Shown: positions 1 through 44,464 of the stretch, in pieces
How the letters are laid out: each line of letters opens with the position of its first letter
Position numbering within the stretch: position 1 is the first letter of the stretch
Virus record (IMG/VR): IMGVR_UViG_3300018080_000045
Span: 1-44,464 of that record
Direction: 5' to 3' (one strand)
From: a virus
DNA: 44,464 nucleotides
The notes under the pieces: generated by a model
Told to the model about the DNA's origin: nothing
What the model saw: the letters and a program-made list of their open reading frames with translations, nothing else
Database searches by the model: none
Translations under genes and position numbers: made by a program

Positions 1-123
1 ATCATATCTAATCCAGATGGGTCATGATCCCCTAAGTATAAAATCACAATTCTTTTTCCTTTTTGTTCCTGCCACTTTATTCTTTCATACGCATCATGCA
101 TAGCCGTGCAAGAGCTATAACCC
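1..123. repeat. Terminal direct repeat, left copy
   Basis: Positions 1-123 are identical to 44342-44464. A gene truncated at both window ends becomes one intact reading frame when the copies are merged. This is therefore most simply the overlap of an assembled circular molecule of 44,341 bp. It could also be a true short terminal redundancy of a linear virion genome, but coding sequence runs straight through it. Confidence 0.95.
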
Positions 124-560
124 CTATTTACCATTAGAAAAATATGGTAATAAGATGTTATCCTTTTGAGAACGCCTGAAAGAGCATCTTTTTCTACCCA
201 TAATTCAATATAAACTCCTTGGCCTTTTTGCCTATTAAGCCGATATTGGTTAATTGTGTCGTGGATTGCATGAGCTACGTTCCTAACCCAATAAGGGCGA
301 AAAGGGACCCTGATTCTATCTTCTATCGCATCCCAGTCAACTACTCCTGCCATACGTCCTTTAACAAGTAGATTACCTAACTTAGCATATTCTTGGACTT
401 TATTGGGAATGATATCCCGAGATACAAGTTGGTAGTAGAGTTGCCTTAAGGTAAGTTTATACCCCTCTTCTTCATACTCTTCAATAATCTCATTAATGAT
501 TTCAAGCTTCCCTTTATTTACTGAAGATAAGTGTAATGAATCCCTAAACTGCTCTTTCAT
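1..560 (-). CDS. TOPRIM (Spo11/TopoVI-A-like) protein, N-terminal part; continues at 44341
   Basis: This is the first part of a 293-residue protein that continues across the circle join at 44341-44020. The N-terminal half has a winged-helix-like LTLRQLYYQLVSRDIIPN stretch (about residues 36-53) and DWDAIEDR (75-82). This arrangement is known from phage and plasmid relatives of topoisomerase VI subunit A. The TOPRIM acid is in LWVEKDAL (E123), and the GDHDPSG motif (D178, D180) falls in the other half. The start at 560 overlaps the stop of the upstream gene in an ATGA pair. No TopoVI-B-like ATPase is encoded. The catalytic tyrosine of Spo11 proteins cannot be assigned by eye; LYYQL is a candidate. 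It may nick or cleave DNA during replication or recombination, but the role is not established from sequence. Confidence 0.85.
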   Translation of the reverse strand, partial: MKEQFRDSLHLSSVNKGKLEIINEIIEEYEEEGYKLTLRQLYYQLVSRDIIPNKVQEYAKLGNLLVKGRMAGVVDWDAIEDRIRVPFRPYWVRNVAHAIHDTINQYRLNRQKGQGVYIELWVEKDALSGVLKRITSYYHIFLMVNRGYSSCTAMHDAYERIKWQEQKGKRIVILYLGDHDPSGLDM

Positions 561-778
561 TTCCTTATCCTCCGCTCAATAGCTTTAACTTTTTTTTCTA
601 ATTCATAATTGACAGTAACGAGTCCTTCACTCACCCGTCGGATTTCTCCAAGCCTTTCTTGCATGGACTTCACTACATTCTTCAGCCTGTCAACATAAGC
701 GACTAATTCATTCTGTCGGTTGACCATAGCAACAACCGCACTATCTAGTTTTTCCTCAATCTGTTTTTTACTTACCAT
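557..778 (-). CDS. Small coiled-coil protein
   Basis: The product has 73 residues and is almost entirely heptad-like helix, rich in Lys, Glu and Arg, ending in KVKAIERRIRK. No family is recognised. Its stop overlaps the start of the TOPRIM gene (ATGA) and its start overlaps the stop of the preceding gene by 7 nt, so it is translationally coupled inside the minus-strand operon. An oligomerisation or adaptor protein is plausible, but function is unknown. Confidence 0.7.
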   Translation of the reverse strand: MVSKKQIEEKLDSAVVAMVNRQNELVAYVDRLKNVVKSMQERLGEIRRVSEGLVTVNYELEKKVKAIERRIRK

Positions 779-1080
779 CCTACATCCATCCTAATATGAT
801 TCAATACCTTGATTCCAAAAATCGTTTCAAGTCTTGTGTTCTTTTTAATGTCTTCTAACCTATGTTCCCTTCCAAACCCAAAGTTTTCTTTCATTATCAT
901 CCTTATAGCTTTAATCTGATTTCTTTTAAATTTAATTGAGATGGGGTTTCCAACATAATCTGTTTCCAACCACCCCCAAAAATACTCTTTTGTCTTGTTC
1001 GGTGGTTGATTCAAATAAATAAATTTTAATGCTTTATTAATATCTTCTAAAGTTATTTTTCTTTTTTTACGGTTTGGCAT
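772..1080 (-). CDS. Hypothetical basic protein
   Basis: The start at 1080 (MPNRKKRKITLEDINKALKF) is chosen because a GGTGG motif lies about 5 nt upstream. A longer frame to 1158 would overlap the upstream peptidase gene deeply. The product has about 102 residues, with a basic N-terminus and helical segments (LEDINKALKFIYL and NQIKAIRMIMKENFG). A small DNA- or RNA-binding protein is possible. No known domain is recognised. Confidence 0.65.
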   Translation of the reverse strand: MPNRKKRKITLEDINKALKFIYLNQPPNKTKEYFWGWLETDYVGNPISIKFKRNQIKAIRMIMKENFGFGREHRLEDIKKNTRLETIFGIKVLNHIRMDVGW

Positions 1081-1708
1081 CTTTCCACCAATCATCCATA
1101 TTACCCGATCTGCTTGACCAAGTAAATTCATTATTAAAACTGAACCAAACATCAGCATACTTCTTATTAAACCGAGTTGGAAGCCTTCTAAGGTTCAAAA
1201 CACTTTCATCAAACCAATAACACCAGTCTAGGGTGTACCATTCATTTGTCTCTATACTCAAGTATTCACAGTGAGCGTGTCCAGTGACCTTATTCGGTCC
1301 TGTTACAACATCACGAGCAATCACTTTAACTCTCCAATTCGGAACTCCAGAGAGAATAGCAATAGTTGCAATCGCTATCGCTCCGTCTTCACAATCACCC
1401 ATTCTTTTTTGGTATGTTATCTCTGGGTGCTCCCACTGCTCGGGAACTTTATTATTTGTGATGTCTCCAACATAAGTTAACCTTTCATTCCAATATTTTA
1501 GGATCGCCAACATCCTTTCATCAAAATCTTTAATTTTCTTGAAGTGATCTGCAATTGGTTGTAGGATGTAACTTCTCTCTGGAATTAATGTCCTTACATC
1601 TCGCTCAAAGCCCCCCTGTGCAGTATAAACTAAAGGTTTCTGTTGCCATCTATTATTCCAATAGGCTTTAAGTGCCCAGTCCCATCTCCATCTTTTCCAG
1701 TTAAACAT
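1067..1708 (-). CDS. Transglutaminase-like cysteine peptidase
   Basis: The product has 213 residues. It carries the core of the transglutaminase/papain-like fold in order: Cys in RMGDCEDGA (C106), His in GHAHCEYL (H144 or H146), and Asp in YTLDWCYW (D161). This Cys-His-Asp triad with a GDCED-type nucleophile motif is typical of archaeal and phage transglutaminase-like proteins, including the pseudomurein endoisopeptidases of methanogen viruses. There is no signal peptide and no recognisable cell-wall-binding repeat. The gene sits in the early/replication arm, next to a Cys-rich membrane protein and far from the holin-like gene. It could be a lysis enzyme, a virion or host-protein protease, or an amide-crosslinking enzyme. 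The fold call is good; the substrate is unknown. Confidence 0.8.
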   Translation of the reverse strand: MFNWKRWRWDWALKAYWNNRWQQKPLVYTAQGGFERDVRTLIPERSYILQPIADHFKKIKDFDERMLAILKYWNERLTYVGDITNNKVPEQWEHPEITYQKRMGDCEDGAIAIATIAILSGVPNWRVKVIARDVVTGPNKVTGHAHCEYLSIETNEWYTLDWCYWFDESVLNLRRLPTRFNKKYADVWFSFNNEFTWSSRSGNMDDWWKDAKP

Positions 1709-1709
1709 T

Positions 1710-2204
1710 TTATTCTATCTCCAACTCCTTTCTTTCTTCTCTAAACGGGTCTGGGCACTTGGTACAATAAACAGGAGTTATGGGTTTTTTATCATAATAC
1801 ACCTGGCACTTCTCGTCAGTCCATTCAATTGTGCAGTGCTTTCCGTAGCCACTACAATTCCGAATGCTTTTATCCCAATAGATTAATTCGTAAGAGTCAC
1901 AAACGCTAACTATTGCCCCCATACTTCCATATCTATCAACGTCAACCCCGCTTTCACACCACACTTCAACATCTTCGGGAAAGGAATGAACATAAAAATC
2001 TTTTCCTAATTCTACAATTTCAATATGATCTTCTTCCCAACATTCGCCAGTGATTTCTTTTTCTTTCCAATCTTCTGGCCAGATAAAATACCCCACATAA
2101 CCAACTGCAAAAATAATAGATAAGATAAGGCCGACCATTCCAATTGTGTAGGTAAAATTATTGCCCTTTTCTTCTTTCCTCTTCCTCATTCTTCTGTACC
2201 TCAT
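1710..2204 (-). CDS. Single-pass membrane protein with Cys-rich outer domain
   Basis: The product has 164 residues. A basic N-terminus (RYRRMRKRKEEKG) is followed by one hydrophobic helix (about residues 19-43, GMVGLILSIIFAVGYVGYFI). The rest has eight or more cysteines (CWEE, WCES, VCDS, NCSG, HCTI, KCQV, YCTKC). The positive-inside rule places the Cys-rich part outside the cell, where disulfides could form; an NCS sequon supports exposure. It lies directly upstream of, and 1 nt from, the transglutaminase-like gene, so the two may act together at the envelope, for example in exclusion or lysis. No family is recognised. Confidence 0.75.
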   Translation of the reverse strand: MRYRRMRKRKEEKGNNFTYTIGMVGLILSIIFAVGYVGYFIWPEDWKEKEITGECWEEDHIEIVELGKDFYVHSFPEDVEVWCESGVDVDRYGSMGAIVSVCDSYELIYWDKSIRNCSGYGKHCTIEWTDEKCQVYYDKKPITPVYCTKCPDPFREERKELEIE

Positions 2205-2328
2205 TTAATGTGTCAAAAATTTCCTTTAAGTGTTTATGACGCCCCCTCATTTCTATGTTGGCATTTTTCCATCTGTAATATGTTGTATAGTTGGCATCTT
2301 GAAATTTATCACAATCTTCACAACTCAT
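2158..2328 (-). CDS. Small CxxC protein
   Basis: The frame encodes 56 residues starting MSCEDCDKFQDANYTTYY. The N-terminal CEDC pair could bind zinc, and the C-terminus is charged helix (NEVQKNEEEERRKGQ). A GGAGGG motif sits about 4 nt before the ATG, and the start overlaps the upstream nuclease stop as ATGA. The 3' end overlaps the next gene by 47 nt, which is long but not unusual in this genome. Function is unknown. Confidence 0.6.
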   Translation of the reverse strand: MSCEDCDKFQDANYTTYYRWKNANIEMRGRHKHLKEIFDTLNEVQKNEEEERRKGQ

Positions 2329-2645
2329 GTGACCCTCCGAAACCCTATTGTTTTCTTTCTTCCATAAACATAAAATTTAACAATGCGATCTAACGGAAAA
2401 TGGTGTTTTTTTGCACAATATTCGGCTGCCCTTTCTAACTGTTGAACCGCTTTAATATATCCTTTCTCCGTATCTTTGCCTTTAACCTCAAAAACACTAA
2501 GGTATTGTCGTTTCCCAAATAACATAATGTAATAGTCAATCTCTCCGTCTTTTTCTCCAGAGAAAACAACTTCCCTCCAAGTCATATATCTACGGCTCCC
2601 TTCAATCCGTTCTTCGAGTAAGTCTAATACTTGTTTGTGGTTCAT
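2325..2645 (-). CDS. PD-(D/E)XK superfamily nuclease
   Basis: The product has 106 residues. The core motif is visible as GEIDYYIM (D37), then SVFEVKGKD (E53, K55), followed by a helix with QQLERA. This is the expected ID...ExK...Q layout of small restriction-endonuclease-fold nucleases such as VRR-Nuc or Holliday-junction resolvases. The protein is compact, with no added DNA-binding domain. It is coupled to its neighbours by ATGA overlaps on both sides. Likely roles are recombination, branch resolution or host DNA degradation. The fold is probable; the specificity is unknown. Confidence 0.7.
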   Translation of the reverse strand: MNHKQVLDLLEERIEGSRRYMTWREVVFSGEKDGEIDYYIMLFGKRQYLSVFEVKGKDTEKGYIKAVQQLERAAEYCAKKHHFPLDRIVKFYVYGRKKTIGFRRVT

Positions 2646-2848
2646 TCCTCTTTCTCCGCCTTTAATTTCTCAGCTAATTTCTCAAATTGAAAAAAAACTT
2701 CATCACGAATAAACGTGAAAAGACCCCTAATTTCCCGCTTTAATTGTTCTCTATCTTCATACTCAACAGGTTCATCAACTATGTCCAAAGTGATTTTGTT
2801 AAAGTTCTGAGAAATAGAAAGTCCAGCATTAACTTTTGTAGATTTCAT
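2642..2848 (-). CDS. Hypothetical protein, first gene of a suboperon
   Basis: The product has 68 residues, with a beta-like N-terminus (TKVNAGLSISQNFNKITLDI) and a charged C-terminal helix ending in KLAEKLKAEKEE. No Shine-Dalgarno is visible. Instead a TATA-like TATTTAAAT lies about 25 bp upstream of the ATG, which fits a leaderless archaeal transcript. It overlaps the nuclease start by ATGA. Function is unknown; its position as the first gene after a terminator and promoter suggests a regulatory or dosage-sensitive role. Confidence 0.65.
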   Translation of the reverse strand: MKSTKVNAGLSISQNFNKITLDIVDEPVEYEDREQLKREIRGLFTFIRDEVFFQFEKLAEKLKAEKEE

Positions 2849-2852
2849 AAAA

Positions 2853-2880
2853 GCGATTAAGAAATCGCCATTTAAATAGC
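2853..2880 (-). promoter_or_regulatory. Leaderless promoter with dyad operator
   Basis: On the minus strand a TATA-like TATTTAAAT is centred near 2873, about 25 bp from the ATG at 2848. Between them is a perfect dyad, GCGATT-TCTT-AATCGC (2853-2868). A dyad covering the start site is the usual position for a repressor. The promoter call is inferred from spacing and from the missing Shine-Dalgarno. Confidence 0.5.
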
Positions 2881-2918
2881 TTAAGGTAACATCTTGAACA
2901 CTTTAGTTCAAAATAAAT

Positions 2919-2958
2919 ATAAAAAAAGAAAAAGTGGAAGGGCTAATACTTGCCCTTC
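2919..2958 (-). terminator. Hairpin terminator with stop codon in the loop
   Basis: Read on the minus strand, a perfect 7-bp stem GAAGGGC/GCCCTTC (2952-2958 with 2937-2943) encloses an 8-nt loop. It is followed by a T-rich run (CACTTTTTCTTTTTTTAT). The TAG stop of the preceding gene (2943-2945) lies at the loop/stem boundary. The hairpin plus U-tract is bacterial in style; the U-tract alone would serve in archaea. Confidence 0.7.
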
Positions 2959-3128
2959 GCTAATGAAAAATAGCTTTCAATTTTGTTTTCTAGTTCTAGG
3001 ATTTTCTTCCGATATGCTTGTAGTTTTTTCTTATGGTATCTCTCTTGTGCCTTCGCTTTCAATCGCTTCCGTTGTAATTGCTGTATTTCTTTCCTATATG
3101 TCCCATACCATAATTTTTTATAAACCAT
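2943..3128 (-). CDS. Basic coiled-coil protein
   Basis: The start at 3128 (MVYKKLWYGTYRKEIQQL) is preferred because it forms a TAATG overlap with the upstream stop and has GGGAAG 5-10 nt before it. An in-frame ATG at 3143 is the alternative. The product has 61 residues and is strongly basic and helical (QRKRLKAKAQERYHKKKLQ). It may bind nucleic acid. Its stop is inside the terminator hairpin described separately. No family is recognised. Confidence 0.6.
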   Translation of the reverse strand: MVYKKLWYGTYRKEIQQLQRKRLKAKAQERYHKKKLQAYRKKILELENKIESYFSLAKGKY

Positions 3129-3991
3129 TAATCTTCCCAACATTCAAACATTTCGGAGCAATATTCGTCAAAGCTGTTGTAGTTTTCACTCTCTCCACCA
3201 TTATTCCAATTTTCCTCTAATTCATCTCTATGTTCTTCAATCCATTCATCTTCTGTTAATGGTGGCGTGGTGTCTATGTAATCAAATGAAGGGGGTTTGA
3301 AATCAACAACCCCCTTATGTTTTTTCATAATAGCTTTAACTTCTTTCTCAATTTGTTTCAAGCGTTTGTTGTATTCCTCTGCTGATAATTGCATACTGAT
3401 TGTTAAATCTCTGTCCTCACTATACCCATAATAACTATCATTACTTGAATGATACTTCCGCTTCAAATCCTTTCGGCAATTAAGAAGCCAAAAATATTGT
3501 TCAAAATCCTTTGCTTCTTCTTTGGTGAGTTCTCGCTGTAATTCAAGTTGTTTCTTCACTTCTCCAACAAAATCAAAGTTCAATTTCAAAAGGTGTTTTG
3601 CTCTCTCGGTTATCTGTATGTCAATTTCTTGGAAGGTCACTCTTTTCTCTCTAAAATCAGGCAAATCCCACTCCGATATTTCATTCCCCCTTCGCCTATT
3701 GTATCTCTTTTGGATAAATAGGTGATGAGGGGTTTTAACCCATTCCTTCAAATGCCCAAAAAATTGATTAAGCTCACACTCCCAACCATACGAATAACTA
3801 CGGAAAGGGAGGTTATGCTCAACTACTACTTTTTCCTCACTCTCTAGAAGGTTTTTGCTTCCAACAGTATAGACTTTAATATAATACTTCTCGGAAACAC
3901 CCTCTAGTTCCCCAAGCAAATTTCTCCCTTTGTTCTCAAACCTTAATTTCTCTCTTAACTCCCAAGAACAAACCTCGTTATCAGCTTCCAT
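3128..3991 (-). CDS. Hypothetical 287-residue protein
   Basis: The N-terminal half looks like mixed alpha/beta (KYYIKVYTVGSKNLL, VVVEHNLPFRSY), the middle is long charged helix (EVKKQLELQRELTKEEAKDF, KQIEKEVKAIMKKHKG), and the C-terminus is very acidic (DEWIEEHRDELEENW to EMFECWED). It overlaps its upstream neighbour by 11 nt and couples to the next gene by TAATG. No catalytic motif or family is recognised. Its place between the ATPase pair and a small basic protein hints at a replication or DNA-handling complex, but this is only context. Confidence 0.7.
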   Translation of the reverse strand: MEADNEVCSWELREKLRFENKGRNLLGELEGVSEKYYIKVYTVGSKNLLESEEKVVVEHNLPFRSYSYGWECELNQFFGHLKEWVKTPHHLFIQKRYNRRRGNEISEWDLPDFREKRVTFQEIDIQITERAKHLLKLNFDFVGEVKKQLELQRELTKEEAKDFEQYFWLLNCRKDLKRKYHSSNDSYYGYSEDRDLTISMQLSAEEYNKRLKQIEKEVKAIMKKHKGVVDFKPPSFDYIDTTPPLTEDEWIEEHRDELEENWNNGGESENYNSFDEYCSEMFECWED

Positions 3992-4376
3992 TTTTCTTAT
4001 CGCTTTTTGGAAGGGGACTAACTATCACAACTGTGTCTTTAATCTGCAAGAACATATTTTTATCATCATTCTTGCCGATTATCAACTCTCCCTCGCTTCC
4101 AAGAATTTGGACTAACCCTGCGATTTGCTTGAAATTAAATCTGCTGTGTTCTTCTCCGTTGTATCTCGCTTGTGTCACTATCAACTTTGTCATAGTCGTA
4201 TCTCCAACACTGATACTTTCTTCGTTGCATTTAACCCCAAATCCTTCGGCTAAACTATTGTCGTCACATAAATTATCTGCACTGAACTTCCGCACCCACT
4301 TCAAAAGGGACACATTATTCAGCAAAGACTTAATCCAAGACATAGGTTTGTCTTGCTTTTGTTTTCCATTCGGCAT
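3981..4376 (-). CDS. Hypothetical protein, weak sliding-clamp resemblance
   Basis: The product has 131 residues, with GGAGGT about 8 nt before the ATG. Residues about 83-125 run FNFKQIAGLVQILGS, then GELIIGKNDDKNMFLQI, then TVVIVSPL. The spacing of this helix and two strands ending in a SPL-type terminus is reminiscent of the last part of a PCNA subunit (helix, then strands, then LAP). The length is about half of a normal PCNA, so a true clamp would need more domains or oligomers. It precedes the P-loop ATPase gene's product partners in the operon. The resemblance was judged by eye and is weak. Confidence 0.6.
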   Translation of the reverse strand: MPNGKQKQDKPMSWIKSLLNNVSLLKWVRKFSADNLCDDNSLAEGFGVKCNEESISVGDTTMTKLIVTQARYNGEEHSRFNFKQIAGLVQILGSEGELIIGKNDDKNMFLQIKDTVVIVSPLPKSDKKNGS

Positions 4377-4421
4377 TTATATTACCTCCAATTTTGTAGT
4401 GTCAAGTGTCATACCCTAAAT

Positions 4422-5399
4422 CTATGTCACTTTGTCACTCATTTCTCTTTTAACTCGGAAGAAGGTTCTGCGACCTCTCCCACAATATTGTTCAAAGAGC
4501 ATAATTTGGGCTTTGATATTCAAAGTTCCCTTAACCGCCTGTAAATAGGCGTGTTTAACCTCATCTTTTTGTGTTGTTGCTTCAAAAACTTCTTCGGCTT
4601 TCCTTCCATTATACTTAATGAAGGTGATTGCTTTCTTGATTGTCCTAAAACTAAAATCCTTCGTGGCTTCATTTGTGTAATCAATTAACAACTGCTTTGC
4701 TTTGTCTTTCTGTTTCTTGGTTAAATCATTCCTTTGGTCTATAAACTGATTGCATAGATTGAGTTTTTGCTCATAGGAGAAAACCATTTTGTAAGCGATA
4801 GTTCTGCTTATCATAGCTCTTATGCTGACATCATTCTCGTGGGGTATGCTGTTGCATAGAATGATGATTTTAGCTCCAAGAACAAAAGCAGAAGGAAGGT
4901 CATCAACGATTTTACTTTTGCTTTTATATTGAACAATACGCTTTCCGTCACTATCCCATAACCCCCCTTTAAGGATAGATATGGAAAGCGGATTGTTAAA
5001 CACTCCTTCAACATCATCTAGGATTATCACTTTCTTATCCCTGTGTTTGTAAAGCAACTCATAGAGAGCTAAAGGAGTAGTATAACCATTTGAATATTCC
5101 CATTCATTTGGCTTGAGAAATTTCTTTATTGAATTAAGTGTCATAAAGGTCTTTCCAATTCCACCTTCCCCATATAGTATCATTCCGTTATATTCTTTAG
5201 TAAATACAATTGCCTGTAACAATTGGTTTGGGATTATAAATTCTTTTTGATATATCTGTTTGTGCTTCTCTTTTTTCCACGCTTCTATTGATTTCTCCGC
5301 TTCTATTTGTTCTTTGGATTTCATTAAAGGTTTTTCGCCTTTAATCTCAATATGTTTACTAGCTTCTTCAAGCTGTTGTTTCAGTTCTTCTTTTTTCAA
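4422..5399 (-). CDS. P-loop (AAA+-like) ATPase
   Basis: The product has 325 residues. It has a clear Walker A (LYGEGGIGKTF, residues 75-85) and Walker B (KVIILDDVEGV, about 123-133). A sensor-1-like strand follows (IIILCNSIP), then candidate finger arginines (SIRAMISRTIAYKM). The N-terminal 50 residues are charged helix. This layout fits DnaC/IstB-like helicase loaders or archaeal plasmid replication ATPases. The likely start is TTG at 5399, because GGGGTGA lies 5 nt upstream and the first internal ATG would remove about 24 residues. It may load the MCM helicase encoded later in the same arm, or move DNA in another step. Confidence 0.8.
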   Translation of the reverse strand: MKKEELKQQLEEASKHIEIKGEKPLMKSKEQIEAEKSIEAWKKEKHKQIYQKEFIIPNQLLQAIVFTKEYNGMILYGEGGIGKTFMTLNSIKKFLKPNEWEYSNGYTTPLALYELLYKHRDKKVIILDDVEGVFNNPLSISILKGGLWDSDGKRIVQYKSKSKIVDDLPSAFVLGAKIIILCNSIPHENDVSIRAMISRTIAYKMVFSYEQKLNLCNQFIDQRNDLTKKQKDKAKQLLIDYTNEATKDFSFRTIKKAITFIKYNGRKAEEVFEATTQKDEVKHAYLQAVKGTLNIKAQIMLFEQYCGRGRRTFFRVKREMSDKVT

Positions 5400-5412
5400 T
5401 TAATTCACCCCA

Positions 5413-5619
5413 TCAAACCTTAATCTCCTGTTCTTCAATTTTTGCGGGAAGTTCCGCCAAGTAAAAAATATCATTCTCAACCTTCTTAATCCGAGAGTTT
5501 AATCTCCCTAAAGCACATAAGAGTTGAAGTTTCTGATAATCTAACTGCCTTTTCAACCTCTTTTTTTCTCTAATTTGGTGTTTAATCCTCGCTAATAATT
5601 CCTCTTTCATTCTCATCAA
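5413..5619 (-). CDS. Small basic coiled-coil protein
   Basis: The product has 68 residues, almost all helical, with a basic stretch (RIKHQIREKKRLKRQLDYQ) and a C-terminal acidic tail. Start codons at 5619 or 5610 are possible. It overlaps the zinc-ribbon gene by 37 nt. The short distance to the ATPase gene suggests coupled expression. Function is unknown. Confidence 0.6.
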   Translation of the reverse strand: MMRMKEELLARIKHQIREKKRLKRQLDYQKLQLLCALGRLNSRIKKVENDIFYLAELPAKIEEQEIKV

Positions 5620-5752
5620 GCAATTCGTTGTAACAGCTCTCGCATAATGGTTTTATTATTTTATCTGTGTCCTTAACAAATTTAAAGTTGTGATTTCTCT
5701 TTGTTGCTTGGAAACCGCAACCTTCACACGTTAATAGTGTTGCTCCGCTCAT
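5582..5752 (-). CDS. Zinc-ribbon mini-protein
   Basis: This 56-residue frame has two zinc-knuckle pairs: CEGCGF near residue 9 and CESCYN near residue 37, separated by a short basic loop. This is the layout of a treble-clef or zinc-ribbon domain. The start forms an ATGA overlap with the upstream gene's stop. It probably binds nucleic acid or a protein partner, for instance as a small regulator. No specific family is recognised. Confidence 0.7.
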   Translation of the reverse strand: MSGATLLTCEGCGFQATKRNHNFKFVKDTDKIIKPLCESCYNELLDENERGIISED

Positions 5753-5955
5753 TCTTGGTTTCCCCCTATTTCTTCTTCCAATATCTTGATTTGTTGCTCT
5801 CTCGTAACTCCATATTTATCTTGGAATATATCAGAGAAAGTCATAAAAATCCCTTTAATCCCCTCTCCCCAACCAAAGTTATTCCAAGATAGAAAATCAA
5901 GATTAGAGAAAATTTGCTCTTTTTTTACAATTGATAGTATATCTTTTTCTTTCAT
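5749..5955 (-). CDS. Hypothetical small protein
   Basis: The product has 68 residues, with aromatic and charged helices (NLDFLSWNNFGWGEGIKGIF, then YGVTREQQIKILEEEIGG). A GGAGGT lies about 6 nt before the ATG at 5955. ATGA overlaps occur on both sides. No motif is recognised. Confidence 0.65.
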   Translation of the reverse strand: MKEKDILSIVKKEQIFSNLDFLSWNNFGWGEGIKGIFMTFSDIFQDKYGVTREQQIKILEEEIGGNQE

Positions 5956-6131
5956 TTAATTACCTCCAAATGACCTGTTTCCTCCTTCCTATCTTCATCT
6001 ATAATTGTATCTTTATCAGCACATTCTTCAAGAACACAATTATCATAGAAAGAATATTTATTTTGTATTTCTTCAAACAATGCCCTCATCTGCTCTTGGT
6101 TACACCCCTCAATTACTATGTGGTATATCAT
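5952..6131 (-). CDS. Hypothetical acidic mini-protein
   Basis: The 59-residue frame starts MIYHIVIEGCNQEQMRALFE and is acidic toward the C-terminus. Strand-helix order (IYHIVIEG, then QMRALFEEIQNKY) resembles half of a small ferredoxin-like fold. It is in an unbroken chain of ATGA overlaps, which supports it as a real gene. Function is unknown. Confidence 0.6.
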   Translation of the reverse strand: MIYHIVIEGCNQEQMRALFEEIQNKYSFYDNCVLEECADKDTIIDEDRKEETGHLEVIK

Positions 6132-6277
6132 TCTTCAACCTCATAAGTTTCAATATGTGTGTCTTTCAATTCTCTTGGTAAGGTGTCCCAAACTCTACTT
6201 TGTGCTTCTTCTGAATTTTGTGCTACTACTTCTCTTACAAAAATCTCAACAGCAACACCGATTTTATATTTTCTCAT
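6128..6277 (-). CDS. Hypothetical mini-protein
   Basis: The 49-residue frame starts MRKYKIGVAVEIFVREVVAQ and continues with NSEEAQSRVWDTLPRELKD. The strand-then-helix order with SEEAQ resembles small dodecin-like or DpnD-type proteins that phages often carry. It is coupled by ATGA at both ends. The function cannot be assigned. Confidence 0.6.
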   Translation of the reverse strand: MRKYKIGVAVEIFVREVVAQNSEEAQSRVWDTLPRELKDTHIETYEVEE

Positions 6278-6450
6278 TTGATTAACCCCCTAGCTTCCGC
6301 TAATTTATGCTCCCACCAATGAATTTTCATCTGTTGGTGCAAATATGCGATATAATCCTGCCTTTTTTTGTCAATTGTCCTTAAGTAAGCACGTTTACCC
6401 CAAAGAACTCTCGCTAATTGTCTTTTTTTTACTATGTGTCCAAATCCCAT
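6274..6450 (-). CDS. Basic helical mini-protein
   Basis: The 58-residue frame starts MGFGHIVKKRQLARVLWGKR and stays basic and aromatic (YIAYLHQQMKIHWWEHKLAE). The net positive charge suggests nucleic-acid binding. Its stop overlaps the start of the next gene by ATGA. No known domain is recognised. Confidence 0.6.
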   Translation of the reverse strand: MGFGHIVKKRQLARVLWGKRAYLRTIDKKRQDYIAYLHQQMKIHWWEHKLAEARGLIK

Positions 6451-6451
6451 C

Positions 6452-6613
6452 TTAATTCAATTCCTCTATATCCATTTTCATAAAATAGGTAGAATCCAAA
6501 AGTTTACTTAATAATTCTCTGTGTGCTTTAATTATAGCTCCTCTTTTACTGCTGTGTTTCACCTTAAAGGATTCACTTAATTTAATCTTAAATTCCTTCA
6601 TTTCATAATCCAT
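6452..6613 (-). CDS. Hypothetical mini-protein
   Basis: This 53-residue frame has one of the best ribosome sites in the cluster: GGAGGT, 7 nt before the ATG. The sequence starts MDYEMKEFKIKLSESFKVKH and then has a basic helix (SSKRGAIIKAHRELLSKLL). The fold may be a short ribbon-helix type, but no consensus is certain. Confidence 0.6.
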   Translation of the reverse strand: MDYEMKEFKIKLSESFKVKHSSKRGAIIKAHRELLSKLLDSTYFMKMDIEELN

Positions 6614-6647
6614 TCTCTTACCTCCAAAAAATAAAAAAATAAAGGGG

Positions 6648-7232
6648 TTAATCCCCTATGCCGTCTATCTTTTGCTCTATCTTCTCGTGTTCTCCTTTGA
6701 TAAACTCCGTAATCTTATCCCTTTTGTTAATAAACGTTTCTTTGTTTTCTTTCGTGGGGTTGTCCACCATTCGCTTAATGTCAGGAATTAACGCAAACGC
6801 AGAAGCTACGCTTAATTTACCTAAAAAATCTTTTTGCTTTGTTTGTTCCAATAGCTGTAAGTCCTCATAAGAAAACCTTATTCCGTTGAGATTAAACTTA
6901 AATCGCTTATCTGCATTAAGGTTGATGTCAACGCTTACATCTTCTCTTTGCTTCGCTTCTTCGTCTAGCTCTTGAGCTTCTTTAAGTTTTATACTCCATT
7001 CTATAATCTTTTTGTCGTTGCCTTTCTCGGTAAACTCTTTTAATTTCTCTTTACACTCGTAAACCCTCTTATCTGTTTCCCTTCTTCCTTTGCTACTTGC
7101 GTTTACTGTCATAACTGCACCAAAATGTGAATTAAGCCAAAAGTTAACCCATTCTACCTTTGACCTTAAACTGTGTGTTCCTCTTTGTCCGTTAGTGTCG
7201 CTAACAGTTGCGTATAATGGTTGATACGCCAT
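6648..7232 (-). CDS. Hypothetical 194-residue protein
   Basis: A strong GAGGAGG lies within the end of the upstream gene, 8 nt from the ATG. The N-terminus (MAYQPLYATVSDTNGQRGTH) looks ordered. The middle is charged helix (KEKLKEFTEKGNDKK), and residues about 100-120 carry strands (VDINLNADKRFKFNLNGIRF). The C-terminus is helical and ends in GIGD. No family is recognised. Its proximity to the arm's promoter and its strong ribosome site suggest abundant early expression. Confidence 0.7.
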   Translation of the reverse strand: MAYQPLYATVSDTNGQRGTHSLRSKVEWVNFWLNSHFGAVMTVNASSKGRRETDKRVYECKEKLKEFTEKGNDKKIIEWSIKLKEAQELDEEAKQREDVSVDINLNADKRFKFNLNGIRFSYEDLQLLEQTKQKDFLGKLSVASAFALIPDIKRMVDNPTKENKETFINKRDKITEFIKGEHEKIEQKIDGIGD

Positions 7233-7233
7233 T

Positions 7234-7413
7234 TTAAATGTCCTCCTCGTCTATTTCGCTTCCGTCTAAGCCATATATCACATATTTCTTTTTATCTAAA
7301 ATGCCTATTTGACATTTAGAGAACACTCGGTTTAATTCTTCATCTCCACTCACTAAAAAAGTTCCTTCTTGGTCTAATCCCTTTAAGGTCTTTACAATAT
7401 CTTTTACTTTCAT
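7234..7413 (-). CDS. Hypothetical acidic mini-protein
   Basis: The 59-residue frame starts MKVKDIVKTLKGLDQEGTFL and ends YGLDGSEIDEEDI. A GAGGT motif is about 8 nt before the ATG. It ends 1 nt before the next start. The acidic, compact sequence is typical of small phage inhibitors or DNA mimics, but that is speculation. It is the first well-supported gene after the non-coding region on this arm. Confidence 0.65.
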   Translation of the reverse strand: MKVKDIVKTLKGLDQEGTFLVSGDEELNRVFSKCQIGILDKKKYVIYGLDGSEIDEEDI

Positions 7414-7610
7414 TTTCTCTACCTCACCTATTTAAAACAGTTTTGGGAACAAAAAATAAAACGAAAATCGCTTTAATCTTTGCTCCTTTCAAAACGCCTT
7501 TAATAGCGGTTTAAATTCCGAAAAATTTAAATATGATGAATGTAAAAATTTGGACACCCAAAAATCCTACTACTCTAAAATGACTACACTTATTTTGAAC
7601 AATTAAGCCA

Positions 7611-7631
7611 ATGTGTTCACTGAAAACACAT
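7611..7631. repeat. Inverted repeat
   Basis: ATGTGTT (7611-7617) and AACACAT (7625-7631) form a perfect 7-bp dyad with a 7-nt spacer. It could be an operator or a small hairpin in the non-coding region. Confidence 0.6.
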
Positions 7632-7677
7632 TTAGCGACATACAAATCGTGTTGTCATTATTAAGTGGGAGTATGCC

Positions 7678-7757
7678 GTTGCTTACCCTTATCCTTAAAC
7701 ACTTTGTATGAAAATGCTAAAAAAATAAAAATTGGGGTGAGTGTAAGGGTAAGTAAC
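7678..7757. repeat. Long-spaced inverted repeat
   Basis: GTTGCTTACCCTTA (7678-7691) is the reverse complement of TAAGGGTAAGTAAC (7744-7757) with one mismatch. The 52-nt spacer includes an A-rich run. The 14-bp arms could form a cruciform or a pair of opposed binding sites for an initiator or repressor. Confidence 0.65.
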
Positions 7758-7857
7758 TACCTACCCCCTACGTATTAGTAACAACACCTCGTTTTTGTAA
7801 CTCGTTAGTGATTTCCTTCTCCATAGCCAATAATTGAGGAATGTTTGACATAATGAG

Positions 7858-7901
7858 CAGGTGAGAGAAGTTTCTCACTTGGTAACAGGAAGCCCCTTTT
7901 T
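7858..7901 (+). repeat. Hairpin followed by T8
   Basis: CAGGTGAGA (7858-7866) pairs with TCTCACTTG (7873-7881), 9 bp with one G-T wobble and a 6-nt loop. A run of eight T follows near 7894 on the plus strand. It looks like a terminator of a plus-strand RNA, although no gene lies upstream on that strand. A small untranslated RNA is possible. Confidence 0.4.
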
Positions 7902-7927
7902 TTTCCATAGTCTTACACCTAGACGTT

Positions 7928-7945
7928 TTGAAAAAAAAGAAATTA
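7928..7945 (-). terminator. Oligo-T terminator after the first minus-strand gene
   Basis: On the minus strand the TAA stop at 7943 is followed by TTTCTTTTTTTT. A weak CCCC/GGGG pairing lies within the last codons. This fits an archaeal U-tract terminator and separates the 52-residue gene from the rest of the arm. Confidence 0.6.
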
Positions 7946-8101
7946 TAACCCCTTCCCTATGGGGGGGCTATTCTGTATGTTACGCTTCCGTACTGCTTGC
8001 ACCCATCTGATATTATCAAGCGTTCTGATCTGATTATTATATGTGTCCCAATCCATAAACGTTGGATTGAACAACCTTCTTATCTTGGTTATGATTGACA
8101 T
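7943..8101 (-). CDS. Hypothetical small protein
   Basis: The start at 8101 (MSIITKIRRLFNPTFMDWDT) is chosen because GGTGAT lies about 5 nt upstream. An in-frame ATG at 8125 would add eight residues. The product has 52 residues, is basic (RKRNIQNSPPIGKGL) and has a Trp-rich centre. It is the gene nearest the divergence point and is bounded by its own terminator, so it may be a separate regulatory transcript. Function is unknown. Confidence 0.5.
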   Translation of the reverse strand: MSIITKIRRLFNPTFMDWDTYNNQIRTLDNIRWVQAVRKRNIQNSPPIGKGL

Positions 8102-8165
8102 AATATCACCTTTTTTATTTGACATAATAAACCTATGTGTTTATTACGATATAAAGGAATGAAGG

Positions 8166-8179
8166 CATATTTATAAATG
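8166..8179 (-). promoter_or_regulatory. TATA-like promoter for the minus arm
   Basis: CATTTATAAATATG on the minus strand lies about 45-70 bp upstream of the possible starts at 8125 and 8101. The predicted transcript start near 8148 would give a short leader. The call is inferred from an archaeal TATA-like sequence and spacing. Confidence 0.4.
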
Positions 8180-8296
8180 TATTGGAGTTGTGACTATTGT
8201 AATCACATAGCTACATCGTTACGGGGTGGTAGTGACAATAAGGGGGGGTGTGAGTAGAGAGAGTACCTAACATCTATTTTCTTAACATTTTTAGCA

Positions 8297-8328
8297 AGTC
8301 TAGACAAAGTATATGAAAAGTATAGACT
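8297..8328. promoter_or_regulatory. Inverted repeat upstream of the plus-arm promoter
   Basis: AGTCTA (8297-8302) and TAGACT (8323-8328) form a dyad about 15 bp upstream of the TATA-like box at 8343. The interval contains the direct near-repeats AAGTATAT and AAGTATAG. This is the position of an activator or repressor site in archaeal promoters. Confidence 0.45.
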
Positions 8329-8342
8329 CAATCACATAAATC

Positions 8343-8357
8343 TTTAAATATATAAAC
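8343..8357 (+). promoter_or_regulatory. TATA-like promoter for the plus (morphogenesis) arm
   Basis: TTTAAATATATAAAC is the strongest TATA-like sequence ahead of the plus-strand genes. Transcription would start near 8375-8380 and leave a leader of about 170 nt before the first gene at 8547. The call is inferred from sequence; a BRE is not obvious. Confidence 0.45.
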
Positions 8358-8439
8358 CCCTTACTTAATTTGAAATATATTGGTATTTTCCGCCACGAGG
8401 CATAACCAAAGCTTTTTTCATAAGAAAAGTACCTCTTTT

Positions 8440-8545
8440 TTGTATGAAGCGAAATATTGTGTTGCCCGATGCTTCTTGCTGCGGTGTTGGGTGGGGGTCC
8501 CCCGGATTCCCGAACAGGTATGTTTGGTGGCGGGTTATAATCAAA
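8440..8545 (+). other. GC-rich, possibly structured leader
   Basis: This part of the 5' leader is much richer in G and C than its surroundings. It contains GGGGGTCCCCC (near 8495) and CGAACAGGTATGTTTG, which can fold into a small hairpin. A leader RNA structure or binding site is likely. No known riboswitch class is recognised. The antisense frame of 85 codons here is not convincing. Confidence 0.35.
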
Positions 8546-8546
8546 A

Positions 8547-8717
8547 ATGAACAACAAAAAAAATAAAGGTTATTTAGTTCTTTGGGAACAGCTTAGAAAA
8601 TTTGTAGAGGACGCAAATCCAAAGGTTGCAACAAAGGAAGAACTCGAAGACGCACTCTACGAATTCATACCCGCAACATTAGGGAAGTTACAAAAGCTCT
8701 ATAAAGATTTAAAATGA
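8547..8717 (+). CDS. Hypothetical small helical protein, first gene of the plus arm
   Basis: The 56-residue frame starts MNNKKNKGYLVLWEQLRKFV and continues through KEELEDALYEFIPATLGKLQ. It is mostly helical, and its stop overlaps the next start as ATGA. No Shine-Dalgarno is evident. Function is unknown. Confidence 0.55.
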   Translation: MNNKKNKGYLVLWEQLRKFVEDANPKVATKEELEDALYEFIPATLGKLQKLYKDLK

Positions 8718-8839
8718 AATTAAAACTAGGAACACACGGGCACGGGCAAGCGTTAGTCTTCAGGTGCAGGTTCTTCACTTTGGTCATTCACTGGCACAAA
8801 CGTGAAGATTGGGACAGGCACAAAAGACTGGCGGATTAA
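8714..8839 (+). CDS. Hypothetical mini-protein, His/Arg-rich
   Basis: The 41-residue frame starts MKLKLGTHGHGQALVFRCRF and ends WHKREDWDRHKRLAD. It is held between two genes by an ATGA overlap upstream and a 2-nt gap downstream, which supports translation. The strand-like LVFRCRFFTLVIHW stretch could be one sheet edge. No family is recognised. Confidence 0.5.
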   Translation: MKLKLGTHGHGQALVFRCRFFTLVIHWHKREDWDRHKRLAD

Positions 8840-8841
8840 AG

Positions 8842-9168
8842 ATGAACCTCGGACTCAATAAAAGAGAAAGATTGATTTTCCTATTCGTTGGAGCCTTCTT
8901 ATCTTTTGTTTTTCAAAAGGTTAGCCTTTTTATCTTGTTTGTAATTGTTTTTATTGTTTTTACAACTTGGAGACCCATTTATGGATTTTTTTTCAAAAGA
9001 GGTATGAGGTGGAATCCAAAAGCAATTGATTATTCTGTGGGTGTTGATCCACATGATTTAATCACTGGAAAGACATATACGCAGGAAGAAGCGAGGAGGC
9101 TTCCAAAAAAAATAAAGGGAAGACTAATCAACAAGCCGAGAAAGGTAGGATGTTGGGTGAAGAAATAA
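8842..9168 (+). CDS. Membrane protein with two hydrophobic segments
   Basis: The start at 8842 (MNLGLNKRERLIFLFVGAFL) follows the previous stop by 2 nt; an upstream ATG at 8809 is less likely. The product has 108 residues. Two adjacent hydrophobic helices (about residues 11-25 and 28-46) are followed by a basic soluble tail (GKTYTQEEARRLPKKIKGRL). The tail is probably cytoplasmic. It may anchor a complex at the membrane. Function is unknown. Confidence 0.65.
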   Translation: MNLGLNKRERLIFLFVGAFLSFVFQKVSLFILFVIVFIVFTTWRPIYGFFFKRGMRWNPKAIDYSVGVDPHDLITGKTYTQEEARRLPKKIKGRLINKPRKVGCWVKK

Positions 9169-9335
9169 TGGTTTATGAAATACCAAATGCAGATGAGATT
9201 GCACAAGAAGTGGAGCCCGTGAATCCTCAACCTATGGGCTCTTTGAAGGTAGTCCGAATACCTGTTACACACTTTAGGTCATTAAGGTTTGATCCAAAGA
9301 GGGGAGCTATTGAGCTCTACTTTTTTGAGTTTTAA
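9168..9335 (+). CDS. Hypothetical small protein
   Basis: The start at 9168 (MVYEIPNADEIAQEVEPVNP) forms a TAATG overlap with the upstream stop and has GGTGA 8 nt before it. The product has 55 residues, with an acidic first half and strands in the second (SLKVVRIPVTHF, AIELYFFEF). It lies 1 nt before the ERCC4 nuclease gene. No family is recognised. Confidence 0.55.
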   Translation: MVYEIPNADEIAQEVEPVNPQPMGSLKVVRIPVTHFRSLRFDPKRGAIELYFFEF

Positions 9336-9336
9336 G

Positions 9337-9807
9337 ATGACAGGCCCAATTATCCTGGTAGATACAAGGGAACAAGAGCCTTTGTGGGAAAAGGGTGAGC
9401 CAGGGATTTCATTCAAGAAGTTACAAGTTTGCGACTACACGACTCCTTTCCTTCTTGGAAAGGCACACGCAGAACGGAAGTCTCCGAATGACTTGTATAG
9501 CTCAATAATTGGCGACCACGAGAGATTCAAACGAATGATTAAGAGGGCAGTAAAATTAGATATCAAGATCGCTGTGTTTGTAGAGTGCCCAGAGAGGCAG
9601 TTTTATGGCAAAAGATTTAAATTTGGTTGGAAGCTAAAGGTGAAAGGCAACCAATTAGCAAAGACAATTAAGACTATGAAGTCCAGATACAATCTGGATT
9701 TCTATTGGTGCAAGGATAGACAAGATATGAAGGATAAGATAGTGGATTGGTTTATTGAATATGGTAAGATTGCAAGAAGTCAAGAGGCCCAACGGGAGTA
9801 CACTTAG
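9337..9807 (+). CDS. ERCC4/XPF-type structure-specific nuclease
   Basis: The product has 156 residues and is essentially one ERCC4 nuclease domain. Key parts are ILVDTREQEPLW (D9, R11, E12), a central Asp in VCDYTTPF (D33), and AERKSPNDL (E46, R47, K48), matching the GDX(n)ERKX3D signature. Archaeal Hef and XPF nucleases use these residues to cut branched DNA and flaps. No helix-hairpin-helix or helicase domain is attached, so it is a minimal viral version, perhaps for resolving recombination or replication branches before packaging. The start at 9337 lies just after the previous stop; a longer frame from 9289 would add 16 unlikely residues. Confidence 0.88.
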   Translation: MTGPIILVDTREQEPLWEKGEPGISFKKLQVCDYTTPFLLGKAHAERKSPNDLYSSIIGDHERFKRMIKRAVKLDIKIAVFVECPERQFYGKRFKFGWKLKVKGNQLAKTIKTMKSRYNLDFYWCKDRQDMKDKIVDWFIEYGKIARSQEAQREYT

Positions 9808-9919
9808 TGTATTAACAATTCCGAAGGAAGCGAAGGAAATGGCTGGACTCCAAAAAGGAGATGAGCTTTATGTAGCTGCTGAAGGGAAAGGTAAGCTAAG
9901 TGTTCGGAGGATGGAATGA
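9761..9919 (+). CDS. AbrB/SpoVT-type DNA-binding mini-protein
   Basis: This 52-residue frame (MVRLQEVKRPNGSTLSVLTI at its start) overlaps the end of the nuclease gene by 47 nt. It carries the swapped-hairpin AbrB pattern: NGSTLSVLTIPKEAKEMAGL, then KGDELYV, then a second strand (GKLSVRR). This family forms dimers that bind DNA as transition-state regulators or antitoxins and is common in archaea. No toxin gene is recognised next to it, so a transcriptional regulator of the plus arm is more likely. Its stop overlaps the next start by ATGA. Confidence 0.8.
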   Translation: MVRLQEVKRPNGSTLSVLTIPKEAKEMAGLQKGDELYVAAEGKGKLSVRRME

Positions 9920-10569
9920 TGGGTTGGATTAAAGATTTGATATGGGGGAGAAAAGTATTATTTGATAAATCTCTTTGGAAGGACAACCGAGTGATGGCCT
10001 GGTGTATTTATGGCTCTAAATTAAAAGTCTGTGATTTTGCTAAACACTTCAGTCGGTTCCACCGCACATTTAAATACAGGCTTTTTGTGCCCATCCTCAA
10101 ATTGAGCGAGTTATTTGTTGGAAAGAAAATACCAAGCGAACCACGAAAAGAATGGCATGATGATAAATTGAATGCTTTTAACCGTGCATGGGACAAAAGC
10201 ATTTATGAATGGGGGAAATATTATTTTTATAAATTGAATGATGACTTGCCCCTTCCTCCTTCTGAAAAAGAAATGGAGCATTTTATAAAGACCCGACCCT
10301 GTGTTAAATTACTCAATTCAATCAAGCGACTTGCTATGATTGGCTTATTGTGGGACACGGGGTACAGGGAATTCTATAATGTTTTTTCTTTAAACTTTAC
10401 AGTTGAGATGAACAAACTAGCTGGAAAGGACAATAAATATAGGCATTTGTTTTATAGGGAGCCCCACATAGAAGATGTGCTTTATTATGCAATTGGTAAG
10501 GAAATGGCGAATTCTCCCAGGATGCTTATGTTCTTAAATCGATTAGAAAAAGGGGGTGCTAAAAAATGA
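9916..10569 (+). CDS. Hypothetical 217-residue protein
   Basis: The sequence is rich in Trp, Phe, Tyr and Lys, with several helical blocks (KDLIWGRKVLFDKSLW, AFNRAWDKSIYEWGKYYFYK, LLNSIKRLAMIGLLW). No clear transmembrane segment or catalytic motif is seen. It is coupled by ATGA overlaps to the AbrB gene upstream and the next gene downstream. It is not recognised. Confidence 0.7.
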   Translation: MMGWIKDLIWGRKVLFDKSLWKDNRVMAWCIYGSKLKVCDFAKHFSRFHRTFKYRLFVPILKLSELFVGKKIPSEPRKEWHDDKLNAFNRAWDKSIYEWGKYYFYKLNDDLPLPPSEKEMEHFIKTRPCVKLLNSIKRLAMIGLLWDTGYREFYNVFSLNFTVEMNKLAGKDNKYRHLFYREPHIEDVLYYAIGKEMANSPRMLMFLNRLEKGGAKK

Positions 10570-10937
10570 AGTATAAACCAAGGTATGCAAAAGGACAAGT
10601 TTTAGTCCATTTTTCTAATGGAAGCGGGGATGTTTTTGCCCAAGCAGTAGGAAATTCACTAGGCTATAAATATCTTGGAAGGAATACAAGCGGGTTCTGT
10701 GCGTATGCAACCTCTTATGGTAGGGAAAAAAAGGCAATCAAGGACTTTAAGAATCATTCTTGTGTGGAGTGGGTTGGCTTGAGGGATTTGAAATTAGAAT
10801 CTGGTATGAGCAAATTAGAGAATATTTGTATGATGTCCCAAGAGATAAGGGATGACTGGCCTATGGATGGTTGGAAACTCCGCAGAAAAGTCAAGGGATT
10901 AATTACGGAGCTAGAAAAACTATGCCCAATTATATGA
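10566..10937 (+). CDS. Protein resembling a stand-alone subtilase propeptide (I9-like)
   Basis: The product has 123 residues. Residues 8-75 follow the plan of fervidolysin-type/I9 propeptides: a strand (AKGQVLVHFSNGSGDVFAQA), then GNSLGYKYLGRN, a strand (GFCAYATSYGREKKAIKDF), then SCVEWVGLRDL where propeptides have a V-E-Y-V/A-E-x-N-type strand. Such domains fold and inhibit subtilisin-like proteases when separate. No subtilase is encoded here, so a host protease inhibitor is conceivable. The match is by eye and moderate. ATGA overlaps link it to its upstream neighbour. Confidence 0.6.
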   Translation: MKYKPRYAKGQVLVHFSNGSGDVFAQAVGNSLGYKYLGRNTSGFCAYATSYGREKKAIKDFKNHSCVEWVGLRDLKLESGMSKLENICMMSQEIRDDWPMDGWKLRRKVKGLITELEKLCPII

Positions 10938-11185
10938 GGTGGAAGGAAACTGAAATTAGAGAGATGATAGATATAGAAGAAGACAAACGGAATGCGTATG
11001 AGATTGTTGAGGCAAACTTAAGTAAAGTTGTGAGGGCGATTACAAACAAGAATAAAAGGGGGCTAGTCCAGGCAATTAATCACTTTGGAGAGGATTTAGA
11101 AAAATATAAGAAGAAGTTCCCAGATTATCAATATTCAAAATATCTTAGGTTATACGAAGACCTTAAGACATTTTATTGTAAGTGA
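10922..11185 (+). CDS. Hypothetical helical protein
   Basis: The start at 10922 (MPNYMRWKETEIREMIDIEE) has GGAG about 11 nt upstream; an ATG at 10934 in an ATGA overlap is equally plausible. The product has 87 or 83 residues, is charged and all helical (RNAYEIVEANLSKVVRAITN, then LEKYKKKFPDYQYSKYL). Its position just ahead of the terminase genes suggests a packaging accessory, but no motif supports this. Confidence 0.6.
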   Translation: MPNYMRWKETEIREMIDIEEDKRNAYEIVEANLSKVVRAITNKNKRGLVQAINHFGEDLEKYKKKFPDYQYSKYLRLYEDLKTFYCK

Positions 11186-11193
11186 GGTAAACT

Positions 11194-11622
11194 ATGGAAA
11201 TCATAAAAAAAGATGAGTTTGATAAAGCAGAAGAACTGCCCGAGCCGAAGCCAGATTCACTAGGATTAATTTCAGGTGATAAGTTTAAGGAAATGATGGA
11301 GCAGTTTAAGAATCCTGTTGATTTTCAGAGAGAGATTGCAGCCAGGATTAAATCTTTCTTGGATGTTCAAATCCAAAGAGACTTGGAGAAATTCAAGTTC
11401 TTGTCTGATTTGACACGAAGATGGGTCCGTCAGTTCAATGATATGTGTGATAGCATTCAGAAAGCCTATCACGGAGATAAGAGTGTGAATTTACATCTTC
11501 ATAAGGTAGTTTCACACGGACAGGTTGCTGCCAAGATAAGGAGGTCAAAGGAAGAGAATGAAGTTAAAACCCGTTCTGGTGGAGAAAGTAACGCCAGAGA
11601 TGGTCCAGGCGACAAAGGATAA
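11194..11622 (+). CDS. Hypothetical protein, small-terminase position
   Basis: The product has 142 residues. It has an acidic N-terminus, a long helical middle (MEQFKNPVDFQREIAARIKS and LEKFKFLSDLTRRWVRQF) and a basic, Gly/Arg-rich end. It precedes the large terminase gene and overlaps it by 65 nt. This is the usual place of a small terminase subunit. No helix-turn-helix is evident, so the terminase role is only positional. Confidence 0.6.
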   Translation: MEIIKKDEFDKAEELPEPKPDSLGLISGDKFKEMMEQFKNPVDFQREIAARIKSFLDVQIQRDLEKFKFLSDLTRRWVRQFNDMCDSIQKAYHGDKSVNLHLHKVVSHGQVAAKIRRSKEENEVKTRSGGESNARDGPGDKG

Positions 11623-13150
11623 ATTTGCTAGCTGGGATAAGGTGATTGAAGAGAATGCCCTCGAGAGCCCAGATAGCTCCAAGGTTAACGAAGCCTACAG
11701 ATTACTCTCTGATCCAACGATTTATGCTTATGCGTTCTTTAAAGACCCAAGGAAGACTACGGAACCCTTCCGAATGTACCCTTATCAGGATAGGATTCTG
11801 AATGACCCAAACAAAAGGATTATATTTGTTGCAGCTAATCAGATTGGGAAATCTATTGCGTTGTGCCTAAAGGCCAGTCATTTTGCTATTACTCATCCTG
11901 GAAAGACTGTGGTGATGGTCAGCAAGACGTTCCCCCAATCAAAAGACCTTCTTCTCCAGATAAAAGGGTTATTGAGGAATAGCGAGTTAGATTATAAGTT
12001 TGATATTGGAGAGACCGAAACAAAGACTGAGATATACTTCAAGCAGTATGAGGAAGTTGAGGTTTATGATGAATCTCTGGGCAAGACCTTCACCCAGCAA
12101 AAGGAGTTACCTCAATCAAGGATTATCTGTGTACCCGCAACTGAAGCAGCTTTGGGCTATGCAGTTGACCTTCTTCTTATTGACGAACTAGCCTTCTATG
12201 AAGATGGCAAATATATCTATGACCAGGTTCTTGAGCCAAGAACTTTCTTTACAAAAGGGCAGATTATTGTGTTTAGTAATCCAAATGGAGCACAAGGTAT
12301 TTTCTGGGAATTGTGGAGAGATACCCGATTCAGTAAATATCGCTTTAATTTCTTGGACTGTCCAAGCAATACTGAAGAAGAACTCAAGGAATTGATGAAA
12401 AGGAAGACCCGTGAGCAGATTGACTCAACACTTTTGGCTGAATTCACAAGTCCAGAAGGTGGATTCTTGACTCTCCAAGAGAGGAAAAATATGCAAGAAG
12501 AGAGACCTAATGTGCTCCCCGCTGTAATTACAAGACCCATTTACATTTTCTTTGATTGGGCAAAGTCTATGGATAGGACTGTCAGGACAATAGGAATTCC
12601 TGTTAAAGGTGGAGATGAAGACTGGGCAGATAAGGTCTATGTGTATGAAATGAAGGAATATCCAGAAGGCACACCTTATACGGATATTGTGGATAAAGAC
12701 CTTAAAAACCTTATAAAAACAATTGGTGGGGCAAATGTTGCTATGGTGGGTTGGGATAACACTGGAGTAGGGAGAGGTATAGAAGATTTTGTCAAGAGGG
12801 TTGAACAGCTTGGAATTATGGCTATGCCTGTTGATTTTGGGTTAGAGAATAAATCTAGGATTTATACACTCTTTAAGCTACTAGCAGAGAATGGAAGGAT
12901 AAAAATTCCTTATGTTGAAGAATGCGACCTTCAGCTTAGTAAGCTGATCTTCCAGAAGACTACGAAAGGATATTTACAAGTCCACCACGGGAAGGAGAAA
13001 GATAGAGATGACTTCCCAGACTCTCTAGCTGGGTTGTGTAGTTTGATGATCCAGCCAGATAATCCACCAATCACTGCTACGATTATTGGGGAAGAAGAAG
13101 GTGAAGAGGATGAAGATATAATGGAGGATGATTCGCTTGGAATCGCTTAG
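11558..13150 (+). CDS. Large terminase subunit (TerL)
   Basis: The product has 530 residues, typical of TerL. It is the motor that pumps DNA into the prohead and cuts it. The ATPase part has Walker A (VAANQIGKS, residues 91-99), Walker B with catalytic Glu (LLLIDE, 205-210) and a coupling motif (FSNPNG, 239-244). The RNase-H-like nuclease follows: IFFDWAKSMDR (D333), MVGWDNTGVG (D400) and DRDDFPDSLAG (D485/D488). The C-terminus is very acidic (EEEGEEDEDIMEDD). The start at 11558 overlaps the preceding gene. The next gene begins within its last 23 nt. Confidence 0.95.
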   Translation: MKLKPVLVEKVTPEMVQATKDKFASWDKVIEENALESPDSSKVNEAYRLLSDPTIYAYAFFKDPRKTTEPFRMYPYQDRILNDPNKRIIFVAANQIGKSIALCLKASHFAITHPGKTVVMVSKTFPQSKDLLLQIKGLLRNSELDYKFDIGETETKTEIYFKQYEEVEVYDESLGKTFTQQKELPQSRIICVPATEAALGYAVDLLLIDELAFYEDGKYIYDQVLEPRTFFTKGQIIVFSNPNGAQGIFWELWRDTRFSKYRFNFLDCPSNTEEELKELMKRKTREQIDSTLLAEFTSPEGGFLTLQERKNMQEERPNVLPAVITRPIYIFFDWAKSMDRTVRTIGIPVKGGDEDWADKVYVYEMKEYPEGTPYTDIVDKDLKNLIKTIGGANVAMVGWDNTGVGRGIEDFVKRVEQLGIMAMPVDFGLENKSRIYTLFKLLAENGRIKIPYVEECDLQLSKLIFQKTTKGYLQVHHGKEKDRDDFPDSLAGLCSLMIQPDNPPITATIIGEEEGEEDEDIMEDDSLGIA

Positions 13151-13613
13151 TGAAGAAGAAGAGCAAAAACGTATTAAGGAAGCCAAGGAAGCAAAGTCTT
13201 GCTTGGATTGGCATAAATACTGTAATGCGGAATGTTGCAAGGTCTTTACATTAAGGAGGAAGGACCCCAATCTAAGGAAAAGGTTTATCTTTATGAAAAC
13301 AAGCCTTCCCCCCAATCGGATTTGGTATTATAAGCTAAGGGGTTGCGAGTTAGTTCGGGGAGTTTTGAAAGTACCTTCAAAATATTGTAAGTACGAAGAA
13401 GGGGTTGTTTATGTTCATAAGGCTTGCGAGTTGCTAGAGGGCTGTATGTGTCTTGGACATCCAGATAAAAAGCCACAGTTATGCAAGGACCTTACTGAAG
13501 AGACGGTGGGTAGCTTTGGTGGGTATTTGACACCAAACTGCTTATTTAGATATAAATTTATGGGGGATCAAGATGGGAAAGAAAAAAGAACCAAAACTAA
13601 AAAAACCAACTAG
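13128..13613 (+). CDS. Cys-rich metal-binding protein (YkgJ-like)
   Basis: The product has 161 residues with about a dozen cysteines. The spacing SCLDWHKYCNAECCKVF, then KYCKYEE, then KACELLEGCMCLGHPDKKPQ followed by LCKDL and PNCLF, resembles the zinc- or iron-chelating YkgJ/UPF0153 family, whose CxxxCC and C...C..RP..C motifs bind an Fe-S cluster or zinc. This family is unusual between terminase and portal genes. It could be a metal-bound packaging factor or a moron gene. The family call is tentative. Confidence 0.6.
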   Translation: MIRLESLSEEEEQKRIKEAKEAKSCLDWHKYCNAECCKVFTLRRKDPNLRKRFIFMKTSLPPNRIWYYKLRGCELVRGVLKVPSKYCKYEEGVVYVHKACELLEGCMCLGHPDKKPQLCKDLTEETVGSFGGYLTPNCLFRYKFMGDQDGKEKRTKTKKTN

Positions 13614-14013
13614 AGATGAGGTTGCAAGGCACAACCTTAAAGAGAAGATGAAAGCAAGGGAAGGGAAGATCATTACACATTTGGAAAGCTATTGTAAACA
13701 TATCATAACTGGGAGGTATTTCCTAGCTCGGGTTAATATGATGGCTGCACAGTTAGAGAAAGGGAAGATACTGGAAAGCATAGATGGTGCACCCAAACCA
13801 AGGGAGTTTTTCATAGCGGAACTTGCGAAGATGAGGCAACAGGCAATTATAAGCCATAGACATGCCTTTTTTGAGGATAAGAGCCTTAAAATGCTTGGAT
13901 GTAAGCAAGAAAGAATTAATAATGCTTTGACTGAGTACTATGAAGGAAAAGTTATGAGGGAATGGGATGACATTTATCAAGCAAAAAATAGAGCAGCCGA
14001 GTTCATTGAGTAA
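13573..14013 (+). CDS. Hypothetical basic helical protein
   Basis: The product has 146 residues, with a very basic N-terminus (MGKKKEPKLKKPTRDEVARH) and mostly helix thereafter. It overlaps the preceding gene by 41 nt and the following by 47 nt. It lies in the terminase-portal interval, where phages often encode small packaging or head proteins. No motif is recognised. Confidence 0.65.
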   Translation: MGKKKEPKLKKPTRDEVARHNLKEKMKAREGKIITHLESYCKHIITGRYFLARVNMMAAQLEKGKILESIDGAPKPREFFIAELAKMRQQAIISHRHAFFEDKSLKMLGCKQERINNALTEYYEGKVMREWDDIYQAKNRAAEFIE

Positions 14014-14404
14014 GTCGCAGGATAAAAAAGCGAAGTTCGTACCCGTTGAAACGGCTAAAAAGCAAAAATTTATATATAAGTACGTCTATCCTAGACTTAA
14101 GAAGCTGAATCCATATTCCCAATCGCTACGCAACAAGTGGAAAAAAATATACGATAAAGGGCGTATTTTAAGTGATAGGGTGGATTGGAAGAAAGTCAAA
14201 AAAGATTTGGTGACATGGTTCGTAAAGATATCTATTGAAGGGTTTACTGCGAACTTCGTAACACACTATCTGCTTGGGTTCCCTTTCACTATCCCCGTGT
14301 TGCTGGCACATGGAATTGCTATCCACCAGGTTGTGGAAATCGCTTGGAGATTCAGAACCCCCCATGGTCAACGTAACCCAGTATCTAAAGACAAACACGG
14401 TTGA
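13967..14404 (+). CDS. Hypothetical protein with hydrophobic C-terminal half
   Basis: The product has 145 residues. The first 85 are very basic (KKQKFIYKYVYPRLKKLN). About residues 85-125 are hydrophobic (TWFVKISIEGFTANFVTHYL, then GFPFTIPVLLAHGIAIHQVV) and could form one or two membrane helices. The start codon is uncertain because the 5' end overlaps the previous gene by 47 nt. It may sit at the membrane or in the capsid interior. It is not recognised. Confidence 0.55.
   Translation: MTFIKQKIEQPSSLSKSQDKKAKFVPVETAKKQKFIYKYVYPRLKKLNPYSQSLRNKWKKIYDKGRILSDRVDWKKVKKDLVTWFVKISIEGFTANFVTHYLLGFPFTIPVLLAHGIAIHQVVEIAWRFRTPHGQRNPVSKDKHG
14069..14078 (+). promoter_or_regulatory. TATA-like box inside a gene, ahead of portal
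   Basis: TTTATATATA preceded by an A-rich GCAAAAA is close to the archaeal BRE/TATA consensus. A start near 14103 would lie about 260 bp upstream of the portal ATG and could boost the portal-capsid transcript. It lies in coding sequence, so it may be chance. Confidence 0.3.
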
Positions 14405-15833
14405 TTCTAACCCCCTACCTTTTCTAAACTCTCTATTTATTAACAGATTTTCTGCATTAAGCCCTTACGGAGAAGATCAGTCTTTTAAGACTTTTATGAA
14501 GTGGGCCAGGAAAAGCCCACAGATTCTCAGCTTCATTCGGATAATTGCTTCTGATATCCTTTCTGATGAAGTAAAGTTTGTTCCAGCAAAAGAGGGTGCT
14601 TCAGGAAGGAATATGGTTCTGCGGTCTGAATCTTTCTGGATGGCAAATAAAGGTCGAAGGCATACGGAAGCTATGCTTTATGATTTACTTCTTCTTGGGT
14701 GGGGATTGGTTTGGCTAGGGAAATTAAATCAGAAACAAGTGAAGGAATTTTGCGAAACAGTGGTGGGGCATGTTTATCCAAACTTAGAGGCGAAGGAAAA
14801 AGAATTTAAGGCAACTGTTTTAACGGAGAACCTTCTTAAAGAGAAAGGTGACTCAATTGCAAAGAAATTAAGACACCTTCCAGCTTCCACTGTAACAAAG
14901 CATACAGACGAGTATGAAACTCTAGAATATTTCCAGAGAGTAGGGGGCAAGACTAAAACTTTCGATCCAGAAGAAGTAATTGAATTTGAATTTATGCCTT
15001 TTGACGGTAAGATATATCCATTTCCACCCATGGAAGCTTTGCTTTCAGAAGTATATCTTCTTTGGTTGATTTCTCAGAATTATGTATCTTTGTTTGAGAA
15101 TGGGGGGGCACCAGACAAAGTGTTCATCCTTCCTAATGAGCTTGCGAAGAGCAAGAATCATAGGTATTTGATTAATACACTTCGGAAATATAAGAAAATC
15201 CAGAACAAGCACGGGAATCTTGTTTTCACTGGAGACTTAAAGATTGAAGACTTACAAAAGCTGGATAGCACTATGGAGAATAAGGATTTGGCTCTTTATA
15301 TTGTTGGAATCTTAGCCATGTATTATGGGATTCCAGCAGGACGTATTCCTTTCTTGATTGGGAAAGCTGCGAACATGGGAGACGCTGGTGGACTGGCTGA
15401 TAGTGGATATTGGAGAATAATCAGCGTGATTCAGACTAAGATCGAAGAGGGCTACAATAGCGAGTTATGGATTCCTTTCTTTGGAACGAAGATGAAGTTT
15501 GGAAGGGGCTATAAACAAGATGAAGTAAGGGAAACCCAGAATGAAGTCACAAAAAACAGCGTAGTTGAGCAGAGGATGAGGTTAGGTCTTTGGACAGCAA
15601 CCAAGGGCGGTGAATATTTGGGTATTGATCCAGAGGAAATAACAAGGGCTCAACAAGAGAAAGAGAAGCGGGATAAGGAAGCTGCGGAATTAAAAACAGG
15701 TATGATGAACCAAGAGGAAGACAACCAAGGAAATGTGATTAATGAACCAGATAAGAAGGTCAAGAATAAAAGGAAGCAAGATACTCAAAATCAGAACCAG
15801 GCGAAAGCTGGAGGTAAGAAGATAAATCCATAA
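14364..15833 (+). CDS. Portal protein
   Basis: The product has 489 residues from the ATG at 14364 (MVNVTQYLKTNTVDSNPLPF); the longer frame from 14274 is rejected as overlapping. It follows TerL and precedes the protease-capsid gene, the usual portal position. Typical HK97-portal features are seen: RKSPQILSFIRIIASDILSD near the N-terminus, a Tyr/Pro-rich middle (EFMPFDGKIYPFPPMEALLS), the conserved IVGILAMYYGIPAGRIPFLI stem region, and a charged Gln/Lys-rich tail. Twelve copies form the DNA channel at one capsid vertex and bind terminase. No protease or other domain is fused to it. Confidence 0.85.
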   Translation: MVNVTQYLKTNTVDSNPLPFLNSLFINRFSALSPYGEDQSFKTFMKWARKSPQILSFIRIIASDILSDEVKFVPAKEGASGRNMVLRSESFWMANKGRRHTEAMLYDLLLLGWGLVWLGKLNQKQVKEFCETVVGHVYPNLEAKEKEFKATVLTENLLKEKGDSIAKKLRHLPASTVTKHTDEYETLEYFQRVGGKTKTFDPEEVIEFEFMPFDGKIYPFPPMEALLSEVYLLWLISQNYVSLFENGGAPDKVFILPNELAKSKNHRYLINTLRKYKKIQNKHGNLVFTGDLKIEDLQKLDSTMENKDLALYIVGILAMYYGIPAGRIPFLIGKAANMGDAGGLADSGYWRIISVIQTKIEEGYNSELWIPFFGTKMKFGRGYKQDEVRETQNEVTKNSVVEQRMRLGLWTATKGGEYLGIDPEEITRAQQEKEKRDKEAAELKTGMMNQEEDNQGNVINEPDKKVKNKRKQDTQNQNQAKAGGKKINP

Positions 15834-15834
15834 A

Positions 15835-18069
15835 ATGCCAAGACACCCAGATTTTCAGAAAATTCATGCTAGATTTGTGAAACAGTATGGTAAAGAGAGG
15901 GGCGAATCCCTTTATTATGCTTGGTTAAAGAAGAAAGGATATGCAGAGGAAAAGCCATTCCCCAAGAAAGAGAAGAAGGAAAAGCAGTGTATTGTAAAAG
16001 GGGTTGAGATGAAAGAGATGAATGGTGAATTCCATATAGAAGGTCTGATTGCCACCACCCATATTGATGATTTAGATAAAGCTGAAGGGATTGATGTCCC
16101 AGATAAATTAGAGAAAGAAACCCTTGATGACTGGAGTGACCAGATGAATCAAAATTTTGAATCAAGGGTGATGGGGGTTCACCATAGTGAGGGTAGGGCA
16201 ATTAATCCGCAATACTATGGTGAAGCTGATGTTGAAAAAAACCCAACGAAAGTAGTGCCCCTCCAAGGGGGGCACTGGGGTCTATTCGTAGATACAAAAA
16301 TGTTGATGGATGATCCCCAAACGCCAGAGATAGTAAAAGACTGGCAAGAAGGCAAGCTCAACTCTTTTTCCGTGACTTATGACACTCACGGCTTTGAAAC
16401 AACCGATTTTGATTGGGTTGATGGCAAACTTGTGAGGCTCATTAAGCCTGGAACGAAGTTATATGGCTATACAGCTTCGGATTTATATAATGAAGAAGGT
16501 GGAAGCCCTGTTAACCCGAATGCGGTTGCGACTAATTTGGGGTTCAAGGAATTTAAGGAGTTGATGAATGTTAAACCAACAGAGGAGGTTACGAAGATGT
16601 CTAAAAAGGAAATGAAGGAAGAAACTCCTCCTGCAGAAGAAGAGACTGCTTCAGCAGAGGAGCCAGATAAGAAAGAAGAGAAACCCGAGGAAAAAGTCGA
16701 AGAAAAGAAAGCCGAGGGTGCCGAAGGGGAAGATACAGAAAAGAAAGAATTCCTTGCCTTTAAGAAGTACAGGAAAGACCAAGAAGAGAAAGAGATGCTC
16801 AACAAGGTTTCTGCAAAAGTTGCAGATGATGTGCTTAAGAAACTAGAGGTTAAAGAGAAAGTTATGAAGAATCCAGAAGAAATCAAGATGGATAAGTTGC
16901 CACTTGAGTTCAAAGAATATAGGGCAGCGTTGACTAAACCAGAAGAGATCGAAGTGAAAGAGCAATTTACAAGAGCAGCAAATGTTTGTGGTAAGATTGG
17001 ATTAGATTGGCAAAAGTCCACAACTACTCCAGTTGAACAAAGAGAGTTCAAGAACTTCTCGACAAACGGAAGAAAGTTAATGTTCCGAGACCTCGAGTTT
17101 AAAGGACTTGGATTGACTACAAACCAGAATGCCGATACAGATTACTTGCAAAGTTCAGCAGAGCTACAGGATGTGTATGACCCTGTGATCTACAATGCTT
17201 TGAACCAAGAAACTGTTACTTGGAATCTGCTTGCAAAAGATGACATGAGTAAGAAGGGAAATAACATGGTTCAATTTACACTTAAAACCGTAGCGAATGC
17301 TTCTGCACAGTTTTACACTGGAAACAGCGTAAGTACTGGGCCAGTTACTAGATTGAAATACCAAACCAAATTTAAGAAAGTTCAGGTTGGCGTTTCAGTT
17401 GATGGCGACATGATTGCTGCTGCAAAAGGTGGACCTGTTGATGACGTTTTTGCACAGGAAGTCTTGGATTCAACTATGGATATGCTTGCAGTTGTTAACG
17501 CGGCTTTATTTGGCGTTAAGGGTGCAGAGACAGATGCAGAGTGTATTGGATTTGAATACCTAGCAGATGATGCAAACTACACTACGTTGTATAGCTTAAC
17601 AAGGTCTTCAGCGAATAAATTGGCCCCAGATTCTTCAACGGATAACTTTGTTAATCAAAGTTCTACGATTGTAAGTATGGCAAATCTGAGGACTTTAAAG
17701 AGAAATGCAACGGATGAAGGAGCAAAGAAGAGAAACTTAGTGTATATCACAAACCCACTTCAAGGAGATATGATGAGGGGTAAGTTTGACGACAGCAGAA
17801 GGATGTTAACTACAAGAGATACAGGTTTTGGATTTGCAACCGATCTATTTATTGATGGCATACCCGTATTTGAAGACATAGATTGTAACACAGATGATTG
17901 GTTCTGTGTTGACTTAGACTCTCACAGAGTTGGTATATGGGTACCCCCAACAATAGAGAGATTAGGTAAAACTCAAGACGCAGAAGATGCATTTATCAAG
18001 ATGTACTTCGCAACGTTCAATAGACTGCCAAGGGCTATTGGACAACTATATGGCTGTGCCACAAGCTAA
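15835..18069 (+). CDS. Fused prohead protease-scaffold-major capsid protein
   Basis: The product has 744 residues, with three parts in order. Residues about 1-245 are a prohead protease: candidate His in MGVHHSEGRAINPQYY and Ser in KLNSFSVTYDTHG, as in the HK97 gp4-like S78 family. Residues about 255-370 are Lys/Glu-rich helix (PEEKVEEKKAEGAEGEDTEK), like a scaffold or delta domain. From about 415 comes an HK97-fold capsid core (KLMFRDLEFKGLG, NNMVQFTLKT, NLVYITNPLQGDMM, and GIPVFEDIDCN near the end). The protease would cut off the scaffold after assembly. A strong internal ribosome site at 16581 with an in-frame ATG at 16597 (residue 255) would yield a separate 490-residue scaffold-capsid product. 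An oligo-T terminator follows. Fusions of protease and capsid are known but uncommon. Confidence 0.9.
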   Translation: MPRHPDFQKIHARFVKQYGKERGESLYYAWLKKKGYAEEKPFPKKEKKEKQCIVKGVEMKEMNGEFHIEGLIATTHIDDLDKAEGIDVPDKLEKETLDDWSDQMNQNFESRVMGVHHSEGRAINPQYYGEADVEKNPTKVVPLQGGHWGLFVDTKMLMDDPQTPEIVKDWQEGKLNSFSVTYDTHGFETTDFDWVDGKLVRLIKPGTKLYGYTASDLYNEEGGSPVNPNAVATNLGFKEFKELMNVKPTEEVTKMSKKEMKEETPPAEEETASAEEPDKKEEKPEEKVEEKKAEGAEGEDTEKKEFLAFKKYRKDQEEKEMLNKVSAKVADDVLKKLEVKEKVMKNPEEIKMDKLPLEFKEYRAALTKPEEIEVKEQFTRAANVCGKIGLDWQKSTTTPVEQREFKNFSTNGRKLMFRDLEFKGLGLTTNQNADTDYLQSSAELQDVYDPVIYNALNQETVTWNLLAKDDMSKKGNNMVQFTLKTVANASAQFYTGNSVSTGPVTRLKYQTKFKKVQVGVSVDGDMIAAAKGGPVDDVFAQEVLDSTMDMLAVVNAALFGVKGAETDAECIGFEYLADDANYTTLYSLTRSSANKLAPDSSTDNFVNQSSTIVSMANLRTLKRNATDEGAKKRNLVYITNPLQGDMMRGKFDDSRRMLTTRDTGFGFATDLFIDGIPVFEDIDCNTDDWFCVDLDSHRVGIWVPPTIERLGKTQDAEDAFIKMYFATFNRLPRAIGQLYGCATS
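16581..16599 (+). promoter_or_regulatory. Internal Shine-Dalgarno and in-frame start inside capsid gene
   Basis: GAGGAGGT (about 16582-16589) is followed after 7 nt by ATG at 16597, in frame with the 744-residue fusion (codon 255). The sequence MSKKEMKEE then begins the Lys/Glu-rich scaffold. The ribosome site is at least as strong as those of the neighbouring genes, which suggests deliberate internal initiation. Confidence 0.7.
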
Positions 18070-18074
18070 GCCTA

Positions 18075-18095
18075 CTTTTTTATTTTTTTATTTAT
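18075..18095 (+). terminator. Oligo-T terminator after the capsid gene
   Basis: CTTTTTTATTTTTTTATTT begins 6 nt after the capsid stop. There is only a weak 4-bp stem nearby, so this is the U-tract type used by archaeal RNA polymerase. The next gene has a fresh GGAGGT at 18118. Confidence 0.7.
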
Positions 18096-18132
18096 CTTGG
18101 CGTAAACAAGAAACTATGGAGGTTTGATAAAC

Positions 18133-18447
18133 ATGACGGCTGCTGCTGTAACACCGAGTGTGGTGTGTAAGAAACCATTAGTCCTGGATGCTGTAACTGG
18201 CACCCCTGTCAGGGCGGTGGAATATTATTTGAAGGGGACAAAAGTTTCACAGAACGATTGGATTTTGTTGGAGACTGCAATAGGAACAACGTTGAATTCC
18301 ATGATTGGATGTCGTGGTATTGTGATTGATTCAAGTAATGACATGGACCTAGAAGATTTCACTTATGATGACTCTGCGGATAAATTAGTATTAGCTGGAA
18401 CAACGGTTGGAACAGTTCATGTATTCGTGAGGATGACCTATCCTTAG
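18133..18447 (+). CDS. Putative capsid decoration protein 1
   Basis: The start at 18133 (MTAAAVTPSVVCKKPLVLDA) has GGAGGT 9 nt upstream. The product has 104 residues, is beta-rich (LVLAGTTVGTVHVFVRMTYP at the end) and lacks membrane helices. Small proteins of this type follow capsid genes in many tailed viruses and bind the outside of the shell. Its N-terminus resembles that of the next gene (MTAATVT). It is flanked by oligo-T terminators, as expected for a high-copy protein. The exact role is inferred from position. Confidence 0.65.
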   Translation: MTAAAVTPSVVCKKPLVLDAVTGTPVRAVEYYLKGTKVSQNDWILLETAIGTTLNSMIGCRGIVIDSSNDMDLEDFTYDDSADKLVLAGTTVGTVHVFVRMTYP

Positions 18448-18457
18448 GGGTGATTAA

Positions 18458-18715
18458 ATGACTGCTGCAACTGTAACTGATCGGCTTGAAACAAACGATC
18501 CTACAGTGGAATGTGTAGTTCTAACTGCTTCTGATGCTGAAACATATGTAAGTAAGAAGTTTGGGACTGTCACGCACGTGCAGGCTACAATTATGGAAGA
18601 TGCTGGTGCATTAAGCATTCCACTTTCATGTGATGTGAGTGGTGGAACTGTTACAATAAATGCAACGGGCCTTTCTGATTTAAAGGTTGCATTAACACTG
18701 AGGGGACGTAAGTAA
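18458..18715 (+). CDS. Putative capsid decoration protein 2
   Basis: The product has 85 residues starting MTAATVTDRLETNDPTVECV, with GGGGTGA 5 nt before the ATG. It is beta-rich (GTVTHVQATIMEDAGALSIP, then GGTVTINATGLSDLKVALTL). The shared MTAAxVT start with the upstream protein suggests a common origin or a common capsid-binding end. It is followed by a long oligo-T terminator. Confidence 0.6.
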   Translation: MTAATVTDRLETNDPTVECVVLTASDAETYVSKKFGTVTHVQATIMEDAGALSIPLSCDVSGGTVTINATGLSDLKVALTLRGRK

Positions 18716-18719
18716 ACAA

Positions 18720-18744
18720 TTTTTTTTTTTATTTTTTTTATTTA
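18720..18744 (+). terminator. Oligo-T terminator after decoration gene
   Basis: Eleven T, an A, eight T, an A and three T follow the stop with no stem-loop. This is the most extreme U-tract in the window. The next gene has a GAGGAGGT ribosome site at about 18751. Confidence 0.75.
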
Positions 18745-18768
18745 ACTAAACGAGGAGGTATATTCAAG

Positions 18769-19098
18769 ATGTATGTCGCAAAACACGACCATGGAAAATA
18801 TAAGAAAGGTGATGAAGTACCAGAACATGAGGCTCTTGATTTGATCCAAAGATATGCTAAACCACCAGTAGAGGAAGTAGCAAAGGCTTCGGGAAAGAAG
18901 GCTTCAAAGCCAAAGGAAGAAGAATCTTCTTCTGATTTGTTAGATGATTACTTGAATAGGAATAGTAATGTAGTGTTAAAGAACTTAAAAAAAGATTCTT
19001 TCTCTGAGGGAGAAGTTTCCCAAATGTATGAGCTTGAAAAGAATGGGAAGAAGAGGAGAAAGGTATTGAGAGCCCTAGAAGGACTTGGAGCAAGTTAA
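18769..19098 (+). CDS. Hypothetical protein of the head module
   Basis: The product has 109 residues, with a strong GAGGAGGT 9 nt before the ATG. The N-terminus (MYVAKHDHGKYKKGDEVPEH) looks like a small beta motif. A Lys/Ser/Glu-rich linker follows, then a helical C-terminus (EVSQMYELEKNGKKRRKVLR). The N-terminus recalls the start of many phage head-tail-joining-region proteins, but no family is certain. It follows a terminator, so expression should be lower than that of the capsid. Confidence 0.6.
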   Translation: MYVAKHDHGKYKKGDEVPEHEALDLIQRYAKPPVEEVAKASGKKASKPKEEESSSDLLDDYLNRNSNVVLKNLKKDSFSEGEVSQMYELEKNGKKRRKVLRALEGLGAS

Positions 19099-19099
19099 A

Positions 19100-19576
19100 A
19101 TGACAGAGAGTAATCTAAATGATTTGGGTTATGAAGACTCAAAACATGCGGGTTGGAGACAGGCAGAAAAGGAGATCACCTTTGATGGTGGGACTACAAA
19201 TGCCATCGGAGACCATGATGGCACGGGAGACCCTTTTAGTATATTTACTGTTACTGGGACTGTCCGAATGAAACTCTATGCCATTTGTTCAACCGCACTT
19301 GTTGGTGCTTCAGCTACACTGGAAGTTGGTGTAACAGGTGGAACGGCTAAACTAATTGCACAAACAACAGGGACGGACATAGATATAAATGAGATATGGC
19401 ATGATGCCTCACCAGATTCCTCCGTTGAAGCAGACACAGTTGCGACAGAGAATATTGTAGCAAATAGTTTAGATGTGATTGGAACAGTAGGAACCGCAAA
19501 CATCACAGCGGGAGTGATTAAGTTTATTTGTCTTTGGAGACCCATTTCAAGAGATGGTAATGTAACACCAGCTTAA
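19100..19576 (+). CDS. Putative structural protein of the head
   Basis: The start at 19100 (MTESNLNDLGYEDSKHAGWR) has GGAG about 9 nt upstream. The product has 158 residues, is rich in Thr, Gly, Ala and Val and is beta-rich (FSIFTVTGTVRMKLYAICST, then SATLEVGVTGGTAKLIAQTT). The pattern FDGGTTNAIGDHDGTGDP, then IFTVTG, matches a structural-protein type I know from capsid neighbourhoods of environmental phages. It has no signal peptide. A minor capsid or decoration role is likely. Confidence 0.6.
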   Translation: MTESNLNDLGYEDSKHAGWRQAEKEITFDGGTTNAIGDHDGTGDPFSIFTVTGTVRMKLYAICSTALVGASATLEVGVTGGTAKLIAQTTGTDIDINEIWHDASPDSSVEADTVATENIVANSLDVIGTVGTANITAGVIKFICLWRPISRDGNVTPA

Positions 19577-19577
19577 G

Positions 19578-22500
19578 ATGAAAAAAGCTTTAGTTTATTT
19601 ATTATTTTCATTACTTCTTGTTTCAATAGCCTTGGCTGTACCCTGGTCGCCCCAGGATGATATTAACCTCAAAAACAGGTATGAAATTCATAATGGCACA
19701 AATGCCACTTTCCAAAATATCACTACAGATGAGCTTTGCTTATCTGCAGATACATGCAGGTCAACGTGGCCAGCTGGTGGAGGGGGCGGTGGAGGAAACG
19801 GCTCTCGGTGGAATATAACGGGAAGTACTTATTTAGCAAACTATTCAGGAATCTTAGATGTGAATACCTCTCCCTTAAATTCGACAATAAAGGCGAGATT
19901 AACAAATGTGCTAACAGGAGCATATTGGTGTAGATGGAACACAACCGCAGATAAGCTAGACTGTGACGTGACTCCATTTAGTGCAATTTCAAAGTGGCTA
20001 ATTCAAGGGCCTTACATCATAAACGCAAGTGGTTATCTTGCCTTTAATGAAACCAAGCAGAATGAAACAATAGATGCGAGGGACTCTGATACTACTTATG
20101 ATAATGCAACCCCCCTTTCATTAACAAGCACTACATTTGGATTAAGCCCATGTGGGAATGGAGAAATCTATAAATACAACACTTCTTCTTCTCTTTGGGA
20201 GTGTGAGGCTGACGAGACTGGAGCGGGAGGTACTGTAACTGGTTCTGGAACTACCGACACAATCCCAAGGTGGGCGAGTTCATCTTCTTTGGGAGACAGC
20301 ATAATGAGGCAGATTTCAAACCTCTTAAACATTACTGGAAGCTTAGAAGTCACGGAGAATATTACAATTTCTAATTCACTTTGTTTTATTGGAGACACCT
20401 GTCGAGATGATTGGGTTGTTGATACAAATGAATCGGGGAGGTTAACCACCTTGGAGAATCAACAGTCTGCGGATAACACTACCCAAGCTGCTGAGATAGA
20501 CGCAAACACCGCACAACAAAGTGCAGATAATACTACGCAAGCCAACCAAATTGCGGGGCTTGTTGCTTCAAATAGTTCCATGGACGCAAGAATGGATAGT
20601 ATGGAATCCTCAAATACAACCCAGGCAAATCAAATCGCTGGATTGGTTGCGTCTAATACTTCTATGGATTCCCGTATGGATAGCATGGAGGCTTCAAATA
20701 CCACTCAAGCAAATGAGATAGCTGCAAAGGCAGACCCAGGAGATTGTGCTGGTCAATTGGTCCAGAATACCACAACCACTGGAGTAGAATGTGTGGCACT
20801 TGTGGTAGACACGGACACAAATGAAAGTGTCAGAATGGGGAATATAGTTAATAATGAATGTTCTGCCGGTAATTTTATCTTTAATCATTCCCAAGATGGA
20901 ACACCCCAATGTGACGCTCCAGCAGGAAGTGGGGATATAACAGCGGTTAGAACTCACAATATTTACATTTATAATGGTTCAGAAAGCGGGGATGTGAAGC
21001 TAAGGTTTAATGACACTAAACTAAATGAGACAATAGACGCTAGGGAGAAAGTAAATTCTTCTCAAGAAATGGTGGATGCAGTAAACGGTTCTGCCCTTAA
21101 CTTAACTAACTCTTTTGATTACCCAGAAACAGACCCCCAAGTAGATACCTTAACTGCAACCAAATGGTGTGTGGCTGACGCGACAGGTACAGCCATAGAT
21201 TGTACTCAAGATGAACCCACTGGGACAGGAACAGGGAATACAACTACTTATTCTTGGGTTGCAAATGTTTTGGCTAAATTTAGAGATAAAGAGAATATTA
21301 CGGTAAGTAATATTACGGATGATGGGGCACAAGTTTTAATTAAGGGAAAAGCAAATATTACAGGAGATTTATATATTGGAGAAGGAGAAAAAGACCACCA
21401 GATTGTCTTTGAAGAGAATCCAGTTGAATCTTTAAAATGGGATAACGATACAGATGATTTTATATTAAGTGACCACCTTCAAACGTCTGGACTTGCAGCT
21501 ATTGGGGGGAATATCTTTACAAATAATGATATTTATACAACTGGAGCCTTGGATGATCTTTGGCTTGGAACATCAACACAAGTGAGTTCAGATTTCAGAG
21601 CTTATGCTTCTGGGCATTTGGTTGTAACGAACCAAGTCAATACCACTGAAGTTTGTTTAACAGGAGATTCTTGTAGAACTACATGGCCTTCTGGCGGGAC
21701 AGGGGGAAATGTATCTGGTATAGGAACTTCTGCTACAGTAGTGCCAAGATTCATAGATTGGGAAAATCTATCCACCAGTGGAATAGTGAGTGATGGGTCT
21801 AATGTTAATGTCTCTGGACTGCTTAGAACCGCAAGTGGAATAACAAGCCAAGGGAGTATCCTAGTTGAGCCAGTAGAAGCTACAATTAAAACAACTGGTG
21901 GAGATGGGGATATAGAAACAGAAGGTAGTGCTGCGGACATTCGTACCGAAGGAGCAAGTGCTCATATATACACCATGGGGGCTGGGAGTAAAATATATAC
22001 CCTTAAGGGGGATATCTTAGTTGCTGGAGCTACTGTTGGAGCAGCAAATATATCTCTTCAGGCTAGTGGGCGAGCAGTTATCGATCAACAAATTAATACA
22101 ACAGAGATATGTTTATTTGGAGATACTTGTAGGACTACATGGCCAGTCGATACAACTGATGGGAATGTTTCAAATATAGGAAATGTAGCAACCAACATCC
22201 CATATTTTATTGATAATGAAAATATGAGTCCAAGTGGTGCTACGTCTGACGGAGAGAATGTAACATTTGGTGCTAATGTAGATTTTGATGCAGATATAAC
22301 CGCTGCAGCTAGCATTGTTTTTGATATGGTTGCAGCAGTAGGGAATCCAATCTTTAACCTTAGATCAACAGGTGGTGCTGGAAATGCAATTTTTCAGATG
22401 GATGGGGTAGAAATAATTGGTTCGGATCAGGTAGTTAATGCTGCTCAAGTAGAGGATATTTGGGTTAATGAATCTGGAGATACAATGACTGGTGCGTTAA

Positions 22501-23063
22501 CTTTACCTACCATAACCGTAAATAATGTCACTATCCCTATTGGGGCGGGAGATACAGTTATCATAGATTATCCTGGAAAATTCTTGTTTAATTCTACTTC
22601 AGATATTATAGCTATTGGGGATTACATAAATGAGACGGCTGGAAACTATACTAGATTCAATATGTCTGGTGGTGGTGGCTTCAGAAAGTGGGGTAAGGAA
22701 CCTAAGTATGGTGTGATGGGAGACGCTTACGCTTTTAATGGAGTCAATATGGACACAGGAGCGACAACTAACGCAGGATTATTCTTTAATCAGACTGGAT
22801 TTTTCATTTCAATTAAAGATGTTGGTGGAGACCCAGTCCTTAAAGCAGATATTCAAGGTGCGGGAGAAGGAGATATAGAAGGAAGGGGAGAAATAAGGAG
22901 TAGTGGTAATGATTTCGGCTTAACAAAAGTCACAAATGCAAATACAGCTTGTACTTCTGCTTGTGACTATGCAGCAGTCCTTGGACAGGACACGGGGACA
23001 AATACCCTTGTTGATGTAACTGATGCAACAGCAGATATTTGCTTTTGTGCAGGACCAAGCTAG
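19578..23063 (+). CDS. Large secreted fibre-like glycoprotein
   Basis: The product has 1161 residues and begins with a Sec signal peptide (LVYLLFSLLLVSIALA, likely cut before VPW). About 25 N-x-S/T sequons occur in the first 420 residues. A motif CL-x-x-x-D-[TS]-CR-x-x-W recurs near residues 53, 269, 692 and 844, each beginning a module of fibre type; a GSGTTDTIPRWASSSSLGDS or VVPRFIDWENLSTSGIVSDG stretch recurs alongside. Residues about 295-385 hold a coiled-coil repeat. The end is Cys-rich (CTSACDYAAV and ICFCAGPS). It resembles tail-fibre or adhesin proteins but carries an export signal and sits between head and neck genes. It could be a virion spike, a secreted adhesin or a cell-surface exclusion protein. 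Confidence 0.8.
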   Translation: MKKALVYLLFSLLLVSIALAVPWSPQDDINLKNRYEIHNGTNATFQNITTDELCLSADTCRSTWPAGGGGGGGNGSRWNITGSTYLANYSGILDVNTSPLNSTIKARLTNVLTGAYWCRWNTTADKLDCDVTPFSAISKWLIQGPYIINASGYLAFNETKQNETIDARDSDTTYDNATPLSLTSTTFGLSPCGNGEIYKYNTSSSLWECEADETGAGGTVTGSGTTDTIPRWASSSSLGDSIMRQISNLLNITGSLEVTENITISNSLCFIGDTCRDDWVVDTNESGRLTTLENQQSADNTTQAAEIDANTAQQSADNTTQANQIAGLVASNSSMDARMDSMESSNTTQANQIAGLVASNTSMDSRMDSMEASNTTQANEIAAKADPGDCAGQLVQNTTTTGVECVALVVDTDTNESVRMGNIVNNECSAGNFIFNHSQDGTPQCDAPAGSGDITAVRTHNIYIYNGSESGDVKLRFNDTKLNETIDAREKVNSSQEMVDAVNGSALNLTNSFDYPETDPQVDTLTATKWCVADATGTAIDCTQDEPTGTGTGNTTTYSWVANVLAKFRDKENITVSNITDDGAQVLIKGKANITGDLYIGEGEKDHQIVFEENPVESLKWDNDTDDFILSDHLQTSGLAAIGGNIFTNNDIYTTGALDDLWLGTSTQVSSDFRAYASGHLVVTNQVNTTEVCLTGDSCRTTWPSGGTGGNVSGIGTSATVVPRFIDWENLSTSGIVSDGSNVNVSGLLRTASGITSQGSILVEPVEATIKTTGGDGDIETEGSAADIRTEGASAHIYTMGAGSKIYTLKGDILVAGATVGAANISLQASGRAVIDQQINTTEICLFGDTCRTTWPVDTTDGNVSNIGNVATNIPYFIDNENMSPSGATSDGENVTFGANVDFDADITAAASIVFDMVAAVGNPIFNLRSTGGAGNAIFQMDGVEIIGSDQVVNAAQVEDIWVNESGDTMTGALTLPTITVNNVTIPIGAGDTVIIDYPGKFLFNSTSDIIAIGDYINETAGNYTRFNMSGGGGFRKWGKEPKYGVMGDAYAFNGVNMDTGATTNAGLFFNQTGFFISIKDVGGDPVLKADIQGAGEGDIEGRGEIRSSGNDFGLTKVTNANTACTSACDYAAVLGQDTGTNTLVDVTDATADICFCAGPS
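20528..20720 (+). repeat. Tandem coiled-coil repeat within the fibre gene
   Basis: A unit of about 28 codons (NTTQANQIAGLVASNSSMDA, then RMDSMESS) occurs twice, with a third partial copy, each unit about 84 bp. The copies differ at several third positions. Hydrophobic spacing suggests a trimeric coiled coil as in phage fibres. Each unit carries sequons. Confidence 0.8.
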
Positions 23064-23072
23064 GAGGAAACA

Positions 23073-23783
23073 ATGAAAAAAAGTTTAATTTTTGTGGTTT
23101 TGATTTGTTTGTTGGGTATGGCTTTTGCCTTTATTCCAGAAGCAAAAAAAACCGAGAAAAGTTTAATGGAAAAGTATATTGAGATAGGAGACCCAGAATT
23201 ACCTTTTGGGGAGTTCTACCACGCACAAATCGCTATGGAAGAAAGACAAACATACAGTTATGAATTCCAAGAATGCGAATATGATCTAACTCACGAAGAG
23301 TTTTTAGATATGAGAAGAGCTAACTTTATAGCGTTATATAACAATAACACGCACTGGGTAGCTCCAGATGTCTATTCTTCGAGGTACTATGGTAATTATT
23401 TTATTGATAAAGGAATAGAGTGGTTTCCTTTACAGAACGATAGGGTATGTGTTGGAAATATGACCTTAAGTGGAGTCATTGAAGGCTCACCAGCTTATCA
23501 GTGTTGGAGAAACACAAATACATCCATTTCTGATGCAGATTGCCATGATTGGTTTGTTAATGGAACAGATGACACCTTCTTTGATAATAAAAGAGGGAGG
23601 CATTATGCAAATCCAATTGTAAGGCAAATATATATCGGTGTGGAAGTTAATGAGATGAGTAAGCTTGTTTATGCCCAGTCTCAAATAGAGATGAATTTAT
23701 CGGGCTTATTTGATGAGATAAGGAACAGTGGTGATGTCCAACATTTAACTTTTGGAGACCACGGCTATGGTGATACTCCATGA
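23073..23783 (+). CDS. Secreted protein with sequons
   Basis: The product has 236 residues with a clear signal peptide (SLIFVVLICLLGMAFA, likely cut before FIPEAKK). A GGAGGAA lies 5 nt before the ATG. It has several N-x-S/T sites (NNTH, NMTL, NTSI, NGTD) and paired cysteines (CEYD, VCVG, QCWR, DCHD) that may form disulfides outside the cell. It ends LTFGDHGYGDTP. The stop overlaps the start of the next gene (ATGA). It probably works with the 1161-residue protein upstream. No family is recognised. Confidence 0.75.
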   Translation: MKKSLIFVVLICLLGMAFAFIPEAKKTEKSLMEKYIEIGDPELPFGEFYHAQIAMEERQTYSYEFQECEYDLTHEEFLDMRRANFIALYNNNTHWVAPDVYSSRYYGNYFIDKGIEWFPLQNDRVCVGNMTLSGVIEGSPAYQCWRNTNTSISDADCHDWFVNGTDDTFFDNKRGRHYANPIVRQIYIGVEVNEMSKLVYAQSQIEMNLSGLFDEIRNSGDVQHLTFGDHGYGDTP

Positions 23784-24733
23784 GAACAATAGCAGTCTTA
23801 TTGCTTGTAAGCCTTCTGTTGATGAGTTCGGCAGGGGCGGAATCTTTTTTAAACTGTATTAGGGGGGTCTCTAGACAAGAAATTGAAAATATGAGATTAA
23901 GCGATATGTATGCTATTTTAAATGAAGACGTTACGGTTTCAAATTTTCGAGAAGAAGGGGATAAAGTCCGTGTTCCTTATTCATATAACGTCTTGGAAGA
24001 AGATGATGTGTTCGGGGTATATTGTATAATTCGAAAAACAACCCCAACTTGGATATCAACTGACCAAATAGAGGATTGTCAGCTTACAAAGACTCGGTCT
24101 CAGTGTTATGATTATGCTTTCAACAGTGAAGACGAGAATATTGTTAGTGCTGGTGATCTTGATGTTTGGATAATGAAATCTACTAAGAGGAAGATTCAAG
24201 AATATGTGGAAGCTGTTGAGATTGAAAACATGCTTGCGATTCAGGCTAGGGTAAGAGATGTAGATGTGATGACTGACTTATCTGGCTATGGTTCATTAGA
24301 AACTCCTTACTTCGGAGACACCCCCCCGCTTCCTTTAGACGCGGGTGATTCAGACCCAGACCCCGAGCCCTTGCCTGTAGAACCTGTTTATACAGAAGAA
24401 GAATTGGGGTTTGCTCTTGATGCCTATGGTACACCAACTTATTGGCAGTTCCTTAATGAAGTTGAGTTTTTAGAAGGGGTTAGTGTAGATTATAGTCAGC
24501 CAGGAAGGATTGAGATTATTACTTTAAATTATTCAATTTGCTTCGAGAATTCAGCCATGCAAGAGATTTTGTATCGGAAAAGCACAAGAGGCACTAAACT
24601 CTGGGTAAATCTCGCTAATTTAGATAATTATGGTTTAAATTGGGAAGTTCCCACATTTGGGTTTTTATGGAGAGACATCCAAGACGGAGATTGTTGGGAC
24701 AAAGGCGAATTGAGTAAAATGAGGTTGGTATAA
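23780..24733 (+). CDS. Secreted protein with sequon and Pro-rich linker
   Basis: The product has 317 residues. The signal peptide is IAVLLLVSLLLMSSAGA, followed by ESFLNC. Two regions are joined by an acidic Pro-rich linker (PLPLDAGDSDPDPEPLPVEP). A FGDTPPLPL segment resembles the GDTP end of the preceding protein. Cysteines (NCIRG, VYCII, EDCQL, QCYDY, ICFEN, DCWDK) suggest disulfides. It is coupled to both neighbours by ATGA and TAATG overlaps, so it is co-produced with the other secreted proteins. Function is unknown. Confidence 0.75.
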   Translation: MRTIAVLLLVSLLLMSSAGAESFLNCIRGVSRQEIENMRLSDMYAILNEDVTVSNFREEGDKVRVPYSYNVLEEDDVFGVYCIIRKTTPTWISTDQIEDCQLTKTRSQCYDYAFNSEDENIVSAGDLDVWIMKSTKRKIQEYVEAVEIENMLAIQARVRDVDVMTDLSGYGSLETPYFGDTPPLPLDAGDSDPDPEPLPVEPVYTEEELGFALDAYGTPTYWQFLNEVEFLEGVSVDYSQPGRIEIITLNYSICFENSAMQEILYRKSTRGTKLWVNLANLDNYGLNWEVPTFGFLWRDIQDGDCWDKGELSKMRLV

Positions 24734-25014
24734 TGGCTCCGAATGGAATGGCTAATGGAAATACTGAATGGAAAGTGAGCCAAGCAGAATTCAAAGGATT
24801 TGTGAAAGCAAAATTAGAAGACATACAAAAAGCCATTCAAAATCAAAATCAAACCTGTGTAGGGACAAGAAAAGAATTTAATAACCAAGTGGGAGATTTA
24901 GACGGAAGGATTGATAAATTGGAACAATCAAAGAGCTATGCCCTTGGTTTCGCTTCAGCAGTTGGATTCCTTGCTGGATTGGTGGGAAGCTTTTTGTCAA
25001 GGATTTGGAGGTAA
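24733..25014 (+). CDS. Coiled coil with C-terminal membrane helix (XhlA-like)
   Basis: The product has 93 residues. The first two-thirds are coiled coil (KGFVKAKLEDIQKAIQNQNQ, then VGDLDGRIDKLEQSK). The last 23 residues are a Gly/Ala-rich membrane helix (SYALGFASAVGFLAGLVGSF), ending LSRIWR. This is the plan of XhlA-like holin accessories and of short tail-anchored phage proteins. It follows three secreted-protein genes and may anchor them or act in lysis. The assignment is by layout only. Confidence 0.65.
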   Translation: MAPNGMANGNTEWKVSQAEFKGFVKAKLEDIQKAIQNQNQTCVGTRKEFNNQVGDLDGRIDKLEQSKSYALGFASAVGFLAGLVGSFLSRIWR

Positions 25015-25016
25015 AG

Positions 25017-26435
25017 ATGGCATATACACGAACAGCACCAAGAACCCAAAACATCACTGGTGCAGATTTAACTGGGGCAGATGGGGCAACAAATAGGACA
25101 TATACAATTCCAGATGCGGGAGTTCTTTCTAGCGGTGTTGATATAGCTATTAATGGAACCCAACTCCATGAAGGTGCTTCTAATGATTTTACCCTTTCTG
25201 GAGAAACCATCACTTTCTTGAATAATGTTGACAATCCAGATATCATAAGAATCAATTATTTTATTGCTTTGGCTAGAGATACCCAATCAACAATTACTAC
25301 AACCACCACCTTAAAGTATGCTACAACACTTCAGTTTGCTGCAATATTAGGGATATTAAGGAGCATTCCTACTTGGGATGATAGCACAAACCCAACTAAT
25401 ATTAAGGAAGAGGTTGGGACGGGGGATAATAGTGAGACCCGATTTTACTTAGATCATAAGAACATTTTGAGTGATTCATATACTCTATATTATGGATCAG
25501 CCTCTACAACGACAGATGAGTTAACTGAAACCACCCATTACACTATTAATCAAACTACTGGAGCAGTTACTCTAACTTCAGCTGGTGTCACATTAGTTGG
25601 CACAAATAAAATATATGCTACATATAGCTATTGCTTCAAGGACTTTTCAGATGAATATTTAGTTGCTGTGTTAGGTAGGGCAGAGAAAGAAGTAGACGGA
25701 TTATGCAACACGACTTTCACAGATGGGACTGCTACAAACCCAGATTATCCAAGCAGAACAGAAATTCAACCAACTATGGGTCAATACCAACAGGACTATT
25801 TTACAGATGAGAAACCACTTATTGATGTAAGCTCAACCTTATCTGCAGATATTACGGCTGCAGCAACAAGTATAGCTTTAGCGACAGGAGACGGAGACAA
25901 ATTCCCTTCTACTGGTACAATCATAATTGGCTCAGAAAAGATTACATATACGGGTGTTTCAACCGATACTTTAACTGGATGTACTCGTGGTGTTGGGGAT
26001 AGCACCGCTGCAACGCATTCAGAAGATGATGAAGTTCACACCACCGTCTTGGAATTATCAGGTACTTCAGAGGGAACAGCACCCACGTGGGAAGTTCAAC
26101 CCTGGAATTCAGACATGTTCGCAAATGCGGATGGGAAGATTTTTATATACCGAGATTCCCTTTCAAGCCAGGTTACTGCGGAAAGTACGGTCCTTCATAA
26201 GACAGGCGTGGCTAATAGATTCAAGCTTACTTACCTTTATGGATATGATTCAGTCCCAGTGGATATTACAAGATTAACTTTACTCCTGGGCAAACGTATG
26301 CTTATACAAGATAGCGTTGGCGGAGCGATGGTTAAAGGGCGGAATGAGTTCCGCCCAGAGATGATGAACGCTGATGCTCAAGAAATAAGGAGTATTGTAG
26401 GGACCTATAAAGTGGTCGCTATGGGCAATACTTAA
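25017..26435 (+). CDS. Putative head-tail connector/adaptor protein
   Basis: The start at 25017 (MAYTRTAPRTQNITGADLTG) has GGAGG about 6 nt upstream. The product has 472 residues, with beta-rich first and last parts. A central helical part (FSDEYLVAVLGRAEKEVDGL) resembles an adaptor core. A later loop (TIIIGSEKITYTGVSTDTLT then GCTRGV) is a small beta module seen in phage structural proteins. It precedes three genes with neck/tail-completion patterns, so an adaptor at the portal is likely. It is longer than classical gp6-type adaptors (about 100 residues), which implies added domains. Confidence 0.6.
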   Translation: MAYTRTAPRTQNITGADLTGADGATNRTYTIPDAGVLSSGVDIAINGTQLHEGASNDFTLSGETITFLNNVDNPDIIRINYFIALARDTQSTITTTTTLKYATTLQFAAILGILRSIPTWDDSTNPTNIKEEVGTGDNSETRFYLDHKNILSDSYTLYYGSASTTTDELTETTHYTINQTTGAVTLTSAGVTLVGTNKIYATYSYCFKDFSDEYLVAVLGRAEKEVDGLCNTTFTDGTATNPDYPSRTEIQPTMGQYQQDYFTDEKPLIDVSSTLSADITAAATSIALATGDGDKFPSTGTIIIGSEKITYTGVSTDTLTGCTRGVGDSTAATHSEDDEVHTTVLELSGTSEGTAPTWEVQPWNSDMFANADGKIFIYRDSLSSQVTAESTVLHKTGVANRFKLTYLYGYDSVPVDITRLTLLLGKRMLIQDSVGGAMVKGRNEFRPEMMNADAQEIRSIVGTYKVVAMGNT

Positions 26436-26455
26436 AACTATCTGAGGATAGCAAG

Positions 26456-26977
26456 ATGGCAGATCGAGTAGACTATACTAAGCTTTATTCAGAAGCGTGG
26501 CAAAACGTGTATGACCTCATCAATAATAGGTCTAACGTTGTTGACCCGCTTAGCAGTACTTCTGCGGAGTTCCGTAAATTTGTTTATACTAGAGAACCAG
26601 ATGTTAAATCTTCAGACTTTGCTGGATATCCTTATGTGATTGTAAGGAATGCTGCAAAAGATGAGGAAGAACAAAAGGGAAAAACTTTAGATGGCAAATC
26701 AAAATTTCTTATGTGGGAAGTAGAAGTTGTGGTTGTAACAAGCGATAGGGGAGAGGGAGAAAGAGACGGACAGGGTGCCACCCAATTAGATACGATAAGT
26801 AATGATGTAGACCAAACTTTAAATGACGCTACAAATAGACAAACTTTAAGGGATAATGGATTGTACCATGTTAAGGTTACTGGCTCAAGAGGATTCCCAG
26901 AACCAAGAGAAAACGAACTCACATTCCGAAGAACATTTGTTATTTTATTCATGGGGAAAATGCAGGTGACATCATAA
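26456..26977 (+). CDS. Putative neck or tail-terminator protein
   Basis: The product has 173 residues. The sequence has an alpha-beta plan (YSEAWQNVYDLINNRSNVVD, then AGYPYVIVRNA, then MWEVEVVVVTSDRG, and TFVILFMGKMQVTS at the end). This matches tail-terminator proteins such as lambda gpU, with which it shares length and position. A TAATG overlap couples it to the next gene. The assignment is from order and general plan. Confidence 0.6.
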   Translation: MADRVDYTKLYSEAWQNVYDLINNRSNVVDPLSSTSAEFRKFVYTREPDVKSSDFAGYPYVIVRNAAKDEEEQKGKTLDGKSKFLMWEVEVVVVTSDRGEGERDGQGATQLDTISNDVDQTLNDATNRQTLRDNGLYHVKVTGSRGFPEPRENELTFRRTFVILFMGKMQVTS

Positions 26978-27483
26978 TGGTGAGAGTTATAGAAATAAGG
27001 ACTACTGGAGATTTAGTGAAGGCAGATGGTGTCTTGGCTAGAATACAGCGGAGAGTCCCAGAAATGCTGTCTAAAGAGATGATGACATGGGGCAAGATAC
27101 TTGAGAGGGATATGAAAGAAAGTGCCTTAGCGGCTCAGATAAAGCCCTTTACGGGCACATTATATTCAACAGGTATTCAGTGGAGACAAAGACCAAGAGG
27201 AAGAATTGGATATCTGTTTGTCCGTGACTATGGAATTAAGTTAGATAGTATGCGGCCCCACTGGGTAAATATCACAGCTAGACGGACTAGACTATTAGCT
27301 TGGGCTGGTCAGGCTAGTGATGATTTAATAAATAATGCTGCAACGCTTATTGCCTCTGGAAGGATGAAGAGAAAAGCAATCTTTGTAAGACCGCACCCAT
27401 TCCTTCGGGTTGGCTGGAACAGAGCAAGACCGAAGTTAAGGCAACGGTTGAAAAGGGCAGTTCAGCGTGGCATAGCTGCGTGA
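26977..27483 (+). CDS. HK97 gp10-like neck/tail-completion protein
   Basis: The product has 168 residues, very basic. The sequence KAIFVRPHPFLRVGWNRARP near the end matches the HPFL-x-x-A-x-x-x hallmark of HK97 gp10-like proteins. A helical N-terminal half (MLSKEMMTWGKILERDMKES) and a TGTLYSTGIQWRQR loop agree. These proteins join tail and head. Position between the terminator-like protein and the tail-tube gene supports the call. Confidence 0.75.
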   Translation: MVRVIEIRTTGDLVKADGVLARIQRRVPEMLSKEMMTWGKILERDMKESALAAQIKPFTGTLYSTGIQWRQRPRGRIGYLFVRDYGIKLDSMRPHWVNITARRTRLLAWAGQASDDLINNAATLIASGRMKRKAIFVRPHPFLRVGWNRARPKLRQRLKRAVQRGIAA

Positions 27484-27493
27484 GGTGATAAAC

Positions 27494-27691
27494 ATGTATG
27501 AAGTCAAAAACATCACAAAGGATGTAAGGAGACTAATAGATTCAGGAAGAGCTATTTTGGTAGAACCAGGGGAATCTGTGAAAGTTAGGAGTCCCCCCGA
27601 AGAGAGAGGTATCTGGAAAGTTAAAGGAAAAGAAAAAAAGGAAGAGAAGAAAACAAAAAAAATAACGGAGGAGGATAACCATGACAGCTGA
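27494..27691 (+). CDS. Hypothetical small protein upstream of tail tube
   Basis: The start at 27494 (MYEVKNITKDVRRLIDSGRA) has GAGGTGA about 6 nt upstream. The product has 65 residues with a small beta-like domain (AILVEPGESVKVRSPPEERG) and a charged Lys/Glu tail. It overlaps the tail-tube start by 11 nt. It may be a neck or tail-assembly helper. No family is recognised. Confidence 0.6.
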   Translation: MYEVKNITKDVRRLIDSGRAILVEPGESVKVRSPPEERGIWKVKGKEKKEEKKTKKITEEDNHDS

Positions 27692-28292
27692 TGCTGTAGA
27701 TGATACTTGGATGGAAACCTGTCTAATTGGTATATCCAAAATAGATGGGAGTGATCTCCAATTTGCTGCTATAACCGAAACGGTGGATATTGACCTTGGA
27801 GAGAAGGACATAGACCCTGTGGCGTTAGTGAATGGCGGAAGAGTAACAAAGTGGACACCAGAAGGAGTTTCAACAATTACTTTTGAGGGATATCCCTTGG
27901 AAGCTGGAACTGACTCGGGTACAACAGGTAAAGGTTTCTATGACCTTATGCATGATGTAGACGCAGCCGTTCCAATTAGGGTTGTGAACTCCAGGACAAG
28001 AGACAAATATAGGGTCTTAGTTCTTTGGACAAACGACTCAACAGCTACAACTGCCCAGTCCGCAACTGCTGAAAATTCGTCTGCTTTAAGAATTGGATTG
28101 GCAGATGGGCACTTTACTAGCGTGAAGGCAAGCTTTACAGATGGGGCACTTAAGATGACTGCAACATATAAAGTAGCTGCTTTTGATAAAGCTGGTGCAG
28201 GGAATGTTATGATGGAAAGTGCTGCAGGAAGTAGTGGTACAGATAAACTTCCAGCAATTGCGTCATACACAAGTGCAAACAAATTCGGTTAA
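27681..28292 (+). CDS. Major tail (tube) protein
   Basis: The product has 203 residues with a strong GGAGGAGG 6-8 nt before the ATG. It is beta-rich and follows the major-tail-protein plan: ITETVDIDLGEKDIDPVALV, then TKWTPEGVSTITFEGYPLEA, and a C-terminal strand region (FTDGALKMTATYKVAAFDKA). It lies between neck genes and the chaperone/tape-measure genes. It forms the rings of the tail tube. An oligo-T terminator follows, as for the other abundant proteins. Confidence 0.75.
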   Translation: MTADAVDDTWMETCLIGISKIDGSDLQFAAITETVDIDLGEKDIDPVALVNGGRVTKWTPEGVSTITFEGYPLEAGTDSGTTGKGFYDLMHDVDAAVPIRVVNSRTRDKYRVLVLWTNDSTATTAQSATAENSSALRIGLADGHFTSVKASFTDGALKMTATYKVAAFDKAGAGNVMMESAAGSSGTDKLPAIASYTSANKFG

Positions 28293-28293
28293 A

Positions 28294-28315
28294 TTTTTTT
28301 TTATTTTTTTAATTT
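28294..28315 (+). terminator. Oligo-T terminator after tail-tube gene
   Basis: Nine T, an A, seven T, two A and three T start 2 nt after the stop, without a stem. This is the third such element, again after a gene needed in many copies. Confidence 0.75.
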
Positions 28316-28330
28316 GAAGAGGTTGGTATT

Positions 28331-28681
28331 ATGGAAAAGAACAAAGAAGAAAAGATAAAGGAATTACAAGATTTGGTATCTAAGCTGAAAAAGCAGAGAG
28401 AGCAAGGCTTGATAATTTCAAGGATTCCACCCAAGACAAAAGAAGCCTTTTTACAATTGGCTACAGATGAGTTTTGTGGTGATTATGGGATGACGTTGAA
28501 GTGGTTAATGGATGACCTTATCAGTGGTGACTTAAAAGAAGTGATTGCGAAGATTACAGAAATGGACAATAGGCTTCGTGTTATGGAAGCTAAACAAGTT
28601 GCTGGGGAATCCCAGGAAGAAAAGAAGAACATCAAGAAGATGTGTAGCGGAAAAGAACGGAGGATTGGTAGAAATGGGTAA
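28331..28681 (+). CDS. Ribbon-helix-helix-like protein or tail chaperone 1
   Basis: The product has 116 residues. The central IISRIPPKTKEAFLQLATD and then DYGMTLKWLMDDLI pattern resembles archaeal ribbon-helix-helix proteins (strand, helix, turn, helix). The N-terminal 25 residues are basic helix, and the C-terminus is coiled (ITEMDNRLRVMEAKQ). Its position right after the tail-tube gene is where tail-assembly chaperones are encoded. It overlaps the next gene by 8 nt. I rate a DNA-binding fold as likely, with a chaperone role as the alternative. Confidence 0.6.
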   Translation: MEKNKEEKIKELQDLVSKLKKQREQGLIISRIPPKTKEAFLQLATDEFCGDYGMTLKWLMDDLISGDLKEVIAKITEMDNRLRVMEAKQVAGESQEEKKNIKKMCSGKERRIGRNG

Positions 28682-29078
28682 CTTAGAAGAGTTGAAAAAA
28701 TTAACTCCAACACCTGTGGAGCGAAAAATACCTAGAAAACCTAAAGAAGGACAACAACAAGCCACCCTTGAGATTCACCCTCTCGGGTTAGATGAGCTAA
28801 AAATTTTAGAAGATGTTGAGAAGATTTTTGAAGGGAAAGAAGCCCCCTTTGAAGATCAAGTCAAAGCCATGAAGAAATTTATTGCCAAGAGTTTAAATGT
28901 TGGCGAAGACCAAGTGAATTTATCCTTGGGCTACTTCAGAGAACTCTTGGAAGAGATTATGGACGCAAACGGATTCCCTAGAGCCCAAATTGGAAGTAAG
29001 GAAAAGTTGGAAGAGTTCATGGCTCAAAAAAAGAAGATGATGGCTCAGAAGAAGGATGTCCAAGGAACAACTGGATAA
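28674..29078 (+). CDS. Putative tail-assembly chaperone
   Basis: The start at 28674 (MGNLEELKKLTPTPVERKIP) has GGAGG about 9 nt upstream, so a frameshift is not needed. The product has 134 residues. After a Pro/Lys-rich linker comes ATLEIHPLGLDELKILEDVE and then helices, a plan common to tail chaperones that bind the tape measure. It sits between the tube and tape-measure genes. It overlaps the next gene by 23 nt. Confidence 0.55.
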   Translation: MGNLEELKKLTPTPVERKIPRKPKEGQQQATLEIHPLGLDELKILEDVEKIFEGKEAPFEDQVKAMKKFIAKSLNVGEDQVNLSLGYFRELLEEIMDANGFPRAQIGSKEKLEEFMAQKKKMMAQKKDVQGTTG

Positions 29079-29370
29079 GTTAAGAAGTAGAGTCTTGGGC
29101 AAGAAGCGAGGAGAAGTATCAAGAACAGGGTTGACAGAGGTTGTCGATTTAATTCGGTCTTTAGGTTGCTTGGGTGAGATTGTAGGAAGAGAATTTGAGA
29201 TTAGAGATACTTCAGGCAAGCTATTGGCTACAATAAGTCAAAAGCCAATAAAGTTCAATCAACTGAATGCTTTGATTAAGGAAAATCAAAAGCTTCGTCA
29301 GGATGATTGGAATAACCAAGCGAAAATGTTTGGTTCGATATTCGGCAAGAAAGGTAGGAAAAAAAGATGA
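29056..29370 (+). CDS. Hypothetical basic protein before tape measure
   Basis: The product has 104 residues, basic (KLRSRVLGKKRGEVSRTGLT and GSIFGKKGRKKR at the end). The middle may form a small alpha-beta unit (EVVDLIRSLGCLGEIVGREF then EIRDTSGKLLATI). It overlaps the tape measure by ATGA. It may be a second chaperone or a tail-initiator part. No family is recognised. Confidence 0.6.
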   Translation: MSKEQLDKLRSRVLGKKRGEVSRTGLTEVVDLIRSLGCLGEIVGREFEIRDTSGKLLATISQKPIKFNQLNALIKENQKLRQDDWNNQAKMFGSIFGKKGRKKR

Positions 29371-30797
29371 CTTTTTTCGAAGATATTGTAATCCGAGTGA
29401 AAAGCACGGTGTCCCAGTTTCAGCAGACTATGGGCCAAGCAAGACAGAGTATTCAGGCTGTAAAGCAGAATGTGCAAGGCTTTACAAACGTCATGGGGCA
29501 GAACATGGAGCAGTTCAGGAGAAACATTGTCCCTATGAAACAGAATGCTATGCTTGGTGCAAGGTTAGCTCACCGCTTCAGGGTACTGACTCACGGAATG
29601 CGTGGGTTTAGAATGGAAGCTCTGGGAGTCATGTTCTTTGGAATGATGTTGCAGAGGACTTTCACTGGACTACTCAAACCTGTCATGGAAGCTTATGGTG
29701 TCTTCGATTTATTTAGAGTAATGCTGTTAATCCTGTTCATTCCAGTAATGGATATGCTTCTAGAGCCTCTGATAGACATAATGACTTGGTTCATGGATTT
29801 ACCCGAGTCAGCTAAGAAGGCAATCGGAATCTTTGTATTGCTTGGGGCAATAGTTGGTGGAATCTTATTTGTGATAGGTGCATTTACTTTGGGCTTCGGG
29901 AGTTTAATAATGATGTTTGGGGGAGCCCCAGGAAAAGTAGTAGCGTCTTTATTAAGGATTCTATCTGGAGTAAAGTTTGCTTTCGGTGCGATCTTAGCGG
30001 TTGTCACCGTTATCTTATTCGGTGTGTTTCTTGCTTGGAAGGATAACTTCGGGAATATCAGAGCATGGATGCAAGTCTTCTGGGAAGGATTAAAAGGAAT
30101 GTTCCAAGGAGCTTTAGATATAATTGCAGGGATAATGGACTTCTTTGTAGCTCTTTTTACAGGGGATTGGGAAGGAGTTAAAGCAGCAGTTATCCGTATC
30201 GTAAATGGAATAAGAACCTTTTTGAAGTCTCAGTTTAATATGATTCTTGGATTAGCTGTTGTGCTTGGCTTAGGGATTCTGAAGTTATTTAATGGGATTA
30301 ATGAGACCATTAAAGGAATGCTTAAGAGTCTTGTGAGCTGGGTTGATGGCTGGAGTGGTGGATTTGTCAGCAAAATGTTTGATTGGGGAGCCAAGATTAT
30401 AAAAGGATTGGGGGATGGAATAAAAAGCATGGCTGGATGGATAAAAGACGCAATCTTAAGTTTATTTCCCAGTTGGGCCCAAGATTTAATATGGAGTGCG
30501 GGTAAGTTTGTCATAAACATATTTACTAAAGGGAAGAAGGGAGAAGAAAAAGGAGGTTCTTTTGGAGATTTTATCTGGAGACCTGGCTTTGCTCCGATCT
30601 CATTTAGCCCCCAAGATACTTTAGTTGGCTTCAAAGGAAAGACTCCTTCTGGGGCACTGGGTGCAGGTGGTGGGGGAGATGTTTACCTTAACCAAACCAA
30701 TAATGTTCAAGTTGTTGATAGAGCCGAACTCAATAGGATGTTTGAGGAATACGGCAGAAAGCTTGTAGAAGATATAAGGAGGATGTTTCCAGCATGA
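29367..30797 (+). CDS. Tape measure protein (short)
   Basis: The product has 476 residues. An N-terminal helical part (VSQFQQTMGQARQSIQAVKQ) leads into hydrophobic helices (about residues 85-225, for example FRVMLLILFIPVMDMLLEPL and GIFVLLGAIVGGILFVIGAF). Amphipathic Trp-containing helices follow. The C-terminus has SFSPQDTLVGFKGKTPSGAL, a stretch typical of tape-measure proteins, and a final helix. At about 1.5 angstroms per residue the tail would be near 70 nm, which is short. No lysozyme or peptidase domain is seen. It overlaps its neighbours by ATGA on both sides. Confidence 0.85.
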   Translation: MTFFEDIVIRVKSTVSQFQQTMGQARQSIQAVKQNVQGFTNVMGQNMEQFRRNIVPMKQNAMLGARLAHRFRVLTHGMRGFRMEALGVMFFGMMLQRTFTGLLKPVMEAYGVFDLFRVMLLILFIPVMDMLLEPLIDIMTWFMDLPESAKKAIGIFVLLGAIVGGILFVIGAFTLGFGSLIMMFGGAPGKVVASLLRILSGVKFAFGAILAVVTVILFGVFLAWKDNFGNIRAWMQVFWEGLKGMFQGALDIIAGIMDFFVALFTGDWEGVKAAVIRIVNGIRTFLKSQFNMILGLAVVLGLGILKLFNGINETIKGMLKSLVSWVDGWSGGFVSKMFDWGAKIIKGLGDGIKSMAGWIKDAILSLFPSWAQDLIWSAGKFVINIFTKGKKGEEKGGSFGDFIWRPGFAPISFSPQDTLVGFKGKTPSGALGAGGGGDVYLNQTNNVQVVDRAELNRMFEEYGRKLVEDIRRMFPA

Positions 30798-31192
30798 CGG
30801 ATATACCAAACATTTTATTGTATAACACAGGCGATAAAGGTGGTTCAAGTGAAGTTACAGTCTATACTACAAATGTGGAAGAGATCATCAACAAGAAGCT
30901 CGTGAATGTTGTTCCTGGACAGAGTTCAGCAAATTGGAGTCTTGGTCCAAAAGATACAAAGATTGTGGATTTATTGAGAGTGGAAGAGCGTTTCTCAGTA
31001 AACGGCTATATTGATGAAAGTGATAAAACTAAATTTAAAGCTTTCATAACAAAAGGGGGCACCGTAACTATGGAATGGGAAAGCGAAACTTTTGAGATTA
31101 ACATAGACAAATTAACTGTAACAAAAAATAATAAAGCAGAAGATACGGACAGAGATGTGATGTTTACCGCCATAGTTGGTGTGGATATATAA
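30794..31192 (+). CDS. Putative tail-tip (distal-tail-like) protein
   Basis: The product has 132 residues, beta-rich (SSEVTVYTTNVEEIINKKLV, then ANWSLGPKDTKIVDLLRVEE, and DVMFTAIVGVDI at the end). It follows the tape measure and precedes the large anchored protein and the hub. The pattern of small tail-tip proteins with KIVDLLRVEERFSVNGYI is consistent with a ring at the tail end. No close family is certain. Confidence 0.6.
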   Translation: MTDIPNILLYNTGDKGGSSEVTVYTTNVEEIINKKLVNVVPGQSSANWSLGPKDTKIVDLLRVEERFSVNGYIDESDKTKFKAFITKGGTVTMEWESETFEINIDKLTVTKNNKAEDTDRDVMFTAIVGVDI

Positions 31193-33669
31193 TGGCAAAG
31201 AAAGTATGGCTTAGTTCCTTTTTGGTAATGGTTATACTAGCTTCTTCTATCTATTTTGTGCTTCCAGACAAAGTGCGGATTGACATAGAAAAGACCAGGA
31301 CAAAGTATTCTGTGTGGATAAATGATTCTTGGGACTTGGCTGCAACGGAGTATGTAAATCTTTATGATGGCTCTAAGAAGATGAGGGCAAAGAGTCGGGA
31401 ATTAAATAACTGGACGGATGGGTATTATGTTTATGTTAGCCGTACTTCAAAATGGAAAGAGAATATTACAACCATTCAAACTTATGTCTTTGATCCCAAT
31501 ACTCCAAAAGAAGAATTAACCCCTCTTAAAAATATCTTTGAATGCATGAACTGCGAAGGAAAGATTGTGCATTATGAGGTAAGGGATATCTCTTATAATG
31601 GTGCAACTAAAGAAATCACTAGCCCTTTCTCTTTTGGGAAGCAGATGAAAATAGAATGGCAAGATGGGGCTTACTACTCTAAAGTTTTTCAGCAGAAATC
31701 AGTAGATAAAATTATCATAAAGTACAGACCCCAACAAAGCCATGAAGTCTATAGAGTCAGGTTGTTTGATCCCCCTATTGTCACCGCATACATAGATGGG
31801 ACTTCCGCAGATGCAGATGTTGAGATGGGTCCTGTTAATATTTCTGGAACATCCACTACAGGAACAGGTCCTCCCGATTTAGTTGTTTGCTTGGACACAA
31901 CGCACCCAGCTTACGGTGTGAATTACACCTGTGCGGAGAATGAGACTAGCTTTATCTTTGATGTGCAATATTTTAGGAAAGAAGAATTAAATAATACAGA
32001 TACCGCACGGAACATAACCTGTGTAGAAAATATAAATTCTACCGTCTATTTAAGAGCCCATCAGTGGGATGTGGTAAAGAACTTCACCATTAATCTCACA
32101 GGATTTCCAATAGGTGGAAGCTTACCCAGTAATTTAGATATCTTTGTGAATGACACCTTGACTTATACTATATCTGGAACTCTTAACTCAAGTGCTTTGA
32201 AAGTGGAAGAATTTGACGATAGCTCCACCTATCAAGATTTTAATTCCACCACCCCCGTTGTTCATACTGCCGAATTTAGAATCCCTAAAACAGCCACAGT
32301 TGTTGAGGCTTATGTTAATGTCTCTGGATTTAGTTTCTGGAGTGAGGAAGATGATACAGAAGATGAAGCAGATAACCTTTGTCAATTTACAACAGGAAGT
32401 TGTACTAATCTACCTTATGGTTATGATGAAAATATATCCACCGCAGCAGAAGTCAAATCAGGAGAACCTGTTAATGTTGATACAATGTTTATTTGGGAGA
32501 ACTATACATGGAATGTTATTTGGACTGGAGACATGACTTGGAACTACACTGGCTCAGTTCCAGGTGGAAGCCCATGGCAAGTGGGTGAATTTAATGTATC
32601 TATTTATAACCATTCAAGCTCAAGTTGGAAACGTATATCTTCAACTGGGCCTGGGACTGGAACACAGACCGTTGAATATGATTTCCATGTAGATGACTTC
32701 GGACTAAACTCAACTAATAAATTCAGAACCCAAACAATAGGTACTGGAGTGAGCATACATAGCTCTACTAAATACTTTGAAGGGTCTTTATCTTGGGACA
32801 TTAACCCTAGTATGGCTTATGTGGAAGCGGGAACCCCAGACGGAGATAGGGAATGGAATCACACGGCTCTTGTAACTACAACCACAAAGTCAGAGAATAT
32901 GAGTACAGCTATTAACTCTTTCTTAGAGAACTGCACAGCAGATGTGTTTGGTTATTGTGATGTCCCCCTTTATGTTTACTCTGGGACTGCTGGAGGGCTT
33001 AATTTAACTAACCTTTACATACTCTACACTGGAGCTGGATGGAATCCTGTTTCAATAAATATAACCCATGCACAGAGTTTCTTGGACGCAACTTCATCCA
33101 CTTGGGCAGATATCCCCCTTAAATTTGAAAGTGCAACAAATGGAACTCTTGAGATATCTGACATCAACTTTGATTATGCGGGAGGCAATCAAACTTATGA
33201 AATCACAGCACACAATTCAGACTACAGTGCGGAAGATAAGCAGAATGCAACTTTCTTTTATTCAAGGTTTGAACTCTCCTTTCCCCAGCACATCTCTGCT
33301 TTGGAGTTCATACCACGAAGACCAACTTCCAAGAATGTAACTCCATACGGTCAAACTGCCACAAGACCTGTTTTGAATGTAACCCCCAAAGACTATGATG
33401 GACCTGGCTTTAATTTTTCTATGTATATGAACGAAACTTATTCCTGTGTGAATCTTACTGTTGGAAATTCCTCTACTAAATCTGCAAGTCAATTGCTTGG
33501 ATCAGAAACTTGGTATGACCTTCAACTAGAAGCAACCGATCCTAATTATTTTGGACTATGGATGTGGGCAGATTACGCATGTAACTTTACTGCCTGGAGG
33601 CTATGGGAACCCGAGTTCTTCTTTAGAGGTTGCTGTCTTGGGTGTGTATGTGATATAGGGGTGAGCTAA
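31192..33669 (+). CDS. Large membrane-anchored or secreted sequon-rich protein
   Basis: The product has 825 residues. The N-terminus has a short basic start and a hydrophobic helix (VWLSSFLVMVILASSIYFVL), followed by a charged region. It may be an uncleaved anchor or a signal peptide. Many N-x-S/T sites occur (NDSW, NWTD, NITT, NISG, NYTC, NETS, NITC, NFTI, NLTG and more). It is beta-rich and has scattered cysteines and a Cys cluster at the end (FFRGCCLGCVCDIGVS). It lies between tail-tip and hub genes, so a receptor-binding or tail-associated surface protein is plausible. The export signal argues against normal cytoplasmic tail assembly. TAATG overlaps link it to both neighbours. Confidence 0.75.
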   Translation: MAKKVWLSSFLVMVILASSIYFVLPDKVRIDIEKTRTKYSVWINDSWDLAATEYVNLYDGSKKMRAKSRELNNWTDGYYVYVSRTSKWKENITTIQTYVFDPNTPKEELTPLKNIFECMNCEGKIVHYEVRDISYNGATKEITSPFSFGKQMKIEWQDGAYYSKVFQQKSVDKIIIKYRPQQSHEVYRVRLFDPPIVTAYIDGTSADADVEMGPVNISGTSTTGTGPPDLVVCLDTTHPAYGVNYTCAENETSFIFDVQYFRKEELNNTDTARNITCVENINSTVYLRAHQWDVVKNFTINLTGFPIGGSLPSNLDIFVNDTLTYTISGTLNSSALKVEEFDDSSTYQDFNSTTPVVHTAEFRIPKTATVVEAYVNVSGFSFWSEEDDTEDEADNLCQFTTGSCTNLPYGYDENISTAAEVKSGEPVNVDTMFIWENYTWNVIWTGDMTWNYTGSVPGGSPWQVGEFNVSIYNHSSSSWKRISSTGPGTGTQTVEYDFHVDDFGLNSTNKFRTQTIGTGVSIHSSTKYFEGSLSWDINPSMAYVEAGTPDGDREWNHTALVTTTTKSENMSTAINSFLENCTADVFGYCDVPLYVYSGTAGGLNLTNLYILYTGAGWNPVSINITHAQSFLDATSSTWADIPLKFESATNGTLEISDINFDYAGGNQTYEITAHNSDYSAEDKQNATFFYSRFELSFPQHISALEFIPRRPTSKNVTPYGQTATRPVLNVTPKDYDGPGFNFSMYMNETYSCVNLTVGNSSTKSASQLLGSETWYDLQLEATDPNYFGLWMWADYACNFTAWRLWEPEFFFRGCCLGCVCDIGVS

Positions 33670-35129
33670 TGCCTGTTGTAAACATAAAGAGTATTAAGCC
33701 AAAGGTTTGGATTCCACCAATCTATGGTGCAATATTTAAGCTCACAGTAACTAGGTCGGATAGCACTGTTGATGATGTAACAGATTTAGTCACAGAATAT
33801 GAGATAGAAGATGTTGCAACTACAGGGATTGGTCGGTTCTCTTTCACGCTTCCTAACCCAAATGAAGATTACACTGGTGTTTGGACTGGAATGGAGATTG
33901 TTAGGTATTATTCAGATTATGACACCGCTGCTACCTCTCTCCGATTCAGAGGGCGAGTGGAGAAAGTTTCTTATATTGGGAATCAAGTTAAAGTTATTGG
34001 AAGGGCCGAATCCTTAATTGTCCAGGACATAACTGTCACTCAAACTTATTCTGCGGAAGATACATCCAATATTGTAATAGATTTATTTAGCAAATATGCT
34101 CCTGGGTTCTCAACTGCGGGTGTTGAAACTTCAGGGGTAACTCTTACAGTTAATTGGTATCAGAAACCTTTTTGGGAATGCATACAAGAATGCTGTACTG
34201 CTGCGGGATTTGACTGCTTCATAGATGCTTCTTTAGTTGTGCAATATTTCCAAGATGGAAGCAGAGTGAATAATGATGAAGGAATTGTGCATGACCATAA
34301 CTTATTGGAAATCAGTGACTTTGCAGAAGACTTGAGCCAGATTAAGAACAGGGTTATTGTCTATGGGGCAATTCAAGAAGGAATCCAAGTAATCTACACT
34401 GCAGAAGATGATACTTCCCAATCAGATTATGAAATTAAAGAGGAGATTATAAATGATGAGAACATAACAGAATACACTCAAGCACAGGAGCTAGGAGACT
34501 TTCGGTTAGCTCAACTTAAAGACCCCCCTGTTGTCGGGGACATCACAAGTGTAATGTTAGCTACTATTTTACCTGGACAAAAGATGTGGATGTCCGCCCC
34601 CTTAGATAACCTCCCCCCAGATAAATACAAGGTAATTAGTTATGTCCATACGTGGTCTCAAGACGAGGGTTATAAGACCAAAGTTAGAATTGAGAAAGAG
34701 CCAAGAAAGATAAGCCACATCATACGGGATAGGATTGAAGCAGAAGGTAAGAAGAAGATTACAGCAAGCAATCCATTTGAGATGAGGTATGCTTATAATT
34801 TTCTCTTTGAATCTGACTCTGGAACCCACAGCAACACCGCAATTTCAAATAATGTATTGTACCCCACCGCTGCAAGTGGCAATTGGACAAGTGATGCAAG
34901 AGGGTTAGATGAGAATGTTACAGATTGTTATTTAATCGCTACAGGAGAAACTTTAACAGGAGTTTCCTTTGAAGTCTCTGGGGATGGCGGAACAAATTGG
35001 GAGAGTATAAACAATAAAGAGAAAATCACGCTTTCCACAAGTATTGGAAAATTTTTGATGGTTCGTGTTACGTTCAGTAATGCAGATACACAGATACAAA
35101 GTTTGAGTGTGCAATACAAGACGGAGTGA
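33669..35129 (+). CDS. Baseplate hub/tail-associated protein
   Basis: The product has 486 residues. The first 350 follow the plan of hub proteins (gpD/XkdQ-like): FSFTLPNPNEDYTGVWTGME, then SLRFRGRVEKVSYIGNQVKV, then NRVIVYGAIQEGIQVIYTAE. A MWMSAPLDNLPPDKYKVISY segment belongs to the last hub strand region. The final 120 residues are a separate beta domain (LTGVSFEVSGDGGTNWESIN). It would form the tail-end hub through which DNA leaves. It has no peptidase domain. It joins the preceding gene by TAATG. Confidence 0.7.
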   Translation: MPVVNIKSIKPKVWIPPIYGAIFKLTVTRSDSTVDDVTDLVTEYEIEDVATTGIGRFSFTLPNPNEDYTGVWTGMEIVRYYSDYDTAATSLRFRGRVEKVSYIGNQVKVIGRAESLIVQDITVTQTYSAEDTSNIVIDLFSKYAPGFSTAGVETSGVTLTVNWYQKPFWECIQECCTAAGFDCFIDASLVVQYFQDGSRVNNDEGIVHDHNLLEISDFAEDLSQIKNRVIVYGAIQEGIQVIYTAEDDTSQSDYEIKEEIINDENITEYTQAQELGDFRLAQLKDPPVVGDITSVMLATILPGQKMWMSAPLDNLPPDKYKVISYVHTWSQDEGYKTKVRIEKEPRKISHIIRDRIEAEGKKKITASNPFEMRYAYNFLFESDSGTHSNTAISNNVLYPTAASGNWTSDARGLDENVTDCYLIATGETLTGVSFEVSGDGGTNWESINNKEKITLSTSIGKFLMVRVTFSNADTQIQSLSVQYKTE

Positions 35130-35134
35130 GAATT

Positions 35135-35962
35135 ATGGATAAAATAGGAGGACTCGAAAAAAAAATGGAGGATTGGGACACAATTCAATTTGCTTCTGCG
35201 AAGAGTGAGACTAAGCCATATCTTCATAGAAGGAAATTTGATGTTGATAGGATGACGCTAGTTCTGATGGGAGATATGCATATCGGAAGTAAGTTTTATG
35301 ACGAAGAGACCCACAAGGAACATCTAGATTGGTGCCTAACTACAAAGTCTCCAATTATCCTAATGGGTGATTTAATCGAAACCGCAACAAGGTACAGTGT
35401 AGGTGCTGGAGTCTATGAACAGAATGAGATTGTAGACAAACAAATTGAACATTTCTATCATTTATTTAGACCGCTTGCAGAAGAAGGGTTAATCCTTGGA
35501 CTACACTGTGGGAACCATGAACAAAGAGTATATAAAGACAGTGGCTTAGATATTGCAAAGATTATGGCTAGGGAATTAAAAGTACCTTACTTCGCCTTCA
35601 GTAAATTACATAAACTTCGTGTAGGGAAGCAAAATTATGTACTTTACACCACCCATGGGAATTCTGGAGCAAGGATGCCTCACACCAAGATAGCTGCCGC
35701 CTTAAGATTACAAGCTGTAGCTGACGCAGACATCTATGCTATGGGACATCTTCATCAGCTAAGCCACCACGTTAGAACTTCTTATCGTGTTAATCCAAGA
35801 AATAAAAAAGTAGAAAGGTGTCAAAGGCATTTCATACTCACAGGGAGTTACTTATCCCACTGGGGGAGTTATGCCCACATGAGTGGGCTTGAACCTGTAG
35901 AGATAGGTAGTGCAAAAGTAAAATTGCATGGGGAGACTTATCGTGTTAGAATTAGTTTATAA
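35135..35962 (+). CDS. Calcineurin-like metallophosphoesterase
   Basis: The start at 35135 has GGAG about 8 nt upstream; a GTG at 35126 overlaps the previous stop and is less likely. The product has 275 residues. All family motifs are present in order: MGDMHIGS, MGDLIET, CGNHEQR, TTHGNSG and MGHLHQLSHH. They bind two metal ions. Related phage proteins are DNA-repair-type nucleases or phosphatases (SbcD/Mre11-like fold) but no Rad50/SbcC partner is encoded. Its place at the end of the structural operon suggests a late role, such as DNA end processing or nucleotide turnover. Confidence 0.88.
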   Translation: MDKIGGLEKKMEDWDTIQFASAKSETKPYLHRRKFDVDRMTLVLMGDMHIGSKFYDEETHKEHLDWCLTTKSPIILMGDLIETATRYSVGAGVYEQNEIVDKQIEHFYHLFRPLAEEGLILGLHCGNHEQRVYKDSGLDIAKIMARELKVPYFAFSKLHKLRVGKQNYVLYTTHGNSGARMPHTKIAAALRLQAVADADIYAMGHLHQLSHHVRTSYRVNPRNKKVERCQRHFILTGSYLSHWGSYAHMSGLEPVEIGSAKVKLHGETYRVRISL

Positions 35963-35964
35963 TC

Positions 35965-36246
35965 ATGTCACAGAAGTGCATAGACGGTATCGTAACATCG
36001 TTGCTAAATAAAGATTTGTGTTTTGTTAGAGAGTGCTTTAAAAGTAGAAACCTTGGCCTTATGAGAATTGCTATGGGGCTTTACCACGAGAACTTATTGA
36101 AGTATAAACCCTGGGCAACTCCAAAACTATATTCAGAGTACCACAATAAATATAAAATGCTTTATAGATTGTATATTCATTACAAACGTATTGATGAAAA
36201 AACTGACGGAGGTGAGACACATGGGAAGTCCAAGTTGGAGTCTTGA
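35965..36246 (+). CDS. Hypothetical protein
   Basis: The product has 93 residues, helical and basic-aromatic (IAMGLYHENLLKYKPWATPK, then YHNKYKMLYRLYIHYKRIDE). It overlaps the holin-like gene start by 26 nt. No membrane segment or family is seen. A lysis-control or tail-completion role is possible from position only. Confidence 0.6.
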   Translation: MSQKCIDGIVTSLLNKDLCFVRECFKSRNLGLMRIAMGLYHENLLKYKPWATPKLYSEYHNKYKMLYRLYIHYKRIDEKTDGGETHGKSKLES

Positions 36247-36418
36247 AGGCTGGAACCTTTGGGAGTACATCAAAGGCAGAAAGCACTTGGCTATAACTCT
36301 TGTAGGTGGTTTGTTAGGTTACATTATCTTTGACGATGCCACTGTTGCCGTTGCTAGCGGTGCAATTGTTGAGCTTGTTTTTGCTGTAGTGGAGTATTAC
36401 ATCAAAAAAAGGAAGTAA
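36221..36418 (+). CDS. Holin-like membrane protein
   Basis: The start at 36221 (MGSPSWSLEGWNLWEYIKGR) has GAGGTGA about 7 nt upstream. The product has 65 residues with two hydrophobic helices (HLAITLVGGLLGYIIFDDAT and VASGAIVELVFAVVEYYI) and a basic end (KKRK). Small size, two membrane helices and a place at the end of the late operon fit a class II holin. No endolysin gene is adjacent, so the lysis role is inferred. Confidence 0.65.
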   Translation: MGSPSWSLEGWNLWEYIKGRKHLAITLVGGLLGYIIFDDATVAVASGAIVELVFAVVEYYIKKRK

Positions 36419-36429
36419 TTATGTTTATT

Positions 36430-36527
36430 GGGCGAACTGTGCAATATGCTAGTTCTACCACCCCCAAAACTAACTTGCACAGATTGTTCGCCCCTTGTAT
36501 ATTTTAGAAAAAGAAAAGAAAAAAAAT
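36430..36527. terminator. Bidirectional terminator between converging arms
   Basis: A long imperfect hairpin has arms GGGCGAACTGTGCAA (36430-36444) and TTGCACAGATTGTTCGCCC (36475-36493), with a four-base bulge (36482-36485). The loop has weak inner pairing (TAGTT with AACTA). On the minus strand a T-rich run (36499-36527) directly follows the stop of the winged-helix gene. Both transcription arms end here. Confidence 0.7.
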
Positions 36528-36773
36528 TTATTTTTCTATGACTTCAAAGAGATTAGAACCTCGCTCATCACGGTCTTTAATAACCACCAAGTCTTTTAAC
36601 CGCAACCTCATCAATTGCCTATTAACAAGAGTCCCAGTGGTATTCAGTTTCTCTGCGATCTGTTGTGTTGTGCTTGGTTTTTCCATGAGGATGAGCAGAA
36701 TCTTCATTTCCCCTTGGGTTAATCTATGCTGACTTGCATACTTAACTCCTGGCTCAACCTCTTCTATTTTCAT
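36528..36773 (-). CDS. Winged-helix (MarR/ArsR-like) regulator
   Basis: The product has 81 residues. It has a clear winged-helix plan: LTQGEMKILLILMEKPSTTQ, then QIAEKLNTTGTLVNRQLMRL as the recognition region, then RLKDLVVIKDRDERG as the wing. This is common in archaeal transcription regulators. It is coupled by ATGA to the ssDNA-binding-like gene and ends at the convergent terminator. It may control either arm. Confidence 0.85.
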   Translation of the reverse strand: MKIEEVEPGVKYASQHRLTQGEMKILLILMEKPSTTQQIAEKLNTTGTLVNRQLMRLRLKDLVVIKDRDERGSNLFEVIEK

Positions 36774-37486
36774 TTTTTCTTTAGCTTAAGTAATTGCTCC
36801 TCTAGTTGTTCCAAAGCCATATCGTAGCCTTTCTGTGTGATTATCCCTTCATCCAAGTCTTTCTTGATTTTCTTTTTCTTCTCTTCTATCTTCTGGATTT
36901 CTTCTTTGTGTTCCAAGAAAATATCCTCGTCCTTAATCTCTTCGACTTTCTTCTCTGTTGTTTCTTCCTTTGCTGGTTTCTTCTTGAATGGCTTTACTCC
37001 TTGGATTGAAGAAGCTGTGTAGGTTTCATCACCCGCCTTTGCTTCAAAGTCATCTATGTTAACTTCCACAAACTCTTTGTCTTTAAGTTTATCAAAGTCG
37101 ACTTCTCCTTCTGGATCAAACTTCCAACCAAGTGCTTCACATACTTTGGTAATTGCACTATTCGCTGTAATTGCTGTGTGGTATTCTCCTGTTTTCCTGT
37201 CTTTGTACTGATGGTAAACAAACTTAGAAATCACTATTTGCTTTGAGATTTTGCCTTTACCTTCTCTTTGGAGTTCTTCTACAAGAGGTTCGGTAGGTTC
37301 TCCTTTCTTGTTTTTGCCATATATCACAAAGTCAAGAATTATCTGTCTTCCAAATTTTCCTTCAACGTAATTCCCATCCTTGTCTTTAAATTCCTTAACA
37401 TCGACTAACTTTGCAGGGTAATAACCCTTTTCTATCAAAGGTCGCCTGTCGAACTCAGCAACCTTTGGACTAGCTGGTAATTTCAT
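36770..37486 (-). CDS. ssDNA-binding-like protein
   Basis: The product has 238 residues. Residues about 15-160 are beta-rich, with RPLIEKGYYPAKLVDVKEFK, KFGRQIILDFVIYG and KDKEFVEVNIDDF, as in phage single-strand-binding proteins of the OB-fold type. An acidic/Lys linker follows. The end resembles a SHOCT module (IKKDLDEGIITQKGYDMALE, then QLEEQLLKL). Its neighbours are the primase and helicase genes, which supports a replication role. The gene has its own TATA-like promoter and leader. The OB-fold assignment is by pattern. Confidence 0.7.
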   Translation of the reverse strand: MKLPASPKVAEFDRRPLIEKGYYPAKLVDVKEFKDKDGNYVEGKFGRQIILDFVIYGKNKKGEPTEPLVEELQREGKGKISKQIVISKFVYHQYKDRKTGEYHTAITANSAITKVCEALGWKFDPEGEVDFDKLKDKEFVEVNIDDFEAKAGDETYTASSIQGVKPFKKKPAKEETTEKKVEEIKDEDIFLEHKEEIQKIEEKKKKIKKDLDEGIITQKGYDMALEQLEEQLLKLKKK

Positions 37487-37498
37487 ATCAAAACCCCC

Positions 37499-37514
37499 AT
37501 CCTTAAGTAAGGAT
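37499..37514. repeat. Near-perfect palindrome in the leader of the ssDNA-binding-like gene
   Basis: ATCCTTAAGTAAGGAT has 7-bp arms around an AG centre. It lies 13 bp upstream of the start codon and next to the ribosome site (GGATGGGGG). It could be an operator or a hairpin that controls translation, for instance autoregulation by the encoded protein. Confidence 0.5.
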
Positions 37515-37613
37515 CATAAAACCTGGAAGGTGGGAATCATGTAAGGTGGCCTCCTTTCAATCGCCCACTCATCCAGGAAAGGTAATATTTGCCTATATCG
37601 TAATAGGTTGATT

Positions 37614-37629
37614 CTATTATTTATAAAGC
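37614..37629 (-). promoter_or_regulatory. TATA-like promoter for the ssDNA-binding-like gene
   Basis: On the minus strand AGCTTTATAAATAATA resembles an archaeal BRE/TATA. The predicted start near 37597 leaves a leader of about 110 nt, which contains the palindrome at 37499. The stretch 37487-37643 holds no gene. Confidence 0.4.
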
Positions 37630-37643
37630 TTGTGGTTACACTT

Positions 37644-38786
37644 TTATGCGAATTGAGAAAACCCCAAAGACTGAAGGAATTTCTGGATGTATCCTTGAGT
37701 GAGGGTATAGTTTTTGACTTTCATTCTGTACTCAATCTCACTTTCCAGAATAGGGAATCCCATCCGTTTATTCCAATCTAATAAGAGTCTAAGTGCTTCC
37801 CCTTTTCCATGCACTCGTTTAAGTTCATTTGAGAGGATAAACATTCCCCTTTTGTAGCCATCCTTTGCTTCCTTGAACTCATCAGACAAGATGAAATTCA
37901 CCATAGGAGAAAGCCCTCCTTCTTTCTCATCCCGAATCCATTTAGAGAGTGCTGCTTCTTTCCTCCTTACTTTCTGGAGTCTCTTCTTCTTATCTTGGTC
38001 AGCTAAGAATTCTTCCATTAATCCCTTTGGATCGGTGGGTCTTGAAAGCATGATGGGTCCAAGCTCTGGATAAATCCTATTCCTTTCATTACAGATTCTT
38101 GGAATGCAAGAAATGTCTTTGTAGGTAGTCCCTATGAATGTTTTGTAACCCTTCTTGTTCTTGCTCATCTCGCTACGGATTAGGTGAGTCGCTTTGATAA
38201 ATCCTTCATCAAATTTCTTTGCTTGAGTGTCCCAACAGTTTATCATCTTCCCTCTTAGCCATTCCATAAATTTTCTAACAAACAGGTATCTTCTCTCAAA
38301 CTTTGCGACTATGTATTCCTGGAGCTTCATATCCAAAGTTAAAAGGCAAGTGAAGTCAAAGAAGATGTGAATATGGATTGACTTCCCACCGCTATAATAG
38401 TAAGATGGACTAAATCCCTTAGCCTCCAAAATACGGCCAATAAGACGGCTAGCTTCAACGTTCTCTTCATAATCAGGGTAATCGGACTCTATAATCACTT
38501 CGTTGCTTAGAACGCTTCTATGGATGTCATACGCCATTTGAACTTGGTTCATAGTATATCCTTTCTTCCCACAGTAGTGAGACTCAGAAAAAGGAACCCA
38601 CCCTTTCTTAGACCACGCACCTGTGTTAGGGTCTCGCATGGTGATCTTCATAGTGCCCTTGCTAAGCTTATCTAAGTCAGCCAAGTGGAAAAATCTATCT
38701 GAAGCAATACTCATGCCCTTTAATGTATTTCCAACTATGTAGTCCCAACTTTCCCAATCTCCGTCTGATGTTGCATACAACGCCAT
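37644..38786 (-). CDS. Archaeo-eukaryotic primase (PriS-like)
   Basis: The product has 380 residues. The catalytic acids are in IIESDYPDYEEN (D102, D105), and the phosphate-binding His motif is SGGKSIHIHIFFDF (132-145, matching SxGxGxHvh). This is the hallmark order of AEP-family primases. The remaining part is helical and basic (RKEAALSKWIRDEKE). It makes primers for replication, probably with the MCM helicase of the same operon. No PriL-like iron-sulfur subunit was seen. The C-terminal region may hold a PriCT-like helical domain. Confidence 0.85.
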   Translation of the reverse strand: MALYATSDGDWESWDYIVGNTLKGMSIASDRFFHLADLDKLSKGTMKITMRDPNTGAWSKKGWVPFSESHYCGKKGYTMNQVQMAYDIHRSVLSNEVIIESDYPDYEENVEASRLIGRILEAKGFSPSYYYSGGKSIHIHIFFDFTCLLTLDMKLQEYIVAKFERRYLFVRKFMEWLRGKMINCWDTQAKKFDEGFIKATHLIRSEMSKNKKGYKTFIGTTYKDISCIPRICNERNRIYPELGPIMLSRPTDPKGLMEEFLADQDKKKRLQKVRRKEAALSKWIRDEKEGGLSPMVNFILSDEFKEAKDGYKRGMFILSNELKRVHGKGEALRLLLDWNKRMGFPILESEIEYRMKVKNYTLTQGYIQKFLQSLGFSQFA

Positions 38787-38787
38787 T

Positions 38788-38925
38788 TTAAGTAAAGTTC
38801 ATGGTTGATTCGTTAGGTGCGTTCTGATTGTTCTTAATTATTTCGAGGAGCTGTTTGATATCCACCAATACATTATGGATGTCTTGCAGTTCTCCAATTA
38901 CTGTTGGCTCATCATACGTGCTCAT
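38788..38925 (-). CDS. Small helical protein between primase and nuclease
   Basis: The 45-residue frame starts MSTYDEPTVIGELQDIHNVL, with GGGGGTGA 5 nt before the ATG. It consists of one helical stretch (VLVDIKQLLEIIKNNQ) and a polar tail. It may be a primase accessory. It ends 1 nt before the primase start. Confidence 0.6.
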   Translation of the reverse strand: MSTYDEPTVIGELQDIHNVLVDIKQLLEIIKNNQNAPNESTMNFT

Positions 38926-38926
38926 G

Positions 38927-39331
38927 TTATTCACCCCCAAATATTTTTTTCAACTGAATCGGAGCAAGCCTACCCTTTACTTTAAATTTCACAGATTCCC
39001 AGGGTAAGACTCTCCAGATGATTTGTCCCCCAATAACCAAACAAAAAATATACTTTGCTAATTTGCCTTCTTTCTCCGCTAAAACCCGCAAGGTTTCATG
39101 GTGCCTAACTTTTATGAAAAACCTTCCATGTTGTTGGGAATGAACCTTCTTATGTGGCTTGGTTTTGTAGTTCCTTTTATGGTTTGCATTTGAGCAAGAG
39201 TTATATAGCCTACAACTCTTAACCTCATACAGGGTGGTTTTTGTTTGGAAGTCTACAGCGTCATCTTCATGGGACTTCCCTTTAAACCATTTTTTCATTC
39301 GGGCTTCAACCCAATAGCCGTTATTCATCAT
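38927..39331 (-). CDS. PD-(D/E)XK nuclease-like protein
   Basis: The start at 39331 (MMNNGYWVEARMKKWFKGKS) has GGGAGG 4 nt upstream. The product has 134 residues. The core HEDDAVDFQ (D27), then TLYEVKSCRLYN (E36, K38), gives the D...ExK signature; an early Glu (E9 or E10) is a possible third ligand. The middle carries several His residues (YKTKPHKKVHSQQHGRFFIK). It is placed between the zinc-finger and primase genes. It could resolve branched DNA or process replication intermediates. Confidence 0.7.
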   Translation of the reverse strand: MMNNGYWVEARMKKWFKGKSHEDDAVDFQTKTTLYEVKSCRLYNSCSNANHKRNYKTKPHKKVHSQQHGRFFIKVRHHETLRVLAEKEGKLAKYIFCLVIGGQIIWRVLPWESVKFKVKGRLAPIQLKKIFGGE

Positions 39332-39533
39332 AAGGCCTCCCACAACATTCACAATAATCTGGTTCGGGGGAGGGGGGGCAATTACACCCTCCTTCTTTTA
39401 TAAGAAGGTATTTATGGCATTTATCGCATATTAGTGGGTTATTATGTTTCCTTAGGGATTTTATAATTCTTGGATCATATATCCCCTCTAATAAGGCCAT
39501 GCTCTCTGTTTTCTCAATCTTTTTCTTCTTCAT
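39321..39533 (-). CDS. Zinc-finger protein
   Basis: The product has 70 residues. After a charged helical start, cysteines are arranged as CDKCHKYLLIKEGGCNC and then CECCGRPY, giving two or more zinc sites. Such small zinc-finger proteins are common in archaeal viruses. It overlaps the MCM gene end by 20 nt and the next gene by 11 nt. It may be a helicase or primase accessory or a regulator. Confidence 0.7.
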   Translation of the reverse strand: MKKKKIEKTESMALLEGIYDPRIIKSLRKHNNPLICDKCHKYLLIKEGGCNCPPSPEPDYCECCGRPYDE

Positions 39534-41610
39534 AGTCTGTTAGTTTCCCCGTTTTCTTTAGGTAGTGTGGGCAGATTGCACCATCATCTTCAAATAAAAC
39601 CCCCATATCCAAGAGAACAGTCATGGCTTCTAGGTATTCGTGAGGTTTCATCTCCTCAAGGGCAAGTTCCTTCACTTCTTTCCTGGAGGCGGGTCTTTTA
39701 AGTTCAACAATTTCCCAATAAATATATTGACAATTTTCTGGAAGGTAAAATATTCTTTCTTTAATGGGCAGATGACCAATATGCTCACCATCAATCCAAC
39801 TTCGTATGACGTTCTTCCAAACATTCGCAGTAATTTTATAATCTTCATCTGTTGCCTTGAAGTTCACGTCCCTCTCAAAAAGACACCTGGCTTTGATTAC
39901 CCCATCCAACACACACTCCAAATGATGGATGTGCCTTGTGGAATAGTGGCCCTTTAATTGGTCACTCAAAACAGGGATTACGCTTTGATAGATTTCTTCT
40001 AATTTCTTCTTATCGTATTCTGAAGGGAATAGATGTAAGTAATCCAAGATTCCAATAAAGTCTTCATCGGAGATTGAATATTTGTATTCAGGTAATTGGG
40101 ATTCTCTACTTTCTCTAATCAAGTCTATATGCTTTTGGGATTGCCAAACAATAAGCCACCTACAAAGAAAACTTTTATCAAACCTGTTTAACATATCTTG
40201 GATAGTCTTAGCTCCTTTGAGCGGGTTAGATGTAGCGAGAATCCGTGAAGACATAGTAACAGTCCCACTTACCACCCCACTGCCTACAACTCTCTTTTGG
40301 TGTTCCAGTAAATCATTCATCAAACCTACACTTTCTTCTCTTTCCCCCCCTTCTTTTGCTCCCTTTGTGTTTATCAAACATCTTAGGAATTCATCACAGA
40401 AAGAGAACCGATTTGATTCTGCTAAGTAGCCATGTTGCATAGGTCTATATTTATAACTTGGAACTAATTTCTTAAGGGTGCTAGAAGAGCCGCTAAAGAC
40501 ATCCAGAGACTCTTTTGACCTTGCATGAAAGGTATTTAGCCACCAACTCTTTCCTGTCCCTGGTGGGCCTATAAATAGGATATGGAGGGGGTAAGGTTTC
40601 ATTCCAACTGGAGCGTGAGCTAACCAAGACCAAGATAACCATTTAAACCATTCTGGGTGCTTCAATAGATATTGCTTCCCTTTAGATTTTATCGTGAAAA
40701 TCATATTGAAAAGATTTTTTTTAGATACATTTAGGTCTGAGAGTTTCTTACGGAATTCCGCATGGTCTTTATATTTGATGATCCTTCCCCTACATTCTTG
40801 GGCAAAGAAGAAAGGCAATTTGGTTTTTAATTTAGCAGAGTCAGTTAATGCCTTGTAGTCATCACATTGAGTTGTTACTCCAGTGATTATGTAATCCCCC
40901 AACTCAACTGGCTTGAGTGTCAGTAAAACTAATTCTTGGTTGTGCTCTGAAATAAATTTGTAAACATAGAACTCGAGCTGAATTTCTTTTATCTTCTTGA
41001 GCTTGGTTTTATTCCACAGTTCTCCAAAGAGTTTAATCCCTTTGTAATTAGGCAAGCCCGTGTCTTTATCTGTAGCCACGCTTTCAACCAAAGTTGCAAT
41101 TGGAACTCGTTGAGGGAACTGATAAACTTCAGACACAACTTTACCATAGATTGTTTTCTCTCTTGAAATGTAGAATTTGATTAACCCTGTTTTGTTGTAG
41201 ACCCCATTTGTGAGTCTCTTGAGTTGTTCATAACTATACGCCAGGTGAATTCCTACAACCCCCTCTGTTTGGGTTCCCATCCGAGCATATTTATTGATGA
41301 CCTCTTGCTCTACCATATCTTCTGTTTCTTCATAGAGGCTAATCTGCTTAGTATATTTGTACCTGTCAATCTCTTCATCCAAGAACTTCAATTTGGATTC
41401 ATCTACATCTTTGTCCTGTAAGAATTTCTTGATATCCCGAAGCCCTTTTAAGAGCTCTTTCTTCTTGGCTTCACTTGTGACTTCGGGTAAGTTTGTGCAT
41501 TTGAGAATGAGATCGCCTTCAATTGTGTCCCAGATAGTATAAGCACTTAGATTTTGCTTGAGTATGTCCAGGATAACAGCCCGAATACTTGAGGCTTTAA
41601 TCTGTGTCAA
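39514..41610 (-). CDS. MCM-type replicative helicase
   Basis: The product has 698 residues. The AAA+ core (about residues 340-500) has Walker A FIGPPGTGKSWWL, Walker B RFSFCDEFLRCL, sensor-1 SRILATSNPLKGA and the arginine-finger segment MLNRFDKSFLCRWL, which parallels the MCM LLSRFDL motif. The C-terminal end (YIYWEIVELKRPASRKEVKE) looks like the winged helix of MCM. It probably unwinds the viral genome as a hexamer. The start is probably TTG at 41610, with GGGGGTGA 6 nt upstream; no early ATG is well placed. The N-terminal 300 residues are divergent, so an OB-fold/zinc region is not obvious. Confidence 0.88.
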   Translation of the reverse strand: MTQIKASSIRAVILDILKQNLSAYTIWDTIEGDLILKCTNLPEVTSEAKKKELLKGLRDIKKFLQDKDVDESKLKFLDEEIDRYKYTKQISLYEETEDMVEQEVINKYARMGTQTEGVVGIHLAYSYEQLKRLTNGVYNKTGLIKFYISREKTIYGKVVSEVYQFPQRVPIATLVESVATDKDTGLPNYKGIKLFGELWNKTKLKKIKEIQLEFYVYKFISEHNQELVLLTLKPVELGDYIITGVTTQCDDYKALTDSAKLKTKLPFFFAQECRGRIIKYKDHAEFRKKLSDLNVSKKNLFNMIFTIKSKGKQYLLKHPEWFKWLSWSWLAHAPVGMKPYPLHILFIGPPGTGKSWWLNTFHARSKESLDVFSGSSSTLKKLVPSYKYRPMQHGYLAESNRFSFCDEFLRCLINTKGAKEGGEREESVGLMNDLLEHQKRVVGSGVVSGTVTMSSRILATSNPLKGAKTIQDMLNRFDKSFLCRWLIVWQSQKHIDLIRESRESQLPEYKYSISDEDFIGILDYLHLFPSEYDKKKLEEIYQSVIPVLSDQLKGHYSTRHIHHLECVLDGVIKARCLFERDVNFKATDEDYKITANVWKNVIRSWIDGEHIGHLPIKERIFYLPENCQYIYWEIVELKRPASRKEVKELALEEMKPHEYLEAMTVLLDMGVLFEDDGAICPHYLKKTGKLTDYEEEKD

Positions 41611-41788
41611 CTTTGCTCACCCCCTCTTCATATATTTCACACTGCGACCCGTGAAATACCTTTTGTTGCTTGGTTACTTCATCAAAGAATTTGATAAATC
41701 CTTCTTCTAAAGAATATGCTTTAACTCTACGAAAATAGAGTATCTTCCCTTTTAGTGTTTTAACTACTATAGTGTATGATGTGCCCAT
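41597..41788 (-). CDS. Hypothetical small protein
   Basis: The product has 63 residues (MGTSYTIVVKTLKGKILYFR at its start) with a strand-strand-helix plan and EEGFIKFFDEVTKQQ. GGTGA lies 3-4 nt before the ATG. It overlaps the helicase start by 14 nt and so may set its translation. It follows an oligo-T terminator. Function is unknown. Confidence 0.6.
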   Translation of the reverse strand: MGTSYTIVVKTLKGKILYFRRVKAYSLEEGFIKFFDEVTKQQKVFHGSQCEIYEEGVSKVDTD

Positions 41789-41837
41789 TCCTCACCCTCT
41801 TTTCTCAGTCTCAATCTCTAGGACTCCAAAGAATAGT

Positions 41838-41855
41838 AAAATTAAAAAAAGAAAG
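41838..41855 (-). terminator. Oligo-T terminator after TRAM gene
   Basis: On the minus strand CTTTCTTTTTTTAATTTT lies about 12 nt past the TRAM-gene stop. TAGGAC and GTCCTA flank it as a loose inverted repeat. The helicase part of the arm would then depend on read-through or on its own start nearby. Confidence 0.55.
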
Positions 41856-41866
41856 GTCCTATTTAT

Positions 41867-42097
41867 TTATTTCGGTTCTTCAGACAACACTGCAAAAGCA
41901 TGGCTAGAGAACACCCGGGTAACTTCTACCCAGTATTTCTCATTCTCTTTGACAATCTCTTCTGGGTTTAGCCTTATGAAAAGAACAAAACCCGTGACCT
42001 TTCCGAAAGGGTCTCCTCTTTTTCCAAAGCCTTCAATATCCAAAAGAAACTTGTCTCCCTCTTTTACAGGTGGTCCCATTTGTCTATTTGTTTCCAT
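41867..42097 (-). CDS. Stand-alone TRAM-domain protein
   Basis: The product has 76 residues and fits the TRAM domain over its length: PPVKEGDKFLLDIEGFGKRG, then DPFGKVTGFVLFIR, then KYWVEVTRVFSSHAFAVLSE. Stand-alone TRAM proteins are an archaeal hallmark and act as RNA chaperones or cold-stress regulators. Here it could shape viral mRNA, particularly the U-rich 3' ends. It is joined to the upstream gene by a TAATG-type overlap. Confidence 0.88.
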   Translation of the reverse strand: METNRQMGPPVKEGDKFLLDIEGFGKRGDPFGKVTGFVLFIRLNPEEIVKENEKYWVEVTRVFSSHAFAVLSEEPK

Positions 42098-42291
42098 TAT
42101 AATTTAATGCCTATTTGGGCATTTGCAAAATCCTTAACTCTTTTAGCATTCTTAATCTTTTCTTCAAATTCTTCTGGCTTGTTGAAATCTCCATAGACTT
42201 TGATTGCTCCTCCTTTTGAAGCAGAGCCAATTGTTATCGAGTCACGCTGTTCCTTTAAGTCTTCCAATAGTTCTTTTTGAATGTTGGTCAT
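42097..42291 (-). CDS. Hypothetical small protein
   Basis: The product has 64 residues. GGAGGT lies 8 nt before the ATG. It contains a helical start (IQKELLEDLKEQRDSI), a strand pair (TIGSASKGGAIKVYGDFNKP) and a basic helix. The first 50 nt overlap the end of the HNH gene. Function is unknown. Confidence 0.6.
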   Translation of the reverse strand: MTNIQKELLEDLKEQRDSITIGSASKGGAIKVYGDFNKPEEFEEKIKNAKRVKDFANAQIGIKL

Positions 42292-42673
42292 GTTTAATTA
42301 CCTCCAAATTATTTATTTTATTATTGAGTTTATTCCCATCTTTATGGTGGACATCGTATCCTTCTGGAATTGGCCCGTTATGAAATACCCAGACAAGACG
42401 GTGCTCCTTGTATGTCTTCCCTTTAATTTTGTATCTCCGATAGCCTTGTTTGTCTATATGCCCCTTGCTTCTTTTGTCATTAGTTATCGCCTGTACCGCT
42501 TCCTTGATGTCATTTCCAACATCTATTGAAACGGAACATCCTTTCCCTTGATTCCAAGGCATCCTGCCTTTCATTTTTGCTTTAATAGATTCGCTTAAAG
42601 GAATACCCTTCTTAAATCTTGTTTGCATTCCAAACGTATGCCCTTTGAGGAACCTCCCATTCTTATCCCTCAC
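42242..42673 (-). CDS. HNH endonuclease
   Basis: The product has 143 residues and begins with a GTG at 42673; GGAG is about 8-10 nt upstream. The HNH core is clear: EHRLVWVFHNGPIPEGYDVH, H110, KDGNKLNNKINNLEVI, then HDQHSKRT. The N-terminus (MRDKNGRFLKGHTFG) resembles NUMOD-type DNA-binding segments of homing nucleases. It is probably a free-standing mobile endonuclease inserted in the operon. It overlaps both neighbours, which suggests it has been in place for some time. Confidence 0.88.
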   Translation of the reverse strand: MRDKNGRFLKGHTFGMQTRFKKGIPLSESIKAKMKGRMPWNQGKGCSVSIDVGNDIKEAVQAITNDKRSKGHIDKQGYRRYKIKGKTYKEHRLVWVFHNGPIPEGYDVHHKDGNKLNNKINNLEVIKHDQHSKRTIGRLKGTA

Positions 42674-43019
42674 TTTGATTTTGCTCCGCTAAGTAGGTAT
42701 CACATCTAGCTTTGATCTTTCCAACAACTCCAGAAATCACTTTAGCTTCCTTGCCCATCTTATTGTAAGCAAAGATGTCTTGTAGAATCTCTTTAAGCAA
42801 TTCCTTTTCAGCCTTCAGTATCTTTGCCCTTTTCTCAATACCAGCTTTCCTTAACTCTATCCTCTCCGCTTTTTCTTTCTTGGCTGCTTCTCTCAATTCC
42901 TTTATTTCCTTCCTACGCTTTGCAATCTTTTCCTCTGCACTCATTTCTTCTTCTGTGTCTTCAACAACCTCTTCTTCTATTTCTTGCTCCTCTTCGGAGT
43001 CTTCTGCCATTAATACCAT
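42663..43019 (-). CDS. Charged coiled-coil protein
   Basis: The product has 118 residues. The start at 43019 has GGAGGT 8 nt upstream. A very acidic N-terminus (EDSEEEQEIEEEVVEDTEEE) is followed by basic-acidic helix and an ordered C-terminus (IFAYNKMGKEAKVISGVVGK). It looks like a scaffold or DNA-mimic-type adaptor. No family is recognised. Confidence 0.65.
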   Translation of the reverse strand: MVLMAEDSEEEQEIEEEVVEDTEEEMSAEEKIAKRRKEIKELREAAKKEKAERIELRKAGIEKRAKILKAEKELLKEILQDIFAYNKMGKEAKVISGVVGKIKARCDTYLAEQNQSEG

Positions 43020-43024
43020 TTAAA

Positions 43025-43213
43025 TTACCTCCTGTATTCAATTAAAAACACAATATCAAATATTGCGATCCTGAGTTCATAGGCCATGCACTTTGGAATA
43101 TAATAAGACTTACGGTGGAGTATAAATTCAAGGAAAACAAATTTCCCTTTTGGACTCGACCATTTTCTTTGTCCAAATGCAATAAGCCCCCAATTAAAAT
43201 ATTTGTAATACAT
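43025..43213 (-). CDS. Hypothetical hydrophobic-aromatic small protein
   Basis: The start at 43213 (MYYKYFNWGLIAFGQRKWSS) is chosen over a GTG at 43243. No Shine-Dalgarno is visible, because a terminator T-run lies just ahead of the ATG. The product has 62 residues with strand-like stretches (GKFVFLEFILHRKSYYIPK, RIAIFDIVFLIEY). The gene is only moderately supported. It could be expressed from read-through or as leaderless mRNA. Confidence 0.45.
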   Translation of the reverse strand: MYYKYFNWGLIAFGQRKWSSPKGKFVFLEFILHRKSYYIPKCMAYELRIAIFDIVFLIEYRR

Positions 43214-43241
43214 AAAAAAAGGGTGCTTATGAAGTGCACCC
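43214..43241 (-). terminator. Hairpin terminator with stop codon in the loop
   Basis: On the minus strand GGGTGC (43236-43241) pairs with GCACCC (43221-43226) across a 9-nt loop and is followed by seven T. The TAA stop of the secreted-protein gene (43227-43229) is in the loop. The layout matches the terminator at 2919-2958. Confidence 0.7.
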
Positions 43242-43646
43242 ACAATTAGCCATCATCTCATCAATCTCTGCCTTATCATAGTATCGCCACTCTGTCCAGT
43301 CAGCAAGTTCTCTCGCAGTGTCATCCACATAGGTTTTGGTCGCAAATACCTCATACAGATAATCCATAAAGGTATTGTACTTAGTAAAAAACATATAGTC
43401 TCCAACTAAATATCTCCCAAACCTTTTGAGATAATAAGGAAGGCTACTCCTTTTCCTTGTCGCCACCGCTTTAGGTTGTATCTCTGGGTCTCGTTTATCT
43501 ATCACAGGCCGTGTAGGCTCTGTTGGATTCTCCTTTTTTACTTCTCCACCTGTACTGCCATCAACCAAATAATTAGGCAGAGCACCAGCAGAGACAGCAG
43601 TTGCCATAACTAATAAGGCAACAAACAGTGCTATTATTTTTTTCAT
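43227..43646 (-). CDS. Secreted small protein with Cys tail
   Basis: The product has 139 residues with a signal peptide (IIALFVALLVMATAVSA, cut before GALPNYL). A Pro/Lys-rich linker follows (VKKENPTEPTRPVIDKRDPE). The rest is aromatic and charged (YYLKRFGRYLVGDYMFFTKY), ending MMANCGCTS. It is the only fully secreted protein of the replication arm. A host-surface role, such as superinfection exclusion, is plausible but unproven. It ends at a hairpin terminator and its start overlaps the upstream gene by ATGA. Confidence 0.75.
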   Translation of the reverse strand: MKKIIALFVALLVMATAVSAGALPNYLVDGSTGGEVKKENPTEPTRPVIDKRDPEIQPKAVATRKRSSLPYYLKRFGRYLVGDYMFFTKYNTFMDYLYEVFATKTYVDDTARELADWTEWRYYDKAEIDEMMANCGCTS

Positions 43647-44023
43647 TTGGGTTTTTCCTCCAAAGGCACGACTTTCACAACCCTAATCACGCCTTCAGTA
43701 GCATAAATTGTCTCCAAGTACTTAAAATCTTCCCCTATCGCTTGGTTTATTTTTCTCAATAGGGCTGTCTTTGAGGAGACACCATGACAAGACATAGTTG
43801 AATGTGCTTCTTTTGCTACAATAAAATTAACAGAGCCATCTGCAATCAAATCGTGGCTGTTGGGTCTAAAAAACTTCAATATCTTCATAAATTTATCTAT
43901 CTTATCTTGGTCTCTTGTGTCAAGTTTCCACAGGTATGCCTTGCTTTTATCTATTTTCTTTGGACGCTGAAATAAGTTAGTCCAAATAGTCAAATAGGTC
44001 CAGATTTGTTTAAATATATTCAT
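43643..44023 (-). CDS. Hypothetical protein
   Basis: The product has 126 residues. The N-terminal 20 residues (MNIFKQIWTYLTIWTNLFQR) are hydrophobic and amphipathic and may bind a membrane, but are short for a helix anchor. The rest is alpha-beta (DKFMKILKFFRPN, then ADGSVNFIVAKEAHSTMSCH) and ends in strands (EGVIRVVKVVPLEEK). ATGA overlaps occur with the TOPRIM gene upstream and the secreted gene downstream. Function is unknown. Confidence 0.65.
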   Translation of the reverse strand: MNIFKQIWTYLTIWTNLFQRPKKIDKSKAYLWKLDTRDQDKIDKFMKILKFFRPNSHDLIADGSVNFIVAKEAHSTMSCHGVSSKTALLRKINQAIGEDFKYLETIYATEGVIRVVKVVPLEEKPK

Positions 44024-44464
44024 TGTTTCCCCCCCTTATTAGTATATGATTTAAGTGTTTTTTTATCCTTTTTTTCAGATTCCATCATTTGATAAAATAA
44101 ATCTAAGTCTATTAATCTTTCTACATTTTTCCTAACTAATTGATGTAAAGTAGCTGGATTGAGAGCATCCACTTCCCAGGAGATATTTCCGTGTTTCTCT
44201 AGGTACCATTTTGCTCTTGGATCGGTTATTTTAGCTGGGTTGGGGGGTGGATTATATTGATTAACTTGGGCTTTTGTAAGTCCAATTGGCTTGACTTCTG
44301 GGTTTACTCCAAATTCTTCAAGGCGATCTTTGATATCCCTTATCATATCTAATCCAGATGGGTCATGATCCCCTAAGTATAAAATCACAATTCTTTTTCC
44401 TTTTTGTTCCTGCCACTTTATTCTTTCATACGCATCATGCATAGCCGTGCAAGAGCTATAACCC
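44020..44464 (-). CDS. TOPRIM (Spo11/TopoVI-A-like) protein, C-terminal part
   Basis: This is the end of the gene that begins at 560; on the circle, base 44341 is followed by base 1. It carries the second TOPRIM motif, VILYLGDHDPSGLDMIRDI (D178 and D180 of the 293-residue protein). The tail (PKITDPRAKWYLEKHGNISW, then EVDALNPATLHQLVRKNVE) is the helical part typical of these phage TOPRIM proteins. The stop overlaps the next gene start by ATGA. Bases 44342-44464 duplicate 1-123. Confidence 0.85.
   Translation of the reverse strand, partial: GYSSCTAMHDAYERIKWQEQKGKRIVILYLGDHDPSGLDMIRDIKDRLEEFGVNPEVKPIGLTKAQVNQYNPPPNPAKITDPRAKWYLEKHGNISWEVDALNPATLHQLVRKNVERLIDLDLFYQMMESEKKDKKTLKSYTNKGGKQ
44342..44464. 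repeat. Terminal direct repeat, right copy
   Basis: Identical to 1-123. See the left copy for interpretation. Confidence 0.95.

Follow-up and report, generated by a model that had tools for sequence, protein, structure and literature searches.

The virus record IMGVR_UViG_3300018080_000045 raises the question of what proteins with export signals are doing among the virion genes of a tailed virus. The particles of tailed viruses are assumed to be put together in the cytoplasm, so that an exported protein would be on the wrong side of the membrane. The window analysed here, i.e., the entire IMG/VR record of 44,464 bp, is classed as a virus and has features of the Caudoviricetes (Terminase_6N, Phage_portal and TerL PHROGs). 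Its terminase, portal, major capsid protein, connector, tail-completion, tail-tube, tape-measure and hub genes form a single co-directional run, in which several names were assigned from position and conservation without a family match, that of the tape measure from position and length. The initial annotation had pointed to three consecutive genes for secreted, sequon-rich proteins, here called P1, P2 and P3, within the head and neck gene order; they do stand in the run that leads from capsid to hub, between the decoration genes and the connector. This head slot and its borders read as follows:

15835-18069, plus strand: major capsid protein, 744 aa, with a long N-terminal region and a sub-cut-off SU10-type match at residues 448-737; the 5′ bound of the head slot
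19578-23063, plus strand: P1, predicted exported fibre-like protein, 1161 aa, with signal peptide 1-20 (IALA|VP), the N-terminal motif PQDDINLK, tail-fibre-like repeats and 50 sequons
23073-23783, plus strand: P2, predicted exported protein, 236 aa, with signal peptide (MAFA|FI), 5 sequons and AGGAGG upstream
23780-24733, plus strand: P3, predicted exported protein, 317 aa, with signal peptide (SAGA|ES), 1 sequon and a C-terminal domain common to anchored glycoproteins
24733-25014, plus strand: P4, 93 aa, with a coiled coil and a C-terminal membrane segment (70-88), overlapping P3 and preceding the connector
25005-26435, plus strand: connector-type protein, 476 aa, conserved in relatives; the 3′ bound of the head slot

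The SU10_MCP score of the capsid protein (23.6) falls just under the Pfam cut-off of 24.1, and the first ~330 residues of this protein resemble a fused protease/scaffold region.

The export signals and anchors were assigned from hydropathy, charge, cleavage motif, gene coupling and conservation. Each of P1, P2 and P3 begins with a basic end followed by a hydrophobic core (residues 4-22, 4-22 and 6-24, respectively, the only such segment in each protein) and then an AxA-type cleavage site. The start of P1 lies 1 nt past the upstream stop, with the next in-frame Met only at residue 243, that of P2 follows AGGAGG by about 5 nt, and that of P3 overlaps the P2 stop, as the P4 start in turn overlaps P3. 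With the hydrophobic segments, the AxA-type motifs and the starts fixed by Shine-Dalgarno sequence or coupling, the three consecutive signal-peptide genes are real, and the possibility, entertained from the outset, that ordinary fibres had simply been given the wrong N-termini is contradicted by the AGGAGG, the overlaps and the 1-nt gap. The 22 cysteines of P1 lie close together two by two, and a recurring C-[LF]-x-[AG]-D-[TS]-C loop accounts for four of these 11 pairs, an arrangement that would be expected of disulphides made outside the cytoplasm.

No Pfam domain was recognised in P1, P2, P3 or the tail-module protein GP described below, the 50,697 named phage records contained no counterpart of P1, P2, GP, the hub or the capsid protein, scans of close relatives with P2 and P3 gave no match, and for P2 no relative was found at all. 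A homology between P2 and P3, suggested by eye, was unsupported on comparison. The structures that AlphaFold predicted for the GP C-terminus and for P3 (pLDDT 48 and 46) were too poor to be read, and fold searches returned nothing below E 0.001.

P4 had been regarded as coupled to the three secreted proteins. It is indeed coupled to P3, but the coupling is unspecific: relatives likewise have small membrane proteins of this kind ahead of the connector, and one of these relatives (L010) lacks a head-slot cassette; P4 was rejected as a member of the cassette and is better called its neighbour.

A fourth gene with an export signal, absent from the initial annotation, was found farther along the run, between the tape-measure and hub genes. 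This gene, GP, and the genes that flank it are:

30794-31192, plus strand: g30794, conserved tail gene, 132 aa, the marker of the tail slot
31192-33669, plus strand: GP, predicted exported protein, N-terminally anchored, 825 aa, with a conserved Cys-rich C-terminus and 34 sequons, between g30794 and the hub
33669-35129, plus strand: hub-like tail protein, 486 aa (PHROG 1887 tail protein), with neither signal nor sequon excess, homologous to the hub in GP-less relatives

GP has a hydrophobic anchor at its N-terminus and is rich in sequons over the rest of its length, which fits an exported, membrane-anchored protein with an ectodomain; it stands in the tail module beside the hub, unlike P1-P3 in their head slot. 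The relatives with which it was compared, about 40 IMG/VR contigs, were those retrieved with the capsid, terminase and tail-tube proteins as queries. In the carriers, the tail slot directly 3′ of g30794 is occupied by a single exported protein, 825-2206 aa in length, and such a sequon-rich protein directly precedes the hub in 22 of the 27 contigs where the slot is visible, a plain count over contigs that are not phylogenetically independent and that includes both L070 and L071, which look like one virus, and L062, where the slot protein is cut off after 127 aa. The slot lacks an exported protein in the other five (G009, G010, G011, L055 and L076, the last placed from position only). In the three of these that were compared with PHROGs (G009, G010 and G011), tail-fibre or baseplate PHROGs were matched by a small domain that stands beside the hub or forms its end, and in G011 a tail-fibre match with no signal was also obtained farther downstream; by eye, a similar small protein is seen in L055, whose contig ends just past the hub, and fibre-like genes in L076. 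The hub is 512-643 aa long in G009, G010, G011 and L055 as against ~483-510 aa in GP carriers, with G002 (683 aa) as the exception, and the hubs of the two types are homologous (hhalign 96.9%, E 1.7e-10). The tail-tube protein of L055 is 72% identical to that of the window, and those of the exported-type G001 and G003 are 75% identical. Downstream of the hub, no obvious same-strand fibre gene was seen in the window and its near relatives, G003 having further exported genes there, while in the distant relatives L063, L065 and L070 a large signal-less protein that could be a fibre follows GP.

Two observations were made near the tail-tube gene of relatives. Glycosyltransferase-type genes, not present in the window, occur there in L061 (10627-11583), L062 (15834-16832), L067 (10638-11378) and L074 (9175-9936), and a gene beside the tail-tube gene of L062 (10618-12594) contains intein-type splicing and LAGLIDADG domains.

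The sequons of these proteins were compared with shuffles of each protein's own sequence, and the reversed motif [ST]-x-N served as a control for direction. P1 has 50 sequons where its shuffles have 18.2 (z 8.5), the reversed motif occurring 8 times, and GP has 34 against 10.5 (z 8.2). In P2 there are 5 against 1.5 (z 3.1), and the single sequon of P3 is no excess, so that the description of the whole set as sequon-rich applies strongly to P1, weakly to P2 and not to P3. Pooled, the remaining window proteins that were scanned contain 49 sequons and 59 reversed motifs. The same asymmetry is found across the relatives, where exported proteins of the tail slot (n=20) have 1184 sequons against 486 reversed motifs and those of the head slot (n=24) have 868 against 418, whereas the capsid proteins (72 against 81), connectors (40 against 32) and hubs (69 against 82) do not show it; the direction-specific excess is thus confined to the exported sets. 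Of 15 core protein classes, each with 8-35 members, none showed more than stray N-terminal hydrophobic segments or sequon excess. No protein with both a hydrophobic N-terminus and a sequon excess was found in HFTV1, psiM2, Drs3, BJ1, HSTV-1, HRTV-DL1 or the first half of HVTV-1, the structural region of which may fall in its other half. Tail fibres made in the cytoplasm would have no export signal, and the signals or anchors together with the sequon selection set the present proteins apart from them. A direction-specific sequon excess in virion genes could serve more generally as a signature for finding viruses of N-glycosylating hosts.

The head slot is far less constant than the tail slot. 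Gene maps of the relatives show from zero to four exported proteins, which follow the decoration genes in the window, L007, L009 and L029, lie between portal and capsid protein in L012, L030 and L072, and are grouped around the connector in L014/L079. In L084, the capsid protein of which escaped the family profile, a signal-peptide fibre of 1159 aa and an anchored protein of 1309 aa stand side by side between the portal and capsid genes. The recurrence of a three-gene set beside capsid genes, which had been proposed as a check, was seen as an arrangement, but number, content and position vary and the set is not the unit. Head-slot exported genes also occur alongside the ordinary type of tail in G009, and as a fragment in L056; because of this coexistence, a replacement of tail fibres by the head cassette was rejected. 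The recurrent part is the exported protein of the tail module; on the best reading of these sequences, P1-P3 would be a variable accessory part.

The two slots nonetheless exchange parts. The N-terminal anchor domain of the L007 head-slot protein is 62% identical over 168 aa to that of the L064 tail-slot protein, and similar pairings link the head-slot proteins of L061, L079, L012 and L015 with the tail-slot proteins of others. P3 residues 244-317 share 44% identity with the membrane-proximal part of the G004 tail-slot protein, the C-terminal domain of P3 is also related to L082, L083 and L084, and the N-terminal motif of the P1 type recurs as PQGDINL in L003, L007, L014 and L061. LamG (Pfam) is present in 6 of 20 tail-slot and 6 of 24 head-slot proteins, and the other Pfam domains in relatives are Kelch, DUF2341, CBM96, FGE-sulfatase, BNR and GH39/arabinofuranosidase C, so that the domains recognised by sequence are mostly modules that bind or process glycans. 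One related protein has a weak similarity to a Chlorovirus glycoprotein repeat. The head slot of L009 contains a signal-peptide protein (13205-17188) with LamG and an arabinofuranosidase-type C-terminal domain. That of L007 (13205-17308) has CBM96 and a C-terminal FGE-sulfatase/C-type-lectin-like domain like those of retroelement hypervariable targets; the diversity-generating retroelement that this domain led one to suspect was not supported, no RVT_1 match being found in 13 records.

The host of the virus is probably an archaeon, judging from the sequon selection, a sub-threshold ERCC4-type nuclease match and the terminase, for which the closest named relative was Halogranum tailed virus 1 (25% identity). 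When the tail-tube protein was compared with 84,980 host genomes, one 4-kb contig (L035) was found in a bin of the bacterial Aminicenantes; a host in this group was rejected, as the contig is too short to be trusted and is possibly misbinned. For the window's replication genes, MCM and primase identities were considered and no support was found. Elsewhere in the window, a 139-aa protein with an N-terminal signal-like segment is encoded on the minus strand (43227-43646) and has a relative in G002 (L019), and small homologous genes like homing-endonuclease associated repeats are scattered over the window (42242-42673, minus strand), L016 (3838-4281) and L047 (8465-8875).

Export of P1-P3 and GP is strongly indicated by these sequences. 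From the sequon selection and the pairing of cysteines we infer that GP and P1 are N-glycosylated and that disulphide bonds are formed. Whether the exported proteins serve the lineage as an organ of host recognition, with P1-P3 as its variable accessory part, is an evenly balanced matter; this reading draws on the fixed tail position, the alternation with ordinary tail-tip genes, the lectin-like content and the exchange of parts. P1-P3 and GP would be expressed from the late virion gene run and cross the membrane by Sec, after which P1-P3 would be cleaved behind the AxA site and GP, like the head-slot cousins in relatives, would stay anchored by its N-terminus. Outside the cell, disulphides would form and GP and P1 would gain N-glycans. 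P1 would then be a long modular fibre, which P3 may couple to an anchor via the shared membrane-proximal domain, and the anchored proteins would present lectin-like heads. The organ would bind glycans of the host surface, a role played in other viruses by tail fibres or head turrets, and would most likely join the particle at or outside the envelope. Assembly, receptor binding and presence in the virion are steps that we infer from the sequences. A virion-surface or host-surface layer had been suggested for the secreted set. The proteins do look exported, but the exclusion coat offered as one form of such a layer is less favoured than receptor binding, since the tail-slot protein occupies the site of tail-tip genes in a few relatives.

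For a role in the virion as such, the chances appear equal either way. Against it stand the coexistence with ordinary tails in G009 and L056, the signal-less gene after GP in distant relatives and the absence of a sequon excess in P3. The accepted view of tailed viruses is that their receptor-binding proteins are made in the cytoplasm and attached to the tail before lysis. A bolder and more tentative proposal, to which we give somewhat less than even credence, is that this apparatus has been moved outside, i.e., that the cell exports and N-glycosylates fibres and tail-tip proteins and retains them in its membrane, from which naked capsid-tail particles would collect them on exit, so that a membrane-anchored glycoprotein would sit on the tail tip.

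The serious rival to a virion role is display on the infected cell. On this view, an infected or lysogenic cell would keep the proteins on its surface, where they would act as adhesins, as a glycan-modifying coat or as a barrier to superinfection, without ever becoming part of the particle. This is serious because head-slot genes are found beside ordinary tails (G009, L056) and because, to our knowledge, a tailed particle has no way of collecting external proteins; proteins usually reach the cell surface by means of a signal peptide or an N-terminal anchor, with no need for a new assembly path, the head-slot set varies like accessory cargo, and the slot of L009 encodes a secreted glycosidase-like protein. 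Such display nevertheless seems unlikely, as it leaves unexplained both why 22 of 27 contigs have the tail-slot protein at precisely the same place ahead of the hub and why signal-less tail-tip or fibre-type genes appear where this protein is absent. Auxiliary cargo, which would degrade glycans or gather nutrients, alter the metabolism or neighbourhood of the host and lie in the late gene run by chance, is improbable: GH39, arabinofuranosidase-type, BNR, CBM96 and LamG domains do occur in some relatives, but no enzyme domain is recognised in most members, P1-P3 and GP among them, and cargo would not keep to one site in the tail module. That these are ordinary cytoplasmic tail fibres with hydrophobic N-termini for assembly or membrane insertion, as the fibre-like repeats of P1 and the faint Chlorovirus resemblance might suggest, is very improbable in view of the textbook signal peptides with fixed starts, the direction-specific sequon excess and the paired cysteines of P1.

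An exported and seemingly glycosylated product of a recurring tail-module gene that trades places with ordinary tail-tip genes among relatives would imply either a new route of assembly and exit for tailed viruses or a widespread surface-display gene concealed in their tail operon. No description of such an exported module in tailed viruses was found in the literature covered, subscription papers lying mostly outside that coverage. Within this scope, and among the seven isolated archaeal tailed viruses scanned (HVTV-1 by half), no equivalent of the system was found, in keeping with the initial annotation, which had put it forward as a candidate for an undescribed system.

Several known systems resemble it in part. 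The head turrets of HFTV1, with gp30 as base and gp31 as head carrying galactose-binding-like and deacetylase-like domains, are encoded among the neck genes (PMC12494034), and in HSTV-1 a tower gene separates those for portal and capsid protein. Both are alike in placing host-recognition genes with glycan-binding or glycan-modifying domains among head and neck genes, a likeness of position and domain style; unlike in the window, neither export signal nor sequon excess was detected in these two genomes. The ORF24 protein of HRTV-DL1, a host-attachment protein with a sialidase domain from a virus for which some virion glycoprotein staining is reported (PMC10544981, PMC10384203), is likewise a tail-module adhesin carrying a glycosidase domain, but it has no N-terminal hydrophobic segment and 9 sequons against 6.3 expected. 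The hypervariable tail-fibre adhesins of the haloarchaeal Hafunaviridae (PMC8651126) share the pattern of a variable receptor-binding gene in a conserved virion gene order; they are described as ordinary glycine-rich tail fibres, in a paper that is silent on signal peptides and glycosylation. The spindle-shaped viruses of the Thermococcales encode membrane-anchored modular ConA lectins at a conserved locus with fast gain and loss of lectin domains (PMC12934983), and these are similar as virus-encoded lectin proteins with a transmembrane segment. They belong to a spindle-shaped virus, whereas the slot described here lies in the tail module of a tailed virus, flanked by a conserved tail gene and the hub. 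It is the combination of a tailed-virus tail slot, export and selection for N-glycans that sets this lineage apart from HFTV1, HSTV-1 and the Thermococcales spindle viruses, none of which unites the three.
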